Shown here: piece after piece, positions 1 through 64,000 of the stretch
How positions within the stretch are numbered: the first letter of the stretch is position 1
Layout of the letters: each line of letters opens with the position of its first letter
Assembly: GCF_036924515.1 (NCBI RefSeq)
Contig: NZ_JAZHRR010000001.1
Coordinates: 5,365,001 to 5,429,000, forward strand
Direction: 5' to 3'
Length of the DNA: 64,000 nucleotides
Origin: Bradyrhizobium sp. AZCC 1610
Lineage (GTDB): Bacteria; Pseudomonadota; Alphaproteobacteria; Rhizobiales; Xanthobacteraceae
Made by a program: the position numbers and the translations under genes
Notes under the pieces: generated by a model
Databases searched by the model: none
Told to the model about the DNA's origin: nothing
The model's input: the letters and a program-made list of their open reading frames with translations, nothing else

Positions 1-668
1 AAACACGGATCGTCAACCGGATCAAGGCTGTCCTCGCCCTGTTCGGCATCGGCGGGTTCAATCCGAGGCTGCGCAAGGCGGCGCAGAAGCTGGAGACACT
101 GCACACCGCGGAAGGAACACCGTTACCGGAAAATGCCCACGCCGAATTGCGCCGCGATCTGGAGCGGCTGCGCCTGGTGCACGACCAGATCCACATCATC
201 GAAAGTGAACGGTTGCGCCGGCTCGCGCTCGCGCCGGCCGCAACGACAAGGCCTCACGCGATGGTTCGTCTGATCGCAAGGGTTTTTGGCGTCGGCATCG
301 AGACCGCCGACATGCTGGTAAATGAGGCGCTGGCGCGCAAGCTGCGCGATCGCAAAGCTGTTGCGCGCTATGCTGGACTGACCGGCGCGCCGGACGAGAG
401 CGGCAAGCGCCGGCGCGAGAAGGGACTGGCCCGCGCCGGCAATGGTCGGGTCCGCCGCGGCATGATCCAACTGGCCTGGCGCTTTCTGATCTTCCAGAAG
501 GATAGCCGGCTCGTCCGCTGGTTCCGCGAGCGCACCGCAGATGGCCGCAGCGCCACGCGCAAAACCATGATCGTGGCGCTGGCGCGCAAGCTGCTCATCG
601 CGCTGTGGCGGCTGGCAACCACCGGCGAGATGACGGAGGGGCTCAGGCTGCGCCCGGCCGGAACCTGA
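1..668 (+). mobile_element. IS110-family transposase, 3' part (cut by window edge)
   Basis: The reading frame is open from the first bases and ends at 668, so the true start lies outside the window. It encodes the C-terminal transposase_20-type region of an IS110/IS1111 transposase: residues around 'FGVGIETADMLVNEAL' form the helix-hairpin-helix-like core, followed by 'RYAGLTG' and a segment (KRRREKG..NGRVRRGMIQLAWR) typical of this family. IS110 enzymes combine a RuvC-like DEDD nuclease with a serine-containing C-terminal domain and are guided by a bridge RNA from the element's non-coding end. The N-terminal DEDD domain is not visible here, so activity cannot be judged. An ATG inside the frame at 147 is not the real start. 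Confidence 0.85.
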
Positions 669-1250
669 CCATGCAGCTTCCGCAACCCCAACACGATTGA
701 CGGTTCAGCAGCCGGCAGTCTGCCGACGACATCCGAGGTGGCGGTGATCCGCCGGAATACATGGCCTTTGCGCCGCGACCCAGAATGGACCCGCCGCCCC
801 GGAGCTTCGCCCCCCGATGCGCATGCATGCATCATGGTTCTGGTCCCGATCGATCAACCGAATACAAGTCTGCGACGCGGTATCGCGTCCACGGTGGGCT
901 CGCCTCGGAAGTCGTCCCTATGCCGCTAACGCCAAACCTCGTCCCGCCCTCAAGCCTGCCGCCGGGCTCACGACCGTCAAGGGCTGCGTCGCTCCGCGAT
1001 GGCCTGCGGCCACCCTTGACCGTCGTTCCGCCCAGGCGGCTAGTCGTCTCGGGGTCGGGACGAGGAGATGTCGGTCTTCGTCGAACAAGGAGACGACAGC
1101 AATGATCTGACAACGATCACTCTTGATCACCCCCATACAAGTATTCCAGAGACACCAGCTATTGAGCCGATAAGCCGCGGCGTACTGGTTACTCCGCTTT
1201 CGCGGAGTATGACCCGCTGTGGGTGAAACGGCGGACATGGACTACATCAG
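669..1250. other. Non-coding flank of the IS110-like element, with a palindromic repeat
   Basis: About 580 bp without a credible gene; the short frames seen have shadow-like composition (proline- and arginine-rich). Being directly 3' of an IS110-type transposase, part of it may be the element's non-coding end, which in this family can encode the bridge RNA. The element's terminus could not be placed. A perfect hairpin lies at 1190-1209 (listed separately). Confidence 0.4.
1190..1209. repeat. Short palindromic repeat, possible bidirectional terminator
   Basis: Perfect 8-bp stem (TACTCCGC / GCGGAGTA) with a TTTC loop, flanked by GGT/ACC that can extend the pairing. It sits 40 bp past the end of ligD. 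The surrounding sequence looks like a dispersed intergenic repeat. There is no U-tract on either side, so terminator function is only possible. Confidence 0.5.
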
Positions 1251-3893
1251 CTACTTCCCAGCCAACTTCTTCATCGCCGGCTTGATCGACGCTGCGGCGT
1301 CGTCGTAGCCGTCCCAGGCTTTTGTCTTGGCCAGCAGCGAAGGCACGGTGCGCACCGTGTACTTCTTCGGATCGAGATCGCCGCGCACCTGCGTCCAGGT
1401 CAGCGGCATCGAGACGGTGGCGCCGTCGCGTGCACGCGGCGACAGCACGGCAACCGCCGTCGACATCCGGTCGTTGCGCAGATAGTCGAGGAAGATCTTT
1501 CCCTTGCGCAGCTTCTTCGACATGTTGAGCAGATAGCGCTCGGGGTCGTCATTCGCCATCCACTGGCAGATGCCTTGCGCAAAGGCCTTGGCTTCCTTCC
1601 AGCCTACCTTGTCCCGCGCACCATGGAGCAGCGGCGCCACCACGTGCAGCCCCTTGCCGCCGGTGGTCTTGCAGAAGCTCTCGAGACCGACGGCGGTCAG
1701 GCGTTGCCGCATGTCCTTTGCGGCCTCGATCACTTCCGAAAATTCAACGTTCGGAGCTGGATCGAGATCGAACACCAGCCGCCCCGGCGTGTCGTAGTCA
1801 TCAGGCGCACAATTCCAGGGATGCAGTTCGAGTCCGCCGATCTGCGCCACCGCCGCCAATCCCTCGACCTGATCGATCTGCAAATAGGGTTTACGGTCGC
1901 CCGCGACCTTGGCGAGTTTCAGGAGATCGGAGCCGCCCTGCATAGCGTGACGCTGGAAGAATTTTTCACCGTTGATGCCGTCGGGCGCGCGGAGAATCGA
2001 GCATGGACGGCCCTCGAGGTGGGCGATCATCCACTCGCCGACCGCCTCGAAATATTGTGCAAGATCGAGCTTGGTGACGCCCTCGCCGTCGCCGCCATCG
2101 GGCCACAGCGCCTTGTCGGGTTTTGAGATCGTAACACCCATCGCCCCGGCGGATTTGGCCGATGATTTCGCGGACCGCGTTACGGGCTTTGCAATTCCAG
2201 TCATGGCAGGCTGCTCCGCGCGTATCTCCTTCGCCGGCTTGTCCTGACGCAGTCCCTTGAACGCGGCCTGCCTGATGTTGCCGCCATCGGTCCAGCCGGC
2301 GAACTCGACCTCGGCGACCAATTCAGGTCTCAGCCAGTGCACGTCGCGGGTCTTCTTCGGCGCATCCTTGCCGCCAAACGGGCTCTTGTCCGAGGCCGCC
2401 GCCTTCAACGCCGGCGTGATGCGCCGGACGACGTCCTGCCCGAAGCCGGTGCCGACGAGGCCGACGAACACCAGATGACCGTCGCGATAGACGCCCGCCA
2501 TAAGCGAGCGGAATTTGCCGTTGGTCGTCTTCCAGCCACCCAGCACCACCTCTTGCCCGCCGCGGATCTTGGCCTTGGTCCAGCTTTCGGTGCGTCCCGA
2601 GCGGTAGGGCGCATCCAGCTTCTTGGAGACGATGCCTTCCAGCTCCAGTTTCTTTGCCGATTCCAGCACGGTATCGCCGCGGTCCTCGAAATGATCGACG
2701 TAGCGGATCAGCTTTTCCTTTCCGTTCCGCCGCTCCAGCAGGCGCTTCAAGCGTTCCTTGCGTTCTCGCAGCGGCAGCGCGCGCAAATCCTCCCCTTTGG
2801 CAAACAGGAGATCGAACGCAAAGAAGATGAGGTTACCGGTCTTGTTGTCGGCGATCGCCGCCTGCAGCGGCGAGAAGCTGGGCACGCCGTTGTGGTCCAG
2901 CGCGACGATTTCGCCGTCGATCAGCGCATCGGGTAACGCCTTGGCTGCTCTCGCGATGGCACCGAACTTGTTAACCCAGTCCAACCCTTTTCGGGTCAAC
3001 AACGCCACATCGCCATCCTCGATCCGCAACTGTACGCGGTAGCCGTCGAACTTGACTTCATGGCACCAGCCGTCCGCGTTCGGCGGCCGCTCGACGGAGG
3101 CGCAAAGCTGCGGCGCGACGAAATCCGGCATCACGGAAACCTTCTTCGGCTTGGCGCCTTGCGCTGGCGCGCGGGTCTTGGTCTCAGGCGTGGCTCGCAG
3201 TGCCGCTGTCTTCCTGCTGGCGCGCGCGTCAGCCGCTTCGCCCCGGTTCGAATGCCAGACCGCATCGGCCTTCGTCTTGCCCTTGGCCAGCATGAACGGC
3301 TTTGGCGCCTTGCCCTTGCCCTGCGCGATCTGCGCCATCGTTCGCCCCGAAGCCACGGAGCGATCTTCTTCCAGAATATCGTTGGCCTCGCCTTCTCTAA
3401 CGAATTCGTCGCGGTGCTTGATCAGGAGCCAGTTGGTGCGCTTGCCGCCGTAGCGGTCGCCCTTCATCCGTACCAGCACCCAGCTGCCGTACAGCTTGTC
3501 GCCGTGCAGGGTGAACTTCAGATCGCCCTTCTTGAAGCCGCGCTCTGGATCATCGGATTCCCAGTAGCCGCGATCCCAGAGCTGAACGGTGCCGCCGCCA
3601 TATTCGCTTTCGGGAATGGTGCCTTCAAAGTCACCGTAGTCGAGCGGGTGATCCTCGACCTCGACCGCCAGCCGCTTGTCATGTGGATCCAGCGACGGCC
3701 CCCTGGTGACCGCCCAGGATTTGAAAACCCCGTCGAACTCCAGCCTCAGGTCGTAGTGCAGCCGGGTCGCGTCGTGCTTCTGGATCACGAAGCGCCGCTG
3801 TTTAGCGGGTGCGACCTTGACGTCGCCGGCGGGCTCCGCCGTCTTGCCGAAATCGCGCTTCTTCCGGTACGTGCTGAGCTTCTTCAACGCCAC
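1251..3893 (-). CDS. ligD: ATP-dependent DNA ligase D (NHEJ)
   Basis: An 880-residue three-domain LigD in the order phosphoesterase, ligase, polymerase. Residues ~34-160 carry the 3'-phosphoesterase signature ([13 protein letters not shown], then the [19 protein letters not shown] segment). The ligase core begins near 255; its adenylated lysine is K281 in EVKFDGYR. The archaeo-eukaryotic primase-type polymerase domain spans ~595-870 with the acidic pair in VFDLDP. With Ku it repairs double-strand breaks by end joining: the polymerase fills or extends ends, the phosphoesterase cleans 3' ends and the ligase seals. It is divergent from ku with ~100 bp between starts, so the two probably share a control region. 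Full length for the family. Confidence 0.97.
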
Positions 3894-3993
3894 GGCAAAC
3901 CTCGACGATTACGACCGCTCGCGCGGCGGCATCCGGAACGGAAACCCATACTAACCGTTGAAGTTCCCAAACCCAACCATGCCGGAGACTGCA
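3894..3993. promoter_or_regulatory. Divergent ligD-ku intergenic region
   Basis: 100 bp separate the ligD and ku start codons and must hold both promoters. No LexA-like or sigma-70 motif could be assigned with confidence. Confidence 0.4.
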
Positions 3994-4878
3994 ATGGCCC
4001 CCCGCGCCTATTGGAAAGGCTCGCTAAAACTCTCCCTGGTGTCGTGTCCGGTGGTACTGTATCCGGCCTCGACATCGGTCGAGAAAACCCGCTTTCACAT
4101 GATCAACAGGGAAACCGGCAACCGGCTGAAGCAGCAGATGATCGATGCCGAGACCGGCGATGTCGTCGAGAGCGAGCAGAAGGGCCGCGGCTATGAGCTG
4201 AAAAAGGGCCAATATGTCGAGATCGAAAAGGAAGAACTCGAGGCTGTCCAGATCGAGAGCAATCACACCATCGAGATCGACAGTTTTGTGCCGAGGGACG
4301 AAATCGACAAGCGCTATTACAACCATCCCTACTACGTCGCCCCCGACGGCAAGGCCGCGGTCGACGCCTTCGCCGTGATCCGCGACGCCATGAAGGATGA
4401 GGACCGAGTCGCGCTGGCGCGCATCGTGCTGACCAACCGCGAGCACGTCATGGCGATCGAGCCGCTCGGCAAGGGCCTGCTCGGCACCACACTGCGATAC
4501 CCGTACGAGCTGCGCGATGAGGAGGACTATTTCGACGGCATCAAGACCCCGAAGATCACAAAGGACATGATCGAACTCGCCGGCCACATCCTGCACACCA
4601 AGGCGGCGCACTTCGATCCATCGAAGTTCAAGGACGAATATGAGGACGCGCTGAAGGCGCTGGTGCGGCGGAAAGCGTCTGGCAAGCCGATCAAGGTCAC
4701 TGAGCGCGAGGAAAAACCGGACAACGTCGTCAACCTGATGGATGCGCTCAAGGCGAGCCTGAAGGGAAAATCGGCGGCGAAACGGCGGACACATGCTGCG
4801 GCGTCGCGGCGGACGCCGGCACGCCGGACGGCAAAGAAGGCACACCGGTCCGCGGCCAGGCATCGCAAGGCGGGGTGA
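3994..4878 (+). CDS. ku: Ku-like DNA end-binding protein
   Basis: 294 residues with the bacterial Ku core (RAYWKGSLKLSLVSCPV at the N terminus, then YYNHPYYVAPDG and the conserved region ending near residue 240) and a basic lysine/arginine-rich C-terminal tail that in bacterial Ku aids DNA binding and LigD recruitment. It forms a ring-shaped homodimer on broken ends. The ATG at 3994 was chosen because GGAG lies at 3984-3987, 6 nt upstream, and the product then starts directly with the family motif; in-frame TTG 3958 and ATG 3979 would add unconserved residues. Divergent neighbour of ligD, completing a two-gene NHEJ module. Confidence 0.96.
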   Translation: MAPRAYWKGSLKLSLVSCPVVLYPASTSVEKTRFHMINRETGNRLKQQMIDAETGDVVESEQKGRGYELKKGQYVEIEKEELEAVQIESNHTIEIDSFVPRDEIDKRYYNHPYYVAPDGKAAVDAFAVIRDAMKDEDRVALARIVLTNREHVMAIEPLGKGLLGTTLRYPYELRDEEDYFDGIKTPKITKDMIELAGHILHTKAAHFDPSKFKDEYEDALKALVRRKASGKPIKVTEREEKPDNVVNLMDALKASLKGKSAAKRRTHAAASRRTPARRTAKKAHRSAARHRKAG

Positions 4879-4892
4879 GGCTTTCTCCACTG

Positions 4893-4921
4893 TCATGGCC
4901 GGGCTTGTCCCGGCCACGACG
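4893..4921. repeat. Dispersed palindromic repeat (GGCCGGG/CCCGGCC type)
   Basis: GTCATGGCCGGG-CTTGT-CCCGGCCACGAC forms an imperfect hairpin between ku and the convergent small gene. Closely related units occur at 31685-31770, so this is a dispersed repeat; here it may also act as a terminator for both convergent genes. Confidence 0.6.
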
Positions 4922-4942
4922 GAGTTTGTTGAGCGAGCCTGC

Positions 4943-5194
4943 CTACCGCTTGAGGCTTCGCTTTGACTTCTTCGCCTTCCGTTTCTTTGTTTTCTTCGAA
5001 GTCTTGCGTTTCTTCGAAGCCTTCTTCGGCACTTTCTTGCCCTTGGCCCTCGCCTCCGACAGTCCGATCGCAATCGCCTGTTTGCGGCTCTTGACCTTCC
5101 TGCCCGAACGGCCGCTCTTCAGCGTACCAGCCTTGCGCTTTTTCATCGCGCGCCTGACGTCGGTCGACGCCTTCTTCGAATATCTGCGTGCCAT
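4943..5194 (-). CDS. Small lysine-rich DUF6496-like protein
   Basis: 83 residues. The N-terminal half resembles DUF6496 proteins (SGRSGRKVKSRKQAIAIGLS followed by EARAKGKKVP). The C-terminal 25 residues are an almost pure lysine/arginine/serine tail (KKRKTSKKTKKRKAKKSKRS). Such tails resemble histone-H1-like nucleic-acid-binding proteins, so a DNA- or RNA-binding role is plausible but unproven. It is convergent with ku, 65 bp away; the proximity to a DNA repair module may be coincidental. Confidence 0.8.
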   Translation of the reverse strand: MARRYSKKASTDVRRAMKKRKAGTLKSGRSGRKVKSRKQAIAIGLSEARAKGKKVPKKASKKRKTSKKTKKRKAKKSKRSLKR

Positions 5195-5383
5195 CGCTTT
5201 TCTCCGGCTCTCCTCCGTTTGGCAAAAAAGTAATCACCGGTGGCATACAAAGTTCCTGGCACGTCATAGTCTGCTTGCATTGACTGGCGACGGAAGGCAT
5301 TTTCGGCATCCGGGGGGACGTCCGAAACGCCGACAAGAAAAACGGCACCATCCCCCGTGAGGACGTCGCACCGGGAGGATTCA

Positions 5384-6991
5384 ATGGCATTGACGAAGTC
5401 GCATGTCGCAGGACCAACGACGCCTGCGGTGCGGGAGATGACGTTCGGCGATCTCCTGCGCAAGGCGGCCGAGGCGGCGCCCGATCGTCTGGCCCTGATT
5501 GCAGGCGTCCCCGATCCGAAGCTGCGCCGGCAATGGACCTACGCGCAGCTTTATCGCGAAGCCCAGCGCACCGCCCGCGCGTTGCTGTCGCACTTCAAGC
5601 CGGGCGAGCGCATTGCCGTCTGGGCGCAGAACATCCCGGAATGGGTGATGCTCGAATTCGGCGCCGGCATGGCGGGCATGATCCTCGTCACCGTGAACCC
5701 GGCGTTTCGCGCCCGGGAAGTCGAATATGTGCTGAAGCAATCGCGCTCGGCCGGCGTCTTCGTGGTCAGCGGCTTTCGCGGCAACCCGATGCTCGAGACG
5801 GTGCAGGCGGTGGCGCCGAACTGCCCCGAGTTACGCGAGATCATCTGCTTCGACGACTGGGAGGCGTTCATCGCAGCGGGCGACGACGAGAGCGTCAAGC
5901 TGCCGGCTGTCAGTCCCGACGATGCCGTCATGATCCAGTACACCTCGGGCACCACGGGCTTTCCGAAGGGCGCCCTGCTCCGTCACCGTGGGTTGCTCAA
6001 CAACGGCGCCGACACCGCCGACCGGATGGGCGTCGATCCCGGCGACGTCTTCGTCACCACGATGCCGCTGTTTCACACCGGCGGCTGCGTCTGCTGCGTG
6101 ATCGGCGCGGTATCGAAAGCCGCAACGCAAGTGCTGATCGAGGCTTTCGAACCTGGGCTGGTGCTGGAAATGCTCGGGACCTATCGCGGCAACGCGATGC
6201 TCGGCGTTCCCACCATGCTGGTTGCGATGCTGGAGCACGCGACATTCCCGACAACCGACCTCTCATCGGTCAAGGCGATCTGCTCCGGCGGCTCCACAGT
6301 GCCGGCCGCGCTCGTGCGGCTTTTGGAGGAAAAGCTCGGCGCGCCGTTCACGATTGTTTTCGGCCAGACCGAGTGCTCCCCGGTAGCGGCGCAAACCCGC
6401 ACCACCGACAGCGTCGAGGACAAGGCCAATACGATCGGCCTGCCGCTGCCCAATATGGAAACCAAGATCATCGACCCCAATACCGGCGAGACCGTTCCGG
6501 TCGGCACGGTCGGCGAATTCTGCACCCGCGGTTATCATGTGATGATCGGTTACTTCGAAATGCCTGATGCGACCGCCGCCGCGATCGATGCCGATGGCTG
6601 GCTGCATAGCGGCGATCTCTGCGCGATGGACGCCCGCGGCTATTGTACGGTGGAAGGCCGCCTCAAGGACATGATCATCCGCGGTGGCGAGAACATCTAT
6701 CCGCGCGAACTGGAGGAGCTTCTGTTCAAGCATCCTAAGGTCGGCGAGGTCGCCGTGATCGGCGTTCCCCACGAGAAGTGGGGTGAAGAGGTCGCGGCCT
6801 TTATCCGCCCGGCGCCCGGCGCAACAATCGAAAAGGAAGAACTGATCGACTACATGCGCGCCTCGCTCGCCCCGCACAAGACACCCAAACATTGGTTCGT
6901 CGTAGAAGCGTTCCCGCTGACGGGATCGGGCAAGATCCAGAAATTCAAGCTGCGCGAAGCCTGGACCAAGGGCGAGATGACGGCGATCTAG
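5384..6991 (+). CDS. AMP-binding acyl-CoA synthetase
   Basis: 535 residues of the ANL superfamily (fatty-acid-CoA ligase type). Visible motifs: the phosphate-binding loop YTSGTTGFPKGA, the adenylate motif FGQTECSPV, DGWLHSGDL, and IIRGGENIYPRELEE with the hinge region, then the catalytic-lysine segment GSGKIQKFKLRE near the C terminus. It activates a carboxylic acid to an acyl-adenylate and then the CoA thioester; chain length cannot be told from sequence. Start 5384 is set by GGGAGG at 5373-5378; an upstream in-frame GTG at 5357 lacks a ribosome site. Monocistronic, with a convergent gene 22 bp downstream. Confidence 0.93.
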   Translation: MALTKSHVAGPTTPAVREMTFGDLLRKAAEAAPDRLALIAGVPDPKLRRQWTYAQLYREAQRTARALLSHFKPGERIAVWAQNIPEWVMLEFGAGMAGMILVTVNPAFRAREVEYVLKQSRSAGVFVVSGFRGNPMLETVQAVAPNCPELREIICFDDWEAFIAAGDDESVKLPAVSPDDAVMIQYTSGTTGFPKGALLRHRGLLNNGADTADRMGVDPGDVFVTTMPLFHTGGCVCCVIGAVSKAATQVLIEAFEPGLVLEMLGTYRGNAMLGVPTMLVAMLEHATFPTTDLSSVKAICSGGSTVPAALVRLLEEKLGAPFTIVFGQTECSPVAAQTRTTDSVEDKANTIGLPLPNMETKIIDPNTGETVPVGTVGEFCTRGYHVMIGYFEMPDATAAAIDADGWLHSGDLCAMDARGYCTVEGRLKDMIIRGGENIYPRELEELLFKHPKVGEVAVIGVPHEKWGEEVAAFIRPAPGATIEKEELIDYMRASLAPHKTPKHWFVVEAFPLTGSGKIQKFKLREAWTKGEMTAI

Positions 6992-7013
6992 AGCGATCCC
7001 GCGGTCGCCACGT

Positions 7014-7619
7014 TCACCCCTTGAATGTCGGCTGCCGCGGGTGGATGCAGTCCTTGAAGTCCGCAAAGCCCTTCCACGCCGGCTCCGGCGCGTCCTGTCC
7101 GGCGACCGGCACATAGATCGACGGTTCGATCGACCCGATCGTCGGAATATAGCGCGGACAGTTCGGAAAGATCGCCCGCGCGGTCACGCGAACGATGAGC
7201 TGCGCGCCGACAGTCTCCGCAAGCAGTGGGTCGCGATCGCTCACGCTGGCGCTGCCGTTGACGCGCAAACGCCGCGGCTTGTCGTGCATCGCGATGAAGA
7301 GCAAGCCGACATCAGCATTGGCGACAATGTTGCCGAGACTCTTGAACATGCCGTTGCCGTCATAGTCGGGGAATGCGATCTCGGAAGGCCCGGTGATGCG
7401 CACAAAGCCCGGTGCTCCGCCCTTGAACGAGCAATCGGGCCGGCCTTTGGCGTCGGCCGTCGCCAGGAAAAAGTAAGGTAGGCTTTCGATGAACTGCTTG
7501 TCGTCAGCCGAAAATTCCTTGCGCATCAACTTCTCTTCCAGCCGGTCGGAAATCCGGCGGCTGTCGAACTGATCCTGCAGTTGACGATTGCCTTCGTGGT
7601 ACATGACGCTCTCAGCCAT
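7014..7619 (-). CDS. Pyridoxamine 5'-phosphate oxidase-fold flavin-binding protein
   Basis: 201 residues of the PPOX-class flavin-binding family: the split-barrel core runs from FLATADAKGRPDCSFKGG through FPDYDGNGMFKSLGNI and VGLLFIAMHDKPRRLRVNG. These proteins bind FMN or a related flavin and act as oxidoreductases on undefined substrates; true vitamin B6 oxidase activity is unlikely without the specific C-terminal region. It ends 22 bp from the convergent acyl-CoA synthetase. Confidence 0.85.
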   Translation of the reverse strand: MAESVMYHEGNRQLQDQFDSRRISDRLEEKLMRKEFSADDKQFIESLPYFFLATADAKGRPDCSFKGGAPGFVRITGPSEIAFPDYDGNGMFKSLGNIVANADVGLLFIAMHDKPRRLRVNGSASVSDRDPLLAETVGAQLIVRVTARAIFPNCPRYIPTIGSIEPSIYVPVAGQDAPEPAWKGFADFKDCIHPRQPTFKG

Positions 7620-8028
7620 GGCCGTGCTTCCTCCTCCGATTTATCCGGGCGTGCGAGCTTAGCCCGGCATCGGATCGCGCACGGACCATACCACTTTATA
7701 TTTACGCCGCATGCGCTGACCCGCACAAGACGCCAGATGGGTCGCGTCTTCGCGGCGCACCATGTCGGCATTGCGACTGGCCCCGGGAAAATACGGGTGT
7801 AGAAGGAATAAGACGCAGCAGCAAATTGCGTCGTCTGCCAAGCGCTTTTTTTGACAGCTGTGCGCCTTCATGCCACGTTGCTGGCAATGGGGTGAGACAA
7901 CGTCCGTCCCGGCACCTTCCAAGGCCAAAAAGAAACGTAGCCACCTCATCGAACGTACCGCCGAACGACCATTGCAGCCGTGTGAGCTGCGGGCGCCGGT
8001 ATAGCGTGAAACGAAGGGAGGAGCTGCG
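7620..8028. other. Intergenic region upstream of the TRAP operon
   Basis: 409 bp between divergent genes. Several open frames cross it, but none has a convincing ribosome site or protein-like composition, and the longest overlaps the TRAP binding-protein gene antisense. It must contain the promoters for both the PPOX gene and the TRAP operon. AAGGGAGGAG at 8012-8021 is the ribosome site of the downstream gene. Confidence 0.5.
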
Positions 8029-9102
8029 ATGATTAAATCCGAACTGGTATTGGGATTCGCGGGGCTAGCCGCCTTGGCCCTCACGGCGGTGACCACAGAT
8101 GCCAACGCGCAGGAAAAAGTCCGCTGGAAGATGCAGAGTGCGTTCGGCAGCCAGCTGCCACACCTCGGCACCTCGGCCGTGCGCTTCGCGAAGAATGTCG
8201 AGCGGTTGTCGGGCGGTAAACTGGAGATCAAGTTCTACGAGCCCGGTGCGCTGATCCCGCCGCTGGAGTGCTTCGACGCGGTGGCCAAGGGTTCGATCGA
8301 ATCGTGCTGGACGACGCCCGGCTACCACACCGGCAAGTACCCCGCGCTCGCCTTCTTTACCACGGTGCCGTTCGGCCCGCCCGTCGGCGAGTTCCTCGGC
8401 TGGAAGTGGTTCGGCGGCGGCAACCAGTTGCGCAACGAGATCTACGCCCAGCACGGCCTGATCGCGATCGACTCCTTCGCCATCGCACCCGAGACTTCCG
8501 GCTGGTTCCGCAACGAGATCAAGTCGGTCGAGGAACTGAAGGGCCTGAAGATGCGGTTCTTCGGCCTTGGCGCACAGGTGATGCAGAAGCTCGGCGTCTC
8601 CACCCAGCTGCTGGCAGCGGCTGACATCTATCCTGCACTGGAGCGCGGCGTGATCGACGCGACCGAGTTCTCGATGCCGACGATGGACACCAAGTTGGGC
8701 TTCCATCAGATCGCCAAGTACAACTACTTCCCAGGCTGGCATCAGCAGACCTCGGTGAGCGAACTCCTGATGAACAAGGCGGCATGGGACAAGCTGTCGG
8801 ATCAGAACAAGGCGATCATCGAGATCGCCCTCGGCGAGTCCGTCATGCACACCTATGTCGAGAGCGACCACGCCCAGTTCGCGGCGATGGCCGAGATGCG
8901 CGACAAGCACAAGGTTCAGGTCAAGCGCTGGAGCGACCAGGACCTGGCCGCGCTGGAGAAGGCCTGGCTGGAAGTGCTGGCGGAGGAATCGGCCAAGGAC
9001 CCGCTGTTCAAAAAAGTCGCCGACCACTACCTCGACTACCGCAAGAAGTTCGCGGTCTGGGGCGTGTCGCAGACGATGAAGGCCACCTACCAGAAGGATT
9101 GA
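8029..9102 (+). CDS. TRAP transporter solute-binding protein (DctP family)
   Basis: 357 residues with a signal peptide (hydrophobic stretch 8-24, cleavage likely after ANA at ~27). The mature part follows the DctP/TakP pattern: KFYEPGALIPPLECFDAVAKG, then ETSGWF..EIKSVEELKGLKMRF and the motif GVIDATEFSMPTMD. In this family a conserved arginine (here in LKMRF) contacts the substrate carboxylate. It captures an organic acid in the periplasm for the membrane components encoded downstream; 2-oxoacids are a family precedent, but the substrate is not determinable here. First gene of a three-gene operon. Confidence 0.95.
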   Translation: MIKSELVLGFAGLAALALTAVTTDANAQEKVRWKMQSAFGSQLPHLGTSAVRFAKNVERLSGGKLEIKFYEPGALIPPLECFDAVAKGSIESCWTTPGYHTGKYPALAFFTTVPFGPPVGEFLGWKWFGGGNQLRNEIYAQHGLIAIDSFAIAPETSGWFRNEIKSVEELKGLKMRFFGLGAQVMQKLGVSTQLLAAADIYPALERGVIDATEFSMPTMDTKLGFHQIAKYNYFPGWHQQTSVSELLMNKAAWDKLSDQNKAIIEIALGESVMHTYVESDHAQFAAMAEMRDKHKVQVKRWSDQDLAALEKAWLEVLAEESAKDPLFKKVADHYLDYRKKFAVWGVSQTMKATYQKD

Positions 9103-9199
9103 GCGGAGGCAACCGGTGCAGCGCGCGGCTGCGCCGGCTTCCGCCCTCGCCGGCCGGTGAAGAGATCAGCCGGTTGCGCCACAGCAGGACTTTGTCGCG

Positions 9200-9760
9200 A
9201 TGAATGCATTGCTGAAGCTGGCCGAGAATATGCGGCGGGCGCTTGAGGTTGTTGCCCTGGCGTCCGGCTGGCTGCTCGTTATCATGGCGTGCGTGACCAC
9301 GTTCGATGTGGTGGCGCGCAAGTTTGGCTTGCAGCTGCCGTACACCAGGCTGCAAGAGCTGGAATGGCACTTCCACGCCGCGATCTTCTCGCTTTGGATG
9401 GGCTACTGCTACACGATCAACGCGCATCCGCGGGTCGATACATTCACCGAGATGATGTCGTATCGCCGCAGGGCATGGATCGAACTCGCCGGCTGCCTCC
9501 TGCTGGCGCTGCCCTACATGGCGCTGGTCGCCTATTACAGCCTGGATTTCGTTGCGCAGTCCTATCGGCTCGGCGAGCAGTCAGACAGCACCGTCGGGCT
9601 GACCCACCGCTGGATCATCAAGGGCATCTACGCTGCCGGCCTATGGATGGTGGTGCTCGGCATCCTCAGCGTACTGCTCCGCGTGATCGTCTTCCTGTTC
9701 GGCCGAAAGTCGGAGCGGGAAGTCAATCTGCAAATCGGACATGTGATTACCGACGTCTAA
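9200..9760 (+). CDS. TRAP transporter small permease (DctQ)
   Basis: 186 residues with four predicted transmembrane helices (approx. 14-38, 60-78, 95-115, 140-165), the usual DctQ architecture. DctQ docks the solute-binding protein to DctM and has the conserved ELEWHFHAAIFSLW segment seen here. It lies between the binding protein and the large permease; a 97-bp gap after dctP holds a possible processing or partial-termination site. Confidence 0.93.
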   Translation: MNALLKLAENMRRALEVVALASGWLLVIMACVTTFDVVARKFGLQLPYTRLQELEWHFHAAIFSLWMGYCYTINAHPRVDTFTEMMSYRRRAWIELAGCLLLALPYMALVAYYSLDFVAQSYRLGEQSDSTVGLTHRWIIKGIYAAGLWMVVLGILSVLLRVIVFLFGRKSEREVNLQIGHVITDV

Positions 9761-9780
9761 CCCAACCGGGGGACCGCAAC

Positions 9781-11163
9781 GTGCTCGACTGGCTGGCCGA
9801 CAATCTCGCTCTGATCATGTTCGTGTCGATGTTTTTCTTCATTTTCATCGGCTACCCGGTCGCATTCATCATGGGCGGACTGGCGCTCGCCTTCGCCGTC
9901 TTCGGCGCCTGGCTCGGCACGTTCAACCTGATCGGCCTGTCCGATATCGTGCTGCGCATGTGGGGCGGGGTCGCCAACGATCCGGTGCTGGCGTCGATCC
10001 CGATGTTCATCTTCATGGGCGCGATCCTGGAGCGATCGGGCTCCGCCAAGGACATGCTGGACGCAACCGAGGTCCTGCTCAAGCGGTGCCCGGGCGCGCT
10101 GGCGGTCTCCGTGATGGTGATGGGTACGATCCTGGCGGCGCCGATCGGCGTGGTCGGCGCGGCTGTCATCACGCTGTCGGTGATCGCGCTACCGCAGATG
10201 CTGGCCGCGGGCTACGACAAGCGGCTTGCCATCGGCACCATCGCCTCGGCCGGAACGCTCGGCATCCTGATTCCGCCGGCCATCATGCTGGTGGTGATGG
10301 CGGAGATGCTGGCGACCTCGGCAGGCAATTTGTTTCTCGCCGCCATCATGCCGGGCTTCCTGCTCTCCGGGCTCTACCTCGTCTATATCGTGCTCGTCGC
10401 CATCTTCAGGCCGGGCGCCGCGCCGAAGCTGCCGCCCGGTTACGGACCGCAGACCCGCACTGCGTTCTGGTACGCGCTCTGGCGGGGCCTGTTTCCGATG
10501 ACGGCACTGCTGGTGATCGTGCTCGGCTCGATCTTCGCCGGCTGGGCCACGCCCACGGAGAGCGGCGCTGTCGGCGTGCTCGGCTCCATGTTCATCGCCG
10601 CGCTGAACCGGCGCATGACGTTCAAGATGATGAACGAGGCGATCTATGCCTCCTGCCGCGCCAACGGCCTCGTGTTCCTGATCTTCCTCGGCGCAACCGG
10701 CTTCTCCTACGTGTTCCGCGTGCTCGGCGGCGACGACCTGATGATCTCGACGCTCACCTATTTCGGCATCGACACCAAGTGGGAAATGCTCGGCTTCGTC
10801 ATGATTCTGATCTTCCTGCTCGGCTTCCCGTTCGAGTGGATCGAGATCTGCCTGATCGTCCTGCCGGTGTTCGCTCCGATCCTGTTGAGGTACGACTTCT
10901 CCGACCACATCGGCAACAACGCTGCCCTGATGACCTGGTTCGGCACGCTGGTTGCGGTCAATCTGCAGACCGCGTTCATGACGCCGCCGTTCGGGGCGAC
11001 GCTGTTCTACATGAAAGGCACGGCGCCGCCGGGCGTCACCATGAACGACGTGTTCACGGCCATGTATCCGTTCGTCGCGCTGCAGGCGCTCGGCTTGATG
11101 CTGTGCATTTATTTCCCGAGCATCAGCCTGTGGCTGCCGAGACTGGCCGGCTTCATCGAATAG
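9781..11163 (+). CDS. TRAP transporter large permease (DctM)
   Basis: About 460 residues with a dozen hydrophobic segments; family motifs include IGYPVAF at the N terminus, PMFIFMGAILERSG, GTLGILIPPAIMLVV and QTAFMTPPFG. It is the sodium-driven channel component of the TRAP system. The GTG at 9781 (L-D-W-L-A-D-N-L) follows the dctQ stop by 20 nt with a GGGGGA ribosome site; the frame stays open upstream inside dctQ, but that sequence is a shadow. No regulator or catabolic gene is adjacent, so substrate inference by neighbourhood is not possible. Confidence 0.94.
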   Translation: MLDWLADNLALIMFVSMFFFIFIGYPVAFIMGGLALAFAVFGAWLGTFNLIGLSDIVLRMWGGVANDPVLASIPMFIFMGAILERSGSAKDMLDATEVLLKRCPGALAVSVMVMGTILAAPIGVVGAAVITLSVIALPQMLAAGYDKRLAIGTIASAGTLGILIPPAIMLVVMAEMLATSAGNLFLAAIMPGFLLSGLYLVYIVLVAIFRPGAAPKLPPGYGPQTRTAFWYALWRGLFPMTALLVIVLGSIFAGWATPTESGAVGVLGSMFIAALNRRMTFKMMNEAIYASCRANGLVFLIFLGATGFSYVFRVLGGDDLMISTLTYFGIDTKWEMLGFVMILIFLLGFPFEWIEICLIVLPVFAPILLRYDFSDHIGNNAALMTWFGTLVAVNLQTAFMTPPFGATLFYMKGTAPPGVTMNDVFTAMYPFVALQALGLMLCIYFPSISLWLPRLAGFIE

Positions 11164-11211
11164 CCACTAGCTAGCAAGCGCCACAGCCCTGTTGCTGCTT
11201 CCTTGGCCTCG

Positions 11212-11901
11212 CTAATCCGGCGCCCGCAGCCGGTAGCCGATGCCCGTCTCGGTCAGCACGAATTGCGGACGTTCCGGATCGGCTTCGATCTTCTGGCGGA
11301 GCTGGCGGACATAGACGCGCAGATATTGCGCATCCGTCAGTTCGTCCCACAGCTCCTTCAACAGGAAGCGATGGGTCAGCACCTTGCCGGCGTGCTGCAC
11401 CAGGACGCGCAGCAATTCATATTCCTTCGGCGAGAGCTTCACCTCGCGCTCGCCGACCTTGACGATGCGGCGCACCAGATCGACCGAGAGATCGCCTGCG
11501 CGAAACACCGGCCGCTCCCCTTGCACCTGCAACTGGTGCCGCAGCGCCGCGCGCATCCGCGCCAGCAGTTCATCCATGCCGAACGGCTTGGTCAGATAAT
11601 CGTCGGCGCCGAGATCAAGCGCCTGCACCTTGCCGGCCTCGTCGCCGCGGCTCGACAGCACCACGATCGGCACGCTTTCGTTGCGGCCGCGGATCATGCG
11701 CAGTAGATCATGGCCCTGGATGTCGGGCAGGCCGAGATCGAGGATGATCAGCGCTGGGCTCTCGGCGAGCTTCTCCAGCGCGATCTTGCCGTTGGAGGCT
11801 TCGAGGATGTCATAGCCCTGCGTGCTCAACCCCATCCGCAGGAGCTTGCGGATCGGCGGTTCGTCGTCGATCACCAGAACCTTGATCGGGGCGGCATTCA
11901 T
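11212..11901 (-). CDS. kdpE: KdpE response regulator
   Basis: 229-residue OmpR-type response regulator: receiver domain 1-120 with phospho-acceptor aspartate in LIILDLGLPD and conserved lysine in YLTKPFG, then a winged-helix DNA-binding domain (LSPKEYELLRVLVQHAGKVLTH). It is activated by KdpD and induces the kdp operon under potassium limitation. Its ATG overlaps the kdpD stop codon (ATGA), indicating translational coupling; it is the last gene of the kdp operon. Confidence 0.95.
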   Translation of the reverse strand: MNAAPIKVLVIDDEPPIRKLLRMGLSTQGYDILEASNGKIALEKLAESPALIILDLGLPDIQGHDLLRMIRGRNESVPIVVLSSRGDEAGKVQALDLGADDYLTKPFGMDELLARMRAALRHQLQVQGERPVFRAGDLSVDLVRRIVKVGEREVKLSPKEYELLRVLVQHAGKVLTHRFLLKELWDELTDAQYLRVYVRQLRQKIEADPERPQFVLTETGIGYRLRAPD

Positions 11902-14615
11902 GCGGCGGTATCCAGCGCGCTGTCGGTGGCCGGTACCGGCAGCCGAATGGTTATCACCGCACCGCTGCGGTCGCTGCGGTTGGCGGCCGAGATCGTGCCA
12001 TGCATGGCCTCGACGAAACCGCGGGAAATCGCAAGTCCAAGACCGGTGCCGGGGCGGACGTGATCGCCCTTCTGCGCGCGATAGAATTTGTCGAACACGC
12101 TTTCCAGTTCCTCCGGCGGAATGCCACCGCCCTCGTCCAGTATCTGCAGGGAGACTTGCGCCCGATCCCGCGCTCCCCTGATCGAAATCGTGGTGCCGGG
12201 AGGCGCGTATTTTGCGGCGTTGTCCAGCAGATTGAATAGCGCCTGTTCAAACAACACCGCATCGAGCTCCAGCATCGGCAAATCGGCGACGAGTTCCAGC
12301 GACACCTTGTGATGCACGAGAATCTTGCCGGCGCGTCGCAGCGCGCTGCCGACGATCTCGCCGACATCGTGCCGCGCGGTATTCGGCACGATGGCGCCGG
12401 ATTCCAGCTTGGTCATGTCCAGCAGGTTGGCGATGAAGCGGTTGAGCCGTTCGGATTCGTCAATCATGGTGGCGAGCAGATCGTTCTTCTGCGCCTCGTT
12501 TAGGCCGGAGCCAAAATCGCGCAGCGTGCTGGCGGCGCCGAGCACCGAAGCCAGCGGCGTCTTCAGATCGTGCGAGATCGAGGTCAAAAGCGCGCCGCGC
12601 AGCCGGTCGGATTCCACCGTGCGCTTGACGCGGTCCATGTCCTCAACCAGCAGCACCCGCTCGATCGCCAGCGCGCCCTGGTCGACCAGCGCATCCAGCA
12701 GCCGGCGATGGTCCGGCGTCAGCAGCGGCCCGGTCCGGTCGTCGTCGATGCCGATGACGCCGATTGCGCCGCGCCCCGTTCGCATCGGCAGGAACAACCT
12801 TTTTGCTCCCGGCAGCGTATCCGATCCGCGCCCGGCCGGGCGATCGTTGCTCCAGGCCCAGTTGGCGGCGGCGAGATCGGCCTGGTCGAGTTGATCTTCC
12901 GGCGGATAGCCCGACTTAACGGTCAACACGCCCTCTTCCGGCAACAGCAGCACCACCCGCACTTTGAGCATCAACGCGGTCTGGTATGCGGTTGCCCACA
13001 GCACATCGTCGAGCGTTGCCGTACCCGCCAGCTTGCGGCTGAAAGCGTAGAGCGATTCGGTGGTGCGAACCCGGCCGATCGCCGTATCGGCCTGTAAGCG
13101 CACCCGCGCTGCGACATTGGAGACCAGGAGCGCAATCAGCATGAAGAAGAAGAACGCTGCGATGTTGGTCGGGTCGGCGATGGTGAAAGTATAGTACGGC
13201 GGCATGAAGAAGAAGTTGTAGCATAGCGAAGCGGCGACGCTCGCCAGCAGCGAGGGCAAAAGCCCGTAACGAACCGCCACACTGACCACGGCGGTGAGGA
13301 ACACCAGATCGACATTCTCGATGCCGCCGAACATGGGTCGGATCAGTGCCGCGGCGCCTAGGCCGACCGCGACGAACAGCAGCGCCATCAGATAGGGCCG
13401 CGGATTGAACGGCTCCTGCCGCGCCGCGGTCTGTACTGCGACTTTGGCGACGCCCTGCTCGTCCCCGGGAATCACGTGCACGCTGATATTGCCGGCGCGC
13501 CGAACCAGATCGCGCACCACGGAGCCGCGCGTCAGCTCGAACCACCAGGAACGCGTCGATTTGCCGATGATGATCTGCGTCACGTTGTTGGCGTGCGCGA
13601 AATGGATGACGTCATCGGCGATGCGGCGGCCGACGCCGGGAATGGTGAGCGCCTCGCCGCCGAGCGCCTCCGCCAGCCGCATGGTATCGGCGAGCCGGTC
13701 GCGCTGCTCGTCGGTCAGTTGCAGGCTGCGCCGCGTCTCGATGCTGATCGCCGTCCATTGCGCGTGCAGCCGGTCGGCGAGCCGCTTGGTATAGCGCACC
13801 AGTCCGGCCGCCCGCGGGTCCTCGCTGACGCAGACCAGGATGCGCTCCCCGGCGGCCCACGGTCCGTCGATCGCGTTGGCCTGCATGTGCGTGAGCAACT
13901 GCTCGTCGACCCGTTCGGCGGTACGCCGCAGCGCCAGTTCGCGCAGCGCGGTCAGGTTTCCCGGCGAGAAATAATGCTCCAGCGCGCGCTCGGCCTGCTT
14001 GGGGACATAGACCTTGCCCTCCTTCAGCCGCTGGATCAGATCGTCGGGCGTTAGGTCGATCAACTCGATGGCGTCGGCGAGGTCGAACACCTTGTCCGGC
14101 ACGGTCTCGCGCACCCGTACATGTGTGATCTGTGCGACCACATCGTTGAGGCTTTCGATGTGCTGGATATTGACGGCGGTGTAGACGTCGATGCCATGCG
14201 ACAGCAATTCCTCGACGTCGAGATAGCGCTTGGGATGACGGCTGCCCGGCGCGTTGGTATGGGCGAGTTCGTCGACGAGCGTGATCTGCGGCCGTCGCGC
14301 AATCAGCGCGTCGAGGTCCATCTCCTCAAGCGTCTGCTCCTTGTAGGCGAGCCGCCTGCGCGGCAGCACTTCGAGGCCGTTCAGAAGCGCTTCGGTTTCC
14401 ACCCGGCCATGGGTCTCGACCACGCCAACGACGACATCGGCGCCGGCCTTCTTCCTGGCATGGGCGCTCTGCAGCATCTCGTAGGTCTTGCCGACGCCGG
14501 GAGCGGCGCCGACGAAAATCTTGAGCCGTCCCGCGCGACTATCCTCGCGCCGGGCCGCCTCCAGCAGGGCTTCCGGCGAGGGACGCTGTTCAGGGTCGCG
14601 GCGGGTTTGGGCCAT
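11898..14615 (-). CDS. kdpD: KdpD potassium-sensing histidine kinase
   Basis: 905 residues. The N-terminal KdpD domain (~28-240) carries a Walker A motif (GAAPGVGKT) and Walker B-like region, followed by a universal-stress-protein-like domain (~250-375) that in family members binds c-di-AMP or UDP-GlcNAc. Four transmembrane helices of DUF4118 lie at ~400-500, then a GAF-like region. HisKA carries the phospho-histidine in SISHDLKTPL and HATPase has NLLDNAAKY and GTGLGLAI. It senses low potassium or osmotic stress and phosphorylates KdpE. It lies downstream of kdpC in the same operon. Confidence 0.97.
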   Translation of the reverse strand: MAQTRRDPEQRPSPEALLEAARREDSRAGRLKIFVGAAPGVGKTYEMLQSAHARKKAGADVVVGVVETHGRVETEALLNGLEVLPRRRLAYKEQTLEEMDLDALIARRPQITLVDELAHTNAPGSRHPKRYLDVEELLSHGIDVYTAVNIQHIESLNDVVAQITHVRVRETVPDKVFDLADAIELIDLTPDDLIQRLKEGKVYVPKQAERALEHYFSPGNLTALRELALRRTAERVDEQLLTHMQANAIDGPWAAGERILVCVSEDPRAAGLVRYTKRLADRLHAQWTAISIETRRSLQLTDEQRDRLADTMRLAEALGGEALTIPGVGRRIADDVIHFAHANNVTQIIIGKSTRSWWFELTRGSVVRDLVRRAGNISVHVIPGDEQGVAKVAVQTAARQEPFNPRPYLMALLFVAVGLGAAALIRPMFGGIENVDLVFLTAVVSVAVRYGLLPSLLASVAASLCYNFFFMPPYYTFTIADPTNIAAFFFFMLIALLVSNVAARVRLQADTAIGRVRTTESLYAFSRKLAGTATLDDVLWATAYQTALMLKVRVVLLLPEEGVLTVKSGYPPEDQLDQADLAAANWAWSNDRPAGRGSDTLPGAKRLFLPMRTGRGAIGVIGIDDDRTGPLLTPDHRRLLDALVDQGALAIERVLLVEDMDRVKRTVESDRLRGALLTSISHDLKTPLASVLGAASTLRDFGSGLNEAQKNDLLATMIDESERLNRFIANLLDMTKLESGAIVPNTARHDVGEIVGSALRRAGKILVHHKVSLELVADLPMLELDAVLFEQALFNLLDNAAKYAPPGTTISIRGARDRAQVSLQILDEGGGIPPEELESVFDKFYRAQKGDHVRPGTGLGLAISRGFVEAMHGTISAANRSDRSGAVITIRLPVPATDSALDTAA

Positions 14616-14656
14616 GAGGCAATATAGTCCTCACCTCCCGGCGGGCCTAGCGGCTC

Positions 14657-15259
14657 TCATTTCGAGGCCTCGTCCAGTGCCAGATTCAACGCCAATACGT
14701 TAACGCTGATCTCGCCGAGCAATCCAGCCATGCGGCCCTGCGTATGCTCCACGACCAGTTCGCGGACGCGGGCTTCCGGCAGGTTACGGGCCTTTGCCAC
14801 CCGGGGGACCTGGAACAGCGCCCCCTCCAGTGAGATGTCGGGATCGAGCCCGCTGCCGGAGGTGGTGACGAGGTCGACCGGCACCGGGAGGGAAGGATTT
14901 TCGGCCTTCAGTTTCTCGACGTCTTCCTTGATCCGGTCAGCCAGCGCCTTACTGGTCGGACCGAGGTTGGAGCCGCCGGAATTGGCGGCGTTATAAGGCG
15001 AAGACACGGTCTTGGTGGAATCGACCGGGTCCGGCGCCGCGGTCGCGGACGGGCGGCCGTGGAAATATTTATCGGCCTTGAACTCCTGCCCGATCAGCGC
15101 GGAGCCGATGACCTTGCCGTCCTTCTCGATCAAACTGCCCTGCGCCTGTTTTGGAAAGATCGCGCCGGCAATCGCGGTCATGGCAAGCGGATAGGCAAGG
15201 CCGGTGATCGCGGTGAGCAGGAGCAGGATGAGGATGGCAGGGCGGATTTCTCTGAGCAT
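14657..15259 (-). CDS. kdpC: KdpC potassium-transporting ATPase subunit
   Basis: 200 residues with one N-terminal transmembrane helix (~8-30) and the KdpC pattern [11 protein letters not shown]-x-L-I-G-Q near 60, and the C-terminal [20 protein letters not shown]. KdpC stabilises the KdpFABC complex. The start at 15259 follows AAGGAG 8 nt upstream. The frame is open further upstream, but there it runs through an intergenic repeat, not coding sequence. Confidence 0.95.
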
Positions 15260-15280
15260 GGTGTGTCTCCTTGGTTCTCC

Positions 15281-15395
15281 GTCATTGCCTGCGACAAACG
15301 CGAGGCGTTTGCGCAAGGGAGCGAAGCGACGAAGCAATCCAGCTTTTCTTCGTGTGGTGAGATGGATTGCTTCGCTTCGCTCGCAATGACGGTTG
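15281..15395. repeat. Palindromic intergenic repeat between kdpB and kdpC
   Basis: Outer arms GTCATTGC.. (from 15281) and ..GCAATGAC (to 15391) together with internal CGAAGCAATCCA / TGGATTGCTTCG make a ~110-bp imperfect palindrome. When translated it gives the CERSEAI-type peptide often seen as false N-termini in rhizobial annotations, the mark of a dispersed element. It separates kdpB from kdpC on the same transcript and could fold in the mRNA, affecting kdpC-D-E levels. Confidence 0.75.
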
Positions 15396-15398
15396 GGT

Positions 15399-17516
<2,118 letters not shown>

Positions 17517-17541
17517 GGACGTAAACTCCTGATGGCGTCGA

Positions 17542-19245
17542 TCAGAACAGGGTGTTGGCGTTGCCAGCGAGGTGCTCGACAACAGGCCCGAGCGCCAGCG
17601 CCGGAAAGAAGGTGAGACCGCCGATGATCAGGATCACGCCGACGACGAGGCCGACGAACAGGCCGCCGGTGGTCGGCAGCGTGCCGGCCGACGGCGGGAT
17701 CGACTTCTTGGCGGCGAGCGAACCCGCCAGCGCCATCGCCGGCACGATCATGAAGAAGCGGCCGACGAACATCGAACTGGCGAGCGTCAGATTGTAGAAC
17801 AAGGTATTGCCGGTGAGCCCGCCGAAGGCCGAGCCGTTGTTGCCGGTCGCGGAGGTGAAGGCGTAAAGCACTTCGGTAAAGCCGTGAGGCCCTGCATTGG
17901 CCATCGAGGCCACCGCGGCCGGGTAGACCACGGCGACCGCCGTCCAGCCAAGGATCATCAGCGGCAGGATGAGGATGGCCAGCATCGCCATCTTCACCTC
18001 GCGCGCCTCGATCTTCTTGCCGACATATTCCGGGGTGCGGCCGACCATCAGGCCGGCGACGAAGATGGTCAGCACGACGAACAGCAGCATGCCGTACATG
18101 CCGGCGCCGACGCCGCCGACGATGATTTCGCCGAGCTGGATATTGAGCAACGGGATCATGCCGCCAAGCGCGGTGAAGCTGTCATGCATGGCGTTGACCG
18201 CGCCGCAGGAGGCCGCCGTGGTGATGACCGCAAAGAGTGAGGAAGCGACGATGCCGAAGCGGACTTCCTTGCCTTCCATGTTGCCACCAGTCAGCCCGAG
18301 CGAGGAGAGTGTCGAGGTGCCACTGGCTTCGGCCCAATAGGTGACGGCGACACCTGACAGGAACAGCACGCCCATCACGGCGAGGATCGCCCAGCCCTGG
18401 CGCTGGTTGCCGACCATGCGGCCGAACACATTGGTGAGCGCCGCGCCAAGCGCGAAGATCGAGATCATCTGCACGAAGTTCGACAGCGCGGTGGGATTTT
18501 CGAAGGGATGCGCGGCATTGGCGTTGAAGAAACCGCCGCCATTGGTGCCGAGCATTTTGATGGCGACCTGCGAGGCGATGGGCCCGACCGCGATGGTCTG
18601 CCTGGCGCCTTCCAGCGTCGTGGCCTCGACATAGGGACCAAGCGTCTGCGGCATGCCCTGCCAGACCAGAAACAGTGCGTAGACGATGCAGATCGGCAGC
18701 AGCACATAGAGGGTGCAGCGCGTCACGTCGACCCAGAAATTGCCGATGGTGCGCATTGAGGATCGGGAGAAGCCGCGGATCAGCGCCACCGCGAGCGCAA
18801 TGCCGGTCGCGGCCGACAGGAAATTCTGGTGCGTCAGGCCGACCATCTGCGTCAGATAGGACAGCGTGCTTTCGCCGCCGTAGTTCTGCCAGTTGGTGTT
18901 GGTCAGGAACGAGATCGCCGTATTGAACGACAGATCCGGGGCGACGGCGGATTGCTCCGCCGGATTGAGCGGCAACAGCGCCTGCAGGCGCATCAGGCTA
19001 TAGATGATGAGGAAGCCGCCGACGTGGAACAGCAGCATGGCAACCGTATAGGTCAGCCAGTGCTGCTCGCGCTTCTCGTCGACGCCGCCGATCCGGTACA
19101 GCGCCGTTTCGACCGGCCGCAGCACGGGAGAGAGGAACGTGCGCTCGCCGTTGAAGACGCGCGTCATGTACCAGCCGAGCGGCTTTACCAGCGCGACCAC
19201 GATCGCACAGTAGAGCAGAATCTGGAACCAGCCGATCAGTGTCAT
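17542..19245 (-). CDS. kdpA: KdpA potassium channel-like subunit
   Basis: 567 residues, the usual KdpA length. It has about ten transmembrane helices and the four selectivity-filter loops of the SKT superfamily, including [11 protein letters not shown] and [19 protein letters not shown]. It selects and passes potassium to KdpB in the KdpFABC complex. The ATG at 19245 follows AAGGAT; the frame is open upstream but the extra residues are not family-like. Confidence 0.97.
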
Positions 19246-19261
19246 GGGAAATATCCTTGTA

Positions 19262-19351
19262 TTACCTTGCTGGCAGCAGCAGGCGCAGAAGCACGACAAG
19301 CAGCGCCGCAGTCGCAAGGAACGCCAGCACGATGGCGGCGAGCGTGGTCAT
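19262..19351 (-). CDS. Putative 29-residue membrane micropeptide between kdpF and kdpA
   Basis: An uninterrupted 30-codon frame (ATG to TAA) reads [20 protein letters not shown] followed by LLRLLLPAR: one hydrophobic helix of ~22 residues ending in a basic residue. It starts 7 bp after the kdpF stop and ends 16 bp before the kdpA start. No strong Shine-Dalgarno is present (GAG 9 nt upstream), so translation would rely on coupling to kdpF. Its topology resembles KdpF, a ~29-residue lipid-like stabiliser, but it lacks KdpF's LRPERF-type tail. It could be a second KdpF-like subunit or a chance frame. Confidence 0.5.
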
Positions 19352-19358
19352 GGCGAGC

Positions 19359-19448
19359 TCAGAACCGCTCTGGACGCAGCAGCGCATAGGTCAGGTAAAA
19401 CAGCAGGCCGAGCGAGACGAAACCGGCGAGCGAATAATCGAAGATCAT
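19359..19448 (-). CDS. kdpF: KdpF small subunit
   Basis: 29 residues with the classical KdpF pattern: a single helix (LAGFVSLGLLFYLTYALL) ending in RPERF. KdpF stabilises the KdpABC complex in the membrane. The start at 19448 is preceded by GAGGAG 8 nt upstream. It lies upstream of kdpA on the same strand, the standard operon position. Confidence 0.9.
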   Translation of the reverse strand: MIFDYSLAGFVSLGLLFYLTYALLRPERF

Positions 19449-19461
19449 GGCGCGCACTCCT

Positions 19462-19545
19462 CTAAAGCCGCTCGCAGGCATAGGCGTAGCCGATACCTGC
19501 GACGAAGAAGCCGAGGCAAAGCGCCAGCATGACGATGTCCAGCAT
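19462..19545 (-). CDS. Putative 27-residue membrane micropeptide upstream of kdpF
   Basis: A 28-codon frame encodes MLDIVMLALCLGFFVAGIGY followed by AYACERL. It is a single hydrophobic helix with an acidic N terminus, a cysteine at position 24 and a charged C terminus. AGGA lies 6-7 nt before the ATG and the stop is 13 bp before kdpF, so it would be the first gene of the kdp transcript. Similar tiny proteins preceding kdpF are present, as far as I recall, in other alphaproteobacteria, but I know of no function. Confidence 0.65.
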   Translation of the reverse strand: MLDIVMLALCLGFFVAGIGYAYACERL

Positions 19546-19655
19546 GGAATGTTCCTGTGCGACGTGAATCGCGATGCCGGATCGCCGGTCATCGCGTTTG
19601 CTGGGGCTGAGGTGCCACCGGGCGCATAGGTTTTCGAGACGAGAGAGATGGCGAC

Positions 19656-19673
19656 GTTATAGGAATCTCATAA
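19656..19673 (-). promoter_or_regulatory. kdp: Candidate kdp promoter / KdpE-binding region
   Basis: On the minus strand the sequence TTTATGAGATTCCTATAA lies ~110 bp before the first kdp micro-ORF. It is AT-rich in a GC-rich context, contains a -10-like CTATAA, and two TTTAT/CTATAA half-sites loosely recall the T-rich KdpE box. It sits 12 bp inside the 3' exon of the group II intron. Motif-level evidence only. Confidence 0.4.
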
Positions 19674-19684
19674 AGGTCGTGCGG

Positions 19685-21530
19685 ATAGGGGTAGGGAAGG
19701 CTTTTGGCCTCCCCTCCCTCCGAACCGTACGGGCGGTTTTCCCGCATACGGCTCTCCAGTCGCTGGTTTCCTCATCGTGAATGTCTCGCGTGTTCAAGCG
19801 CTGTTGCAAGGGTGAACAGTTCTTGATCCGCGAAGAAGGCGTTAGGCCATCGCTGATGGTCGGCTTTGCATCGTCCGAACCCGGGCCGCTTGTCCTGCTT
19901 GCGCAAGACGGCACGCAGCCGCCGCCGAACGAAACCGTCAAGGTTGCGGAGTTGGAATGGTGCGGCGTGCTTGAAATAGCCGAACCATCCCCGCAGCGCC
20001 GGATTGAGATCCGCGATGATCCGCGCGAGGCTGTCGCCTCGGCTGCGGCTCGTCTTGGCCCTCACCTTGTCCTTGAGCGCTCTCAGGCTCTTCTTTCGCA
20101 CGAACCGGCAACCCGCCTCGAACCGGTAGCCGAGGAAGTCGAATCCTTGTCCCGGTTGTCGGCTGTCAACGATCCGCGTCTTGTCCGGATGCAGCGTTAG
20201 GCCGTTGGCCGTCGTCCACGCATCGACTTCGCGCAACGCGGCCCTCGCCTCGTCTTCCGTTCGGCAGAGGATCACGAAGTCGTCGGCATAGCGCACCATC
20301 CGGCGCCCGTTCTGCTCCATCAGCAGGTCGAGCGGGTGCAGGTAGATGTTGGCCAGCAGCGGCGAGAGAACCGCCCCTTGGGGCGTTCCCGTCGTCGGCT
20401 GCCAGCGCGCCATGTCCGACATGATCTCTTGCTTGAGAAAGCCGTCGATCAGCTTCAGGACGCGCCCGTCGCTGATCGTCTCGCCTACCCGTGCCATCAG
20501 CCTGTCGTGCGGGATCGTATCGAAGTAGCTCTTCAGGTCGGCATCCACGACATGAGTGAAGCCTTCCTTCAGCAGCCGATCAACCTCCCGCAACGCGTCT
20601 TTGCAGCTTCGTCCCGGCCGGAAGCCGTAGCTGCCCGGCCGAAACTGGACTTCAAAGACGGGCTCGATGGTCATCTTCAGAGCCGTCTGCACGATGCGGT
20701 CCTTGATGGTCGGTATCCCGAGCGGACGGGTTTGCCCGCCGCCTTTGGGAATATCGACCCGTTTGACCGGGCCCGGCCGGTAGCTGCCGTTCTTCAAATG
20801 CTCATGAAGCTCCGTCAGATACCGATCCGCGACCGCCGCGAACCGTTCGATGCCTTGACCATCCACGCCTGCCGCCCCCTTGTTCCGCTCGACTTTCCGC
20901 CACGCGGCTTCCAGGGTCGTCGGCCGGATGGCCTTATCCACCAAGCTGAACCACCTGCCTCCTTTGACGCCGTTACCCAGCGCCGACACCATGCGCTCCG
21001 TCCAGATCGAAGCTTCCGCCCACCACCAAGTCCGCGGTTGTCCGCCGGCGGCGTCTCCCCCTTGCGTAGCCTTGGCGGCACTGTCGGGGTTATCTTGCTC
21101 CATGCCGAACCTCGCACATCCAGCTTCCTGCCTCCCTTCCCTCAGAGCGGTTTTGCTTCCCGCCCCTCTCGCCGTCAAAACGGCTGCAGTATTATGAAGG
21201 CTCTGACTCCTGACGCTCTCACCCCGAGCGTCAGGTCTCTCCGCTTACTCCGCCTTGCCTTCCCGACATTCCGACCTCAACCACGCTGGCTGTCCCCCGG
21301 TCGCTTTGTCCGTCGCCTCAGCGCCGAGGGTTAGTTCCAGGCTTCGCCACGAACGAGCTGGCTCGCCACAGCCTTCCGCCGAATCAGGTTCGTTATCCTA
21401 CGGACTGCCAGTTCACCTCCGGATGCTCTCCACCCCGCCTCACGGCGACGCAGTCTCCTTCGATTACAGAGTTGCGACCAACTCCGGAACGGACTCACAC
21501 CGTTCAGTCAAAGCGTCCTCACGGACGCAC
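19685..21530 (-). mobile_element. Group II intron (IIC-like)
   Basis: The 5' end is GTGCG (reading down from 21530), the bacterial group II consensus. Near the 3' end, domain V is visible on the minus strand between about 19719 and 19752 (GAGCCGTATGCGG..CCGTACGGTTC), followed by a domain VI stem (GGAGGGAGGGGAGGCC / GGCTTCCC-like) and an end close to ACCCCTAT at ~19685. The maturase gene lies inside. The 5' splice site abuts the outer edge of a palindromic repeat hairpin, the target preference of class IIC introns. Total ~1.85 kb, apparently intact. The exact 3' boundary is uncertain by a few bases. Confidence 0.85.
19772..21103 (-). CDS. ltrA: Group II intron-encoded reverse transcriptase/maturase
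   Basis: 443 residues from the ATG at 21103 (CGAGG upstream); an in-frame start at 21178 is also possible. Reverse transcriptase blocks are visible: IPKGGGQTRPLGIPTIKDR, YGFRPGRSCKDALRE, DADLKSYFDTIPHDRL, GTPQGAVLSPLLANIYL and the catalytic YADDF. The maturase X domain follows (LNPALRGWFGYFKHA). There is no C-terminal HNH endonuclease domain, consistent with class C-like introns that insert by using existing DNA ends. It assists splicing and retrohoming of the host intron. Confidence 0.93.
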   Translation of the reverse strand: MEQDNPDSAAKATQGGDAAGGQPRTWWWAEASIWTERMVSALGNGVKGGRWFSLVDKAIRPTTLEAAWRKVERNKGAAGVDGQGIERFAAVADRYLTELHEHLKNGSYRPGPVKRVDIPKGGGQTRPLGIPTIKDRIVQTALKMTIEPVFEVQFRPGSYGFRPGRSCKDALREVDRLLKEGFTHVVDADLKSYFDTIPHDRLMARVGETISDGRVLKLIDGFLKQEIMSDMARWQPTTGTPQGAVLSPLLANIYLHPLDLLMEQNGRRMVRYADDFVILCRTEDEARAALREVDAWTTANGLTLHPDKTRIVDSRQPGQGFDFLGYRFEAGCRFVRKKSLRALKDKVRAKTSRSRGDSLARIIADLNPALRGWFGYFKHAAPFQLRNLDGFVRRRLRAVLRKQDKRPGFGRCKADHQRWPNAFFADQELFTLATALEHARHSR

Positions 21531-21646
21531 TCGTCCCTGCGAACGCAGGGACCCATAGCCACCGAAGCCAATTTTGCGAAGGTCCTCAGCCGCTCTGCCT
21601 TACCGAGAGAGCAACGCGGTATGGGTCCCTGCGTGCGCAGGGACGA
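21531..21646. repeat. Long palindromic repeat with two hairpin arms
   Basis: Left arm 21531-21557 and right arm 21620-21646 are 27-bp inverted copies with one mismatch, and each arm itself contains the self-complementary GTCCCTGC..GCAGGGAC. The two arms enclose ~62 bp. It resembles the dispersed rhizobial palindromes that translate as RTQGPI/VRRDD. Its left edge is exactly the 5' boundary of the group II intron. Confidence 0.8.
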
Positions 21647-21766
21647 CCGGCCGCCTATGAAATCCCTATATCTCCGCCCCTCGTCTCCTCTCGTTTTCAA
21701 ATGGCGATCTCGCCAGTTTGGAGAGCGCGGTTGCCGTGATAGCCGCGCTATCAACGAGGCAAAGCC

Positions 21767-22234
21767 ATGTCACTCATCCTGGACCAGCAAGCTCCCCCCG
21801 AACTCGGCCACCGGCTGCACGACGCCTGTTGCGTCACGGCCGAATTCCTGTCCGATATTATCAACGCCACCTGCCGGCGTTTTCCATCGATGGATCGGAA
21901 TTTCAAGAATGCACGCATTGAGCGACTAATGCAGTCGCAAGCCTGGACCGATGCTGCGCGGGCGCTGATCGATCTGGAGCTGCCGCAATGGCAGGTCCGC
22001 CGCCTCGCCTATGACGACGGTGAATGGCATTGCGCTTTGTCGCGGCAGCGCGAACTGCCGGACTGGCTGGATCAATCGATCGAGACCCGCCACGCCAATC
22101 TGGCGCTGGCGATCCTGAGCGCATTCGTGGAAGCGCAACGCATCAGCACGCCACCGAGCCGTCACGGTGTCCCGGCCGTGCCGCAGGACGCCAATTCGCT
22201 CTATGAACCCGCGTGCAGCGACAATTTTTCCTGA
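21767..22234 (+). CDS. Hypothetical protein
   Basis: 155 residues, mostly soluble and alpha-helical in character, with an acidic/aromatic core (ALIDLELPQWQVRRLAYDDG, EWHCALSRQRELPDWLD). The composition and codon pattern are protein-like on this strand only. There is no signal peptide, transmembrane segment or recognised domain. It lies downstream of a palindromic repeat and ~160 bp upstream of the corA-like gene; the gap makes an operon uncertain. Confidence 0.7.
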   Translation: MSLILDQQAPPELGHRLHDACCVTAEFLSDIINATCRRFPSMDRNFKNARIERLMQSQAWTDAARALIDLELPQWQVRRLAYDDGEWHCALSRQRELPDWLDQSIETRHANLALAILSAFVEAQRISTPPSRHGVPAVPQDANSLYEPACSDNFS

Positions 22235-22394
22235 ATATCCGTAGCCTGGATGGGCGAAGCGGACATCCGAGGCGGCATCGGTAACGGAACCCCGTCGTCC
22301 AGATCGCATTGACGGCGGATTTCGTGGTGCTAGCCTCATTCGAAAACATCGCCGCGAAGCGAGGTTCGGCAGCAATCGATCGAGGGTGGAAGCC
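22235..22394. other. Leader region of the CorA-like gene
   Basis: 160 bp containing an imperfect palindromic stretch (GTAGCCTGGATGGGCGAAGCGGACATCCG, 22241-22269 region). No convincing magnesium riboswitch fold was recognised. GAGGG and GGAAG just upstream of 22395 provide ribosome binding. Confidence 0.4.
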
Positions 22395-23411
22395 ATGAAC
22401 GTCGCATCGTCAGGCATCATGAAAAACGAGCCGGCCGCCTCCGGCGGCGTGGTCGCAGCCGGCGTCTACGTCGATGGCCGGCGTGTCGCCAACATCGCCA
22501 TCGATGAAGCGTCGAGCTGGCGCAGCAAAGCCCACCACGTGGTCTGGATCGGCCTGCACGAGCCGGATATGTCGGTGCTCAGCCGCGTGCAGCGGCAGTT
22601 CGAGCTGCATGACCTTGCGATCGAGGATGCCGACCACGCCCATCAGCGACCGAAGATCGAGCAGTATGGCGACGCGCTGTTCATCGTGGCGCGCACGGCG
22701 CAGCTCGACGGCGACAGCATCGCATTCGGCGAGACGCATCTGTTCGTCGGCGAAGGATATATCGTGTCGGTTCGGCACGGCGCCTCGACGTCCTACAAGC
22801 CGGTGCGCGAACGATGCGAAAGCTGTCCTCGGGCGCTGGCCCGGGGCGAGGATTACATTCTCTACGCCATCCTCGACTTCATCGTCGATAACTACTCCCC
22901 CGTGCTCGAAACCATCCAGGAGGAAGTCGAAGCGATGGAAGCGCAAGTGCTCGCCAGCGCCATGACGCAGGCGCAGATCGAGCGCCTCTATTTGCTCCGG
23001 CGCGACCTGTTGCGGCTGCGCAATGCGGTTGGGCCGCTGGTGGAAGTTTGCCGCCGGCTCGAGCATGACAATCTGCCGATGGTGCGATCCACCATGCAGC
23101 CGTTGTTTCGCGACGTCACCGACCACGTCCGGACGGTGCAGGAGCAGATCGATTCGCTTCGCGAGGTGCTGGCGTTTGCCTTTGAGGCGAGCCTCCTGGT
23201 CGGCCAGGCACAGGAGACCGCGGTGTCCAAGAAACTGGCGTCATGGCTCGCCATCATCGCGGTCCCGACGGCGATCGCCGGCATCTACGGCATGAACTTC
23301 AAGCACATGCCGGAGCTGGAGTGGCAGTATGGCTATTTTAGCGTGGTCGGCACGATTCTGCTGGTATGTGCAGGCTTGTTCTGGCGGTTCCGGCGCGTCG
23401 GCTGGCTGTAG
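22395..23411 (+). CDS. corA: CorA-family magnesium/divalent cation transporter
   Basis: About 338 residues. The N-terminal cytoplasmic domain (to ~residue 250) is followed by a long helix rich in E/Q/R (NAVGPLVEVCRRLEHDN region) and two C-terminal transmembrane helices. Between them lies the signature YGMNF followed by the loop MPELEWQYG, as in CorA/ZntB channels. It forms pentameric channels for Mg2+ or related cations; Zn2+ export cannot be ruled out. The ATG at 22395 was preferred to GTG 22386 for spacing to the ribosome site. Confidence 0.92.
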   Translation: MNVASSGIMKNEPAASGGVVAAGVYVDGRRVANIAIDEASSWRSKAHHVVWIGLHEPDMSVLSRVQRQFELHDLAIEDADHAHQRPKIEQYGDALFIVARTAQLDGDSIAFGETHLFVGEGYIVSVRHGASTSYKPVRERCESCPRALARGEDYILYAILDFIVDNYSPVLETIQEEVEAMEAQVLASAMTQAQIERLYLLRRDLLRLRNAVGPLVEVCRRLEHDNLPMVRSTMQPLFRDVTDHVRTVQEQIDSLREVLAFAFEASLLVGQAQETAVSKKLASWLAIIAVPTAIAGIYGMNFKHMPELEWQYGYFSVVGTILLVCAGLFWRFRRVGWL

Positions 23412-23522
23412 GCTTGTAAGGCGCCGAAAAGGCTGCGTTTTCCGGGCGCAAACCGGTACCCACCCTGCTTGAGACGGTATAAAGTACGGACGAGCCAGCG
23501 ATCCGGCAGGCGGGTGAGCATC

Positions 23523-24671
23523 ATGACTGCCATATCGATTAGCCGAATAGTCCTTCCCCTGGTGGCGGTTGTTGCCGCCGGTGGCGTTGTCTTCGCCATT
23601 CAACACGTCCGCCGCGAGCCGCCGGCTGAAACCATGGCTGCAACGACGGCGCCTGCGACCTCGAAGCCTGCATCTGATACGCGAGTGGCCGCGCTCGCAA
23701 AGGCCACATCGGAAGCAAACGCCGTCGTGGACGCGCTGACCGGATCGCCGCCATCGCCGGAGAGCGGCAACGTGCCGACGTTCGACGTTGCCAGCATCGA
23801 GCCGACGGGCGAAGCCGTCATCGCAGGCCGGGCAGCGCCGGGCGCAACGGTGGAACTGCTGCGCAATGGCGAAGTGCATGACCGCGCGGTCGCGGATAAA
23901 TCCGGACAATTCGTCATGGTTCCGCCCAAGCTTCCTTCAGGCACTTACGACCTGACGCTCCGCTCAAAACAGGCGGACGGCACGGTGGCCACGTCCAAAC
24001 AGCACGTGACGGCGGCGCTGGAGCCGAAATCGACCGACCGGCCGGTCGTGGCGCTGGTCACGCCGGACAAACCCACGGTCGTGCTGTCGCAACCGGCTGG
24101 GCCAAAACCGGCGGCCGGCGCCGTGGTCGTGGAGGCGGTCGAGATCGAGCCGGGCGGCAAGTTCCATGTGAGCGGTCAGGCGCGCCCCGGCGTAGCGCTG
24201 AGGCTCTATCTCAACGACAGCTTTGTGACGTCGGTAACGGCCGGCGCGGATGGACGCTTTGCCGTCACCATCAACGAAGGGGTCGGACCGGGAAGCTACC
24301 GGGTCAGGCTGGACGAGGCGTCAAGTTCCGGTACGGTGCGCGCACGCGCCGAGGTGCCGTTCAACGTTCCCGACACGACCGCGTCCGTGTCGGCGCAGGC
24401 CAGCGTGGCCAAGCGCCCGGACACAGCCGGTCCGCAACTGGCGGCCGCAGGGACTACCGTTTTGCCGGACGGAGGCTCGCCGCCCTCCACCGTGGTGGTG
24501 CCGAAGATCGCGACCACCACCGTCTCCCGTGGCGATAGCCTCTGGCGTCTCAGCAGCCTCACCTACGGCGCGGGCACGCGCTACGCCGTCATCTACAAGG
24601 CGAACAAGGGGCAGATCCGCAATCCCAACCTGATCTATCCCGGCCAGATCTTTGTCCTTCCCGCGCAGTGA
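23523..24671 (+). CDS. Membrane-anchored LysM protein with Ig-like repeats
   Basis: 382 residues: an N-terminal signal anchor (IVLPLVAVVAAGGVVFAI), a low-complexity Ala/Pro/Thr linker, then two Ig-like beta modules. Their repeating pattern is G-x-A-x-PGA/GV-x-x-x-L-x-x-N followed by DG/KSG-x-F, seen at ~105-165 and ~215-275. A C-terminal LysM domain (VSRGDSLWRLSSLTYG..NPNLIYPGQIFVLP, ~335-380) should bind peptidoglycan. It is likely a periplasmic or envelope protein. Start 23523 has GGTGAG upstream. No operon partner is evident. Confidence 0.88.
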   Translation: MTAISISRIVLPLVAVVAAGGVVFAIQHVRREPPAETMAATTAPATSKPASDTRVAALAKATSEANAVVDALTGSPPSPESGNVPTFDVASIEPTGEAVIAGRAAPGATVELLRNGEVHDRAVADKSGQFVMVPPKLPSGTYDLTLRSKQADGTVATSKQHVTAALEPKSTDRPVVALVTPDKPTVVLSQPAGPKPAAGAVVVEAVEIEPGGKFHVSGQARPGVALRLYLNDSFVTSVTAGADGRFAVTINEGVGPGSYRVRLDEASSSGTVRARAEVPFNVPDTTASVSAQASVAKRPDTAGPQLAAAGTTVLPDGGSPPSTVVVPKIATTTVSRGDSLWRLSSLTYGAGTRYAVIYKANKGQIRNPNLIYPGQIFVLPAQ

Positions 24672-24725
24672 AGCGCGGCTAAAAGCATTCAACCGCCGCC
24701 GTCGCGGTTGAACGATAGTCTCCGG

Positions 24726-27491
24726 CTATTCCGCCGCCGACTGCAGCGCCACCTTTTCCGCGCGCACGGCGCAGAACTTGAACTCGGGGATCTTGCCGAA
24801 CGGATCGAGCGCCGGGTTGGTCAAGAGATTCGCTGCCGCCTCCGCGTAGCAGAACGGCATGAACACCATGTTCTCCGGCACGTCGCGGTCGGAGCGCACC
24901 TTGACCTCGACGGCGCCGCGGCGGGTCTGCAGCTTAATGAAATCGCCGGGCCAGACGCTTAAGCGCCGCATGTCCTTTGGCGACATGAAGGCCACCGCCT
25001 CCGGCTCGATCTGGTCGAGCACGCTGGCGCGGCGGGTCATCGAGCCGGTGTGCCAGTGTTCGAGCACGCGGCCCGTCGACAGTACCATCGGATATTCGGT
25101 GTCGGGCACCTCGTCGGGTGCGATCACCTTCGCCGGAACGATCTTGCCGCGGCCGCTCGCGGTCGGGAAACCCGTGGTGAAGATGATCTCGTTGCCGGGC
25201 TTGTCGGGAGCATCGACCGGGTAGGTCACCGCGCCCTCGCGGACCAGCCGGTCCCAGGTGATGTTGTTCAGCGACGGCATCACTTGCGTCATCTCGGTAA
25301 ACACGTCGGCCGGGCCGTCATAGTTCCACGGCAAGCCCATGCGCTTGCCGATCTCCTGGATGATCCAGAGATCCTGCCGCGCATCGCCGGGTGGCCGGAT
25401 CACCTCGCGCGCAAGCTGCACGCGGCGGTCGGTGTTGGTGAAGGTGCCGCTCTTCTCGGCAAATGCCGAGGCCGGCAGGATCACGTCGGCATGGAACGCG
25501 GTTTCGGTGACGAAAAGATCCTGCACGACCAGGTGGTCGAGCATCGCCAGTGCCCCGCGCGCGTGCTGCAGATCGGGATCCGACATCGCGGGGTTTTCGC
25601 CCTCGATATACATGCCGGTGATCTCACCGGCGTGGATCGCGTTCATGATCTCGACCACGGTCAATCCGCGCACGGGATCGAGGTCCTGATGCCAGAGCTT
25701 TTCAAAGGGCTCGCGCAGATCGGTGCGCCCGACCGGCTGGTAGTCCGGCAGGAACATCGGAATCAGGCCGGCGTCGGAAGCGCCCTGCACGTTGTTCTGG
25801 CCGCGCAGCGGATGCAGGCCGGTGCCGGGGCGGCCGACCTGGCCGGTCGTCAGCGCCAGCGCGATCAGGCAGCGCGCGTTATCGGTGCCGTGGATGTGCT
25901 GGCTGATGCCCATGCCCCAGAAGATGATCGAAGCCTGCGAGCGGGCATAGACCCGAGCGACTTCCTTCAGCGTCTCGGCCGGAATGCCGCAGATCGCTTC
26001 CATCTTCTCCGGCGGGAATTCCTTGATGCGCTCAGCGAGCTCGTCGAAGCCTTCGGTATAGCCCGCGATATATTGCTGGTCGGTCAACCCTTCGGTGATG
26101 ATGGTGTGCAGCATCGCGTTGAGCATCGCGACGTCGCTGCCGGGCTTGAACGCCAGATGCCGCCAGGCGTGGCGCGACAGCGACTGCGTGCGCGGATCCA
26201 TCACGATCAGCTTGGCGCCGCGTTTGGCCGCGTTCTTGAGATAGGTCGCCGCCACCGGATGGTTCACAGTCGGATTGGCGCCGATCACGATGATGACCTC
26301 GGCGTCCATCGCAGCCGAAAACGGCGCCGACACCGCGCCCGAGTTCAGCCCTTCCATCAGCGCCGCCACCGATGAAGCGTGGCACAGCCGCGTGCAGTGA
26401 TCGACATTGTTGGAGCCGAAGCCGGTACGCACCAGCTTCTGGAACAGGTACGCCTCTTCGTTCGAGCCCTTGGCGGAGCCGAATCCGGCTAGTGCCTTGA
26501 CGCCCTTTTCGTCGCGGATCTTCACCAGCCCCTTGGCCGCAATGTCCAGCGCCTCTTCCCACGAGGCTTCGCGGAAATGCGTGAACGGATTGGCCGGGTC
26601 GACCTGGTCGTTGGCATCCTTCTTCGCATTTGGCAGCCGCACCAGCGGCTTTGTGAGGCGATGCGGGTGATGGATGTAGTCGAACCCAAAACGACCCTTG
26701 ACGCAGAGCCGGTTATGATTGGCCGGGCCATCGCGGCCCTCGGCATAGATGACCTTCTCGTCCTTGACCTGATAGGTGACCTGACAGCCGACGCCGCAGA
26801 ACGGGCAGAGCGAATCCACCTTCTTGTCGGCGTAGGTGACGCGGGTCTGGTTCTCGTCCAGCATCACCGAGGGCATAAGTGCGCCGGTCGGACAGGCCTG
26901 CACGCACTCGCCGCAGGCGACGCAAGTCGATTCACCCATCGGATCGTCGAAGTCGAACACGATCTTGGCGTCGTGGTTGCGATAGGCCATGCCGATGACG
27001 TCGTTGACCTGCACCTCGCGGCAGGCGCGCACGCAGAGGCCGCACTGGATGCAGGCGTCGAGATTGACACTCATGGCGGGGTGACTGGTGTCCCCTGCCC
27101 AGCGTTCGGCGGCCGGGAAGCGGCTCTCGGTCACCTCGACTTTTTCAGCCCAGTGCCAGAATTTCGAATCGGGATCGTGCGAGGTCTCGCGCGCCGGCTG
27201 GTCGGCGACCAGCAACTCCATCACCATCTTCTGCGCTGCGACCGCACGCGCGCTCTCAGACTTCACCTTCATGCCGACGCTCGGCGTGCGTTTGCAGGAC
27301 GCCGCCAGCACGCGCTCGCCCTCGATCTCGACCATGCAGGCGCGGCAATTGCCGTCGGGCCGGTAGTCCGGCTCCGGCGAATAGCACAGATGCGGAATAT
27401 CCCGGCCCTGGCGTCTTGCAACTTGCCAGATGGTCTCGCCCGCATTGGCCTCGACCTGCTTGCCGTCGAGTTCGAATTTAATCTTGGTCAT
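24726..27491 (-). CDS. fdsA: NAD-dependent formate dehydrogenase, molybdopterin alpha subunit
   Basis: 921 residues. Order of modules: N-terminal [2Fe-2S] domain (CYSPEPDYRPDGNCRAC..), a His-Cys [4Fe-4S] region, two ferredoxin clusters (CIQCGLCVRAC and CVACGECVQACP), the bis-MGD domain opening with CPFCGVGC, and a C-terminal molydop-binding barrel. The Mo-ligating cysteine is in VDHCTRLCH with the adjacent conserved histidine; this is the Cys, not the selenocysteine, form. It oxidises formate to CO2 and passes electrons to FdsB. The start overlaps the fdsB stop by 4 bp (ATGA). Its maturation genes lie 2-8 kb upstream. Confidence 0.93.
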   Translation of the reverse strand: MTKIKFELDGKQVEANAGETIWQVARRQGRDIPHLCYSPEPDYRPDGNCRACMVEIEGERVLAASCKRTPSVGMKVKSESARAVAAQKMVMELLVADQPARETSHDPDSKFWHWAEKVEVTESRFPAAERWAGDTSHPAMSVNLDACIQCGLCVRACREVQVNDVIGMAYRNHDAKIVFDFDDPMGESTCVACGECVQACPTGALMPSVMLDENQTRVTYADKKVDSLCPFCGVGCQVTYQVKDEKVIYAEGRDGPANHNRLCVKGRFGFDYIHHPHRLTKPLVRLPNAKKDANDQVDPANPFTHFREASWEEALDIAAKGLVKIRDEKGVKALAGFGSAKGSNEEAYLFQKLVRTGFGSNNVDHCTRLCHASSVAALMEGLNSGAVSAPFSAAMDAEVIIVIGANPTVNHPVAATYLKNAAKRGAKLIVMDPRTQSLSRHAWRHLAFKPGSDVAMLNAMLHTIITEGLTDQQYIAGYTEGFDELAERIKEFPPEKMEAICGIPAETLKEVARVYARSQASIIFWGMGISQHIHGTDNARCLIALALTTGQVGRPGTGLHPLRGQNNVQGASDAGLIPMFLPDYQPVGRTDLREPFEKLWHQDLDPVRGLTVVEIMNAIHAGEITGMYIEGENPAMSDPDLQHARGALAMLDHLVVQDLFVTETAFHADVILPASAFAEKSGTFTNTDRRVQLAREVIRPPGDARQDLWIIQEIGKRMGLPWNYDGPADVFTEMTQVMPSLNNITWDRLVREGAVTYPVDAPDKPGNEIIFTTGFPTASGRGKIVPAKVIAPDEVPDTEYPMVLSTGRVLEHWHTGSMTRRASVLDQIEPEAVAFMSPKDMRRLSVWPGDFIKLQTRRGAVEVKVRSDRDVPENMVFMPFCYAEAAANLLTNPALDPFGKIPEFKFCAVRAEKVALQSAAE

Positions 27492-29191
27492 TCCGCCGCT
27501 TCCTTGAACTCGTCGGGGAAATATTTAATGACGCTCGTGAGCGGATTCGAGGCCGCCTGGCCGAGCCCGCAGATCGAGGCATCGCGCATCGCCTGGCTCA
27601 ACTGGTCGAGCAGCTCGCGGTCCCAGACCGGCTTTTCCATCAGGATCGCCGCCTTCTGGGTGCCGACCCGGCATGGCGTGCACTGGCCGCAGCTCTCATC
27701 CTCGAAGAATTTCATCAGGTTCAGCGCCGCGCCCTTGACGCTGTCCTGCTCGGACAGGATGACGACGGCGGCCGAGCCGATAAAGCAGCCGTATTTTTCC
27801 AGCGTGCCGAAATCGAGCGGGATGTTGTCCATCGACGCCGGCAGAATGCCGCCGGACGCGCCGCCCGGAAGATAAGCGCGGAAGGTGTGGCCGTCAGCCA
27901 TGCCGCCGCAGAACTCGTCGATCAGTTCGCGCACGGTGACGCCTGACGGCGCCAGCTTCATGCCGGGATTTTTCACGCGGCCCGAGACCGAGTAGCTGCG
28001 CAGGCCATGACGGTCGTTGCGGCCATGGCTCTTCCACCAGTCGGCGCCCTTCTCGACGATGTCGCGCACCCACCACAGCGTCTCGATATTGTTGATCAGC
28101 GTCGGCAGGCCGAACAGCCCGACCTGGAACGGATAAGGCGGCTTGTGCCGGGGCAGGCCGCGCTTGCCCTCGATGCTTTCGAGCAGCGAGGATTCCTCGC
28201 CGCAGATATAGGCGCCAGCGCCGCGGCGCATGTGCAGCACGGGCCCGCCCGGCGGCAGTTTGGCGATTTCGCGTTCGAGGATTTCGCGCGAGGCCGGATA
28301 TTCGTCGCGGATGTAAATGTAGACGTCGGTCGCCTCGACCACATGCGCGCCGATCAGCATGCCCTCGATGAAGCGATGCGGATCGGTTTCGAGATAGAAG
28401 CGATCCTTGAAGGTGCCGGGCTCGCCCTCGTCGCCATTGATCGCCATCAGCCGGGGGCCGGGCTCACCAAGCACCGCGCGCCACTTTCGTCCCGTCGGGA
28501 AGCCTGCGCCGCCGAGCCCGCGCAGCGACGCATCGTCGAGCGACTTCAGCAGATCTTCCCTGCTCAATTCACCGGAGCGCAGCCGGTTGAGCAGCTTGTA
28601 ACCGCCACCGGCGACATAGGCGTCGTAGTCGACATACCTGGGCAGATGCGCGTGGGTCTCGCCGGCCTTGGCGGCGGCGAGCACGTTCGTGACCGTGGCA
28701 TGATCGACGAAGTGATGGCCGACCTCGGCGGCAGGCGCGGTATCGCAGCGCCCGACGCACGGGGCGCGCACCACGCGAATGCCGGGACCGGCACTGTCCT
28801 GCAATTCGTGCAGCAGCTTTTCTGCGCCCATCATGGCGCAGGTCAGCGAGTCACAGACGCGGATGGTCAGCGGCGCGATGTCAGGCTCGCCTTCCTTCAC
28901 CACGTCGAAATGCGCATAGAAGGTCGCGGTCTCGAACACTTCGGCAAACGACAGCTTCATCTCGTCGGCAAGCGCCGCAAGATGCGCCGCCGAGATCTGG
29001 TGATAGGTGTCCTGGATCAGGTGCAGATGCTCGATCAGCAGATCGCGGCGCCGCGGCCGATCGCCGAGCAGGAGCTCGATCTCGTGGGCAGCGGTCGGGT
29101 CAACCTGGCGGCCCTTCGGCGTCGCCTTGGCCCGCTTCCGTCCCGCGCCCGGATGCTCGAACGAGCGGACTAGTTGTACGTCATGATCCAT
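27488..29191 (-). CDS. fdsB: Formate dehydrogenase flavoprotein subunit, NuoE-NuoF fusion
   Basis: 567 residues. Residues ~30-165 are a NuoE/FdsG-type [2Fe-2S] thioredoxin-like domain (CDSLTC and CVGRCD), and ~170-567 are NuoF-like. The latter has the NADH/FMN loops GLGGAGFPTGRKW and NGDEGEPGTFKDR and the [4Fe-4S] motif ESCGQCTPCRVGT. In canonical fds operons the NuoE part is a separate gene (fdsG); here the two are fused in one frame. It transfers formate-derived electrons to NAD+. First gene of a two-gene transcript with fdsA. Confidence 0.92.
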   Translation of the reverse strand: MDHDVQLVRSFEHPGAGRKRAKATPKGRQVDPTAAHEIELLLGDRPRRRDLLIEHLHLIQDTYHQISAAHLAALADEMKLSFAEVFETATFYAHFDVVKEGEPDIAPLTIRVCDSLTCAMMGAEKLLHELQDSAGPGIRVVRAPCVGRCDTAPAAEVGHHFVDHATVTNVLAAAKAGETHAHLPRYVDYDAYVAGGGYKLLNRLRSGELSREDLLKSLDDASLRGLGGAGFPTGRKWRAVLGEPGPRLMAINGDEGEPGTFKDRFYLETDPHRFIEGMLIGAHVVEATDVYIYIRDEYPASREILEREIAKLPPGGPVLHMRRGAGAYICGEESSLLESIEGKRGLPRHKPPYPFQVGLFGLPTLINNIETLWWVRDIVEKGADWWKSHGRNDRHGLRSYSVSGRVKNPGMKLAPSGVTVRELIDEFCGGMADGHTFRAYLPGGASGGILPASMDNIPLDFGTLEKYGCFIGSAAVVILSEQDSVKGAALNLMKFFEDESCGQCTPCRVGTQKAAILMEKPVWDRELLDQLSQAMRDASICGLGQAASNPLTSVIKYFPDEFKEAAE

Positions 29192-29487
29192 CGAAACGTC
29201 TCGTTCCCTGCCTATCGTTGCGCGAAAGCTTAATCCGTGGCATGCCAGATGCCAAGAGAATTATAGCGCTGTGGTAAGCATTTAAGTCGCAGGCCTCGGC
29301 GCGTTAAGATGTATTCCGCGCCCCGCAGCGATCTGCGCCAGTCCTGCCTTGCCCGATGACGAATGAGAGCGCGAATTGATCCCGAGATCAATAAAGCCGT
29401 CTCATGCTGCAATTGCGAACGCGCATCGATTTGGGTTTGCGATTGATCAATACGGATTCAAAATGATCGAAAAGGCAGGCTGCGTTA
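29192..29487. promoter_or_regulatory. Upstream region of the formate dehydrogenase genes
   Basis: 296 bp without a gene. It must hold the fdsBA promoter (minus strand) and the 3' end of the TusA-like gene's transcript. On the minus strand TTGGCATCTGGCATGCC (around 29240-29256) satisfies GG-N10-GC, so a sigma-54-type promoter is conceivable, but the -12 element is poor. The region is less GC-rich than the genes. Confidence 0.35.
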
Positions 29488-29739
29488 TCACGGGGCCCGC
29501 TCAGTTCCCGGAGCGGCTGCCTTCTCGATCAGGAAAACGATACGGCTTTCCGCGCGCTCAGCTATCTCGACCTTGTCGCCGGTTTCACGGATCAAGTTAG
29601 GGATGTCGATCACCGAGAGCGGATCGGTGCAGTGAACTTCCAGGAAATCGCCCGGCGTGATCGACTTCAACGCTTTGCGCGTTTTCAGCGCCGGCAACGG
29701 GCATTTGAGACCAGTGAGATCGAGCTTTGTCGTATTCAT
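29488..29739 (-). CDS. TusA-family sulfur carrier protein
   Basis: 83 residues from the ATG at 29739; upstream in-frame ATGs at 29751 and 29778 are alternatives and none has a clear ribosome site. It has the TusA fold signature: LDLTGLKCPLPALKTRKAL with catalytic cysteine in CPLP, then GDFLEVHCTDPLSVIDIP. Such proteins relay persulfide sulfur from cysteine desulfurase. Lying downstream of moeA and next to the formate dehydrogenase genes, it may help sulfurate the molybdenum cofactor together with FdhD; that role is an inference. Confidence 0.85.
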   Translation of the reverse strand: MNTTKLDLTGLKCPLPALKTRKALKSITPGDFLEVHCTDPLSVIDIPNLIRETGDKVEIAERAESRIVFLIEKAAAPGTERAP

Positions 29740-29860
29740 GCGAGCGAACATGGCGAAGCCGGGACGCAGCGTCAACATAGCGTTTTCGAGCGAAGCATGC
29801 CCTCGGACTTGATCCGGGGTGGGACCGGTTCGCGCGAAGAAAACGCGTCAGCAGAGAGTT

Positions 29861-31114
29861 TCACATCAGGCTTGCGTAGGACAGAAACCCGACCGTCTGG
29901 CCGGGTTCGACCAGTGCCATCTGTTCGCCGAGTTCGACCAGGCCGTCGGTGTCGATCAGCGAGGACAGCAACCCTGCACCCTCACGCGGAAATTTCACCG
30001 CTTCGAGCGCGCCATCCGCGGCCTTGCGCAGGCTGACGCGGACATATTCGCGGCGGGCGATCTTCTTCTTGTAGGTGAAGGCAGCGCGCACCGGCATGGG
30101 CAACAGCTTCTCCGGCATCGCGCCCGACAGCGCCAGAATCGTCGGCCGCACCACGTGGACGAAGGTGACAAAACTGGCCACCGGATTGCCGGGCAATCCG
30201 ATGAATGGGGTGCCGCCGATGATGCCCATCGCGACGGGGCGTCCCGGCTTGATCGCCATCCGCCACAGCACCAGCCTGCCGACGCTTTCGACGCTCGCCT
30301 TGACATGGTCCTCCTCGCCGGTCGAAACGCCGCCGGTGGTGAGGATCAGATCATGGGTGCCGGCCACGTCCTGCAGCGCGCGCGCGAGCGCGGCGCGGTC
30401 GTCCCTGAGGATGCCGAGATCGCTGACCTCGCAGCCGAGCCGCGCCAGCATCGCCATCAGCATGTAACGGTTGGAATCGAACAATTGCGCCGCGGCGCGC
30501 GCTTCGCCCGGCGAGGCCAGCTCGTTGCCGGTGGAGAACACCGCGACACGAATACGCCTGACAACATCGAGTTGCGTCAGGCCGAAGGCCGCTGCGAGCG
30601 CGACATCCTGTGGCCGCAGCCGCTGGCCGGCCGTCAGCGCTGCAAAGCCTGCCGGAATATCTTCGCCCGCGGGACGCACATTGGCGCCGGGCTTGAGGCC
30701 CGCGGGAAGCACGACCTTGTCGCCTTCGACGCGGACGTCTTCCTGCATGAACACGGTATCAGCGCCTTCGGGCATCGGCGCTCCGGTAAAGATGCGCATC
30801 GCCTGCCCGGGCTTGAGCGGCGCAGAGACGGAGCTACCCGCCTGAACGCGGCCGATCACTGGAAATGCCTGTTCTTGCTGCTGCGGCAGGTCGCGGCTGG
30901 AGACCGCATAGCCGTCGACGGCAGAATTGGTGAAGGGCGGCAGCGGCAGCGGCGCCAGAATGTCGTGCGCGAGAATGCGGCCATCGGCGCGGGCGAGCGT
31001 CACCGTCTCGACATCCACGACCGGCGTCACGCGCGTGGCAATGAGACCGACGGCCTCATCGACCGACATCATCGGCCCGCCGAAGGCAAAGCAATCGTCG
31101 GACAATTGCGCCAT
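29861..31114 (-). CDS. moeA: Molybdopterin molybdenumtransferase MoeA
   Basis: 417 residues with full MoeA architecture: N-terminal PPFTNSAVDGYAV, RIFTGAPMPEGADTV, the MPT-binding domain with FSTGNEL and TTGGVSTGEEDHV, and the hallmark LPGNPVASFVTF, then the C-terminal beta-barrel. It inserts molybdate into adenylylated molybdopterin. It is 8 bp downstream of mobB, so the pair is co-transcribed. Of the three MoeA homologues in the window this one looks canonical. Confidence 0.94.
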   Translation of the reverse strand: MAQLSDDCFAFGGPMMSVDEAVGLIATRVTPVVDVETVTLARADGRILAHDILAPLPLPPFTNSAVDGYAVSSRDLPQQQEQAFPVIGRVQAGSSVSAPLKPGQAMRIFTGAPMPEGADTVFMQEDVRVEGDKVVLPAGLKPGANVRPAGEDIPAGFAALTAGQRLRPQDVALAAAFGLTQLDVVRRIRVAVFSTGNELASPGEARAAAQLFDSNRYMLMAMLARLGCEVSDLGILRDDRAALARALQDVAGTHDLILTTGGVSTGEEDHVKASVESVGRLVLWRMAIKPGRPVAMGIIGGTPFIGLPGNPVASFVTFVHVVRPTILALSGAMPEKLLPMPVRAAFTYKKKIARREYVRVSLRKAADGALEAVKFPREGAGLLSSLIDTDGLVELGEQMALVEPGQTVGFLSYASLM

Positions 31115-31122
31115 GTGCCTGA

Positions 31123-31650
31123 TCAGCCCTCAGCTTCGCATTTCGCCAGCACGTCTTCGAGCGATATCGCCGATTTCAGCATCATCGCCGCCACCGCCTC
31201 GATATCATCGAGATGGGCGGTCGGCAGCGTGGTTTCAACCGGGGTGTCGGTCGCGATTCCGACGATGCCGGGATCGTCGGGAAACAGCAGCGGTTTTTCA
31301 TTCGCGGCGCGATAGACCTCGATCTTGCGATGCGGCTCGCGCTTGAAACCCTCGACGACGACGAGATCGACCGGCGACAGCTTTACCAGCAGTTCCGGCA
31401 GCCTTGGCTCGCGGGCGCCGCGCAGCTCGTGCATCAGGGCCCAGCGCTGGCTGGAGGACACCAGGACTTCGGCCGCACCGGCCTCGCGATGCTTCCAGGA
31501 ATCCTTGCCGGGCACGTCGACATCGAAAGCATGATGGGCGTGCTTGATGACGGAAACGCGCAGGCCGTCTTTCAGGAAATGCGGAATCACGCGCGTCAGC
31601 AAGGTGGTCTTGCCGGCGCCGCTCCATCCCGCGAGGCCAATTACTTTCAT
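31123..31650 (-). CDS. mobB: MobB molybdopterin-guanine dinucleotide biosynthesis adaptor
   Basis: 175 residues with a P-loop (GLAGWSGAGKTTLLT) and the MobB pattern VSVIKHAHHAFDVD..GKDSWKHREAGA and DLVVVEGFKREPHRKIEV. It is a GTP-binding partner of MobA in making the MGD cofactor required by formate dehydrogenase. Start 31650 has GGAG 6 nt upstream; the longer frame reads into a dispersed repeat. First gene of the mobB-moeA transcript. Confidence 0.93.
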   Translation of the reverse strand: MKVIGLAGWSGAGKTTLLTRVIPHFLKDGLRVSVIKHAHHAFDVDVPGKDSWKHREAGAAEVLVSSSQRWALMHELRGAREPRLPELLVKLSPVDLVVVEGFKREPHRKIEVYRAANEKPLLFPDDPGIVGIATDTPVETTLPTAHLDDIEAVAAMMLKSAISLEDVLAKCEAEG

Positions 31651-31684
31651 TACGTTCTCCGGCGGCGTCGTTAGTATCGCCGTC

Positions 31685-31770
31685 ATGCCCGGGCTTGTCC
31701 CGGGCATCCACGCCTTGACGCTAACGCCGAAACAAGGACGTGGATGGCCGGGACAAGCCCGGCCATGACG
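31685..31770. repeat. Paired palindromic repeat between mobB and fdhD
   Basis: CATGCCCGGGCTTGTCCCGGGCATCCACG and the inverted copy CGTGGATGGCCGGGACAAGCCCGGCCATGAC face each other around a ~30-bp centre. Each arm is also a hairpin. It is related to the unit at 4893-4921 and lies in the divergent mobB-fdhD spacer. Confidence 0.7.
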
Positions 31771-31839
31771 GATAGACCGTGACTTGTCAGCCTTGGTGCT
31801 TATATCAGCCCCACGACAAAGTCATGCTAACCTGCGGAC

Positions 31840-32730
31840 ATGATGAAAATCGAGAAAGCCCCCGCCCCCCTGATCGTGCCGAATCCCGAGGATCCGCGGC
31901 TGACCGAGCGCGTCACCGGGACCGACCAGACCGGCTCCGCCGTCGAAATCCGGGTGCCGGTGGAACGGCCGCTGACGCTGTATCTGAACGCGCAGGAGAT
32001 CGTCACCATGATGACGATCGGCGACTATCCGGAATATCTGGCGCTCGGCTATCTTCTCAACCAGAACATGCTGAAATACGACGATGTCGTCACCGAGGTC
32101 GAATATGACGACGACCTTCAGGTGGTGGTGGTGCGCACCGAGCACCACACCAATTTTGAGGCAAAACTGAAGAAGCGCACGCAGACGTCGGGCTGCGCGC
32201 AGGGCACGGCGTTCGGCGATCTGTTGGAGGCCGTCGAAAGCGTTGCGCTGCCCAAGGCAGAATTGCGCACCTCCTGGCTCTACCAGATGACGCATGCGAT
32301 CAACACCATGCCCTCGCTCTACCTGGAAGCCGGCGCGATCCATGGCTGCGTGCTGTGCAAGGAAGGCACGCCGGTCTGCTACACTGAGGACGTCGGCCGC
32401 CACAACGCGGTCGACAAGATCGCCGGCTGGATCTATCGCCACGGCGTCGATCCCGCCGACAAGATCCTCTACACCACCGGCCGGCTCACCTCGGAGATGG
32501 TGATCAAGACGGTGCGAATGGGAATTCCCATTCTCGTCTCACGCTCCGGGTTTACGGCGTGGGGTGTCGAGCTGGCGCGGCAGGTCGGGCTGACGCTGGT
32601 CGGGCGCACGCGCGGCAAACGCTTCATCGCACTGTCCGGCCAGGAACGCATCGTGTTCGACCAGGACCTCGACTATGTCGCGGAGGAATCGGCGCGACAC
32701 AAGCGCAAGGGCGAAGATCGTGACGAGTGA
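31840..32730 (+). CDS. fdhD: Formate dehydrogenase accessory sulfurtransferase FdhD
   Basis: 296 residues. The catalytic CxxC motif is seen in [12 protein letters not shown], followed by [15 protein letters not shown]. The N-terminal region has [19 protein letters not shown] and [12 protein letters not shown], both family marks. FdhD takes persulfide sulfur from a cysteine desulfurase and delivers it to the bis-MGD cofactor. Its presence beside an fdsA matches need. A second ATG at 31843 is an equal start candidate. It overlaps mobA by 11 bp. Confidence 0.94.
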
Positions 32731-33358
32731 CGCGACGGCCGCGGTCACAATTCCCGGCGTGCTGCTCGCCGGCGGACTGGCGCGGCGGATGGGCGGCGGC
32801 GACAAGCCGATGCGCACGATCGCCGGCCGCACTATCCTCGACCGCGTGATCGCGCGGCTCAAGCCGCAATGCGACGGCCTCATCCTCAATGCCAATGGCG
32901 ATCCCGCACGCTTTGCGGCGTTCGGACTTCCGGTCATTGCAGATGGCGTCTCCGATTTTCCGGGTCCACTCGCCGGCATTCTGGCCGCACTCGATTGGGC
33001 CGCGGCCAATCGGCCTGACGTAAAATTTTTTCTCAGCGCCGCCGCGGACTGTCCGTTCCTCCCACGCGATCTGGTGTCGCGGCTGTATGGCGCGCTCGAA
33101 GCCGAGAATGCCGAGCTTGCCGTCGCCGCTTCCGACGGGCAATCGCATCCAGTAATCGGGCTTTGGAGCGTCGGTTTGCGAGAACAGCTTCGCCACGCAC
33201 TCGTCGTCGAGGATATCAGGAAGATCGATCGCTGGACCGCGCGCTTCAAGCTCGCCACCGTGACATGGCCGGTCGAACCGCTCGATCCGTTCTTCAACGC
33301 CAACACCATGGACGACATCGCGGAAGCGGAGCGGCTGGCGGCGCTGGATGGCGGCTAG
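32720..33358 (+). CDS. mobA: MobA molybdenum cofactor guanylyltransferase
   Basis: 212 residues with the nucleotidyltransferase signature [16 protein letters not shown] and the acidic loop [13 protein letters not shown]. It transfers GMP from GTP to Mo-molybdopterin, giving the MGD form used by formate dehydrogenase. The GTG at 32720 lies inside the last codons of fdhD (11-bp overlap, translational coupling). An earlier in-frame ATG at 32675 would give 15 extra residues that are basic and unlike the family. Confidence 0.9.
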
Positions 33359-33365
33359 GCTCGTG

Positions 33366-33535
33366 CCCCGGACGCTGCGCAGCACCTAAAGCGCGTTCAC
33401 GCGCGTCTTCAACGCGCTATGGTGATGCGCTGCTGATCCGGGGCCCATGGTCGCCCCAGAGATCGCCGCCAGAAGAGAATGGGTCCCGGCTCTGCGGAGC
33501 AGCGTGAAGAACGCTGCACCGCGTCCGGGACACGG
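33366..33535. repeat. Dispersed repeat, copy 1 (inverted copy at 38213-38370)
   Basis: Two modules follow one another: CCGGACGCTGCGCAGCACCT to GATCCGGGGCCCATGG (to ~33450), then GGGTCCCGGCTCTGCGG to CGTCCGGGACACG (33481-33533). The same two modules occur in reverse orientation at 38213-38370 with high identity over the first ~85 bp. Each module is bounded by complementary CCGG-rich ends, so the element can fold into hairpins. Confidence 0.8.
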
Positions 33536-33569
33536 GAGATCGGACTTCGTCATCGCGTGCATACCGCCT

Positions 33570-33695
33570 CTACCCCGCCAACGGCACCGTCCAGGCGTCA
33601 TAGCCATAGACCCAGTCGGTATCGGTCGTGCCGCTGAGCCAGGTATTGGCGCGCGAGGTCTGCTGGATGCGCGCGAAGTAATCCGGCAATGCCCG
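33570..33695 (-). pseudogene. Frameshifted C-terminal remnant of an unidentified gene
   Basis: On the minus strand 41 codons before a TAG read ALPDYFARIQQTSRANTW followed by LSGTTDTDWVYGYDAW and VPLAG, protein-like and rich in aromatic residues, but the frame is blocked upstream by TGA. A neighbouring frame just upstream reads GLIAVDNAIVTG, so a single frameshift near 33690 may have separated two parts. I do not recognise the family. It lies between the repeat and the MoeA-PBP gene. Confidence 0.4.
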
Positions 33696-33735
33696 TCACG
33701 ATCGCGTTGTCGACGGCTATCAGGCCCGAACCGAG

Positions 33736-35697
33736 TCAGGCCGGCCGAAACCCCGCCTGCTCCAGCGCGGCGCGGCCCTCGTCCGACGCCAGCGCGTCAA
33801 GGAAGGCCTGCACGGCCGGCCGTTGCTTGCGCGCCTTTACCAGCGCAAAATCATAATGCTCTTCGGCAAAGGGAATGAAACCCAGGTTTGACGCATGCGC
33901 GACCGGCGCAATGGTCATGCCCCAATCGGCGCGGTGCTGCGCGACCGCAGCCGCCACCGCATTGTGCGAGCGCGGCTGATTCCAGTAGCCGTCCGGACGC
34001 GCGCCGCCGAGCAGCCGGTCGATCAGGATGCGCGTGCCCGCCCCCTGGTTGCGATTGACCATGATGCAGGCAGGATCGGCTAGAGCCGCGCGCACCGCGT
34101 GTTCCGCATTCAAGCCCTCGAAACGCCGGTCGCCCTTACGGAACACGATACCCTGCATGCGACGCCAGCCCGGCACCAGTTCGAGCCCGTCGCTGAGATA
34201 GGGCGTGTTGTAGGTCTCGGTCTTCTCGTCGAACAGATGGATCGGCGCAAAATCGCACTCGCCGCGCTTGGCGGCCGCAAGGCCGCCGAGGCTGCCGACG
34301 GCGATCGAGCGTACGACGAGCCCGGCATGCGCTAATGGCGCCGTGACGAGATCGAGCCCGGTGCAGTGGCTCCCGATGACGACGATATCCGGCACCCGCA
34401 CATGCGGGGTGAACAGCATCACCTCGGTCTCACTGCCGGCCGGCATCTGGTCAGCCAGCGCGTCGATGCGCAGAAAGCCGTCGGCCTGCGCAAAGGAGGT
34501 GATAGCGCCAGAGCCCTTGCCTGTGGGGTACGCGATCAACCCATCCGCGCCTTCGACCAGCGACACCATGACGAATTCGGTGCGGCCGAGTTCGGAGGCG
34601 ATCCGTACCGGTACGCGTGCATTGACCTTGGCGTCCGAACGCGGCGGCAGCCCCGCCATCCGCCGCAGCACCGGCACGATCATGTCGTGGAAAGTAAACA
34701 TCGCCGAGGTCGGAAATCCCGGCAGGATGATCACCGGCTTGCCATCGCACACCGCGAGGCACAGCGGCTTGCCGGGCTTCAGCGCCACGCCATGGGCGAT
34801 GATGCCGGGTTGGCCGACCCGGCCGATGATGCGGTGGGACACGTCGCCCGCGCCCTTCGAAGTGCCGCCTGACAGCACCAGCATGTCGCTGGTCTCCAGC
34901 GCCTTGCGCATTACGGCTTCGAGCTGTTCCTCGTCATCGGCAACGGCGCCGAGAAACACCGCCTCGCCGCCATTTTCGTTCACCGCCGCTGCGACGATCG
35001 CACCATTGGCGTCATAGATTGCGGCAGGAGGCAGCGGCTGACCGGGCTGCACCAGTTCGTCGCCGGTGGAGATCACCGCAACGCGCGGCCGGCGCGCGAC
35101 GGTGACGTGCGCGATGCCGCAGGCCGCCAGCATGCCGATCTCGCGCGAGCCGATGATAGTGCCAGCGCGCAGCAGCGCCTCGCCACGGGCGATATCGGAG
35201 CCGGCATAGGACACGAATTGTCCGGGGGAAGCGGCACGGCGGATTTCGATCGCACGAGATCCTGAGGGCTGCGTGTGTTCGACCATCACGACGGCGTCTG
35301 CCCCGCGCGGCACCGGACCGCCGGTCGCGATCGGCGTGGCTGTTCCCGACAATACCGGCCGCGTCGGCGCGGTGCCGCAGGCGATCACCTCGTCGTTCAA
35401 CATCACGCGGACCGGCGAAGCCTCGCCGGTAGCAGCGAGATCGGCGGAACGCACCGCAAAGCCATCGACATTGGAACGATCGAACGGCGGCACGTCGATC
35501 GGCGCCACCACGTCCTCGGCGAGCGCGCAGCCAAGTGCGTCGGCGAGCGGACGCCTTTCGCTCGCGATCGCGCGCGGGAACAAGGCGGCTTCGAAACGCG
35601 TCAGCGCATCCTCGCGCGACAGGATCGTCAGGAACTGGTCCTGCTCGTTATTGTCGCGATCTCTGGGCGAGGGCGTATTGGTCATTCCCGAACTCAT
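33736..35697 (-). CDS. MoeA domain fused to a periplasmic-binding-protein-like domain
   Basis: 653 residues. Residues ~25-425 form a MoeA-like module (VPPFDRSNVDGFAV, ATGGPVPRGADAVVMVEH, ISTGDELVQPG, SGGTSKGAGDVSH, LPGFPTSAMFTF). Residues ~435-653 resemble the PBP-like domain (VIGSHCTGLDLVTAPLAHAG, NRNQGAGTRILIDRLLGG, DWGMTIAPVAHASNLGFIPF) found fused to MoeA or to ModE-type regulators. The second half likely binds molybdate, tungstate or a cofactor precursor in the cytoplasm, as no signal peptide exists. The start at 35697 lies one base after the upstream stop codon, so the two genes are coupled. Confidence 0.88.
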   Translation of the reverse strand: MSSGMTNTPSPRDRDNNEQDQFLTILSREDALTRFEAALFPRAIASERRPLADALGCALAEDVVAPIDVPPFDRSNVDGFAVRSADLAATGEASPVRVMLNDEVIACGTAPTRPVLSGTATPIATGGPVPRGADAVVMVEHTQPSGSRAIEIRRAASPGQFVSYAGSDIARGEALLRAGTIIGSREIGMLAACGIAHVTVARRPRVAVISTGDELVQPGQPLPPAAIYDANGAIVAAAVNENGGEAVFLGAVADDEEQLEAVMRKALETSDMLVLSGGTSKGAGDVSHRIIGRVGQPGIIAHGVALKPGKPLCLAVCDGKPVIILPGFPTSAMFTFHDMIVPVLRRMAGLPPRSDAKVNARVPVRIASELGRTEFVMVSLVEGADGLIAYPTGKGSGAITSFAQADGFLRIDALADQMPAGSETEVMLFTPHVRVPDIVVIGSHCTGLDLVTAPLAHAGLVVRSIAVGSLGGLAAAKRGECDFAPIHLFDEKTETYNTPYLSDGLELVPGWRRMQGIVFRKGDRRFEGLNAEHAVRAALADPACIMVNRNQGAGTRILIDRLLGGARPDGYWNQPRSHNAVAAAVAQHRADWGMTIAPVAHASNLGFIPFAEEHYDFALVKARKQRPAVQAFLDALASDEGRAALEQAGFRPA

Positions 35698-35698
35698 A

Positions 35699-36811
35699 TC
35701 AGTCCCGCAACATATAGGCATCGACCGGCGCGCTGGCCGCAAAGCCTTCCGAGCCGCCTGATACCGCGAGCCAGGCTTCGGCGCGGGCGATCGCGCCGAG
35801 CGACAATTCACCCACCGCCAGCGTGGTCCACGTATCCTGCTTGCGCTCCAGCAGCACGATTTCGGCGATACCGACGTGAGATGCAATCTTGCGCGCCAGC
35901 GGCAAATTGACCGTCTTGCGCTGGCGGCGGCCGGAGAGGCGATCGACCGCGGGAAGCGCCAGCGTCCACCATGCCGCAAGCGCGTGATCCGGCGCGCCCG
36001 GCAACACCACGACGGGCGTGTTACTGAGGCGCCCGACGGCCGAGGTGCGGCCGGGTTGCAGGGCAATGCCGTGGGCGAGAACTTTGCCGCGCGCAGCCAA
36101 TGCCGTCACCGCCGCGTCGGTGCGCCCGACGCCGGAGCCGCCGACAATCAAGAGCAGATCGCACGCGCCGTCATCGAGTGCCGCCGCAATCGATCCGGCA
36201 TCGCGGCCCGCGGCGGTGAAGGAGACGGTTTCGGCGCCCGTGGCTTGCGCGCTCTCCGCGATCAGATCCGCCGTCACGCTGCCACCCGGTACATTGACGA
36301 TGCCCAACCGCGGACGCCGGACGTTCAACCGCTCTACTCCCGCAGTGCGCGCCATCAGGAGATCGCGCGGCAGCACGCGCCGCCCGGCCTCCACGAGGAG
36401 ACAACCGGCTGCGATATCGCCGCCGGCCCGGCGCACGCCCTGCCCCGGGATCGCCTCCGCCAGCACCTGCGGCAGCGGGCCGGATAGGTCGACGGAATCG
36501 GAATCGAGCACGCAGTCGCAAGCCTCCGGGATGGCCTCGCCGGCCTCGACCCAGACCGGCGGCGCCGACAATGCCAACGGCGAATAGGAGGATGCCCCGA
36601 CGAGATCGCGGGCGCAAAAGGCGTAGCCATCAGCCACCGCAGTGTCGCGCGGCGGACAGGCCGGGAGCGGCGGCATCCCGGCGGCGATGCAACGCAGCGC
36701 TTCCTGAAGCGTTACTCCCACCGGCGCGACCGGTTCCAAACCGTTCAGCAGGGCGTCGAGCGCCACATCGAGCGGTGTCAGCGAGATCGGCAGGCGCTGG
36801 GGCGAGGTCAT
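35699..36811 (-). CDS. Divergent MoeA-like protein
   Basis: 370 residues with MoeA-like domain order, but several signature loops are altered. The motif usually SAMDGYA reads TAVADGYAF, the MPT-binding glycine loop reads IVGGSGVGRTDAA, and the usual LPGNP is LPGAPDHAL. It starts the two-gene unit with the MoeA-PBP fusion, 1 bp apart. It may act with the fusion as a MoeA pair, perhaps for a particular metal or enzyme; this is inference. The frame extends upstream past 36811, but the residues are not MoeA-like and overlap the divergent gene. Confidence 0.8.
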   Translation of the reverse strand: MTSPQRLPISLTPLDVALDALLNGLEPVAPVGVTLQEALRCIAAGMPPLPACPPRDTAVADGYAFCARDLVGASSYSPLALSAPPVWVEAGEAIPEACDCVLDSDSVDLSGPLPQVLAEAIPGQGVRRAGGDIAAGCLLVEAGRRVLPRDLLMARTAGVERLNVRRPRLGIVNVPGGSVTADLIAESAQATGAETVSFTAAGRDAGSIAAALDDGACDLLLIVGGSGVGRTDAAVTALAARGKVLAHGIALQPGRTSAVGRLSNTPVVVLPGAPDHALAAWWTLALPAVDRLSGRRQRKTVNLPLARKIASHVGIAEIVLLERKQDTWTTLAVGELSLGAIARAEAWLAVSGGSEGFAASAPVDAYMLRD

Positions 36812-36989
36812 GGCCCGGCTATGCCCTGAATCGGGTTGGAAATAAACAGAGCCGGGGACTGCCTGTCGTCGGGGCCCTCCACGGGACGACGTTGACGCCG
36901 CCCGAAAATAGTTGCAAATGAGACCAATTGGCGAAACCGTCTGCAAAAACCGGCGGCCAACGCGCCGATTCCAGGGAGGAGAAGACAGG
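36812..36989. promoter_or_regulatory. Divergent spacer between moeA-like operon and binding-protein gene
   Basis: 178 bp between two divergent start codons, holding both promoters. CAGGGAGGAG at 36972-36981 is the ribosome site of the right-hand gene. No operator could be assigned. Confidence 0.4.
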
Positions 36990-38204
36990 ATGTTCGCCAG
37001 GAACCTATCCAGGCTGGGAGTACTCGCGGCCGCCGCGATGCTGGCATCGACCGCCGCGCTCGCGCAAGTTTCAGACGATTTGGTCAAGATCGGCGTTCTC
37101 ACCGACATGAACGGTCCGGCGGCGACGCCGACCGGCCAGGGCTCGGTTACATCGGCGCAAATGGCGATCGATGATTTCGGCGGCAAGGTGCTGGGCAAGC
37201 CGATCAGCATCATCGTCGGCGACCACCAGCTCAAGCCTGACATCGGCGGCGGCATCGCGCGGCGCTGGTACGACGTCGACCAGGTCGACCTGATCGTCGA
37301 CGTTCCGGTGTCGGCGGTCGGTCTTGCGGTGCAGAACATCGCCAATGACAAGAAGAAGCTGTTCATCACGCATTCTACGCTGGCCGCGGATTTCCACGGC
37401 AAATTCTGCTCGCCCTACGCGATGCAGTGGGTGATCGACACCCGTTCGCTCGCGGCAGGCACCGCGCAGGCCGTGGTCAAGCGCGGCGGCGACAGCTGGT
37501 TCTTCATCACCGACGACTATGCCTTCGGCCACGCGCTGGAACGCGACGCTTCTACCGTCGTCACCGCCAATGGTGGCAAGGTGCTGGGCTCGGTGCGTCC
37601 GCCGCTGGCAACGCCTGATCTGTCGTCCTTCGTGCTGCAGGCGCAGGCTTCCAAGGCCAAGATCATCGGTATCGCGGCGGGTCCGCCCAACAACATGAAC
37701 GAGATCAAGACCGCCGCCGAGTTCGGCGTATTCAAGGGCGGCCAGCAGATGGCGGCACTGCTCGCGCTGATCACCGACATCCATTCGCTGGGATTGCCGG
37801 CAGCCCAAGGCCTGTTGCTGACGACGTCGTTCTACTGGGACATGGACGACAAGACCCGGGAATGGTCGAAGCGCTATTTCGCCAAGATGAACCGGATGCC
37901 GACGATGTGGCAGGCCGGCGTCTATTCCTCGGTCATGAGCTATCTCAACGCGATCAAGGAGGCCGGCACCGACGAGCCGCTGAAAGTGGCGGCGAAGATG
38001 CGCGAAAAGCCGATCGAGGATTTCTTTTCCCGCAACGGCAAACTGCGCGAGGACAATCTGATGGTGCATGACCTGTGGCTGGTGCAGGTCAAGAAGCCGG
38101 AGGAATCGAAATATCCGTGGGACTATTATCAGATCCTCGCCAAGATCCCGGGCGATGAAGCGTTCGGCCCGCCGGATCCGGCGTGTGCGATGGCGAAGAA
38201 ATAA
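36990..38204 (+). CDS. Orphan LivK-type ABC transporter substrate-binding protein
   Basis: 404 residues. A signal peptide (LSRLGVLAAAAMLASTAALA) is followed by a Peripla_BP_6-type lobe: DLVKIGVLTDMNGPAATPTGQ, SAQMAIDDFGGKVLGKPI and a WFFITDDYAFGHALERD segment. Such proteins bind branched-chain amino acids, aromatic acids, amides or urea. No LivH/M/G/F genes adjoin, so it is an orphan component that must share a permease encoded elsewhere. Start 36990 follows GGGAGGAG. Monocistronic; the dispersed repeat copy lies directly downstream. Confidence 0.9.
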   Translation: MFARNLSRLGVLAAAAMLASTAALAQVSDDLVKIGVLTDMNGPAATPTGQGSVTSAQMAIDDFGGKVLGKPISIIVGDHQLKPDIGGGIARRWYDVDQVDLIVDVPVSAVGLAVQNIANDKKKLFITHSTLAADFHGKFCSPYAMQWVIDTRSLAAGTAQAVVKRGGDSWFFITDDYAFGHALERDASTVVTANGGKVLGSVRPPLATPDLSSFVLQAQASKAKIIGIAAGPPNNMNEIKTAAEFGVFKGGQQMAALLALITDIHSLGLPAAQGLLLTTSFYWDMDDKTREWSKRYFAKMNRMPTMWQAGVYSSVMSYLNAIKEAGTDEPLKVAAKMREKPIEDFFSRNGKLREDNLMVHDLWLVQVKKPEESKYPWDYYQILAKIPGDEAFGPPDPACAMAKK

Positions 38205-38212
38205 TCAAGTAT

Positions 38213-38370
38213 CGTGTCCCGGACGCGGCGCGGCATGAAATGACGCGCCGCAGAGCCGGGACCTACCATGCCGCCAGCAACATGGACCCCGGATCAGCAG
38301 CGCATCACCATAGCGCGTCGAAGACGCTCGTGAACGCGCTTTAGGTGCTGCGCAGCGTCCGGGGAACGGG
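38213..38370. repeat. Dispersed repeat, copy 2 (inverted relative to 33366-33535)
   Basis: Reverse complement of the two-module repeat at 33366-33535: CGTGTCCCGGACGCGGCGCG.. then ..GGATCAGCAGCGCATCACCA to CAGCGTCCGGGG. The pair forms large inverted repeats ~4.7 kb apart that enclose the two MoeA-like genes and the LivK-type gene. It is also placed as a terminator between convergent genes. Confidence 0.8.
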
Positions 38371-38384
38371 CAGGGAAAGCGAAG

Positions 38385-39350
38385 CTACTTCACCACCCCC
38401 GCCTCGCGGAAATACTTCATCACGCCGGGATGGATCAGCGCTGCATTCGGCGCAGCCGCAATCGTGTTCGCGGCCGTGGTCTCGCAGGCCTGCGGCAGCT
38501 TCTTGCAAAGCGCGCCCTCGGCGCCGTGCAGCGTGCGTGCCAGCCGGTAGGCGACGTCGTCGGGCAGGCTCTCGCGCGCCAGCACAAAACTCCATGAGCC
38601 GACGGAATCGATGGCCGCCGGCTGGTTGGGATAGCTGTTGGCGGGGACCGTCAGCGGCTTGAGAAAAGCGTGCTTGGCGCGGACGCGCGCGATCTCGCTG
38701 GCGTCGGGCGCGATGAAGCGGGCGCCGCCCGGCGCCTGCACCATCGCGGCAAATCCCGGCCAGCCGATGCCCGCGCCCCACAGCGCGGCGGCACGGCCGT
38801 CCTGCACCATGGCGGGGCCGTCGCCGGCGCGATCAAGATAGATCGACTTGAAGTCCTCATCCTGCTTCAGCCCGATGCCGTCGAGCATATAGCGCGACAG
38901 GATCGGCAGGCCGGAGCCCTTCGCGCCGAACGCGACCGGCTGGCCGACCAGATCCCTGATCGTCTTGTAGGGACTGTCCGCCCGCACCACGAACATGCCG
39001 GGGCTGGAATACATCGCGGTGAGGATCTTCAGTTTCGTTGCCGCCCGCCCGATGCCCATGAAGGCCTCATAGGACGGCTCGCCGGCCACCAGCGCGATGT
39101 CGAGCTGATCGGATTCCAGCAGCGGGATGTTTTCGTTGGAGCCCTTGGTGTTGCGCGGCTCGATCGAGAGTGCCGGGTCGGCGGCGTTCATCACCTCCGC
39201 GAAGGCATTGCCGTAGACGGGAAAGCCGCCGCCCGGCGTCGCGGTTCCCAGGCTGATTGTGGTCTTGGTAATGGCCTTGCCTCCCTCCTGCGCCGCGGCG
39301 CCGCCCGCGAGCAAAAGCAAACCGGCCCAGACGATTCCAGCGAGTTTCAT
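38385..39350 (-). CDS. TAXI-family TRAP solute-binding protein
   Basis: 321 residues with a signal peptide (GIVWAGLLLLAGGAAAQ) and the TAXI pattern: ISLGTATPGGGFPVYG, LDIALVAGEPSYEAF and LVGQPVAFGAKGSGLPIL. TAXI proteins deliver solutes such as glutamate or other organic acids to a fused DctQM permease, none of which is present here, so it is an orphan. Start 39350 follows GAGG 6 nt upstream. The upstream region is shared with the tRNA gene on the opposite strand. Confidence 0.9.
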   Translation of the reverse strand: MKLAGIVWAGLLLLAGGAAAQEGGKAITKTTISLGTATPGGGFPVYGNAFAEVMNAADPALSIEPRNTKGSNENIPLLESDQLDIALVAGEPSYEAFMGIGRAATKLKILTAMYSSPGMFVVRADSPYKTIRDLVGQPVAFGAKGSGLPILSRYMLDGIGLKQDEDFKSIYLDRAGDGPAMVQDGRAAALWGAGIGWPGFAAMVQAPGGARFIAPDASEIARVRAKHAFLKPLTVPANSYPNQPAAIDSVGSWSFVLARESLPDDVAYRLARTLHGAEGALCKKLPQACETTAANTIAAAPNAALIHPGVMKYFREAGVVK

Positions 39351-39518
39351 TTCTAGCCTCAAGCGTTCGGTGACGAATGATGCAACGGAGGTTGTAGGCA
39401 AGCGCGGGGCTTGATGAAAGCCCGTTCTTGGCTCCCAAGGGCGGCATTGCCGTATCGCTGTCATGCCTGTAAACGATGGCGGCACCGTTGCCGGCCGCTT
39501 CTCCCGGCCGCCGCGGCG

Positions 39519-39594
39519 GGGCCTGTAGCTCAATGGTTAGAGCCGGCCGCTCATAACGGTCTGGTTGCAGGTTCGAGTCCTGCCGGGCCCACCA
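39519..39594 (+). tRNA. tRNA with anticodon CAU (Ile2 or elongator Met)
   Basis: A 76-nt cloverleaf: acceptor GGGCCTG / CGGGCCC, D arm GCTC-AATGGTTA-GAGC, anticodon stem GGCCG-CTCATAA-CGGTC with anticodon CAT, T arm GCAGG-TTCGAGT-CCTGC, discriminator A and encoded CCA. The loop CTCATAA and the D-loop resemble tRNA-Ile2 (whose C34 becomes lysidine); elongator Met cannot be excluded. Its 3' half is duplicated at 49270-49320, marking an integration site. Confidence 0.93.
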
Positions 39595-39597
39595 GCC
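39547..39597 (+). other. Left attachment site (attL) in the tRNA 3' half
   Basis: About 50 bp spanning the anticodon loop, T arm and 3' end of the tRNA, identical to 49270-49320. This is the usual crossover region used by tyrosine integrases acting on tRNA genes, here the left boundary of the phosphonate island. No integrase gene is visible in the window. Confidence 0.75.
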
Positions 39598-39890
39598 TTC
39601 GCTCGCGAAGCGAGAGAAGGCTGCCGCGCCGGAGCCCGAAGGGCGAAGGCGGGCTATTTGGCCGCGAGCTACGGCTCGGCAAGCCACGCTTCCCGACTGC
39701 AAAGCCGACGCGGTTCTCGCCCCCAACTAAAATATCGAAAACAACCCCATGCAAAGTAGCAGGGGATCGCCGGCATGGATGCTTTACCCGCCAAGACATT
39801 TGACACGTCGGGCAAATCACCAGCACTATTCCATCATCGCGCAGTTTGCAGAACCGCCCATGGCGTTGCCTCGGCGCGATTACAGGCCAA
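39581..39890. repeat. tRNA-downstream repeat, copy A
   Basis: A ~300-bp stretch starting in the tRNA 3' end (TGCCGGGCCCACCAGCCTTC) and including AATATCGAAAACAACCCCAT with GCAAAGTAGC (39731-39760) and GACACGTCGGGCAAATC (39802-39818). It recurs, diverged, as a direct copy at 40977-41312. It contains no gene. Confidence 0.75.
39594..39622. terminator. Hairpin directly after the tRNA
   Basis: Two-tiered stem AGCCTTC-(G)-CTCGC-GAA-GCGAG-(A)-GAAGGCT immediately after the CCA end. There is no U-tract. A weaker version recurs at 40990-41015. It may serve tRNA 3' processing or termination. Confidence 0.55.
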
Positions 39891-40035
39891 AAGTGGTGCG
39901 GCGACAGACTATCACCTAGGCGCCAGCTCTTAGAAATGGCATCGCGACGCTTGGGAGCAGTCTGATGGAAACCGAGTATCCGAAAATTCTGGCATCCCAA
40001 GAAGCTCGACCATCGCCAGTACATGGACCGAATAC

Positions 40036-40353
40036 TTGCGGCTGGACAAGGAAGCCGACAACAACGCAGTGCTCGAAATTTGCCAGTATGAAGTACTCGG
40101 TGAAATGCAATCCGATGAGGAAGGTAACCAGATTCTGCCTCCAGACATCGATCCCGAGGAAGTAGTTAGGATCGAGGATGGCTATATATGCGGCGGCGCT
40201 CTCGCGTGCGGAGATGGCCAGTCGTTCCAATTCACAACGGAAACCCTACCCGAGGCAATCGAGTGGCTGAAAGATAACGGGTGGAAGTGCAACACTGAAT
40301 TGCTGGCGGAGTTGGCCAAAGCGGTCGGAGCCTCGGCCAGCGAGACCCGGTGA
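40036..40353 (+). CDS. Small hypothetical protein of the island
   Basis: 105 residues from a TTG; the frame is open further upstream without a better start, so the N terminus is uncertain. It is acidic (pattern DKEADNNAVLEICQYEVL, then EEVVRIEDGYICGG and LPEAIEWLKDNGWKCN). The local base composition is clearly lower in GC than the flanking chromosome, consistent with acquired DNA. No domain recognised. A short, better-started frame at 39965 in another phase suggests it may be a frameshift-truncated gene. Confidence 0.5.
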   Translation: MRLDKEADNNAVLEICQYEVLGEMQSDEEGNQILPPDIDPEEVVRIEDGYICGGALACGDGQSFQFTTETLPEAIEWLKDNGWKCNTELLAELAKAVGASASETR

Positions 40354-40613
40354 ATGCGCGAACTTCGCCGACCGCCGGGGGATTCGTCATCCGGCGATCC
40401 TAGCAGAGCGCTGCAAAAATCAGCGCTCGCGGCCTCGACATTAGGACCGAAAACCCCATATTGAAACAGGCGGAAACGCCTAGCATCCTGAGAGGGCCTG
40501 ACGGCCCCGCCAACCAGCCTTAGACCGGCAACGGTGGCACGACGATGTGGCCCGAATGGGCAACAGTAGGTCGCCAGTCCTCCAGATGCGTGTGCAATCT
40601 TGGAGGATTTTTT
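40354..40613. other. Intergenic region with GC-rich hairpin
   Basis: 260 bp without a gene. AGGGCCTGACGGCCC at ~40494-40508 can form a GGGCC/GGCCC hairpin. TGGAGGATTTTTTTT (40601-40613) is the ribosome site and spacer of the following small gene. Confidence 0.4.
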
Positions 40614-40817
40614 TTGCTGCAGTCACGACGGAAATTTCTGATCGGTGCCGGCGCCGTACTGGCGTTCCCCGGCGAGGTCGCGCTGGTGAGCGCCGACGCG
40701 GCGCTGCTCGCCGGCCTGACGCCGTGGGAGCGCGAGCTGGTGCAGGAAGTAATGAACAATTATCCCGCCCTGACGCTCGCCAAGACCATTGCGATGCTGC
40801 AAGCCGCCGGGATGTGA
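40614..40817 (+). CDS. Small protein with a twin-arginine-like signal
   Basis: 67 residues from a TTG start with a strong GGAGG exactly 7 nt upstream. The N terminus matches a Tat motif (SRRKFLIGAGAVLA). The remaining ~40 residues (LTPWERELVQEVMNNYPALT, then LAKTIAMLQAAGM) form amphipathic helices with no recognised domain. Exported size would be only ~40-45 residues. A longer in-frame ATG at 40545 gives a basic and cysteine-rich N terminus without a ribosome site. A possible terminator follows at 40896. Confidence 0.65.
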   Translation: MLQSRRKFLIGAGAVLAFPGEVALVSADAALLAGLTPWERELVQEVMNNYPALTLAKTIAMLQAAGM

Positions 40818-40895
40818 TCGAGCGCGCCGCATCATCCGGTGATCGCCGATTGATGTTGGAAACATCCTCGCGCATCTTGGTGGTAATGCCACGTT

Positions 40896-40926
40896 AAAAA
40901 GCGCAATCGCTTCAATGGGGCTTTTT
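40896..40926 (+). terminator. Rho-independent-like terminator
   Basis: AAAAAGC..GCTTTTT stem with a 17-nt centre, ending in T5; 79 bp after the small Tat-signal gene. Confidence 0.55.
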
Positions 40927-40976
40927 GGTTACCACCTTCGTGCTAAGTGCAAGATATTGTAGAGAAATTTGATATC

Positions 40977-41312
40977 TGCCGGGCCCACCAGCCTTCGCTC
41001 GCGAAGCGAGTGAGGCTGCCGCGCCGAAGCCCACTTGGGCGAAGGCGAGCGCATCCGCGAGCTACGGCTCAGCAAGCCATCCTGCGATCATCAACGGGAA
41101 AGACAGCCGCAAGGCCGACGTGGTTCGCGGTCCCAACCAAAATATCGAAAACAACCCCATGCAAAGTAGCAATGGTCGCTGGCCTGGATGCTTGCAATCC
41201 CGCGAGAACATTTTGACACGTCGGGCAAATCAGGGGCACTATTCAATGATCGCGCAACTTGAAAAACGCCAATGGGCCTGCCCGACAACGGGCTCTTCGG
41301 CGCGATTGCAGG
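40977..41312. repeat. tRNA-downstream repeat, copy B
   Basis: Direct, diverged copy of 39581-39890. It begins with 17 bp of the tRNA 3' end (TGCCGGGCCCACCAGCC) and shares the hairpin, the block AATATCGAAAACAACCCCAT with GCAAAGTAGC (41137-41170) and GACACGTCGGGCAAATC (41214-41230). It ends ~90 bp before the phnY stop codon. Confidence 0.75.
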
Positions 41313-41402
41313 CAAAAATCCTTACCCACAACTGAATTGCTCCGACCTCCTTCAATCGGGATTGAGCCAAGTCTCAAAAAGCATGAGCGGCTCCGCAACA
41401 AC

Positions 41403-42854
41403 TTAACTCTGCCAGGGCAGCGAGTACGTCCGGACGTTGGTGAACCCTTTCATGGCCTCCACAACGCCCTCCTTGTAGCCCTGCCCGGAGTCCTTGATGC
41501 CGCCGAACGGCGACATCTCGGTGCGATAGCCCGGCACCTCCCACACGTTCACGGTGCCGACCTCAAGTTCGTTGATGAAGCGCGTAATGTAATCGAGGCG
41601 ATTTGTGCAAACTCCGGAAGACAGCCCGTAGGCTGTCGAATTGGAAATGCGGATCACCTCTGCGATGTCGTTCGGACAGCGAATTATCGGGATCACTGGT
41701 CCAAACGTCTCCTCATGCACGAGTTCGCAATCGTACGGCACGCGGTCGACGACGGTTGGGGCATAGAGGGCGCCCTGGCGATCGTTGCCGTGAAGCAGCT
41801 CGGCGCCCTTCGTCACCGCGTCATTGACACGGTTTTCGAACAGCACAGCGGATCGCTCATTGATGACCGTGCCAACATCGGTTTCCGGATCGGCCGGGTC
41901 GCCGCATTTCAGCTTCCTGGCCTTTTCGAGCACGCATTTCGAGAATTCATCGGCGATCTTCTCGACGACGAGAATGCGCTTCACCGCCGTGCAGCGTTGG
42001 CCCGAATTCTTCGTCGCGCCCTGCACGGCCAGCTCGGCCGCCTTGTCGAGGTCGGCGTCCTCCATGACGATCAGCGGATCGTTGCCGCCGAGTTCGAGCA
42101 CGATACGCTTGTAGCCTGCGGTGCGGGCGATGTGCTTGCCGACGCGTACGGAGCCCGTGAAAGTAACCAGGTCTGCGTCCGGATCCGTGATCATCGCATC
42201 GCCCATCGTGGACGGATTACCCGTGACCACGGAGAGCATCTCAGGCGGCAGTCCCGCTTCGTAGAGCACGTCCGCGAGTGCAAGTGCGGTCAGTGGAGTC
42301 AGCTCAGTCGGCTTGAGAACGACCCGGTTGTTCGTTGCGATCGCAGGCGCGAGCTTGTGGCTCACCATGTTGAGCGGATGATTGAATGGCGTGATCGCCG
42401 AGATGACGCCCAGCAACGGGGTCCGCAGCGTGTGGATACGGCGCGCCTTGCCGTTCGGCGAGATGTCGCACGCATAGGACTCGCCGTCGTCCTTGACCGC
42501 GAGTTGTGCGGCGAACGACCAGACGTCGTAGGCGCGCGTCGACTCGTAGATCGCGTCCTTCCAGCAGAGGCCGGACTCCGCCGAAATGATACGCGCGAAG
42601 GATGCGCGCCGACCGCGCAGCAGTTCAGCAGCCTTCTGCAGAATTTGCTGACGCTCGAAGCGCGACAGTTTCGGCTTGAACGCTTTCGCCTTGCCAAACG
42701 CTTCGCGCACGTGTTCGGGGCGCGCTGCCGGCACGGTGCCGACGAGCGATCCGTCGTAGGGATTACGGACCTCGATCACGTCATCGGTCGTGACGTGTTT
42801 GCCGGCAATCCGCATCGCCTCTCGCTTTGCCGCGTAACTGAAAGGCACGTTCAT
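41403..42854 (-). CDS. phnY: Phosphonoacetaldehyde dehydrogenase (aldehyde dehydrogenase family)
   Basis: 483-residue ALDH: NAD-binding [17 protein letters not shown], the general-base glutamate in [10 protein letters not shown] and the nucleophilic cysteine in [12 protein letters not shown]. In phosphonate clusters this family oxidises phosphonoacetaldehyde to phosphonoacetate, the substrate of the adjacent PhnA hydrolase 11 bp upstream. The gene ends next to repeat copy B, so the operon probably terminates here. The name rests on context plus family resemblance; ALDH specificity alone would not prove it. Confidence 0.88.
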
Positions 42855-42865
42855 GGCATCGATCC

Positions 42866-44110
42866 TCAGGCTACGAGATTCAACGCGACGTCGAAGACGT
42901 CGAAATTGCGCAGCGTACGGCCGGCAGGAACCACGATCTTTCGATTCGCGATCATCGGCACGGTCTGCTCCGTGAGACCGCCGTGCGAACGCAGCGGCTC
43001 AGTGAGTCCCGACAGATCGTGCTTGGCGGCGGAGGTGCCGAGCACCTTGTGTTTCGACGACAGCACGACGACGTCGCCAATACGGTCGGCCGGAAGCTCG
43101 AACCGCTTACAGGCCTCGTCCGCCGGGATCGCAACCTCGACCCCCACGATCGTCTTGATGTGATCGAGCACGGCTTGCCGCTTGTCGTTATCGACGTAGA
43201 CAGTCGCGAATGAGCCGAGCGCACCATGATGCGCGACGTACGGGTCTGTGATCGGCAAAATCACGCGCGTCGTCCCGGCACCGAATTTCCCGTCAAGGAT
43301 CTCCTGCAGGTAGATGACATCCGGCTCGCCGTTTGGCAAATGTTTGTCGTTCATGCCGTGATCGGCGGTCATCACCAGCACGCAGCCCAGCGCATCGAGC
43401 TCTCCGACGTAGCGGTCGAACATCTTGTAGAAGCTGTCGGCGATCGCAGAACCCGGCGCCGCCTTGTGCTGCACGTAGTCCGTGGTCGAAAGATACATCA
43501 CGTCCGGCCGAAAGGTCTTGAGCAGCTTGACGCCGGCCGCGAAGACGAACTCCGACAGATCGGCCGAATAGACTTCCGGCACTTTCATGCCGACGAATTC
43601 GAGCACATTTTCGATGCCGTTTTCGGCCATGTTGGCCTTGTCGGCCTTCTCCGACGAGAACGCGATGGCCGTGCCCTTTTGGAAGTCGAGGCCCTTTCCC
43701 AGCAGCGTGCGCAACTTGTCCTTCGCGGTCACCATGGCGACCTTGCTGCCGGCCTTCTGGAACTCGGCGAGGATCGTGGGTGCACGCAGGAAGCGGGCGT
43801 CGTTCATCATTACTTCCTGCTTTGCCTCGCGGTCATAGAAGAAGTTGCCGGCGATGCCGTGCACGGCCGGCGGCCGGCCGGTGATGATCGACAGGTTGTT
43901 CGGGTTTGTGAAACTCGGGATCACCGACAGCGCGAGCGTGTTCGTGCCGGTCTTCAGTATCCGTTCGAGGTTGGGGCAGAGTCCCTTCTCGATAGCGCGC
44001 TCGATATAGCCGGGCTCGGAACCGTCGATACAAATGACGACGGTCGGGGTATTGGGGACGCGATAGCTGCGGCCATTCGTCGTCACGGAAGCGGGAGTAC
44101 GTGTGAGCAT
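42866..44110 (-). CDS. phnA: Phosphonoacetate hydrolase
   Basis: 414 residues of the alkaline phosphatase superfamily. Near the N terminus [16 protein letters not shown] supplies a metal ligand; the nucleophile threonine is in [13 protein letters not shown]; metal ligands also occur in [10 protein letters not shown] and [10 protein letters not shown]. It splits the C-P bond of phosphonoacetate to acetate and phosphate in a two-zinc mechanism, completing the PhnY-PhnA route. This route yields phosphate from 2-aminoethylphosphonate after transamination. A strong hairpin lies between it and phnE. Confidence 0.92.
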
Positions 44111-44193
44111 GGCTCATCCTTTCCAGTGTTGCGCCACGCGGTGACGCTCTAAGGGGTACCTTTTTCCCGGCAATACCGAGAGGCGGATAAAGT

Positions 44194-44212
44194 GGCCGGC
44201 ACGGCGCCGGCC
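44194..44212 (-). promoter_or_regulatory. Hairpin between phnE and phnA
   Basis: Perfect 7-bp GGCCGGC / GCCGGCC stem with a 5-nt loop, 8 bp after the phnE stop in the 110-bp phnE-phnA gap. Without a U-tract it is more likely an RNA-stabilising or attenuating structure that sets transporter versus hydrolase expression. Confidence 0.5.
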
Positions 44213-44220
44213 GAGTTGCG

Positions 44221-45018
44221 TCAGCGGATCATCGAGCGGACGCGGGAGGAAAGGAGGTCGGTGACCAACACCATCGCAAGGATGACCAGGATGCAGGTCG
44301 CCGTGTCCTGATATTGGAACAGCTTCATCGAGGACACGAGTTCGAAGCCGATGCCGCCCGCGCCGACCATGCCGAGCACGGTGGATTGGCGCACGTTGGT
44401 CTCGAGACGGTAGAAGATGGTACCGAGCCAGGCCGGCAGCACTTGCGGCAGCACACCGAAGAAGAAGGTCTTGAACGGGCCAGCGGCGGCCGAGCGGAAC
44501 GCTTCGAGCGGACCTTCGTCGATGTCTTCCATGGCTTCGGCAAAGAACTTGCCGAGCATACCCGCGCCGTGGATGGCGAGAGCGAGCACGCCGGCGAACG
44601 GGCCGAGGCCGATGGCGGCGACGAAGATCAGCGCCAGGATAATCTCGTTGATGCCGCGCATGCAGTTCAGCACTTGGCGGGTGAAGTGATAAATCGCCGG
44701 ATGCGGTGAAAGGTTGCGGGCCGCAAAAAAGCTGATCGGCAGCGAGATCGCCACGCCGAGCAACGTTCCCCAGATCGCGACCTGCAGGCTTTCCAGCGCG
44801 GGCCGCCAGAGCTTCTCAATGAACTCCGGATTCGGCGGCATCATGCGGACCAGAAAGTCCCACATATAAGGGATGCCGTTCCAGAGATTGGCCGCGTTGA
44901 TCTGCGATCCGACTGCAGCCCAATAGAGGAAGCCCACGATCAACAGACCGAGGATGCCGGTGCCCCACCAGCCGAAGCGGCCCTGAGGCGGACGAAGAAC
45001 GAGTTGGTAGCCGGACAT
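44221..45018 (-). CDS. phnE: Phosphonate ABC transporter permease
   Basis: 265 residues with about six transmembrane helices and the ABC permease EAA loop (EGPLEAFRSAAAGPFKTFFFGVLP), ending in MVGAGGIGFELVSSMKLFQY, typical of PhnE. It forms the membrane channel with PhnC ATPase and PhnD. Start 45018 follows GGAG. The open frame extends upstream into phnC as a shadow. Confidence 0.94.
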   Translation of the reverse strand: MSGYQLVLRPPQGRFGWWGTGILGLLIVGFLYWAAVGSQINAANLWNGIPYMWDFLVRMMPPNPEFIEKLWRPALESLQVAIWGTLLGVAISLPISFFAARNLSPHPAIYHFTRQVLNCMRGINEIILALIFVAAIGLGPFAGVLALAIHGAGMLGKFFAEAMEDIDEGPLEAFRSAAAGPFKTFFFGVLPQVLPAWLGTIFYRLETNVRQSTVLGMVGAGGIGFELVSSMKLFQYQDTATCILVILAMVLVTDLLSSRVRSMIR

Positions 45019-45031
45019 GGTCGTCTCCTGC

Positions 45032-45853
45032 TCAGGCGGATGCCGCAAGGGCGATGGGATCGAGCGAATTCGACACCAGGCGTGGGCCGGCGTTCGGCCG
45101 CAACACGCGGGCGACGCCCGGATCTTCCAATCCCGGATAGATCTGGTGCACGACGTCGACAGTGAGGTGGTCCGGCGTATCGTCGAACACCACTTTGCCG
45201 CCCGAGAGACCGACGATGCGCTCGCCAAATTCGACTGCGTAGTCGACCTGATGCAGATTGCAGATGACGGCGATGCCTTCTTCCTTGCAGATCGCCTTGA
45301 GATAGCCGAGCACGACACGCGAGGTTTTCGGGTCGAGGCTGGCCACCGGCTCGTCGCACAGGATGACCGCCGGGCGTTGGGCCAGCGCACGGGCAATGCC
45401 GATGCGCTGCTGCTCGCCGCCGGAGAGCTGGTCGGCGCGCGCCATTGCCTTGTGTGTCAGCTCGACGCGCTGAAGACATTCCATTGCGATCTCGACGTCC
45501 TTCGTCGGGAAGATTTGCAGTGCGGAGAGGATCGAGGACATCCCGGCCATGCGGCCGACCAGGATGTTCTTGAGCACGGTCAGTCGCTTCACCAGGTTGT
45601 GGTGCTGAAATATCATCGCGACCGGGCGCAACCGCCCGCCGGCCGCACGTTTGGAGTCGAAGATCGTGCCGTCGATGACGATCCGGCCGGCGTCCGGCGG
45701 TGTCAGGCCGTTGATGCAACGGAGCATGGTGGATTTTCCGGCGCCGCTGGGGCCGAGGACGATGAGGAACTCGCCGGATTTCACCTCGAGGTCGATGCCC
45801 TGGAGCACCGGCTTCCCGCCGTAAGATTTCTTCAAACCTTCGATCTTGATCAT
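45032..45853 (-). CDS. phnC: Phosphonate ABC transporter ATP-binding protein
   Basis: 273-residue ABC ATPase: Walker A GPSGAGKST, Q-loop AMIFQHHNLV, signature LSGGEQQRIGIARAL and Walker B VILCDEPVASLD, then the H-loop histidine in ICNLHQVDYA. It energises PhnE-mediated uptake. 50 bp lie between it and the phnD gene, and 13 bp to phnE, so one transcript is expected. Confidence 0.95.
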   Translation of the reverse strand: MIKIEGLKKSYGGKPVLQGIDLEVKSGEFLIVLGPSGAGKSTMLRCINGLTPPDAGRIVIDGTIFDSKRAAGGRLRPVAMIFQHHNLVKRLTVLKNILVGRMAGMSSILSALQIFPTKDVEIAMECLQRVELTHKAMARADQLSGGEQQRIGIARALAQRPAVILCDEPVASLDPKTSRVVLGYLKAICKEEGIAVICNLHQVDYAVEFGERIVGLSGGKVVFDDTPDHLTVDVVHQIYPGLEDPGVARVLRPNAGPRLVSNSLDPIALAASA

Positions 45854-45903
45854 CTGGGTAGTCCTATGCCGGAGGGTTGGTACGGCGTGTTAGTACAGTG
45901 GAC

Positions 45904-46779
45904 TCATTTCATTTTCTTGAGATCGAGATTGAGCGCCTTAGCGGTGTCGCGGATCACATCGTAAGCCGCATCATTGGTCTCGACGAAGCGATTGAGTTTG
46001 CCCTGATCGGCCCAGGTGATGTCCTTGATGTTCAAGAACGCAGCCTTGATCTTCGCCTTCAGTTCCGGTGTCAGATTCTTGCGCCACACCGTCGGCGATT
46101 CCGGGATCGGGTCAGAACTCCACACGACGTGGATGTCCTCGCGCTTGACGAGATTCTTCTGCACTGCGGCGTCGAAGATGCGGTCGGCGATGGTGGCCGC
46201 GTCGACACGCTTGTTGGCGACCGCCAGTGCGTTGGCATCGTGCGAGCCGGTGAAAAGAACGCGGCCAAAGAATTTCTCCGGGTCGATGCCGAGCTTGATC
46301 AGGCCAGCTTTCGGGAACAAATGACCGGAGGTCGAAGACGGATCGACGAACGCGAAGGTCCTGCCCTTGAGATCGTTGATATCCTTGATGCCACTGTCTT
46401 TCCGCGTGATGATCTGGCTGTGATAGAAGGTGCGGCCGGACTTTTGTGTCTCGGCGGTAGCAAACGCCTCGATGTTGGCCACGGAGGCGCCGAGCACATA
46501 GGAGAACGGGCCGAGATAGGCCACCTCGATGTGACCGGCGCGCATCGCCTCGATGACGCCGTTGTAGTCGGCGGCAACGAACCCCTGCACCTTCATGCCG
46601 AGATTCTTTTCGAGCGCATCGAGCAGCTGCTGGCTCGACGCCAGCATCGCGCGGGAATCTTCTGATGGAATGAGACCGACGCGGATCACACCCTCTGCAC
46701 GCAACACATTCGGCATGGCGACCAAGGCGCCGGCCGCAGCAACGGACCCGACGAGCATTTTCCGACGCGTGATGTTCAT
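45904..46779 (-). CDS. phnD: Phosphonate ABC transporter substrate-binding protein
   Basis: 291 residues with a twin-arginine-like signal (TRRKMLVGSVAAAGALVAM, cleavage near LRAEG). The PhnD pattern follows: VRAG/MRAGHIEVAYLGPFSY, the FVDPSSTSGHLFP motif that lines the phosphonate-binding cleft, and a DANALAVANKRVDAATIADR region. It captures phosphonates in the periplasm. A 50-bp gap precedes phnC and an 82-bp gap follows the iron-dehydrogenase gene. Confidence 0.94.
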   Translation of the reverse strand: MNITRRKMLVGSVAAAGALVAMPNVLRAEGVIRVGLIPSEDSRAMLASSQQLLDALEKNLGMKVQGFVAADYNGVIEAMRAGHIEVAYLGPFSYVLGASVANIEAFATAETQKSGRTFYHSQIITRKDSGIKDINDLKGRTFAFVDPSSTSGHLFPKAGLIKLGIDPEKFFGRVLFTGSHDANALAVANKRVDAATIADRIFDAAVQKNLVKREDIHVVWSSDPIPESPTVWRKNLTPELKAKIKAAFLNIKDITWADQGKLNRFVETNDAAYDVIRDTAKALNLDLKKMK

Positions 46780-46861
46780 GTTTTCCTCCTGTGATTCCGT
46801 TGGTCTTTTTGACCATTGCCGGTGGTTTGTGATGGGCGCGCTCGCCTCTAGGTCTGTTTCA

Positions 46862-47953
46862 CTACGCTGCCTTGACCGTCTGCCTTCCAATGAAATTCCT
46901 GCCGCGCTCGCCTTCCAGCGCCTTCTCGACCAGGCGTGTCCATTCCGCCGGCGAAACGCCGTAGGTGACAGGATCAGTCTTGACGCCGATCCCCTCGAGG
47001 AAAGACCGCAGCTTGCGAACACCTTCGCTGAGGTCCGGGCCAAAGATGCGGCGCAGTGCGGCGTCGCAGTCGGGGCTGTTGCCTATTGCCCACCCCATCA
47101 CGATCGGCAGCGAGAACGAACAGGCGATGCCGTGGATCAGTCCGATCTTCAGCGTAATGTCGTAGGAGATGTTGTGGGCCAAAGCCGTCTTGGTCTGCGA
47201 GAAAGCGAAGCCGGCGAGCAGGCTGCCGCGCGCCTGACGGGTGCGCAGATCGATATCGCCGAGATTGTCGAGCAGGCGCGGCAGCGTTTCGATGATCTCG
47301 CGCGCGGCCTCGACCGCGAAGCCGGCCGAGACCGGGTTGGCGTTGACGTTCCAGATGCTCTCCAGCGCATGTGACAGGGAGTCGAGACCGGTCGCCAGGG
47401 TCAGCCCTCGCGGCGCCCCAAGGATAAGCTGCGGATCGAGCACGGCGGCTTCGGGATAGAGCAACGGATGCGCCAGCGAATACTTGCTTCCGTTGGCCGA
47501 ATCCCACACGGTTGCCCAATGGGTGACTTCGCTGCCGGTTCCGGAAGTAGTCGGCACCGCAATGATCGGCACGATCGCCGACGTGTCCAGCGGGGCCCTC
47601 TCGGTAAGATGGCGGCGGACATTCTCGAAGTCGCCCTTGCTTGCAGCCAGCACCTTGGCCGCATCCATCATCGAGCCGCCACCGAGGGCAACGATGACTT
47701 CAGGCGCTTGCGTTGCAGCGCCGAAGACGCGGCAGGAATTCACCAGATCGGCGCAGTCCGGGTTGGTCTCGATGTTGTCGATGACGGCAACCGGCTCGCC
47801 CGCGACCTTTGCAAGGCGCGCCGCCAGGTCGTTGAAAATCGGTTGATTATAGGTCACGAGGGCATAGCGGCGCTTGCCGATCAGGCCTCCGACTTCATCG
47901 AATGTCCCTGCGCCGAAGCGAACTTTCACGGGATTCCAGTAGGCCCACCGCAT
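46862..47953 (-). CDS. Phosphonate-associated iron-containing alcohol dehydrogenase
   Basis: 363 residues of the group III Fe-ADH family: NAD-binding VIVALGGGSMMDAAKVL, PTTSGTGSEVTHWA and the metal-ligand region GLDSLSHALES with further histidines in LAHNISYD and IHGIACSF. A subfamily of such proteins is consistently found in 2-aminoethylphosphonate clusters with PhnA and PhnY. It could interconvert phosphonoacetaldehyde and 2-hydroxyethylphosphonate. It is probably the first gene of the operon, opposite the LysR gene with 136 bp between the starts. Confidence 0.85.
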   Translation of the reverse strand: MRWAYWNPVKVRFGAGTFDEVGGLIGKRRYALVTYNQPIFNDLAARLAKVAGEPVAVIDNIETNPDCADLVNSCRVFGAATQAPEVIVALGGGSMMDAAKVLAASKGDFENVRRHLTERAPLDTSAIVPIIAVPTTSGTGSEVTHWATVWDSANGSKYSLAHPLLYPEAAVLDPQLILGAPRGLTLATGLDSLSHALESIWNVNANPVSAGFAVEAAREIIETLPRLLDNLGDIDLRTRQARGSLLAGFAFSQTKTALAHNISYDITLKIGLIHGIACSFSLPIVMGWAIGNSPDCDAALRRIFGPDLSEGVRKLRSFLEGIGVKTDPVTYGVSPAEWTRLVEKALEGERGRNFIGRQTVKAA

Positions 47954-48050
47954 AACGTTCCACCCTTGATCGCGCCTGAAGCGCTGCTGCTTCCGCGCTT
48001 CTCATGAGCGCTCGTTGTGGTCCGGACCATTGCTGAACGCTGTTACATCG

Positions 48051-48086
48051 ACAAATTGATTTTTTCTGAGAAATAGATAGATTTGT
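48051..48086. promoter_or_regulatory. AT-rich dyad in the divergent phn-lysR spacer
   Basis: ACAAATTGAT (48051-48060) and ATAGATTTGT (48077-48086) form an imperfect dyad (8 of 10 positions match) in a strongly AT-rich stretch, ending 3 bp before the lysR ATG. It has the size of a LysR-type operator, so the product may autoregulate and activate the divergent phn operon. No ribosome site precedes the lysR ATG, so the true start may lie further inside. Confidence 0.45.
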
Positions 48087-48089
48087 TCT

Positions 48090-48968
48090 ATGCGATACAC
48101 CCAGCTTCGCTCTTTCCATGCTGTGGCGACTGCAGGCGGCTTCAATGCCGCGTCGGATGCAGTTCACATCACGCAGCCGACGCTGACAGCCCAGGTCGGC
48201 GCGCTGGAGCGGGAGTATGGCGTCGAGCTCTTCATCAAGAAGGGCCGCCGCCGCGAGTTGACCGACACGGGACGGCAACTACTGGCGATTACGTCGCGCC
48301 TGTTTGCCGAGGAAGAAGAAGCGGTCGCATTCCTGGAGCAGTCGCGCGAGCTCAAGACCGGTCGGCTTTCGATTGGCGCGGTCGGCCCCTATCACGTCAC
48401 TGAGATGCTTGCGGCCTTCAATCGCGCCTATCCGGGGATCGAACTCGCCGTGAAGCTCGGCAACTCGCACGAGGTTCTCGATGACCTTCTTGACTACAAG
48501 AGCGACATCGCGGTGCTAGCGCACATTGATGAGGACGATCGTCTTCTCACTCTTCCATATAGACGCCATCCAGTCGGCGTCTTTGTGCGCACCGATCATC
48601 CGCTGGCGAAGCAGAAGAGCGTCAAGATCTCCGAACTCGAAGGCGAACCACTAATTATCCGTGAGACCGGCTCTACGACGCGACGCGCGTTCGAGCAAGC
48701 GCTCGCTAAGGCAAAGATCAAGCCGCGCATCGTCATGGAGATCGGAAGCCGCGAGGCGATCCGCGAAGCCGTCATTCGCGGGTTGGGTATAAGCTACGTC
48801 TCGGAAGCCGAGTTCGTTCCAGACTCTTCTCTGCGCCTCATCCCAATCAGTAATGCGGGAATTTTCACCTATGCGCATGTTGTGATCTTGCGGAAGCGCG
48901 AAACCAGCCGGATCATCCGCGCGTTTCTCGAAGTCGTGCGTAAGACAAAGGTTTCCAATACAAAGTAG
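48090..48968 (+). CDS. LysR-family regulator of phosphonate catabolism
   Basis: 292 residues: winged HTH in residues 1-60 (LRSFHAVATAGGFNAASDAV, then HITQPTLTAQVGALEREYG), followed by the LysR substrate-binding fold. Divergent LysR regulators are characteristic of 2-aminoethylphosphonate gene clusters, where an intermediate acts as co-inducer. It is positioned to control the minus-strand phn operon. The gene and its downstream flank are less GC-rich than the chromosome. Confidence 0.88.
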   Translation: MRYTQLRSFHAVATAGGFNAASDAVHITQPTLTAQVGALEREYGVELFIKKGRRRELTDTGRQLLAITSRLFAEEEEAVAFLEQSRELKTGRLSIGAVGPYHVTEMLAAFNRAYPGIELAVKLGNSHEVLDDLLDYKSDIAVLAHIDEDDRLLTLPYRRHPVGVFVRTDHPLAKQKSVKISELEGEPLIIRETGSTTRRAFEQALAKAKIKPRIVMEIGSREAIREAVIRGLGISYVSEAEFVPDSSLRLIPISNAGIFTYAHVVILRKRETSRIIRAFLEVVRKTKVSNTK

Positions 48969-49269
48969 CGTCGTTCGAGGTAATTGGGTTGTGCGGGAGT
49001 AATTGCCTGGAGAGCACTGTTGGCCGAGCAATGACCGCTTTGGGGTCAGGAACAGAAGAGGCCTGGCTTGCGCAGGCGACTTGCGTCTCGCGCGCGATAG
49101 CGAAGGCTTCCTACACCACGCATTGTTCGCCCACCCCAGATTCACACATCCGAGGCGGGACTGCGGACCGCACCAGTTTCGCACCAGAAACGATTTGAAC
49201 AAACCGCAGCGAACGCAACCGAACTCGAACGAAAATGTAGAAGAATCAACGAAGCCGACCATTGTCCTC
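48969..49269. other. Right end of the phosphonate island
   Basis: About 300 bp with no convincing gene. From 49171 it carries CGCACCAGTTTCGCACCAGA.. (49167-49193), a sequence element that recurs at 59872 and lies immediately inside the tRNA-duplicated end. Short frames here are not protein-like. Confidence 0.5.
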
Positions 49270-49320
49270 CCGCTCATAACGGTCTGGTTGCAGGTTCGAG
49301 TCCTGCCGGGCCCACCAGCC
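49270..49320 (+). other. Right attachment site (attR), partial tRNA duplicate
   Basis: About 50 bp identical to the 3' half of the CAU tRNA (39547-39597): CGCTCATAACGGTCTGGTTG through GGGCCCACCAGCC. The 5' half of a tRNA is absent, so it is an attachment-site duplicate and not a second gene. It defines a ~9.7-kb island with the phn genes. Confidence 0.8.
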
Positions 49321-49843
49321 AAATCGGTGGTTTACTGAGCTACGAAACGCCCCTTTTCGCATCGACGTGCTGCTATCCCTTAGCAGCAGATTAGTGCTGC
49401 ATAACCTGCTCGCCAGGCCCCCTGCCCTTTAATCGTAGATTCGGCGGCGACGGCGCATCAGAAGGCAGGAGTGGTCGTATCCCTCACCGGCCGGAGTGCA
49501 GCCGTCGCCGAGATGCATTTGATAGGCGATGAAGTCTCGAGAGGCTGCAATTTCGGCTGCTCGCCGGCAACCTCCAACAGTACATGATGCTCGATTTCCG
49601 GTATTCTGCGCGAACGTCATCCGGCAACCCAGCCTCGGTTCGGTCAACGCAAGAGCGTCCAAACCTAAAGAGCTCAACATGAGCCGTACTCAGGCCTGCC
49701 GAAGCTTTTGATGCAGCGTAACAGCCGCATGTTCTACTGCGTAGTAGCCTTGGGTAGGCGCCCCTTCGATCGCCCGCGCGGCGGTGCGCCTCGTCACCTA
49801 CCGATACGCGGAGCAACTGTTCAATTCTTTGGAGCACGCGCGT
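49321..49843. other. Region between island end and DoxX-like gene
   Basis: Apart from the small minus-strand frame described separately (49429-49680), this region shows no clear gene. It contains the promoter and ribosome site (GGAG at 49831-49834) for the DoxX-like gene. Confidence 0.4.
49429..49680 (-). CDS. Possible small cysteine-containing protein
   Basis: 83 codons on the minus strand. The C-terminal ~60 residues look protein-like, with spaced cysteines (RASCTVGGCRRAAEIA, GDGCTPAGEGYDHSC) and an arginine-rich tail. The N-terminal 20 residues do not form a credible signal and no ribosome site is apparent, so it could be the remnant of a small secreted protein. No family recognised. Confidence 0.35.
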   Translation of the reverse strand: MLSSLGLDALALTEPRLGCRMTFAQNTGNRASCTVGGCRRAAEIAASRDFIAYQMHLGDGCTPAGEGYDHSCLLMRRRRRIYD

Positions 49844-50506
49844 ATGCCCAAAAATCCCTTCACCGATGTCTGGCAGTTCCTGACCGCGACTACCGGCGAC
49901 TATCTTCAGCTCGGAAACTGGCGCTTTCTGATCCTGGCGCTGTTCTGGGCGCTGCTGCTCGCCGGCATTGCAGTGGCCTTCCAGAATTGGCGGGAGGATT
50001 CGGCGCAACGTAGCGGGCGACATCTTGGAATCTGGCTGGTCCGGGTCCTGATCGGCTGCATGTGGTTCGAAGGCATGTTGTGGAAACTCCCGCTACCGGT
50101 GTCCGGCGGTCTGCAATACTGGACCGAACAGGAAACGACCCGCGCAGCGTTCGAGTTTCACGGCACCTTCGTGAAGGATATCGTGTTGCCCAACATGAAT
50201 TTCTTTGGGCCAATTGTTTTTCTTGCCGAGCTCGTGTTTGCCGCGTCGATGATCCTCGGGCTCGCGGTACGATTCGTGGGCGTGCTGGCCGTCGCCTATA
50301 CGCTGCAACTCTGGCTCGGCATCTATCGGCCGGGCGATCCGGCCGAGTGGCCGTGGTCGTACATGTTCCTGGCCATGCTGATGTTCCTGTTTGTGCTAGA
50401 GGGCGCCGGCCGCAGTCTTGGCCTTGATGCCTGGTTGCGCCGCAAAGTTCCAGCCGTGCGCGACAAGAAAGGTCTTGTCGGTTGGTTCCTGCATATCGCA
50501 GGCTAG
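49844..50506 (+). CDS. DoxX-like membrane protein
   Basis: 220 residues with four to five transmembrane helices (approx. 28-48, 66-84, 121-150, 165-185) and the pattern LIGCMWFEGMLWKLP, WYxFG-like, then FFGPIVFLAELVFAASMILGL, resembling the DoxX/DoxD family. Members accompany respiratory or thiosulfate:quinone oxidoreductase functions, but most are uncharacterised. It is 24 bp upstream of the methyltransferase-like gene and could be co-transcribed. Confidence 0.75.
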   Translation: MPKNPFTDVWQFLTATTGDYLQLGNWRFLILALFWALLLAGIAVAFQNWREDSAQRSGRHLGIWLVRVLIGCMWFEGMLWKLPLPVSGGLQYWTEQETTRAAFEFHGTFVKDIVLPNMNFFGPIVFLAELVFAASMILGLAVRFVGVLAVAYTLQLWLGIYRPGDPAEWPWSYMFLAMLMFLFVLEGAGRSLGLDAWLRRKVPAVRDKKGLVGWFLHIAG

Positions 50507-50530
50507 TCGCGATCGCTTTGCGCAAGAGAG

Positions 50531-51328
50531 ATGATACTGAGCCTTGAGTTCACAAGAACCGGACGACCGCGCCTGATGCCTGGCAGGCAAATGGCGGCAC
50601 TGGTGAGCGCGGCGATATTTCTTGCGGCGCTGGGCGCAGCTCGCGCATATGCCGCCGATATCGGCTATCGGGCTCCGCCTGGAGTCGCTGCAAAGGAGTT
50701 TCCCTCACCTCAGCGTCCGGTTGCGCAGATCGTCAGCCCAAGCCGCCACACCGCCGAGAAGCATCGCGACTCCCTGAATGAGGCCGGTGAGATCGCCCGT
50801 CTTCTCGAACTAAAGCCGGGCATGACGGTCGGTGACATTGGCGCGGGCAGCGGCTACCACACGGTCCGGCTCTCGCACCTCGTCGGCCCCGTCGTCGCCC
50901 AGGACGTCAAGCGGGACTACCTCATCGGGCTCGCCAAGCGAACGAAACGGCTGAGGCTGACAAACGTCACGTTCGCGCTGGGTGAACCACACGACCCGCG
51001 CCTGCCCGATTCCTCGCTGGATGCCGCCATCCTCGTGCACATGTATCACGAAATAGCCCAGCCCTATGCCTTCCTCTACAATCTCGCGCCGGCCTTGAAG
51101 CCGGGCGCGCGGGTCGGAATTGTCGACATCGAGGGTCCGACGTCAAAGCATGGCACGCCAATTGAGCTGTTGCGTTGCGAACTGGCCGCCGTTGGCTATC
51201 GCGAGATCGCGACATATCGGCTCGCAGGCGATGGCGGATACCTGGCGGTGCTCTCTCCACCGGAGAAAGCGGATCGAAAATCCCCCAGGGATATTGTTGC
51301 TTGTGGGGATCGTGCCGGCACTCGCTGA
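50531..51328 (+). CDS. Exported SAM-methyltransferase-like protein
   Basis: 265 residues. A hydrophobic stretch (AALVSAAIFLAALGAARAYA, residues ~22-41) ends in an AYAAD site, so the protein is probably exported. The core shows class I motif I (TVGDIGAGSGYHTVRLSHLV), motif II-like VVAQDV and a later AILVHMYHEIAQPYAF segment, the pattern of a small-molecule methyltransferase. An exported SAM enzyme is odd because SAM is cytoplasmic. Starts at 50576 and 50591 are alternatives that retain the hydrophobic segment. Confidence 0.75.
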   Translation: MILSLEFTRTGRPRLMPGRQMAALVSAAIFLAALGAARAYAADIGYRAPPGVAAKEFPSPQRPVAQIVSPSRHTAEKHRDSLNEAGEIARLLELKPGMTVGDIGAGSGYHTVRLSHLVGPVVAQDVKRDYLIGLAKRTKRLRLTNVTFALGEPHDPRLPDSSLDAAILVHMYHEIAQPYAFLYNLAPALKPGARVGIVDIEGPTSKHGTPIELLRCELAAVGYREIATYRLAGDGGYLAVLSPPEKADRKSPRDIVACGDRAGTR

Positions 51329-51435
51329 TCCGCTGGTGCTGGCCAGCATCCATCCTGGCCACCTTGAGTGAACAGAGACGCCGCGATTTAGGGCGTGTCG
51401 TCATTTAGCGGATTCGCAGGCTTGAGGATAGCGAG

Positions 51436-52323
51436 ATGACTGAGCGAATTTCGTTGGAGGGGACGGTCGCGGTTGTGACTGGCGCAGGCCGCGGGCTGGG
51501 GCGGGCATACGTCGAGCTTCTCGCCGAACGCGGTGCCCGGGTCGTGGTGAACGACCTGGGGACCGACGTATCGGGGTTCGGGAAGGACTCCACGATAGCG
51601 GCACAGGTGGCCGACCTCATTCGGTCACGTGGAGGCAAGGCAATCGCTGACGACAGCGATGTTTCCACCCCTGAAGGCGGCAGTGACCTGATCGCGACGA
51701 CCATCGAGCATTTCGGGAGAATAGACCTTCTCGTGAACAACGCTGGTATCTGCGGAAGCCAGCCATTCGAGGACGCTACCCTTGACGATTTCGATCACTA
51801 TTGGCGCGTACACCTCGGCGGGCCGGTCAACACGGTGAAGGCTGCCTGGCCATATATGGTCGCACAGCGCTATGGGAAGATCATCCTCACGACGTCAGTC
51901 AGCGGCCTGTTCGGACTACGTGGCCAAGCCACCTATGCGGCGGCCAAGTGCGCAGTAGTCGGATTGATGCGCATTCTTGCAATAGAAGGTGCCGAGCATG
52001 GGATTCTCGTGAACACCATTTCACCAGTCGGGTACACGAGGATGCACCCCGCCGCAGGATCCCGCTTGTCTGAAGCAGATGGAAGAGCCGCCATGCCGGT
52101 TGAGGCTGTTGCGCCAGCGATCGTCTGGCTGGCAAGCGATAAGTGTTCGGAGACGAACCACATCTACAACGTGGGAGTCGGAGCAATCCAACGTATCGCT
52201 ATCGTCATGGGACCTGGCTTCCACGATCCACATCTGACACCCGAGAGCATCGCCGAGAACTACGCAAAGGTCGAATCGATCGAGGGCTTCTCCGAACCGG
52301 GTCCGTTCGAGCCGAGTTCGTAG
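51436..52323 (+). CDS. Short-chain dehydrogenase/reductase
   Basis: 295 residues with the classical SDR features: cofactor motif VTGAGRGLGRAY, NNAGICG, catalytic serine in ILTTSVSGLF and the YAAAK catalytic pair. The C-terminal ~45 residues extend beyond a minimal SDR and resemble the shape of multifunctional-enzyme-type 3-hydroxyacyl-CoA dehydrogenases. Substrate unknown. It is convergent with the minus-strand GT2 gene, 8 bp apart. Confidence 0.9.
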   Translation: MTERISLEGTVAVVTGAGRGLGRAYVELLAERGARVVVNDLGTDVSGFGKDSTIAAQVADLIRSRGGKAIADDSDVSTPEGGSDLIATTIEHFGRIDLLVNNAGICGSQPFEDATLDDFDHYWRVHLGGPVNTVKAAWPYMVAQRYGKIILTTSVSGLFGLRGQATYAAAKCAVVGLMRILAIEGAEHGILVNTISPVGYTRMHPAAGSRLSEADGRAAMPVEAVAPAIVWLASDKCSETNHIYNVGVGAIQRIAIVMGPGFHDPHLTPESIAENYAKVESIEGFSEPGPFEPSS

Positions 52324-52331
52324 CGCCGCAG

Positions 52332-53096
52332 CTATGGTCCGCGAAGTTGCTGGTGTCGCAGCTCAAGCGCGAGGCGAACAAACGTTGTCGAAATCGACCA
52401 TGCCGCCTTGATGCCGGCGATGGGATTGCCGGAGACCTTCGATACCCCGCCGATCCGGCGCCGCTGCCCGACGGCGATCTCGAGAGCCGGCAAGCGGGCA
52501 GCCGCGACCCGCATCAGCATTTCCAGGTTCCAGCCATATGTCGCCTCGTTCATGCCGAGACGTCTGAGTTCATCCCGCCGGATGGCGCGAAACGGCGACA
52601 GGTCGGTGAAGCTTGCGCCATAGACGAGGCGCAGGAGCAGCCTGCCGACATGAGCCGCGACGACTTGCTGTGGCGCCATGCTGCCGGACTCGCATGAACC
52701 GCGAACGCGCGAGCCGAGAACGAAGGCAGCCTGCCCAGCGACGATCGGCGACACCAGATCAGAGATGAATTCTGCAGGATCGCTACCGTCGCCGTCGAGG
52801 AAAACCAGAATGTCGGCGTCATCGCGCACGGCAGCGATGCCTGCCTGGATGGCGCGACCGTAGCCGCGTTGCGGCTCGACAATCACGCGAGCCCCGGCGG
52901 CCTTTGCCCGCTCGGCCGTACGGTCCCGCGAGGCCCCGTCGACAACGATGACTTCGCTCACACTCTGCGCCAGCACCGCGGCCACGACCTGGCCAATTGC
53001 CGTTTCCTCGTCGAGACATGGAATGATCGCCGAAACGACGGGCGGGCGGCGCGACGCAGGCCGCTTGCCGCCGATCTCGTGGGTTACCTCGCTCAC
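52332..53096 (-). CDS. Family 2 glycosyltransferase
   Basis: 254 residues of the GT-A fold: VVSAIIPCLDEETAIGQVV, VIVVDGASRDRTAE and the metal-binding DGDGSD motif, then GSRVRG and the DPM1-like tail (FTDLSPFRAIRRDEL, NLEMLMRVAAARLP). It lacks the transmembrane helices of some polyprenol-linked enzymes. The GTG start overlaps the radical SAM stop codon (GTGA), so the two are translationally coupled. Last gene of a four-gene operon. The in-frame sequence upstream of 53096 is a shadow of the neighbour. Confidence 0.9.
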   Translation of the reverse strand: MSEVTHEIGGKRPASRRPPVVSAIIPCLDEETAIGQVVAAVLAQSVSEVIVVDGASRDRTAERAKAAGARVIVEPQRGYGRAIQAGIAAVRDDADILVFLDGDGSDPAEFISDLVSPIVAGQAAFVLGSRVRGSCESGSMAPQQVVAAHVGRLLLRLVYGASFTDLSPFRAIRRDELRRLGMNEATYGWNLEMLMRVAAARLPALEIAVGQRRRIGGVSKVSGNPIAGIKAAWSISTTFVRLALELRHQQLRGP

Positions 53097-54181
53097 AGGC
53101 TCCAGCGCAGGCCGCAATTGGCGCAGCTTTTTGGCGGATTGCTCGAAAGGAGCGCCGCACGAAAGTCCCGATACGCGGGCCCGTTCCAGATGTCCCGCAA
53201 CGACTGCTGCCCTGCATGGCCAAGCGTATAGTTGTCGTAGCCGTGCTGCGAGAATGGCGCGATACAGCACGGCAAGGCGCGGCCATTGGCCGTGAAATAC
53301 ATCAACGACCATGGCCGCCGGCAGAGCGACCACGGTGAACCGTCACCACTGCCCTTTAGACTTAATCCCGGTTCGGTTGCTGCGCCCGACGCGCTGAAGG
53401 TCACGCCGAGGGAACGCGCCAGATCCTCGGCCTGCTTCAGATAGGCCGCTTCTTCGTTGGTCAGGCGCTCGAACAGGGCCTGATCCGGCCGTGCCATGCC
53501 ATGGGCGGTTTCAGTGAAGAATACGAGCCGTTGCAGATAAACCTCTTTGACACCGATCTCCGCCGCAACTTTCACAAATGCCGGGAGTTGCTCAACAGTC
53601 TCTCTCAGGCCAGTTAGCCAAACGGAAACCTGCGGCCGGGTGTGTCCCTCTCGCTCCTGCAGCTCACGAAACGCGCGCACGTTCCGGATGATGCGGCCGA
53701 AATAATCTCTGCCACGGATGGCCTTGAAACTCTCGCGGTTTGACGCGTCGAGCGACACACGCAGCTCATCAAGCCCAGCGTCGATCAGCGCACGGCCGTG
53801 ACGCTCGCTGAGGACCGTTCCATTGGTGTTGAACAGAACGTAAACGCCGCGGTCCTTCAGGTATCTGACCATCCGGGGCAGGTTCGCGACCAGCATCGGC
53901 TCGCCAACCCCGTGCAGAACCGCCCGCGCGAGATCGGGAACCTGGTCGACAATCGACGCAAACAGATCCCAGCTCATGTCCGCCGGCGGCTCGAGCTCCT
54001 CGTAGGTGCGAGGACAGGTGGTGCACAGCAGGTTGCAGCGATTGGTCACTTCCAGATACAGGCAGACCGGCGGACGCCGGGCGATCTCGGTGCGCTCGCC
54101 CGTGACCGACTCGTGATAGTGGCGCGGATCGAATGGCGCGCGGGTGCCTGGCGCTTCGCCGGAAAGGCTCATTGCGATCAC
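53093..54181 (-). CDS. Radical SAM/SPASM protein
   Basis: 362 residues. The radical SAM cluster cysteines are C49, C53 and C56 (TNRCNLLCTTCPR). Then follow the glycine-rich GVGEPMLVANLP region and NTNGTVLSE. A C-terminal SPASM-like region has cysteines in SLCRRPW, ALPCCIAPF and SCANCGLRW, which can hold auxiliary iron-sulfur clusters. The family modifies peptides, sugars or nucleosides; no precursor peptide is evident nearby. GTG at 54181 overlaps the upstream stop as GTGA; an ATG at 54172 is an alternative. Confidence 0.9.
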   Translation of the reverse strand: MIAMSLSGEAPGTRAPFDPRHYHESVTGERTEIARRPPVCLYLEVTNRCNLLCTTCPRTYEELEPPADMSWDLFASIVDQVPDLARAVLHGVGEPMLVANLPRMVRYLKDRGVYVLFNTNGTVLSERHGRALIDAGLDELRVSLDASNRESFKAIRGRDYFGRIIRNVRAFRELQEREGHTRPQVSVWLTGLRETVEQLPAFVKVAAEIGVKEVYLQRLVFFTETAHGMARPDQALFERLTNEEAAYLKQAEDLARSLGVTFSASGAATEPGLSLKGSGDGSPWSLCRRPWSLMYFTANGRALPCCIAPFSQHGYDNYTLGHAGQQSLRDIWNGPAYRDFRAALLSSNPPKSCANCGLRWSL

Positions 54182-55542
54182 CCTGTGTCTGCGATGCGCT
54201 GCATCCTAGTCCTCCAGGCCGCCAAGGCCCAAGCCAGGAAAAGACCTCCGAACAAAATTGACTTGGTCACCATTCTTGGAATGTAGAAATCCCAGTCGAG
54301 TTGTTCCGACAGCAAGAGCGCTCCGATCGAAACGACCCAGGTGGACGCGGATCCACACAGGGCGACAAACGGCATTATGACCAGAAAATACCAAGGATAG
54401 TTGGGCGACAACAACAGCAGAGCAAGGAGTAACAGCATGTTGATGCCGGCGAGGCTGGACGCGATGCCGTGATGAGAACTGCGGGCCACCGAGAGCCCCT
54501 TGAACATCATGACCAGCGCGGCCAGTACGGCGTAGGCGACAACGTCACCTTGATGCTCGCCGAACGCAAGGCGCCAGAGCGACAACAGCCAGAGATCGTT
54601 GCCGGCACTGATACCCTCCTCCATCAGATAGCCTTTGGTCAGGAATCCGAGAACGCCCCAACCGACCGATACATAGGGAAGATAGCAAAGCGCGACGGCA
54701 GCGATCACGACGAGCGGCATTTTAAGGTCCCACGGGCGCCAGATCCCAGCCAGCACCGGCGCAGCATATGGCTTGACCAGCACCGAAAACGCGATCAGGA
54801 CGGCCCCGCGGAGAGCATGGCCGGTCAGGGCAATCCACAGGCCGAGCAGCATCAGCGCAACCATCAGCGCGTCGACATGGCCGCTGTTGGCAATCTCCCA
54901 CAACGGAAGCGGGTGCCAGAGATAGGCGATCACGCGCGTCACCGGGTGGTTCATACGCCGCAGCAGGAGCATGATCAGCGTAACGGTGACGGACTCGCAC
55001 CCCAGCAGTGCGAGACGCATCACAGTCACGCTTTCACCGATCCGCGTGACGATGAGGAAGAAAAATTGCGCCACCGGAGGATAGATGGTGACGGCAGTAT
55101 CGGCCCGATTGATGTTGGGAAAGATCGCCCCGTCGCGCAGAAACGCCAGCGCCTCATCGGCCGGGAAGTAGCGGTAGGGATTGATGCCAGCGGCCTGAAC
55201 CCTGCCGTCCCAGACATAGCGATAGATGTCGCTGGACAGAAGCGGATCGAATAGCAGCACATAGGCTCTCAGCACGATGCCAAGTCCAAGAATGAGCCAT
55301 AGCGCGCGATCGGCCGGTACGCGCTCGGCAAAGCGAGCTGCTGCGATCGTCAGCAGACCTGCGAGGATGGTCAGAGCCATGAAGGCGTTGTCACCGCCAG
55401 CCTTGAAGGCACAGGGGGTCACCAGGGTCAGACAGACCAGGACAACGCCGATGCCGGCCAACAGATGAAGCGGAGGCAGGTTGTTGGCGGAGCGGACCAG
55501 TCGACCGAATTGACTGGCAATGGCCCCCGGCATTGGCTTCAT
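54178..55542 (-). CDS. Polytopic glycosyltransferase (mannosyltransferase/GT87-like)
   Basis: 454 residues with about ten to twelve transmembrane helices. The first periplasmic loop carries DPLLSSDIYRYVWDGRVQAA and NPYRYFPADE, the GT-C pattern of acidic and aromatic residues of polyprenyl-phosphate-sugar-dependent transferases such as alpha-mannosyltransferases. It probably glycosylates a membrane or exported acceptor on the periplasmic side. The ATG at 55542 overlaps the DUF2064 stop codon (ATGA). Confidence 0.85.
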   Translation of the reverse strand: MKPMPGAIASQFGRLVRSANNLPPLHLLAGIGVVLVCLTLVTPCAFKAGGDNAFMALTILAGLLTIAAARFAERVPADRALWLILGLGIVLRAYVLLFDPLLSSDIYRYVWDGRVQAAGINPYRYFPADEALAFLRDGAIFPNINRADTAVTIYPPVAQFFFLIVTRIGESVTVMRLALLGCESVTVTLIMLLLRRMNHPVTRVIAYLWHPLPLWEIANSGHVDALMVALMLLGLWIALTGHALRGAVLIAFSVLVKPYAAPVLAGIWRPWDLKMPLVVIAAVALCYLPYVSVGWGVLGFLTKGYLMEEGISAGNDLWLLSLWRLAFGEHQGDVVAYAVLAALVMMFKGLSVARSSHHGIASSLAGINMLLLLALLLLSPNYPWYFLVIMPFVALCGSASTWVVSIGALLLSEQLDWDFYIPRMVTKSILFGGLFLAWALAAWRTRMQRIADTG

Positions 55543-56261
55543 GGGCTTATCTGCGGCGCGGCATCGAGAAAGGCCCGGCTTGCCGGGGCAAGGCCACCGC
55601 CGCGAAAGCGCGTCGAATTGCCGGCCAGTTCGTCCTTGAGCCAACCTAGCGCTTCAATGTCGTCGATATCGTACCATTCCGGAAGCAGCGCCATCGCAAG
55701 CCCGATTTCGGCAGCGCGCTCGCATGTGCTGCGAGCCACGGTTTCGGTTCCCCAGGCAATCTCCGTGAACAGCCGCCTGTGCGCGTGCTTCAAGCCGATG
55801 AGATAGTAGCCGCCATCGCTCGCCGGTCCGAGCACCATCCGGTCACCTGGCTCGCGAAGGGTCTCAATGGCCTGCACCAGGAAACGGGCAGGAAGGGTCG
55901 GGCTGTCGCCATTGACAAGCAAAACACAGTCATGTCCGTCGCTCAGGAGATCGAGCGCGGCACCGAACAGGACATCGCCGAGATCGTCGCCAACCTGCAG
56001 CAGCAGCCCGAATGTTGCCGGAAGCAGGTCCCGCATGATGTGTTCGACTCCCGCGGGCGCATAGACGCCATACCCGCGCCTGCCGAGGGTCTCCGGGACC
56101 GCATCGATGGCTGCGGCGACGTCACGCAGAAAACAGGCCGAGAGCTCCGAAGCGGCAACCGCGCCGACGGCCGTCGCAAGCCGCGTCTTTGCGCGGCCAG
56201 GCTGCGGCGCTTTACAAATGATCCCGATCGCCGCGACGCTCACGGCATCATTGACCGCCAT
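55539..56261 (-). CDS. DUF2064 / TIGR04282-type glycosyltransferase-like protein
   Basis: 240 residues of the GT-A-like family that includes CofC- and MobA-like transferases: N-terminal IICKAPQPGRAKTRL, then CVLLVNGDSPTLPARFL and GPASDGGYYLIGL. Homologues are annotated as arsenosugar or rSAM-linked glycosyltransferases. Here it opens a four-gene operon with a membrane glycosyltransferase, a radical SAM protein and a GT2. The start at 56261 was chosen because the family motif begins shortly after it; upstream residues are not conserved. Confidence 0.85.
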   Translation of the reverse strand: MAVNDAVSVAAIGIICKAPQPGRAKTRLATAVGAVAASELSACFLRDVAAAIDAVPETLGRRGYGVYAPAGVEHIMRDLLPATFGLLLQVGDDLGDVLFGAALDLLSDGHDCVLLVNGDSPTLPARFLVQAIETLREPGDRMVLGPASDGGYYLIGLKHAHRRLFTEIAWGTETVARSTCERAAEIGLAMALLPEWYDIDDIEALGWLKDELAGNSTRFRGGGLAPASRAFLDAAPQISP

Positions 56262-56632
56262 CGCCGAACAAACCTCGTTACGCCGTGGCCGGTCGCTGCT
56301 ATCGTTGTCCGCGACAGCGGGCAAGTGCCGGCCTCTGCCTGCGGCGATTGTCTCGCCAGGCCGCCGCCGGGAGAAGCCAAAAGTATCACCGGCGTCAGAA
56401 AAAAATAGACTCCGGGTGATGTAACAAGATGGCTTTGAACGGCGTAATGATGGGGGATACCCATAACCACGTCCCAACCGTAGATTGGCGCGGAGGAAAC
56501 GAACAGCAAGCATACAGAAGCGATCATTCCGCATGCCGGGTGTCGTTCCGGACCCGACGGCGACGTCGGCTGCAATAGCATACAGCCGACTGCATCCTGC
56601 CAGTTCAATTCGGAACACACCGGAGGGCTGTC
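56262..56632. promoter_or_regulatory. Divergent spacer with perfect dyad operator candidate
   Basis: 371 bp between the DUF2064 operon and the acyl-CoA-dehydrogenase-like gene. GTCGGCTG (56565-56572) and CAGCCGAC (56583-56590) form a perfect 8-bp inverted repeat with a 10-bp spacer, 43 bp before the right-hand start codon. A dimeric repressor or activator could bind here; no regulator gene adjoins. GGAGG at 56622-56626 is the ribosome site. Confidence 0.5.
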
Positions 56633-57778
56633 ATGAATCATGAGACCGCGGTTTCGAATGCCAAGGAGATTGCCGATCGCATTCTCGCGCCGGCGGCCAG
56701 GCAAGACGACAGGGACGCTCGATTTTCGTCCCAAGCAGTCGCGGCGCTCGGTCAGGCCGGATTGCTGGGGATCATGCTGCCCACCGAGGTGGGTGGCTCG
56801 GAGCTGGGGCCGCGGACCTTCGCTGCCGTTATCGCAACGCTCGCGGAAGCGGACGCGTCCGCCGCGATGGTTTATTTGATGCACATGAGCGCCACCGCAA
56901 CGATCGCGGCGGCCCGTCCGGGTGCCGCGGTCGCGCCGACGCTAAAAGACATTTCGGCCGGCCGGCACCTGACCACTCTGGCATTCAGCGAAGCCGGTTC
57001 GCGCAGCCACTTCTGGGCGCCTGTCTCGCGAGCTGAACGCAACGGAGCCAACGTGTGCATCACGGCCAGGAAATCGTGGGTGACAAGCGCCGGTCACGCG
57101 CAAAGCTATGTCGTCTCGGCCCTGGCTCCTGAAGGTCAGGGTCCAACCGATTCAACGCTTTACCTTTTCTCCAGTGGTACGCCCGGACTATCGGTCGCCG
57201 GCCCATGGGATGGTTTCGGGATGCGCGCCAACGCTTCCGCGCCGATGATCCTCGAGGGTTGCGAGGTGGGGCCTGGTCGCCAGCTGACCGACGACGGCGC
57301 CGGCTTCAAGGCGATGCTGGAGATTGTGCTTCCACTGTTCAACCTCGGAACATCGGCGGTCGCGCTTGGCCTTTGCCGGGCCGCGGTGGCGGGGACGGCG
57401 GCTCATCTCAAGAGCGCGCGCTTCGAGCATTTGGGCCAGACTCTCGGAGAGAGCCTGCCGACGCTTCGCGCTCAGCTTGCGACGATGCAGATCGACACTG
57501 ATGGGCTCGCGGCGCGCATCGACGATCTGATCGATCATCTTGAGCGCCCCCGAGATACCACCATGCTGCGCGTGCTTGAGAGCAAGGCGTCGGCAGGTGA
57601 TGTTGCTATCGCCGTCACCTCGGCGGCGATGCGGGTGTGCGGAGGCGCTGCGTTTTCCAGACATTTGGCCATCGAGCGATTGTTCCGTGATGCCCATGCC
57701 GGCGCCGTTATGGCACCGACGGGCGATGTTCTGCGCGAGTTCATCGGCAAAGCCATCTTGGGAATCCCGCTGTTCTAG
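56633..57778 (+). CDS. Acyl-CoA-dehydrogenase-family protein
   Basis: 381 residues with ACAD features: N-terminal helical domain (QAGLLGIMLPTEVGGSELGP), the middle beta region TTLAFSEAGSR.., and the C-terminal four-helix domain ending MRVCGGAAFSRHLAIERLFRDAHAG. A clear catalytic glutamate position could not be assigned. The family includes flavin-dependent monooxygenases acting on non-CoA substrates (DszC/SfnB-like), and context does not indicate fatty-acid oxidation. The stop codon lies inside a long palindrome. Confidence 0.85.
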   Translation: MNHETAVSNAKEIADRILAPAARQDDRDARFSSQAVAALGQAGLLGIMLPTEVGGSELGPRTFAAVIATLAEADASAAMVYLMHMSATATIAAARPGAAVAPTLKDISAGRHLTTLAFSEAGSRSHFWAPVSRAERNGANVCITARKSWVTSAGHAQSYVVSALAPEGQGPTDSTLYLFSSGTPGLSVAGPWDGFGMRANASAPMILEGCEVGPGRQLTDDGAGFKAMLEIVLPLFNLGTSAVALGLCRAAVAGTAAHLKSARFEHLGQTLGESLPTLRAQLATMQIDTDGLAARIDDLIDHLERPRDTTMLRVLESKASAGDVAIAVTSAAMRVCGGAAFSRHLAIERLFRDAHAGAVMAPTGDVLREFIGKAILGIPLF

Positions 57779-57846
57779 TGGTCCGATCCTAACATTCGCA
57801 TTCCATTCGGAACCACGTTTGCGAGCGTTAGGATCAAAGGACCACT
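57777..57846. repeat. 70-bp palindrome at the end of the ACAD-like gene
   Basis: AGTGGTCC-GATCCTAAC at 57777-57793 pairs with GTTAGGATC-AAA-GGACCACT at 57827-57846; an inner TTCGCA / TGCGAG pair extends the stem. Its first base pairs overlap the stop codon. It may be a small mobile palindrome or a transcript-stabilising hairpin between two cotranscribed genes. Confidence 0.7.
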
Positions 57847-57901
57847 GGCAAACTATAATGATCGCATTTGGAATATTGAGCTCGAAAAGCGAGATGCAAT
57901 C

Positions 57902-58747
57902 ATGAGCCGGACGATCTGGGTAGGCGCCGTCGCATATGACCCGAAGGTGGTTGGTATCTGGGAGGGCATGCGACGCTACTTTCACGAGGAAGCGGGCCTC
58001 GCCGTCGAGGTGGTGCTGTTTCAAAGTTACGAGGCGCAGGTCACTGCCCTCCTGGCCTCGCCGAGCGAACAGCTGCCGCGCATCGACATCGGATGGAATA
58101 CGAACCTCGCCTATATCCAGGCCGATGCCTGGAGCGACCATCGCTGCCGACCGATCGCGATGCGCGATACGGATGTGGGCTGGATGACCAAGATCGTCGC
58201 GGTAACCGGGGGGCCTGTTGCTACGCTTGCCGATCTTAAAGACCGCACCCTCGCTCTCGGCAGCCGCGACAGCGGCCATGCGGCAATCCTCCCGGTTTAT
58301 TTTCTGCAGCGCGAGGGACTGGTTGAGGGGAAGGACTACCAAACGCTGCGCTTCAACACCGACCTTGGCAAGCACGGTGACACGGGTACAAGCGAGTCCG
58401 AGGTCGTTCGCGCGGTTCTCGACGGCCGTGCCGATGCCGGCGCAATCGGCAGCCCATTCTGGAACGCGGTGCGTACCGAGCGTCTAGTGCCGCAAGGTGC
58501 GCTGACCGAGATCTGGACCTCGCAGCCCTATAACCACTGCATGTTCACCGCTCGGTCCGATCTCGACCCCGCGTTGGAGCAGCAGTTTGCCAAAGCATTA
58601 TTTGGGATGAGCTACGATAACCCGGCCCATCGTCCTGTGCTAGAAGCGGAAGGGTTGCGCCAATGGATAGCACCGCAGCTTGAACCGTATGCGCAATTAC
58701 GGGAAGCGTCGACGCAGCAAGGTTTCCTAACGCGGCCTTTGACCTAG
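57902..58747 (+). CDS. PhnD/TauA-like binding protein without signal peptide
   Basis: 281 residues of the PBP type II fold related to PhnD/SsuA/TauA: VEVVLFQSYEAQVTALLASP, then SRDSGHAAILPVYFLQ and LDGRADAGAIGSPFW. The N terminus begins directly at TIWVGAVAYDPKVVGIW without a leader, so it should be cytoplasmic, and no permease or ATPase gene is nearby. It may be an enzyme or metabolite carrier and not a transporter part. It follows the ACAD-like gene by 123 bp, with the palindrome between. Confidence 0.8.
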   Translation: MSRTIWVGAVAYDPKVVGIWEGMRRYFHEEAGLAVEVVLFQSYEAQVTALLASPSEQLPRIDIGWNTNLAYIQADAWSDHRCRPIAMRDTDVGWMTKIVAVTGGPVATLADLKDRTLALGSRDSGHAAILPVYFLQREGLVEGKDYQTLRFNTDLGKHGDTGTSESEVVRAVLDGRADAGAIGSPFWNAVRTERLVPQGALTEIWTSQPYNHCMFTARSDLDPALEQQFAKALFGMSYDNPAHRPVLEAEGLRQWIAPQLEPYAQLREASTQQGFLTRPLT

Positions 58748-58796
58748 CAGCCGAGCCAAGGCCCCGATCCGGCGTTGAGTGCGCTCCGCGCCTTTG

Positions 58797-59843
58797 TCAG
58801 GCGCAATTGAAGATCATCGCCAACCTGCGCTGATGCTCGGATTCGCGATCGAAGGCGCGGCGCACGGCTGCGAACGATTCGGCGAGCGGAAAGATTTCAC
58901 GGCTGACCAGCAGGTCGTCATCCTCGGCTCCAACCGGGTGCCAAAAAACGCCCTCCGCCGTAATCGTCATCTCGGGAACCAGATCCGTCCTTGCCAAAGC
59001 GATGCCCTGCGTGGCGGAGCCTCGCAGCGCAATCCGCCTGATCACCCGGTTCTCCTCGCTAATATGATGAGCGTCAAGGAAGCTGCGGAACTCATCGGCC
59101 TCTGCGTCAGTCGACACTGTAGCCGCCAAACGCACCCGGAATCCTTCAGCGCGGGCCCGTTCGATTCCCGTCCAGGCGCGTGCCCATGTCCCCTTTCCAC
59201 GATGGCTGTCGTGGCGCTCTGGCGTGGGACTATCGAGGCTAATCTGGAACATTACGCGCTCGCGCGGCAACGATCGCAGCGTTGCGAGCCGACTCCCGGC
59301 AAACAGCATGCCGTTGGTGAGAACTGTCGTCGGCGCCGCCGCAGCGCACGCGGCAAGGATCTCGCCAATATTCGGCAGCATGAATGGCTCGCCGCCGGTC
59401 ACAAAGATTTCACCTACGCCGAGTTCCGCTGCCTCGGTAGCGATCTGTCGCACCCGCTCGATACCGAGAGCCCGCCGCGGAGCTTTGGGTGACGAGCGTA
59501 CGCAACAATAGTCGCAGCTCAGGTTGCAGTCGAAGTTGGTGTAAAGCCATAGGCGAGAGCCGACAGGCCGATCTTCTCCGACATTCTCGGGGGCCTCTCC
59601 GTACCGGAGCACCCAACGGGTGCGATCTTTTTCGACTGCTGTGTCAACCAAACTGTTGCGGGTGAAACGACACCATGCCTCGAGCTCGGGGCCGATGCCT
59701 GGATCGCCGCTGATCACGGCCACCAGATCGCCTTTACGGCTTCGGCGGAGCGCAGCTATCAAATCCGGCAAGAGGCCCGAGGCAAACGTCTTGGTGCCGG
59801 CGTCGAGTTCAACGTTCGCGTTCGTTCTCATGAACAAACCCAT
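58797..59843 (-). CDS. Radical SAM protein with TusA-like N-terminal domain
   Basis: 348 residues. Residues ~7-83 align to the TusA fold (compare the window's own TusA at 29488-29739): GDLVAVISGDPGIGPELEAW corresponds to GDFLEVHCTDPLSVIDIPNL. The segment holding the catalytic cysteine (CPLP) is FASGLLPDLI here, so the cysteine is missing. The radical SAM cysteines are C106, C110 and C113 (FDCNLSCDYC), followed by VTGGEPFMLPNI and LTNGML. The C terminus ends in NCA. The start at 59843 has TAGGA upstream; 59831 is an alternative. Confidence 0.85.
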   Translation of the reverse strand: MGLFMRTNANVELDAGTKTFASGLLPDLIAALRRSRKGDLVAVISGDPGIGPELEAWCRFTRNSLVDTAVEKDRTRWVLRYGEAPENVGEDRPVGSRLWLYTNFDCNLSCDYCCVRSSPKAPRRALGIERVRQIATEAAELGVGEIFVTGGEPFMLPNIGEILAACAAAAPTTVLTNGMLFAGSRLATLRSLPRERVMFQISLDSPTPERHDSHRGKGTWARAWTGIERARAEGFRVRLAATVSTDAEADEFRSFLDAHHISEENRVIRRIALRGSATQGIALARTDLVPEMTITAEGVFWHPVGAEDDDLLVSREIFPLAESFAAVRRAFDRESEHQRRLAMIFNCA

Positions 59844-59871
59844 GGTCCTACAGACGTTCCAAGTGTACCGC

Positions 59872-59980
59872 ACCAGTTTCGCACCAGAAACGATCTCACC
59901 AGGACGCAACGAACACGATCAGTCTCCAACGGAAATGCTGCAAAATCAATGATCGTGTCGTTCATCCTCCTGCTCATGAC
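59872..59980 (+). repeat. Decayed copy of the island-end block (49171-49279)
   Basis: ACCAGTTTCGCACCAGAAAC matches 49171 onward exactly for 23 bp; the next 86 bp align without gaps, including CCTCCTGCTCATGAC against CCTCCCGCTCATAAC of the tRNA end. It looks like an older attachment-site flank, the possible right border of a second tandem unit. Its similarity to the tRNA is weak beyond this point. Confidence 0.6.
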
Positions 59981-60026
59981 CCGCCGTCAAAGCAGTGGCA
60001 GCGAGCCGCCGCGGGAGAGAGCAAAG

Positions 60027-63000
60027 CTATTCGGCGGGAGGCGACGCCGCGAGTTCCGGCGCACTTTTGCGAGCAAAACGTTCACGCAAAGCCTCGAACA
60101 GCACGTAGAGAGGTGGAATGAAGATAATGCCGATGAACGTCGCTGCGAGCATGCCGCCCCAGACCGGTGTGCCGAGCGCTCGTCTGCTGCCGGCACCGGC
60201 GCCGGTGGCGACCACGAGGGGCAACACGCCGAAGATGAATGCAAGAGCGGTCATCAGCACCGGCCGGAAACGCTGCTTGGCGGCGGCAATCGCCGCGTCG
60301 TGCGGAGACAAGCCGGCTTCATGCTGCTCCTTGGCGAACTCAACAATCAGAATCGCATTCTTCGCGGCGAGGCCCACCAGCAGGACCAACCCGATCTGTG
60401 CATAGATGTTGTTGTCAAGGCGAGCGATCCAGAGAGCGAGGACGGCACCGGCGACGGCAAACAACACCGAGAAAACCACCGACAACGGCAGCGACCAGCT
60501 CTCGTACTGGGCCACGAGGAAGAGATAGGCGAACAGCAGAGCCAGTGCGTAGACCAGAACCGCCTGACCGCTCACGAGCTTTTCCTGGAATGAAATTCCA
60601 GACCAGGCAACGCCGAAACCTTCCGGCAGCTCATTATTGGCGACGCGCTCCATCGCGGAAAGCGCCTGCCCCGAACTCGCGCTCGGTGCCGCCGAGCCAT
60701 TGATAGTGACGGACGGGAATAGATTGAACCGAGTGACAAGCTGTGGACCGAACGTCGTTGTCAATGTGACGAGCGTGCGCAGGGGCACCATCTCTCCCGT
60801 CGTGCTGCGAACGTGGAGATCGTTGATCTGATCGCGCCGGTAGCGGAACCTGCCCTCGTCCTGCACTCTGACGCGATAGACTCGACTGGATAGATTGAAG
60901 TCGTTTACATATTGCGAGCCCAAATGGGCCTGCAAGGTCGCAAAAATCTGCGATACCGGGACGTTGAGCAACTGGCTCTTGGTCCGATCAACATCCACGT
61001 GGATCTGCGGAACGCTGGCCGAGAAGGTGGTGAAGGCCCTCGCGATCTCCGGCGCCTGGTTGGCTGCATAGAGAAAACCATTGGCTGCGGCCACCATCGC
61101 CTGCGGCGACTGACCTTCCAGGCCCTGCAATCGCATGTCGAATCCGCCGGCCGTACCAAGCCCGGGAATGGACGGCGGGTTAAACGCAATGATGTCTGCT
61201 GCGGCAACTGCCGCGAAGCGCGGCGTCAGGCTTGCAATCATGCCTTGGACGGTTTGGTCCGGGCGCGTGCGCTCCCTCCAGGGTTTGAGCACCACGATGG
61301 CCATGCCGGTGTTTGATGCCTGTGCCTGGCCCAATAGGCTGAAGCCAGCCACGGTGATGATGTTTTTCACGCTCTCCGATCCGTTCAACAGGTCTCGCAC
61401 CTGGCCAAGCACACTCTCTGTGCGATTGAGCGATGCCGCATCAGGCAGTTGAACGTTGACGAAGAAATAGCCTTGATCCTCTTCCGGGAGAAAACCGCCC
61501 GGCAGCCGGGTCAGCCCGAAGTATACGCCCGCGCCAACACCGAGGATCAAGACGGACATGACGATCAGGCGCGCGCCGAGCCATCCCACCACGGATCCGT
61601 ACCTGTCGCGGACGCCGTTGAGAAGCCGGTTGAACAGTCCGAACGGGCCGCGACTGGCATGACGGGGGCGGCGCAGGATCAGCGCACAAAGCGCCGGACT
61701 CAAGGTCAGCGCGTTCACGCCAGACAGGGCTACGGAAAAAGCGATCGTGACGGAGAACTGCCGGTAAAGCTGCCCGGTAATGCCTCCCAGAAATGCGACG
61801 GGCACGAAGATCGCGGCCAGAACAAGAGTGGTGGCGATGATTGCACCGGTGATCTGCCCCATCGCGATGCGCGTGGCCTCGCGCGCGGAAAGCGAGGGGT
61901 CTTCTTCCATGACGCGCTGCACGTTTTCGACGACGACGATCGAGTCATCGACGACGAGGGTAATGGCCAGTACGATCGCAAAGAGCGAGATCGTGTTAGC
62001 CGAATAACCCAGGACGTACAAAATGGCCATCACGCCGACCAATGACACCGGAATGGTCAACGTCGGGATCAGCGTTGCTCGCCAGTCCTGAAGGAAGAGA
62101 TAGACGACGGCGACGACGAGCGCGAACGTGATCGCAAGCGTGTGCAGGATTTCTTCGATCGTAGCTGACACGAAATCGGTCGTGTCAAAGATGATGCTGT
62201 GAACGACGTCAGGCGGAAACCGCTGCGACAGGCGATCGAGCTCTGCGCGCACCGCCTTTGCGACTTGCAACGCGTTGGCGCCCGGCGCCTGGTATATGAC
62301 CACAAATGCCGTGGGCTTCCCGCCGAGTTTCGACTGAACATCGTAGCTATCGGCTCCCAGCTCGACGCGGGCGATGTCCTTTATGCGCACGACCGCCCCC
62401 TGAGGGTTGGTGCGCACAATGATATTCTCGAATTCAGCCGGTGTTTGCAGGCGGCCTTTGGCGACAATGGTCAACTGCTGCTGCTGGTCCGTGCCCACGG
62501 GAGCGCTGCCGATCTGGCCGGCGGCCGCCTGCAGATTCTGCTGGCTTATCGCGGTGGTGACGTCCGTGCTCGTGATACCAAGCGCGTTCATCCGGACCGG
62601 ATCCATCCACATCCGCATGCTGTAGTCGAGGGCGCCGAGAACCGTGGCCTCGCCGACGCCGTTCACGCGCGCCAGAGCATCGCGGATATTGATCGTGGCA
62701 TAGTTGCTGAGAAAGATGGCATCGTGTGTCCCGTTCGGGGAATAGATATTCACGCCGAGCAGGATGTTTGACGATCTCTTCTTGCTCGAGATGCCGAGCT
62801 GTGTGACCTCGCTAGGCACCCGGGGCAGCGCGAGAGAGACGCGGTTCTGAACGTTCACTGCCGCAATATCGGGATTGGTACCGACAGCAAAACTCACCGA
62901 TAACGAATAGATGCCATTATTCGAGCTGGTCGATTCCATATAGAGCATGTTGTCGACGCCATTGACTTCAGCCTCGACCGGCGCCGCCACTGAATTGGCG

Positions 63001-63170
63001 ACATCCTGTGCGTTGGCGCCGGAATAGGTGGCGGACACCTGAACCTGTGGAGGGGTAATATCCGGGTATTGAGCGACCGGAATCATGGTCATCGCCAGCA
63101 GCCCGGCCAGCACCATCACGATCGAAATGACGATGGCGAAGTTCGGTCTGTCGATGAAGAAGTGGGACAT
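60027..63170 (-). CDS. RND multidrug efflux permease (HAE1 family)
   Basis: 1047 residues, full length for AcrB/MexB-type pumps: N-terminal [20 protein letters not shown], proton-relay aspartates in [20 protein letters not shown], and the C-terminal [19 protein letters not shown]. It exports hydrophobic compounds or antibiotics through a periplasmic adaptor and outer-membrane channel. The ATG at 63170 follows the adaptor's stop codon by a few bases, so they form one operon on the minus strand. No regulator or OprM homologue lies within the window. Confidence 0.96.
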
Positions 63171-63174
63171 GGCG

Positions 63175-64000
63175 TCATTGAGCGTTGGCGGAAGCGGCAG
63201 GCACGGCCTGAACCTGTGCCCCTGGGCGTACCTTTTGCAGGCCTTCCACGATCACGCTTTCTCCAGCTTTCAGGCCGTCATCGACGGCCCAGTTCTGGCC
63301 GACTTGCTGGGTAGCCTTGACTGGACGCTGCTCGACGCGGTTGTCAGCACCCACGACCAGAACAAACTTGCCCTGTCGATTTTCCTGAACCGCCTGCACG
63401 GGCACCAGCGGCATGCGCTTGGCTTCCGCTGGCCGAACCCTCACCGAGACCGTTCCGCCGGGCAATAACAAACCGGCCGGATTCGCAAATGCTGCGCGAA
63501 CCGGCAACGTGCCGGTCGCCTGGTCGATCTCGTTGCCGACGAAATCAATCCTGCCCTGGTCGGCGTAAACCGTGCCGTTGGGCAGCCGGAGTGTAGGAAC
63601 GAAACTCGCATTGATCTGCTCGAGCGCTGCTCCGCGGTCTTGCTGGACCACGCTGATGAAGTCTCGCTCGCTGATCGAAAACAGGACCCGTATCGGATCA
63701 AGCTGAACCACCCGTGCGAGCGTACCAGACTCGGGACCGACGACATTGCCTCTTGTGAGGCTCGGCTTTCCGATTCTGCCGGCGATTGGCGAGACGATGC
63801 GTGTGTAGCCCAGATTGAGTTCGGCCGTGCGTACTGCCGCCTTGGCAGACTCGACAGAGGCAGCCGCTGTGTCGCGATTGGCAATAGCCAGATCGAGGTC
63901 AGCGCGGGTTCCCGACTCTCGCTCGTAGAGCTGCTGACGTCGTTCCAGAGTCAGTTGCGCATTTCGCAGGTTCGCTTCTGCGCTGGCTTGCTGTGAGTTG
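63175..64000 (-). CDS. RND efflux periplasmic adaptor (membrane fusion protein), N terminus missing
   Basis: The frame runs off the right edge, so the start and signal peptide are not visible. The visible part contains the alpha-helical hairpin ([37 protein letters not shown]), the lipoyl-like [20 protein letters not shown] and the beta-barrel domain ending near [12 protein letters not shown]. It links the RND pump to an outer-membrane channel. It is separated from the pump start by 4 bp. Confidence 0.94.

What the first reader, a model, noticed from the sequence alone, without database searches (positions are those of the whole stretch)
49844..59843. Uncharacterised gene set: two radical SAM proteins, three glycosyltransferase-like proteins, ACAD, leaderless PhnD-like protein, SDR
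Twelve kilobases outside the phn genes hold a mix I cannot assign to a known pathway. A DoxX-like gene, a methyltransferase-like gene and an SDR lie on the plus strand. A four-gene operon (DUF2064, GT-C, SPASM radical SAM, GT2) lies on the minus strand with ATGA/GTGA overlaps. Divergent from it are an ACAD-like gene and a PhnD-like gene, facing a second radical SAM gene. Together they could build and oxidatively tailor a glycosylated, possibly membrane-linked metabolite. Each step is inferred only from family.
Basis: inference. Interest (0 to 1): 0.7.

Follow-up and report, generated by a model that had tools for sequence, protein, structure and literature searches.

The report
Linked thiosugar-type glycosylation gene cassette
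A set of about nine neighbouring soil-bacterium genes that looked like a random mix is a travelling unit, and it ties an unexplained group of redox genes, also known from tubercle bacilli, to genes like those that put a rare sulphur-bearing sugar on cell-surface glycans.

Summary
The genes exist as described and behave as one cassette: DoxD-like protein; GT2, DUF2064, GT-C; ACAD, leaderless PhnD-like protein and radical SAM enzyme (NCBIfam Rv1679/Rv1680/Rv1681 families). In 146 genus genomes the radical SAM (20), GT-C (21) and SPASM (21) genes occur in the same 20 genomes plus one incomplete one. The halves are also neighbours in some Acidobacteria, Myxococcales, Actinobacteria and a Thermoplasmata archaeon. 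In an actinobacterial class sample all 10 radical-SAM genomes carry DUF2064 (85 of 197 overall). Five actinobacterial cassettes add an MTA-phosphorylase homologue; seven of seven fetched, probably mycobacterial regions show phosphorylase-GalE-GT2-DUF2064, fitting the MtxS/MtxT methylthioxylose cluster (PMC8780516, passages).

Best reading: a variant pathway putting a 5-modified (methylthio-type) pentose on polyprenyl phosphate, then on an envelope acceptor; the radical SAM/SBP/ACAD/DoxD module supplies or tailors the 5-substituent. Linkage is shown; chemistry is inferred. GT-C and sister-strain nucleosidase show no detectable similarity to the mycobacterial ones; the window lacks GalE and the nucleosidase. 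The SDR is a passenger; the methyltransferase is Bradyrhizobium-type only.

The parts
49844..50506 (+). DoxD/DoxX-like membrane protein
   Evidence: PF04173 E 9.5e-7; a DoxD-like match lies in 62 of 80 loci
50531..51328 (+). methyltransferase-like protein with a hydrophobic, signal-like N-terminus (by eye); peripheral, Bradyrhizobium-type loci only
   Evidence: PF08241; 16 of 21 Bradyrhizobium-type loci, 0 of 59 others
52332..53096 (-). GT2, polyprenyl-phosphate glycosyltransferase-like, homologous to the GT2 at the MtxS position of probably mycobacterial clusters
   Evidence: PF00535; nearest model AglJ, 114 of 325 bits; 34% to the GT2 of L119, E 2e-25
53093..54181 (-). SPASM radical SAM protein, matched only in Bradyrhizobium-type cassettes
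   Evidence: PF04055 + PF13186; nearest model TIGR04317 at 149 of 380 bits; 19 of 21 loci, 0 of 59 others
54178..55542 (-). GT-C membrane glycosyltransferase (GT87-like)
   Evidence: GT87 E 2.6e-4, below the gathering score; 26-32% to acidobacterial and actinobacterial members, of which the L067 copy is over the GT87 score
55539..56261 (-). DUF2064 / TIGR04282, CofC-like sugar nucleotidyltransferase or GT-A-fold enzyme
   Evidence: TIGR04282 155.9 bits over cut-off 134; PDB 3cgx 'Putative nucleotide-diphospho-sugar transferase' E 9e-20
56247..56330 (-). sequence resembling the 5' leader of the nucleosidase-like (PNP) gene of sister strains
   Evidence: tblastn 28 aa, 50% identity, 34.7 bits in a 441-base search, with blastn support (67% over 201 bases to L001); not seen at E 1e-4 against the whole window
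56633..57778 (+). ACAD-fold flavoprotein (Rv1679/FadE16 family) without the usual catalytic glutamate
   Evidence: NF049984 433.7 bits, cut-off 600; Ala361 in 73 of 73 opposite the YEGT glutamate
57902..58747 (+). leaderless PhnD/PtxB-fold protein (Rv1680 family)
   Evidence: NF049985 305.3 bits, cut-off 400; model pLDDT 93, PDB matches PhnD, PtxB, ArrX
58797..59834 (-). radical SAM enzyme with degenerate TusA-like N-domain (Rv1681 family); start chosen by alignment
   Evidence: NF049973 493.5 bits over cut-off 380; CxxxCxxC plus Cys136 in 81 of 81 rows (numbering from the 59909 start)

Best explanation
The set is one accessory cassette for decorating an envelope glycan or lipid with a 5-modified pentose of the methylthioxylose (MTX) type. 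Proposed flow: a 5'-modified adenosine (S-methyl-5'-thioadenosine or a relative) loses adenine to a nucleoside phosphorylase (in the cassette of some strains, absent here), giving a 5-modified pentose-1-phosphate; DUF2064 activates it to an NDP-sugar; an epimerase (GalE elsewhere, possibly the SPASM radical SAM enzyme here) adjusts the ring; GT2 puts it on polyprenyl phosphate; GT-C transfers it to the acceptor outside the membrane. The linked radical SAM / leaderless SBP / ACAD / DoxD module supplies or oxidatively tailors the 5-substituent; S-oxidation by the ACAD-fold flavoprotein is the most concrete guess, because the MTX of tubercle bacilli also exists as its sulphoxide. Shown: gene content, linkage, homology of GT2 and DUF2064 to the mycobacterial-type cluster, loss of the ACAD glutamate, SBP fold. 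Inferred: every reaction.
For: Same 20 of 146 genus genomes carry radical SAM, GT-C and SPASM. In 59 loci outside the Bradyrhizobium type, window queries alone match SBP in 57, ACAD 52, DoxD 35, DUF2064 21, GT2 19, GT-C 13, against 0-6 for each of 25 unrelated window genes searched the same way. In the actinobacterial class sample all 10 radical-SAM genomes have DUF2064 (85 of 197; Fisher 1.6e-4, relatedness not corrected), within 20 kb in 5 of 10. An MTA-phosphorylase homologue lies with GalE, GT2, DUF2064 and the module in 5 of 88 loci (the L057 copy scores 270.8 bits, cut-off 306). Seven of seven fetched PPE-bearing (probably mycobacterial) regions have MTAP-GalE-GT2-DUF2064; PMC8780516 passages name Rv0539 MtxS and Rv0541c MtxT. 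MTX and its sulphoxide occur in LAM (PMC8531672 passages). A nucleosidase-like gene heads the operon in 6 of 21 Bradyrhizobium-type loci, with partial or leader-only matches in 9 more.
Against: The window GT-C shows no detectable homology to the protein at the MtxT position (hhalign probability 1.1, but that profile had 3 close sequences); the sister-strain nucleosidase is not close to MTAP; GalE and MTAP have no match in the window, GalE none in 21 Bradyrhizobium-type loci. 75 of 187 class-sample genomes without the radical SAM have DUF2064, so the sugar half exists alone. G246 (81% complete) has the sugar half and DoxD but no ACAD, SBP or radical SAM on its 9 kb contig. In 5 of the 10 class-sample genomes closeness is not shown (4 on different contigs, 1 at 1.9 Mb). 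17 of 47 loci with full flanks show neither GT2 nor DUF2064. One of 19 cassette genomes (G297) has no TIGR04282 match. No chemistry was measured.
Confidence: 0.48

Rival explanations
1. Heteroatom-sugar route of the ArsS kind: the radical SAM enzyme itself joins a 5'-deoxyadenosyl group to a small oxyanion-like substrate (phosphorus, arsenic, sulphur or selenium) handed over by the leaderless PhnD-like protein; the nucleosidase, DUF2064, GT2 and GT-C then process the 5-substituted nucleoside to a glycoconjugate.
For: DUF2064 is over the TIGR04282 'arsenosugar biosynthesis' cut-off; SBP fold close to ArrX, PtxB, PhnD, AioX; nucleosidase-like gene in the cassette of several strains; radical SAM has conserved extra cysteines 136 (81 of 81) and 369 (79 of 81, 2 gaps). 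The ArsS reaction is recalled.
Against: Radical SAM scores only 40 bits of 300 for ArsS and GT2 57.7 of 182 for TIGR04283; in the tubercle bacillus the only such sugars I met in the passages read are MTX and its sulphoxide; the SBP stretch facing the PhnD ligand loop differs (by eye; ligand residues recalled). The loci were not searched for arsenic genes.
Confidence: 0.2
2. Generic envelope glycosylation: GT2, DUF2064 and GT-C add an ordinary polyprenyl-linked hexose, and the module modifies that hexose or the lipid; the MTX similarity is only family likeness.
For: GT2 is nearest to AglJ and dolichyl-phosphate hexose transferase models; GT-C is GT87-like; no similarity of the GT-C to the MtxT-position protein was detected.
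Against: MTA-phosphorylase homologues inside five cassettes and the mycobacterial-type gene order; nucleosidase-like genes or partial matches in 15 of 21 Bradyrhizobium-type cassettes, which a hexose route would not need.
Confidence: 0.2
3. Two unrelated systems that merely share a frequently transferred region.
For: The sugar half also occurs without the other: DUF2064 without radical SAM in 75 class-sample genomes, and closeness is not shown in 5 of 10.
Against: Repeated adjacency in several phyla with different gene orders; no radical SAM genome of that sample lacks DUF2064.
Confidence: 0.1

Closest known systems
Methylthioxylose (MTX) capping pathway of mycobacterial lipoarabinomannan (MtxS Rv0539, MtxT Rv0541c)
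   Same: Homologous GT2 and DUF2064 side by side; a hydrophobic GT-C-like protein nearby; a phosphorylase-superfamily gene in sister cassettes; in Actinobacteria GalE and MTA-phosphorylase homologues too
   Different: GT-C and nucleosidase without detectable similarity, no GalE, extra SPASM radical SAM, and a physically linked radical SAM/SBP/ACAD module
Rv1678-Rv1681 gene set of Mycobacterium (NCBIfam NF049986, NF049984, NF049985, NF049973)
   Same: Same radical SAM family over cut-off; ACAD and SBP best match those families; DoxD and Rv1678-type protein beside them in Actinobacteria
   Different: ACAD and SBP below the curated cut-offs; no Rv1678-type match outside Actinobacteria with the one query used; function unknown in both. 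In print Rv1680 is called a putative phosphonate transporter component from structure likeness (PMC8562490, one passage)
Arsenosugar biosynthesis (ArsM, ArsS, TIGR04282, TIGR04283)
   Same: DUF2064 over the TIGR04282 cut-off; radical SAM + glycosyltransferase pair logic (recalled)
   Different: Rv1681-type protein far below ArsS, GT2 below the TIGR04283 cut-off, methyltransferase far below ArsM models
PhnD/PtxB/ArrX periplasmic binding proteins
   Different: No room for a leader peptide in the window's frame; own invariant residues K157 H158 D160 H212 C213 in 79 of 79 rows

Membership tests
MTX capping pathway | MtxS-type GT2 | tested here: met
   34% identity, E 2e-25 to the GT2 at the MtxS position of a probably mycobacterial cluster, L119; activity not tested
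MTX capping pathway | DUF2064 next to the GT2 | tested here: met
   29% identity, E 1e-7; same operon here, adjacent in 7 of 7 fetched regions
MTX capping pathway | MtxT-type GT-C | tested here: inconclusive
   hhalign probability 1.1, but the comparison profile had 3 similar sequences and its members are taken as MtxT only by position and hydrophobicity
MTX capping pathway | MTA phosphorylase and GalE in the cluster | tested here: not met
   No match in the window at E 1e-4; sister strains have a different phosphorylase-superfamily protein; GalE 0 of 21. Both present in five actinobacterial cassettes
MTX capping pathway | 5-methylthiopentose on an envelope glycan | not testable with these tools
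   needs chemistry
Rv1678-Rv1681 set | Rv1681 radical SAM over cut-off | tested here: met
   493.5 of 380 bits
Rv1678-Rv1681 set | Rv1679 ACAD and Rv1680 SBP over cut-off | tested here: inconclusive
   433.7 of 600 and 305.3 of 400 bits; best family by far in each case
Arsenosugar biosynthesis | ArsS radical SAM | tested here: not met
   40.4 of 300 bits for the Rv1681-type protein; TIGR04167 is not among the 25 shown for the SPASM protein
Arsenosugar biosynthesis | TIGR04282 and TIGR04283 pair | tested here: inconclusive
   TIGR04282 met (155.9 of 134), TIGR04283 not met (57.7 of 182)
Phosphonate ABC transporter binding protein | exported by a signal peptide | tested here: not met
   Longest frame in the window leaves 9 residues before the first conserved motif; 40 of 78 loci at most 15, 36 uncertain, 2 cut
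Acyl-CoA dehydrogenase | catalytic glutamate of the YEGT motif | tested here: not met
   Ala in 73 of 73 rows; a base elsewhere is not excluded

The most novel reading that the evidence does not exclude
The Rv1678-Rv1681-type module is an unrecognised radical-SAM pathway dedicated to making or modifying a 5-heteroatom-substituted pentose, with a leaderless PhnD-fold protein acting as cytosolic enzyme or metabolite chaperone and an ACAD-fold flavoprotein as S-oxygenase; it travels with MTX-type sugar genes across bacteria and an archaeon.
Probability: 0.33. Interest if true: 0.85.

Novelty: new variant of a known kind. Interest (0 to 1): 0.63.

Why it matters
The Rv1679-Rv1681 families have names but no demonstrated function in the listings I searched (one passage calls Rv1680 a putative phosphonate transporter component). 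Their repeated physical and phylogenetic tie to MTX-type sugar genes gives a concrete, testable role. MTX is called the hallmark of tubercle bacillus lipoarabinomannan (PMC8531672 abstract); if the reading is correct, 5-modified pentoses are more widespread in soil bacteria than known, and the sulphoxide form would get a candidate enzyme. It would also identify a leaderless binding-protein fold used inside a biosynthetic pathway. Many relatives are probably misnamed: a search gave 6342 proteins at E 1e-20 among 7999 scored candidates (not all need be of this type), and the source names shown among the best 120 are phosphate/phosphonate/phosphite or PhnD/SsuA transport names, many rows having no name.

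Tried and rejected

Paper searches with no functional answer for the Rv1678-Rv1681 set or DUF2064: (binding-protein-fold enzymes) added nothing. The paper on MtxS/MtxT (Angala 2017) is not held; I know it only through citing papers, of which I saw passages.

Caveats on counts: the 80 loci are the best 80 of 146, chosen by similarity to the window's radical SAM, so they over-represent close relatives; group labels come from record titles, and the 21 'Bradyrhizobium-type' loci include MAGs titled Bradyrhizobiaceae or Alphaproteobacteria (L003, L009, L015, L020); short contigs count as absences. The counts used several query versions per family but the controls only one; one search gives the single-query counts. 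In one search further matches were not listed; its loose E-value makes 149 of 150 genomes 'match' with other radical SAM proteins, and only the own genome is over the cut-off. The p-values ignore relatedness. The class sample includes its own centre G292 and G298, both met earlier, and 2 of its 10 radical SAM matches (G465, G368) are below the family cut-off. Nine of the 19 genomes were picked by me after seeing their loci. Of 11 PPE-bearing genomes, 8 have TIGR04282 and I fetched 7 of those 8 (not G458); PPE genes make them probably, not certainly, mycobacterial. An earlier wording of the leader test used start codons that I had chosen myself; one search replaces it.
Full report
1. What is there. 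The window is part of a 7.75 Mb single-contig genome. Its closest loci are Bradyrhizobium or near it (95-86% identity in the radical SAM protein for the first 19 loci), so the host is very probably Bradyrhizobium (inference). The operon overlaps are real: DUF2064 stop/GT-C start ATGA at 55542-55539, GT-C/SPASM GTGA at 54181-54178, SPASM/GT2 GTGA at 53096-53093.

2. Families. The ACAD, leaderless PhnD-like and second radical SAM proteins best match three NCBIfam families named after Mycobacterium genes: Rv1679/FadE16 (433.7 bits, cut-off 600), Rv1680 SBP-like (305.3, cut-off 400) and Rv1681 radical SAM (493.5, cut-off 380). DUF2064 is over the TIGR04282 cut-off. GT2 is nearest to AglJ but below cut-off. 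The SPASM radical SAM is far below its nearest model. GT-C is weakly GT87-like.

3. Linkage. A scan with the radical SAM protein found 146 related stretches in a collection with one genome for each of 84,980 species; the best 80 were kept. In them, by tblastn with several query versions for the main families (counted): SBP 78, ACAD 73, DoxD 62, DUF2064 45, GT2 42, GT-C 32, SPASM 19, peri7 (an unknown, apparently exported protein of about 245 residues) 18, Rv1678-type membrane protein 18, MT 16, PNP-like 14, GalE 12. By record title the loci are 21 Bradyrhizobium-type, 11 acidobacterial, 4 verrucomicrobial, 1 other Hyphomicrobiales, 3 myxobacterial, 1 Thermoplasmata and 39 actinobacterial. With the window's own proteins only, the 59 loci outside the first group match SBP in 57, ACAD 52, DoxD 35, DUF2064 21, GT2 19, GT-C 13, SDR 5, SPASM 0 and MT 0. 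Twenty-five unrelated window genes searched the same way hit 0-3 of 21 Bradyrhizobium-type and 0-6 of 59 other loci each. Among 47 loci with at least 8 kb on both sides, 30 carry GT2 or DUF2064 and 17 do not; by group DUF2064 is in 15 of 15 Bradyrhizobium-type, 4 of 5 acidobacterial and 8 of 24 actinobacterial loci.

4. Gain and loss as a unit. In 146 genomes of the genus, the radical SAM gene occurs in 20, GT-C in 21 and SPASM in 21; the 20 are the same genomes, and the extra one is G246, an 81% complete genome with a 57%-identical GT-C. G246's 9 kb contig has GT2, SPASM, GT-C, DUF2064, a PNP-like gene and DoxD but not ACAD, SBP or the radical SAM. It is the one exception to strict pairing in the genus sample and may reflect incompleteness or a real sugar-only version.

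5. Direction of dependence. In 197 genomes of the class of a Kribbella genome the Rv1681 family (E 1e-70) occurs in 10, 8 of them over the cut-off, and TIGR04282 (E 1e-20) in 85; all 10 are among the 85. In 5 of the 10 the two genes are within 20 kb (G298, G342, G381, G401, G482); in 4 they lie on different contigs and in 1 at 1.9 Mb. A GT-C query hit 31 of the 197, 30 of which have DUF2064, but only 4 of the 10 radical SAM genomes. So the sugar half often exists alone, while the radical SAM half was not seen without DUF2064. In 19 cassette-bearing genomes (nine picked by me), 18 have TIGR04282 and 13 have it within 20 kb of the radical SAM (with the positions); 2 of 14 control genomes have it at all.

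6. The link to methylthioxylose. Several actinobacterial cassettes contain a GalE-like gene, and five (L057, L072, L073, L109, L111 of 88 loci searched) also contain an S-methyl-5'-thioadenosine phosphorylase homologue (the L057 copy's best model 270.8 bits, cut-off 306; the other four were not scanned). Searching for PPE genes picked out 11 genomes of the class sample; 8 of them have TIGR04282, and I fetched 7. All seven regions show MTAP-GalE, about 4 kb, then GT2-DUF2064, with a histidine kinase and response regulator between in three. One of them, G381, also has the Rv1679-Rv1681 set, about 12 kb from the MTAP gene. In three regions inspected a hydrophobic protein of 451-454 residues lies beyond DUF2064 on the other strand, directly next to it in one; it has no Pfam match in the one copy scanned and is taken as MtxT-like by position only. 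Passages of PMC8780516 state that Rv0539 (MtxS) forms polyprenyl-linked methylthioxylose and Rv0541c (MtxT) transfers it to lipoarabinomannan caps. That Rv0535/Rv0536 are the phosphorylase and GalE is recalled; the gene order found here fits. PMC8531672 passages report methylthioxylose and its sulphoxide in lipoarabinomannan. An older review passage had proposed Rv0541c for another mannoside step (PMC3229680).

7. How far the window matches. GT2 (34%, E 2e-25) and DUF2064 (29%, E 1e-7) are homologous to the L119 pair. GT-C is not detectably related to the MtxT-position protein, a weak test. A phosphorylase-superfamily gene (PF01048 in L005) is the first gene of the operon in 6 of 21 Bradyrhizobium-type loci (L001, L002, L004, L005, L008, L018; 293-299 of 299 residues matched), a 120-residue partial match in L003, and 25-54 residues, mostly leader, in L006, L007, L009, L011-L015; it is also full-length in L095 and L096 and shortened in L093. 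L034 has a 55%-identical copy 9 kb away. In the window only a leader-like stretch was seen. Relatives lie in one acidobacterial, one myxobacterial and one actinobacterial locus (L021, L039, L062). It is not close to MTAP by sequence, though its weak PDB matches include an MTA phosphorylase. GalE has no match in the window or in 21 Bradyrhizobium-type loci, and SPASM none in the other 59; a radical epimerase role for SPASM is a guess from that complementarity.

9. Verdict. The cassette is real and unusually widely shared. It is best filed as a variant of 5-modified-pentose (MTX-type) glycosylation with an accessory radical SAM module of unknown chemistry. It is not shown to be a member of the MTX pathway in the strict sense: the phosphorylase and GalE tests failed in the window and the GT-C test was inconclusive.

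Noticed in passing
L119:7099-8367 and the similar reading frame L121:7431-8696: In the MTX-type region L119, a protein with an oxidoreductase molybdopterin-binding domain (PF00174) sits between the GT-C-like gene and DUF2064; a look-alike frame lies in the same place in L121 (not scanned). The family includes sulphoxide reductases (recalled), so a sulphoxide cycle on the sugar is conceivable.
   Followed up: no
L031:9213-9944, L008:495-1244, L040:6540-7268: An apparently exported protein family of about 245 residues recurs in 18 of 80 cassettes; two members scanned have no Pfam or NCBIfam match.
   Followed up: partly
window 56247-56330 and L003, L006, L007, L009, L011-L015, L093: A nucleosidase-like first gene of the operon seems to be lost repeatedly in related strains, leaving partial or leader-only matches, while the rest of the cassette stays.
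   Followed up: partly
window 24726-36066: A molybdenum/formate dehydrogenase gene group with several MoeA-like genes; the frame 33736-36066 looks like MoeA followed by a binding-protein-like domain (read by eye, not scanned).
   Followed up: no
window 19772-21178: A reading frame that looks like a group II intron reverse transcriptase (read by eye).
   Followed up: no
L057, L067, L072, L073, L108, L119, L120, L121: A response regulator and histidine kinase of one type recur inside or beside MTX-type clusters, suggesting dedicated regulation.
   Followed up: no
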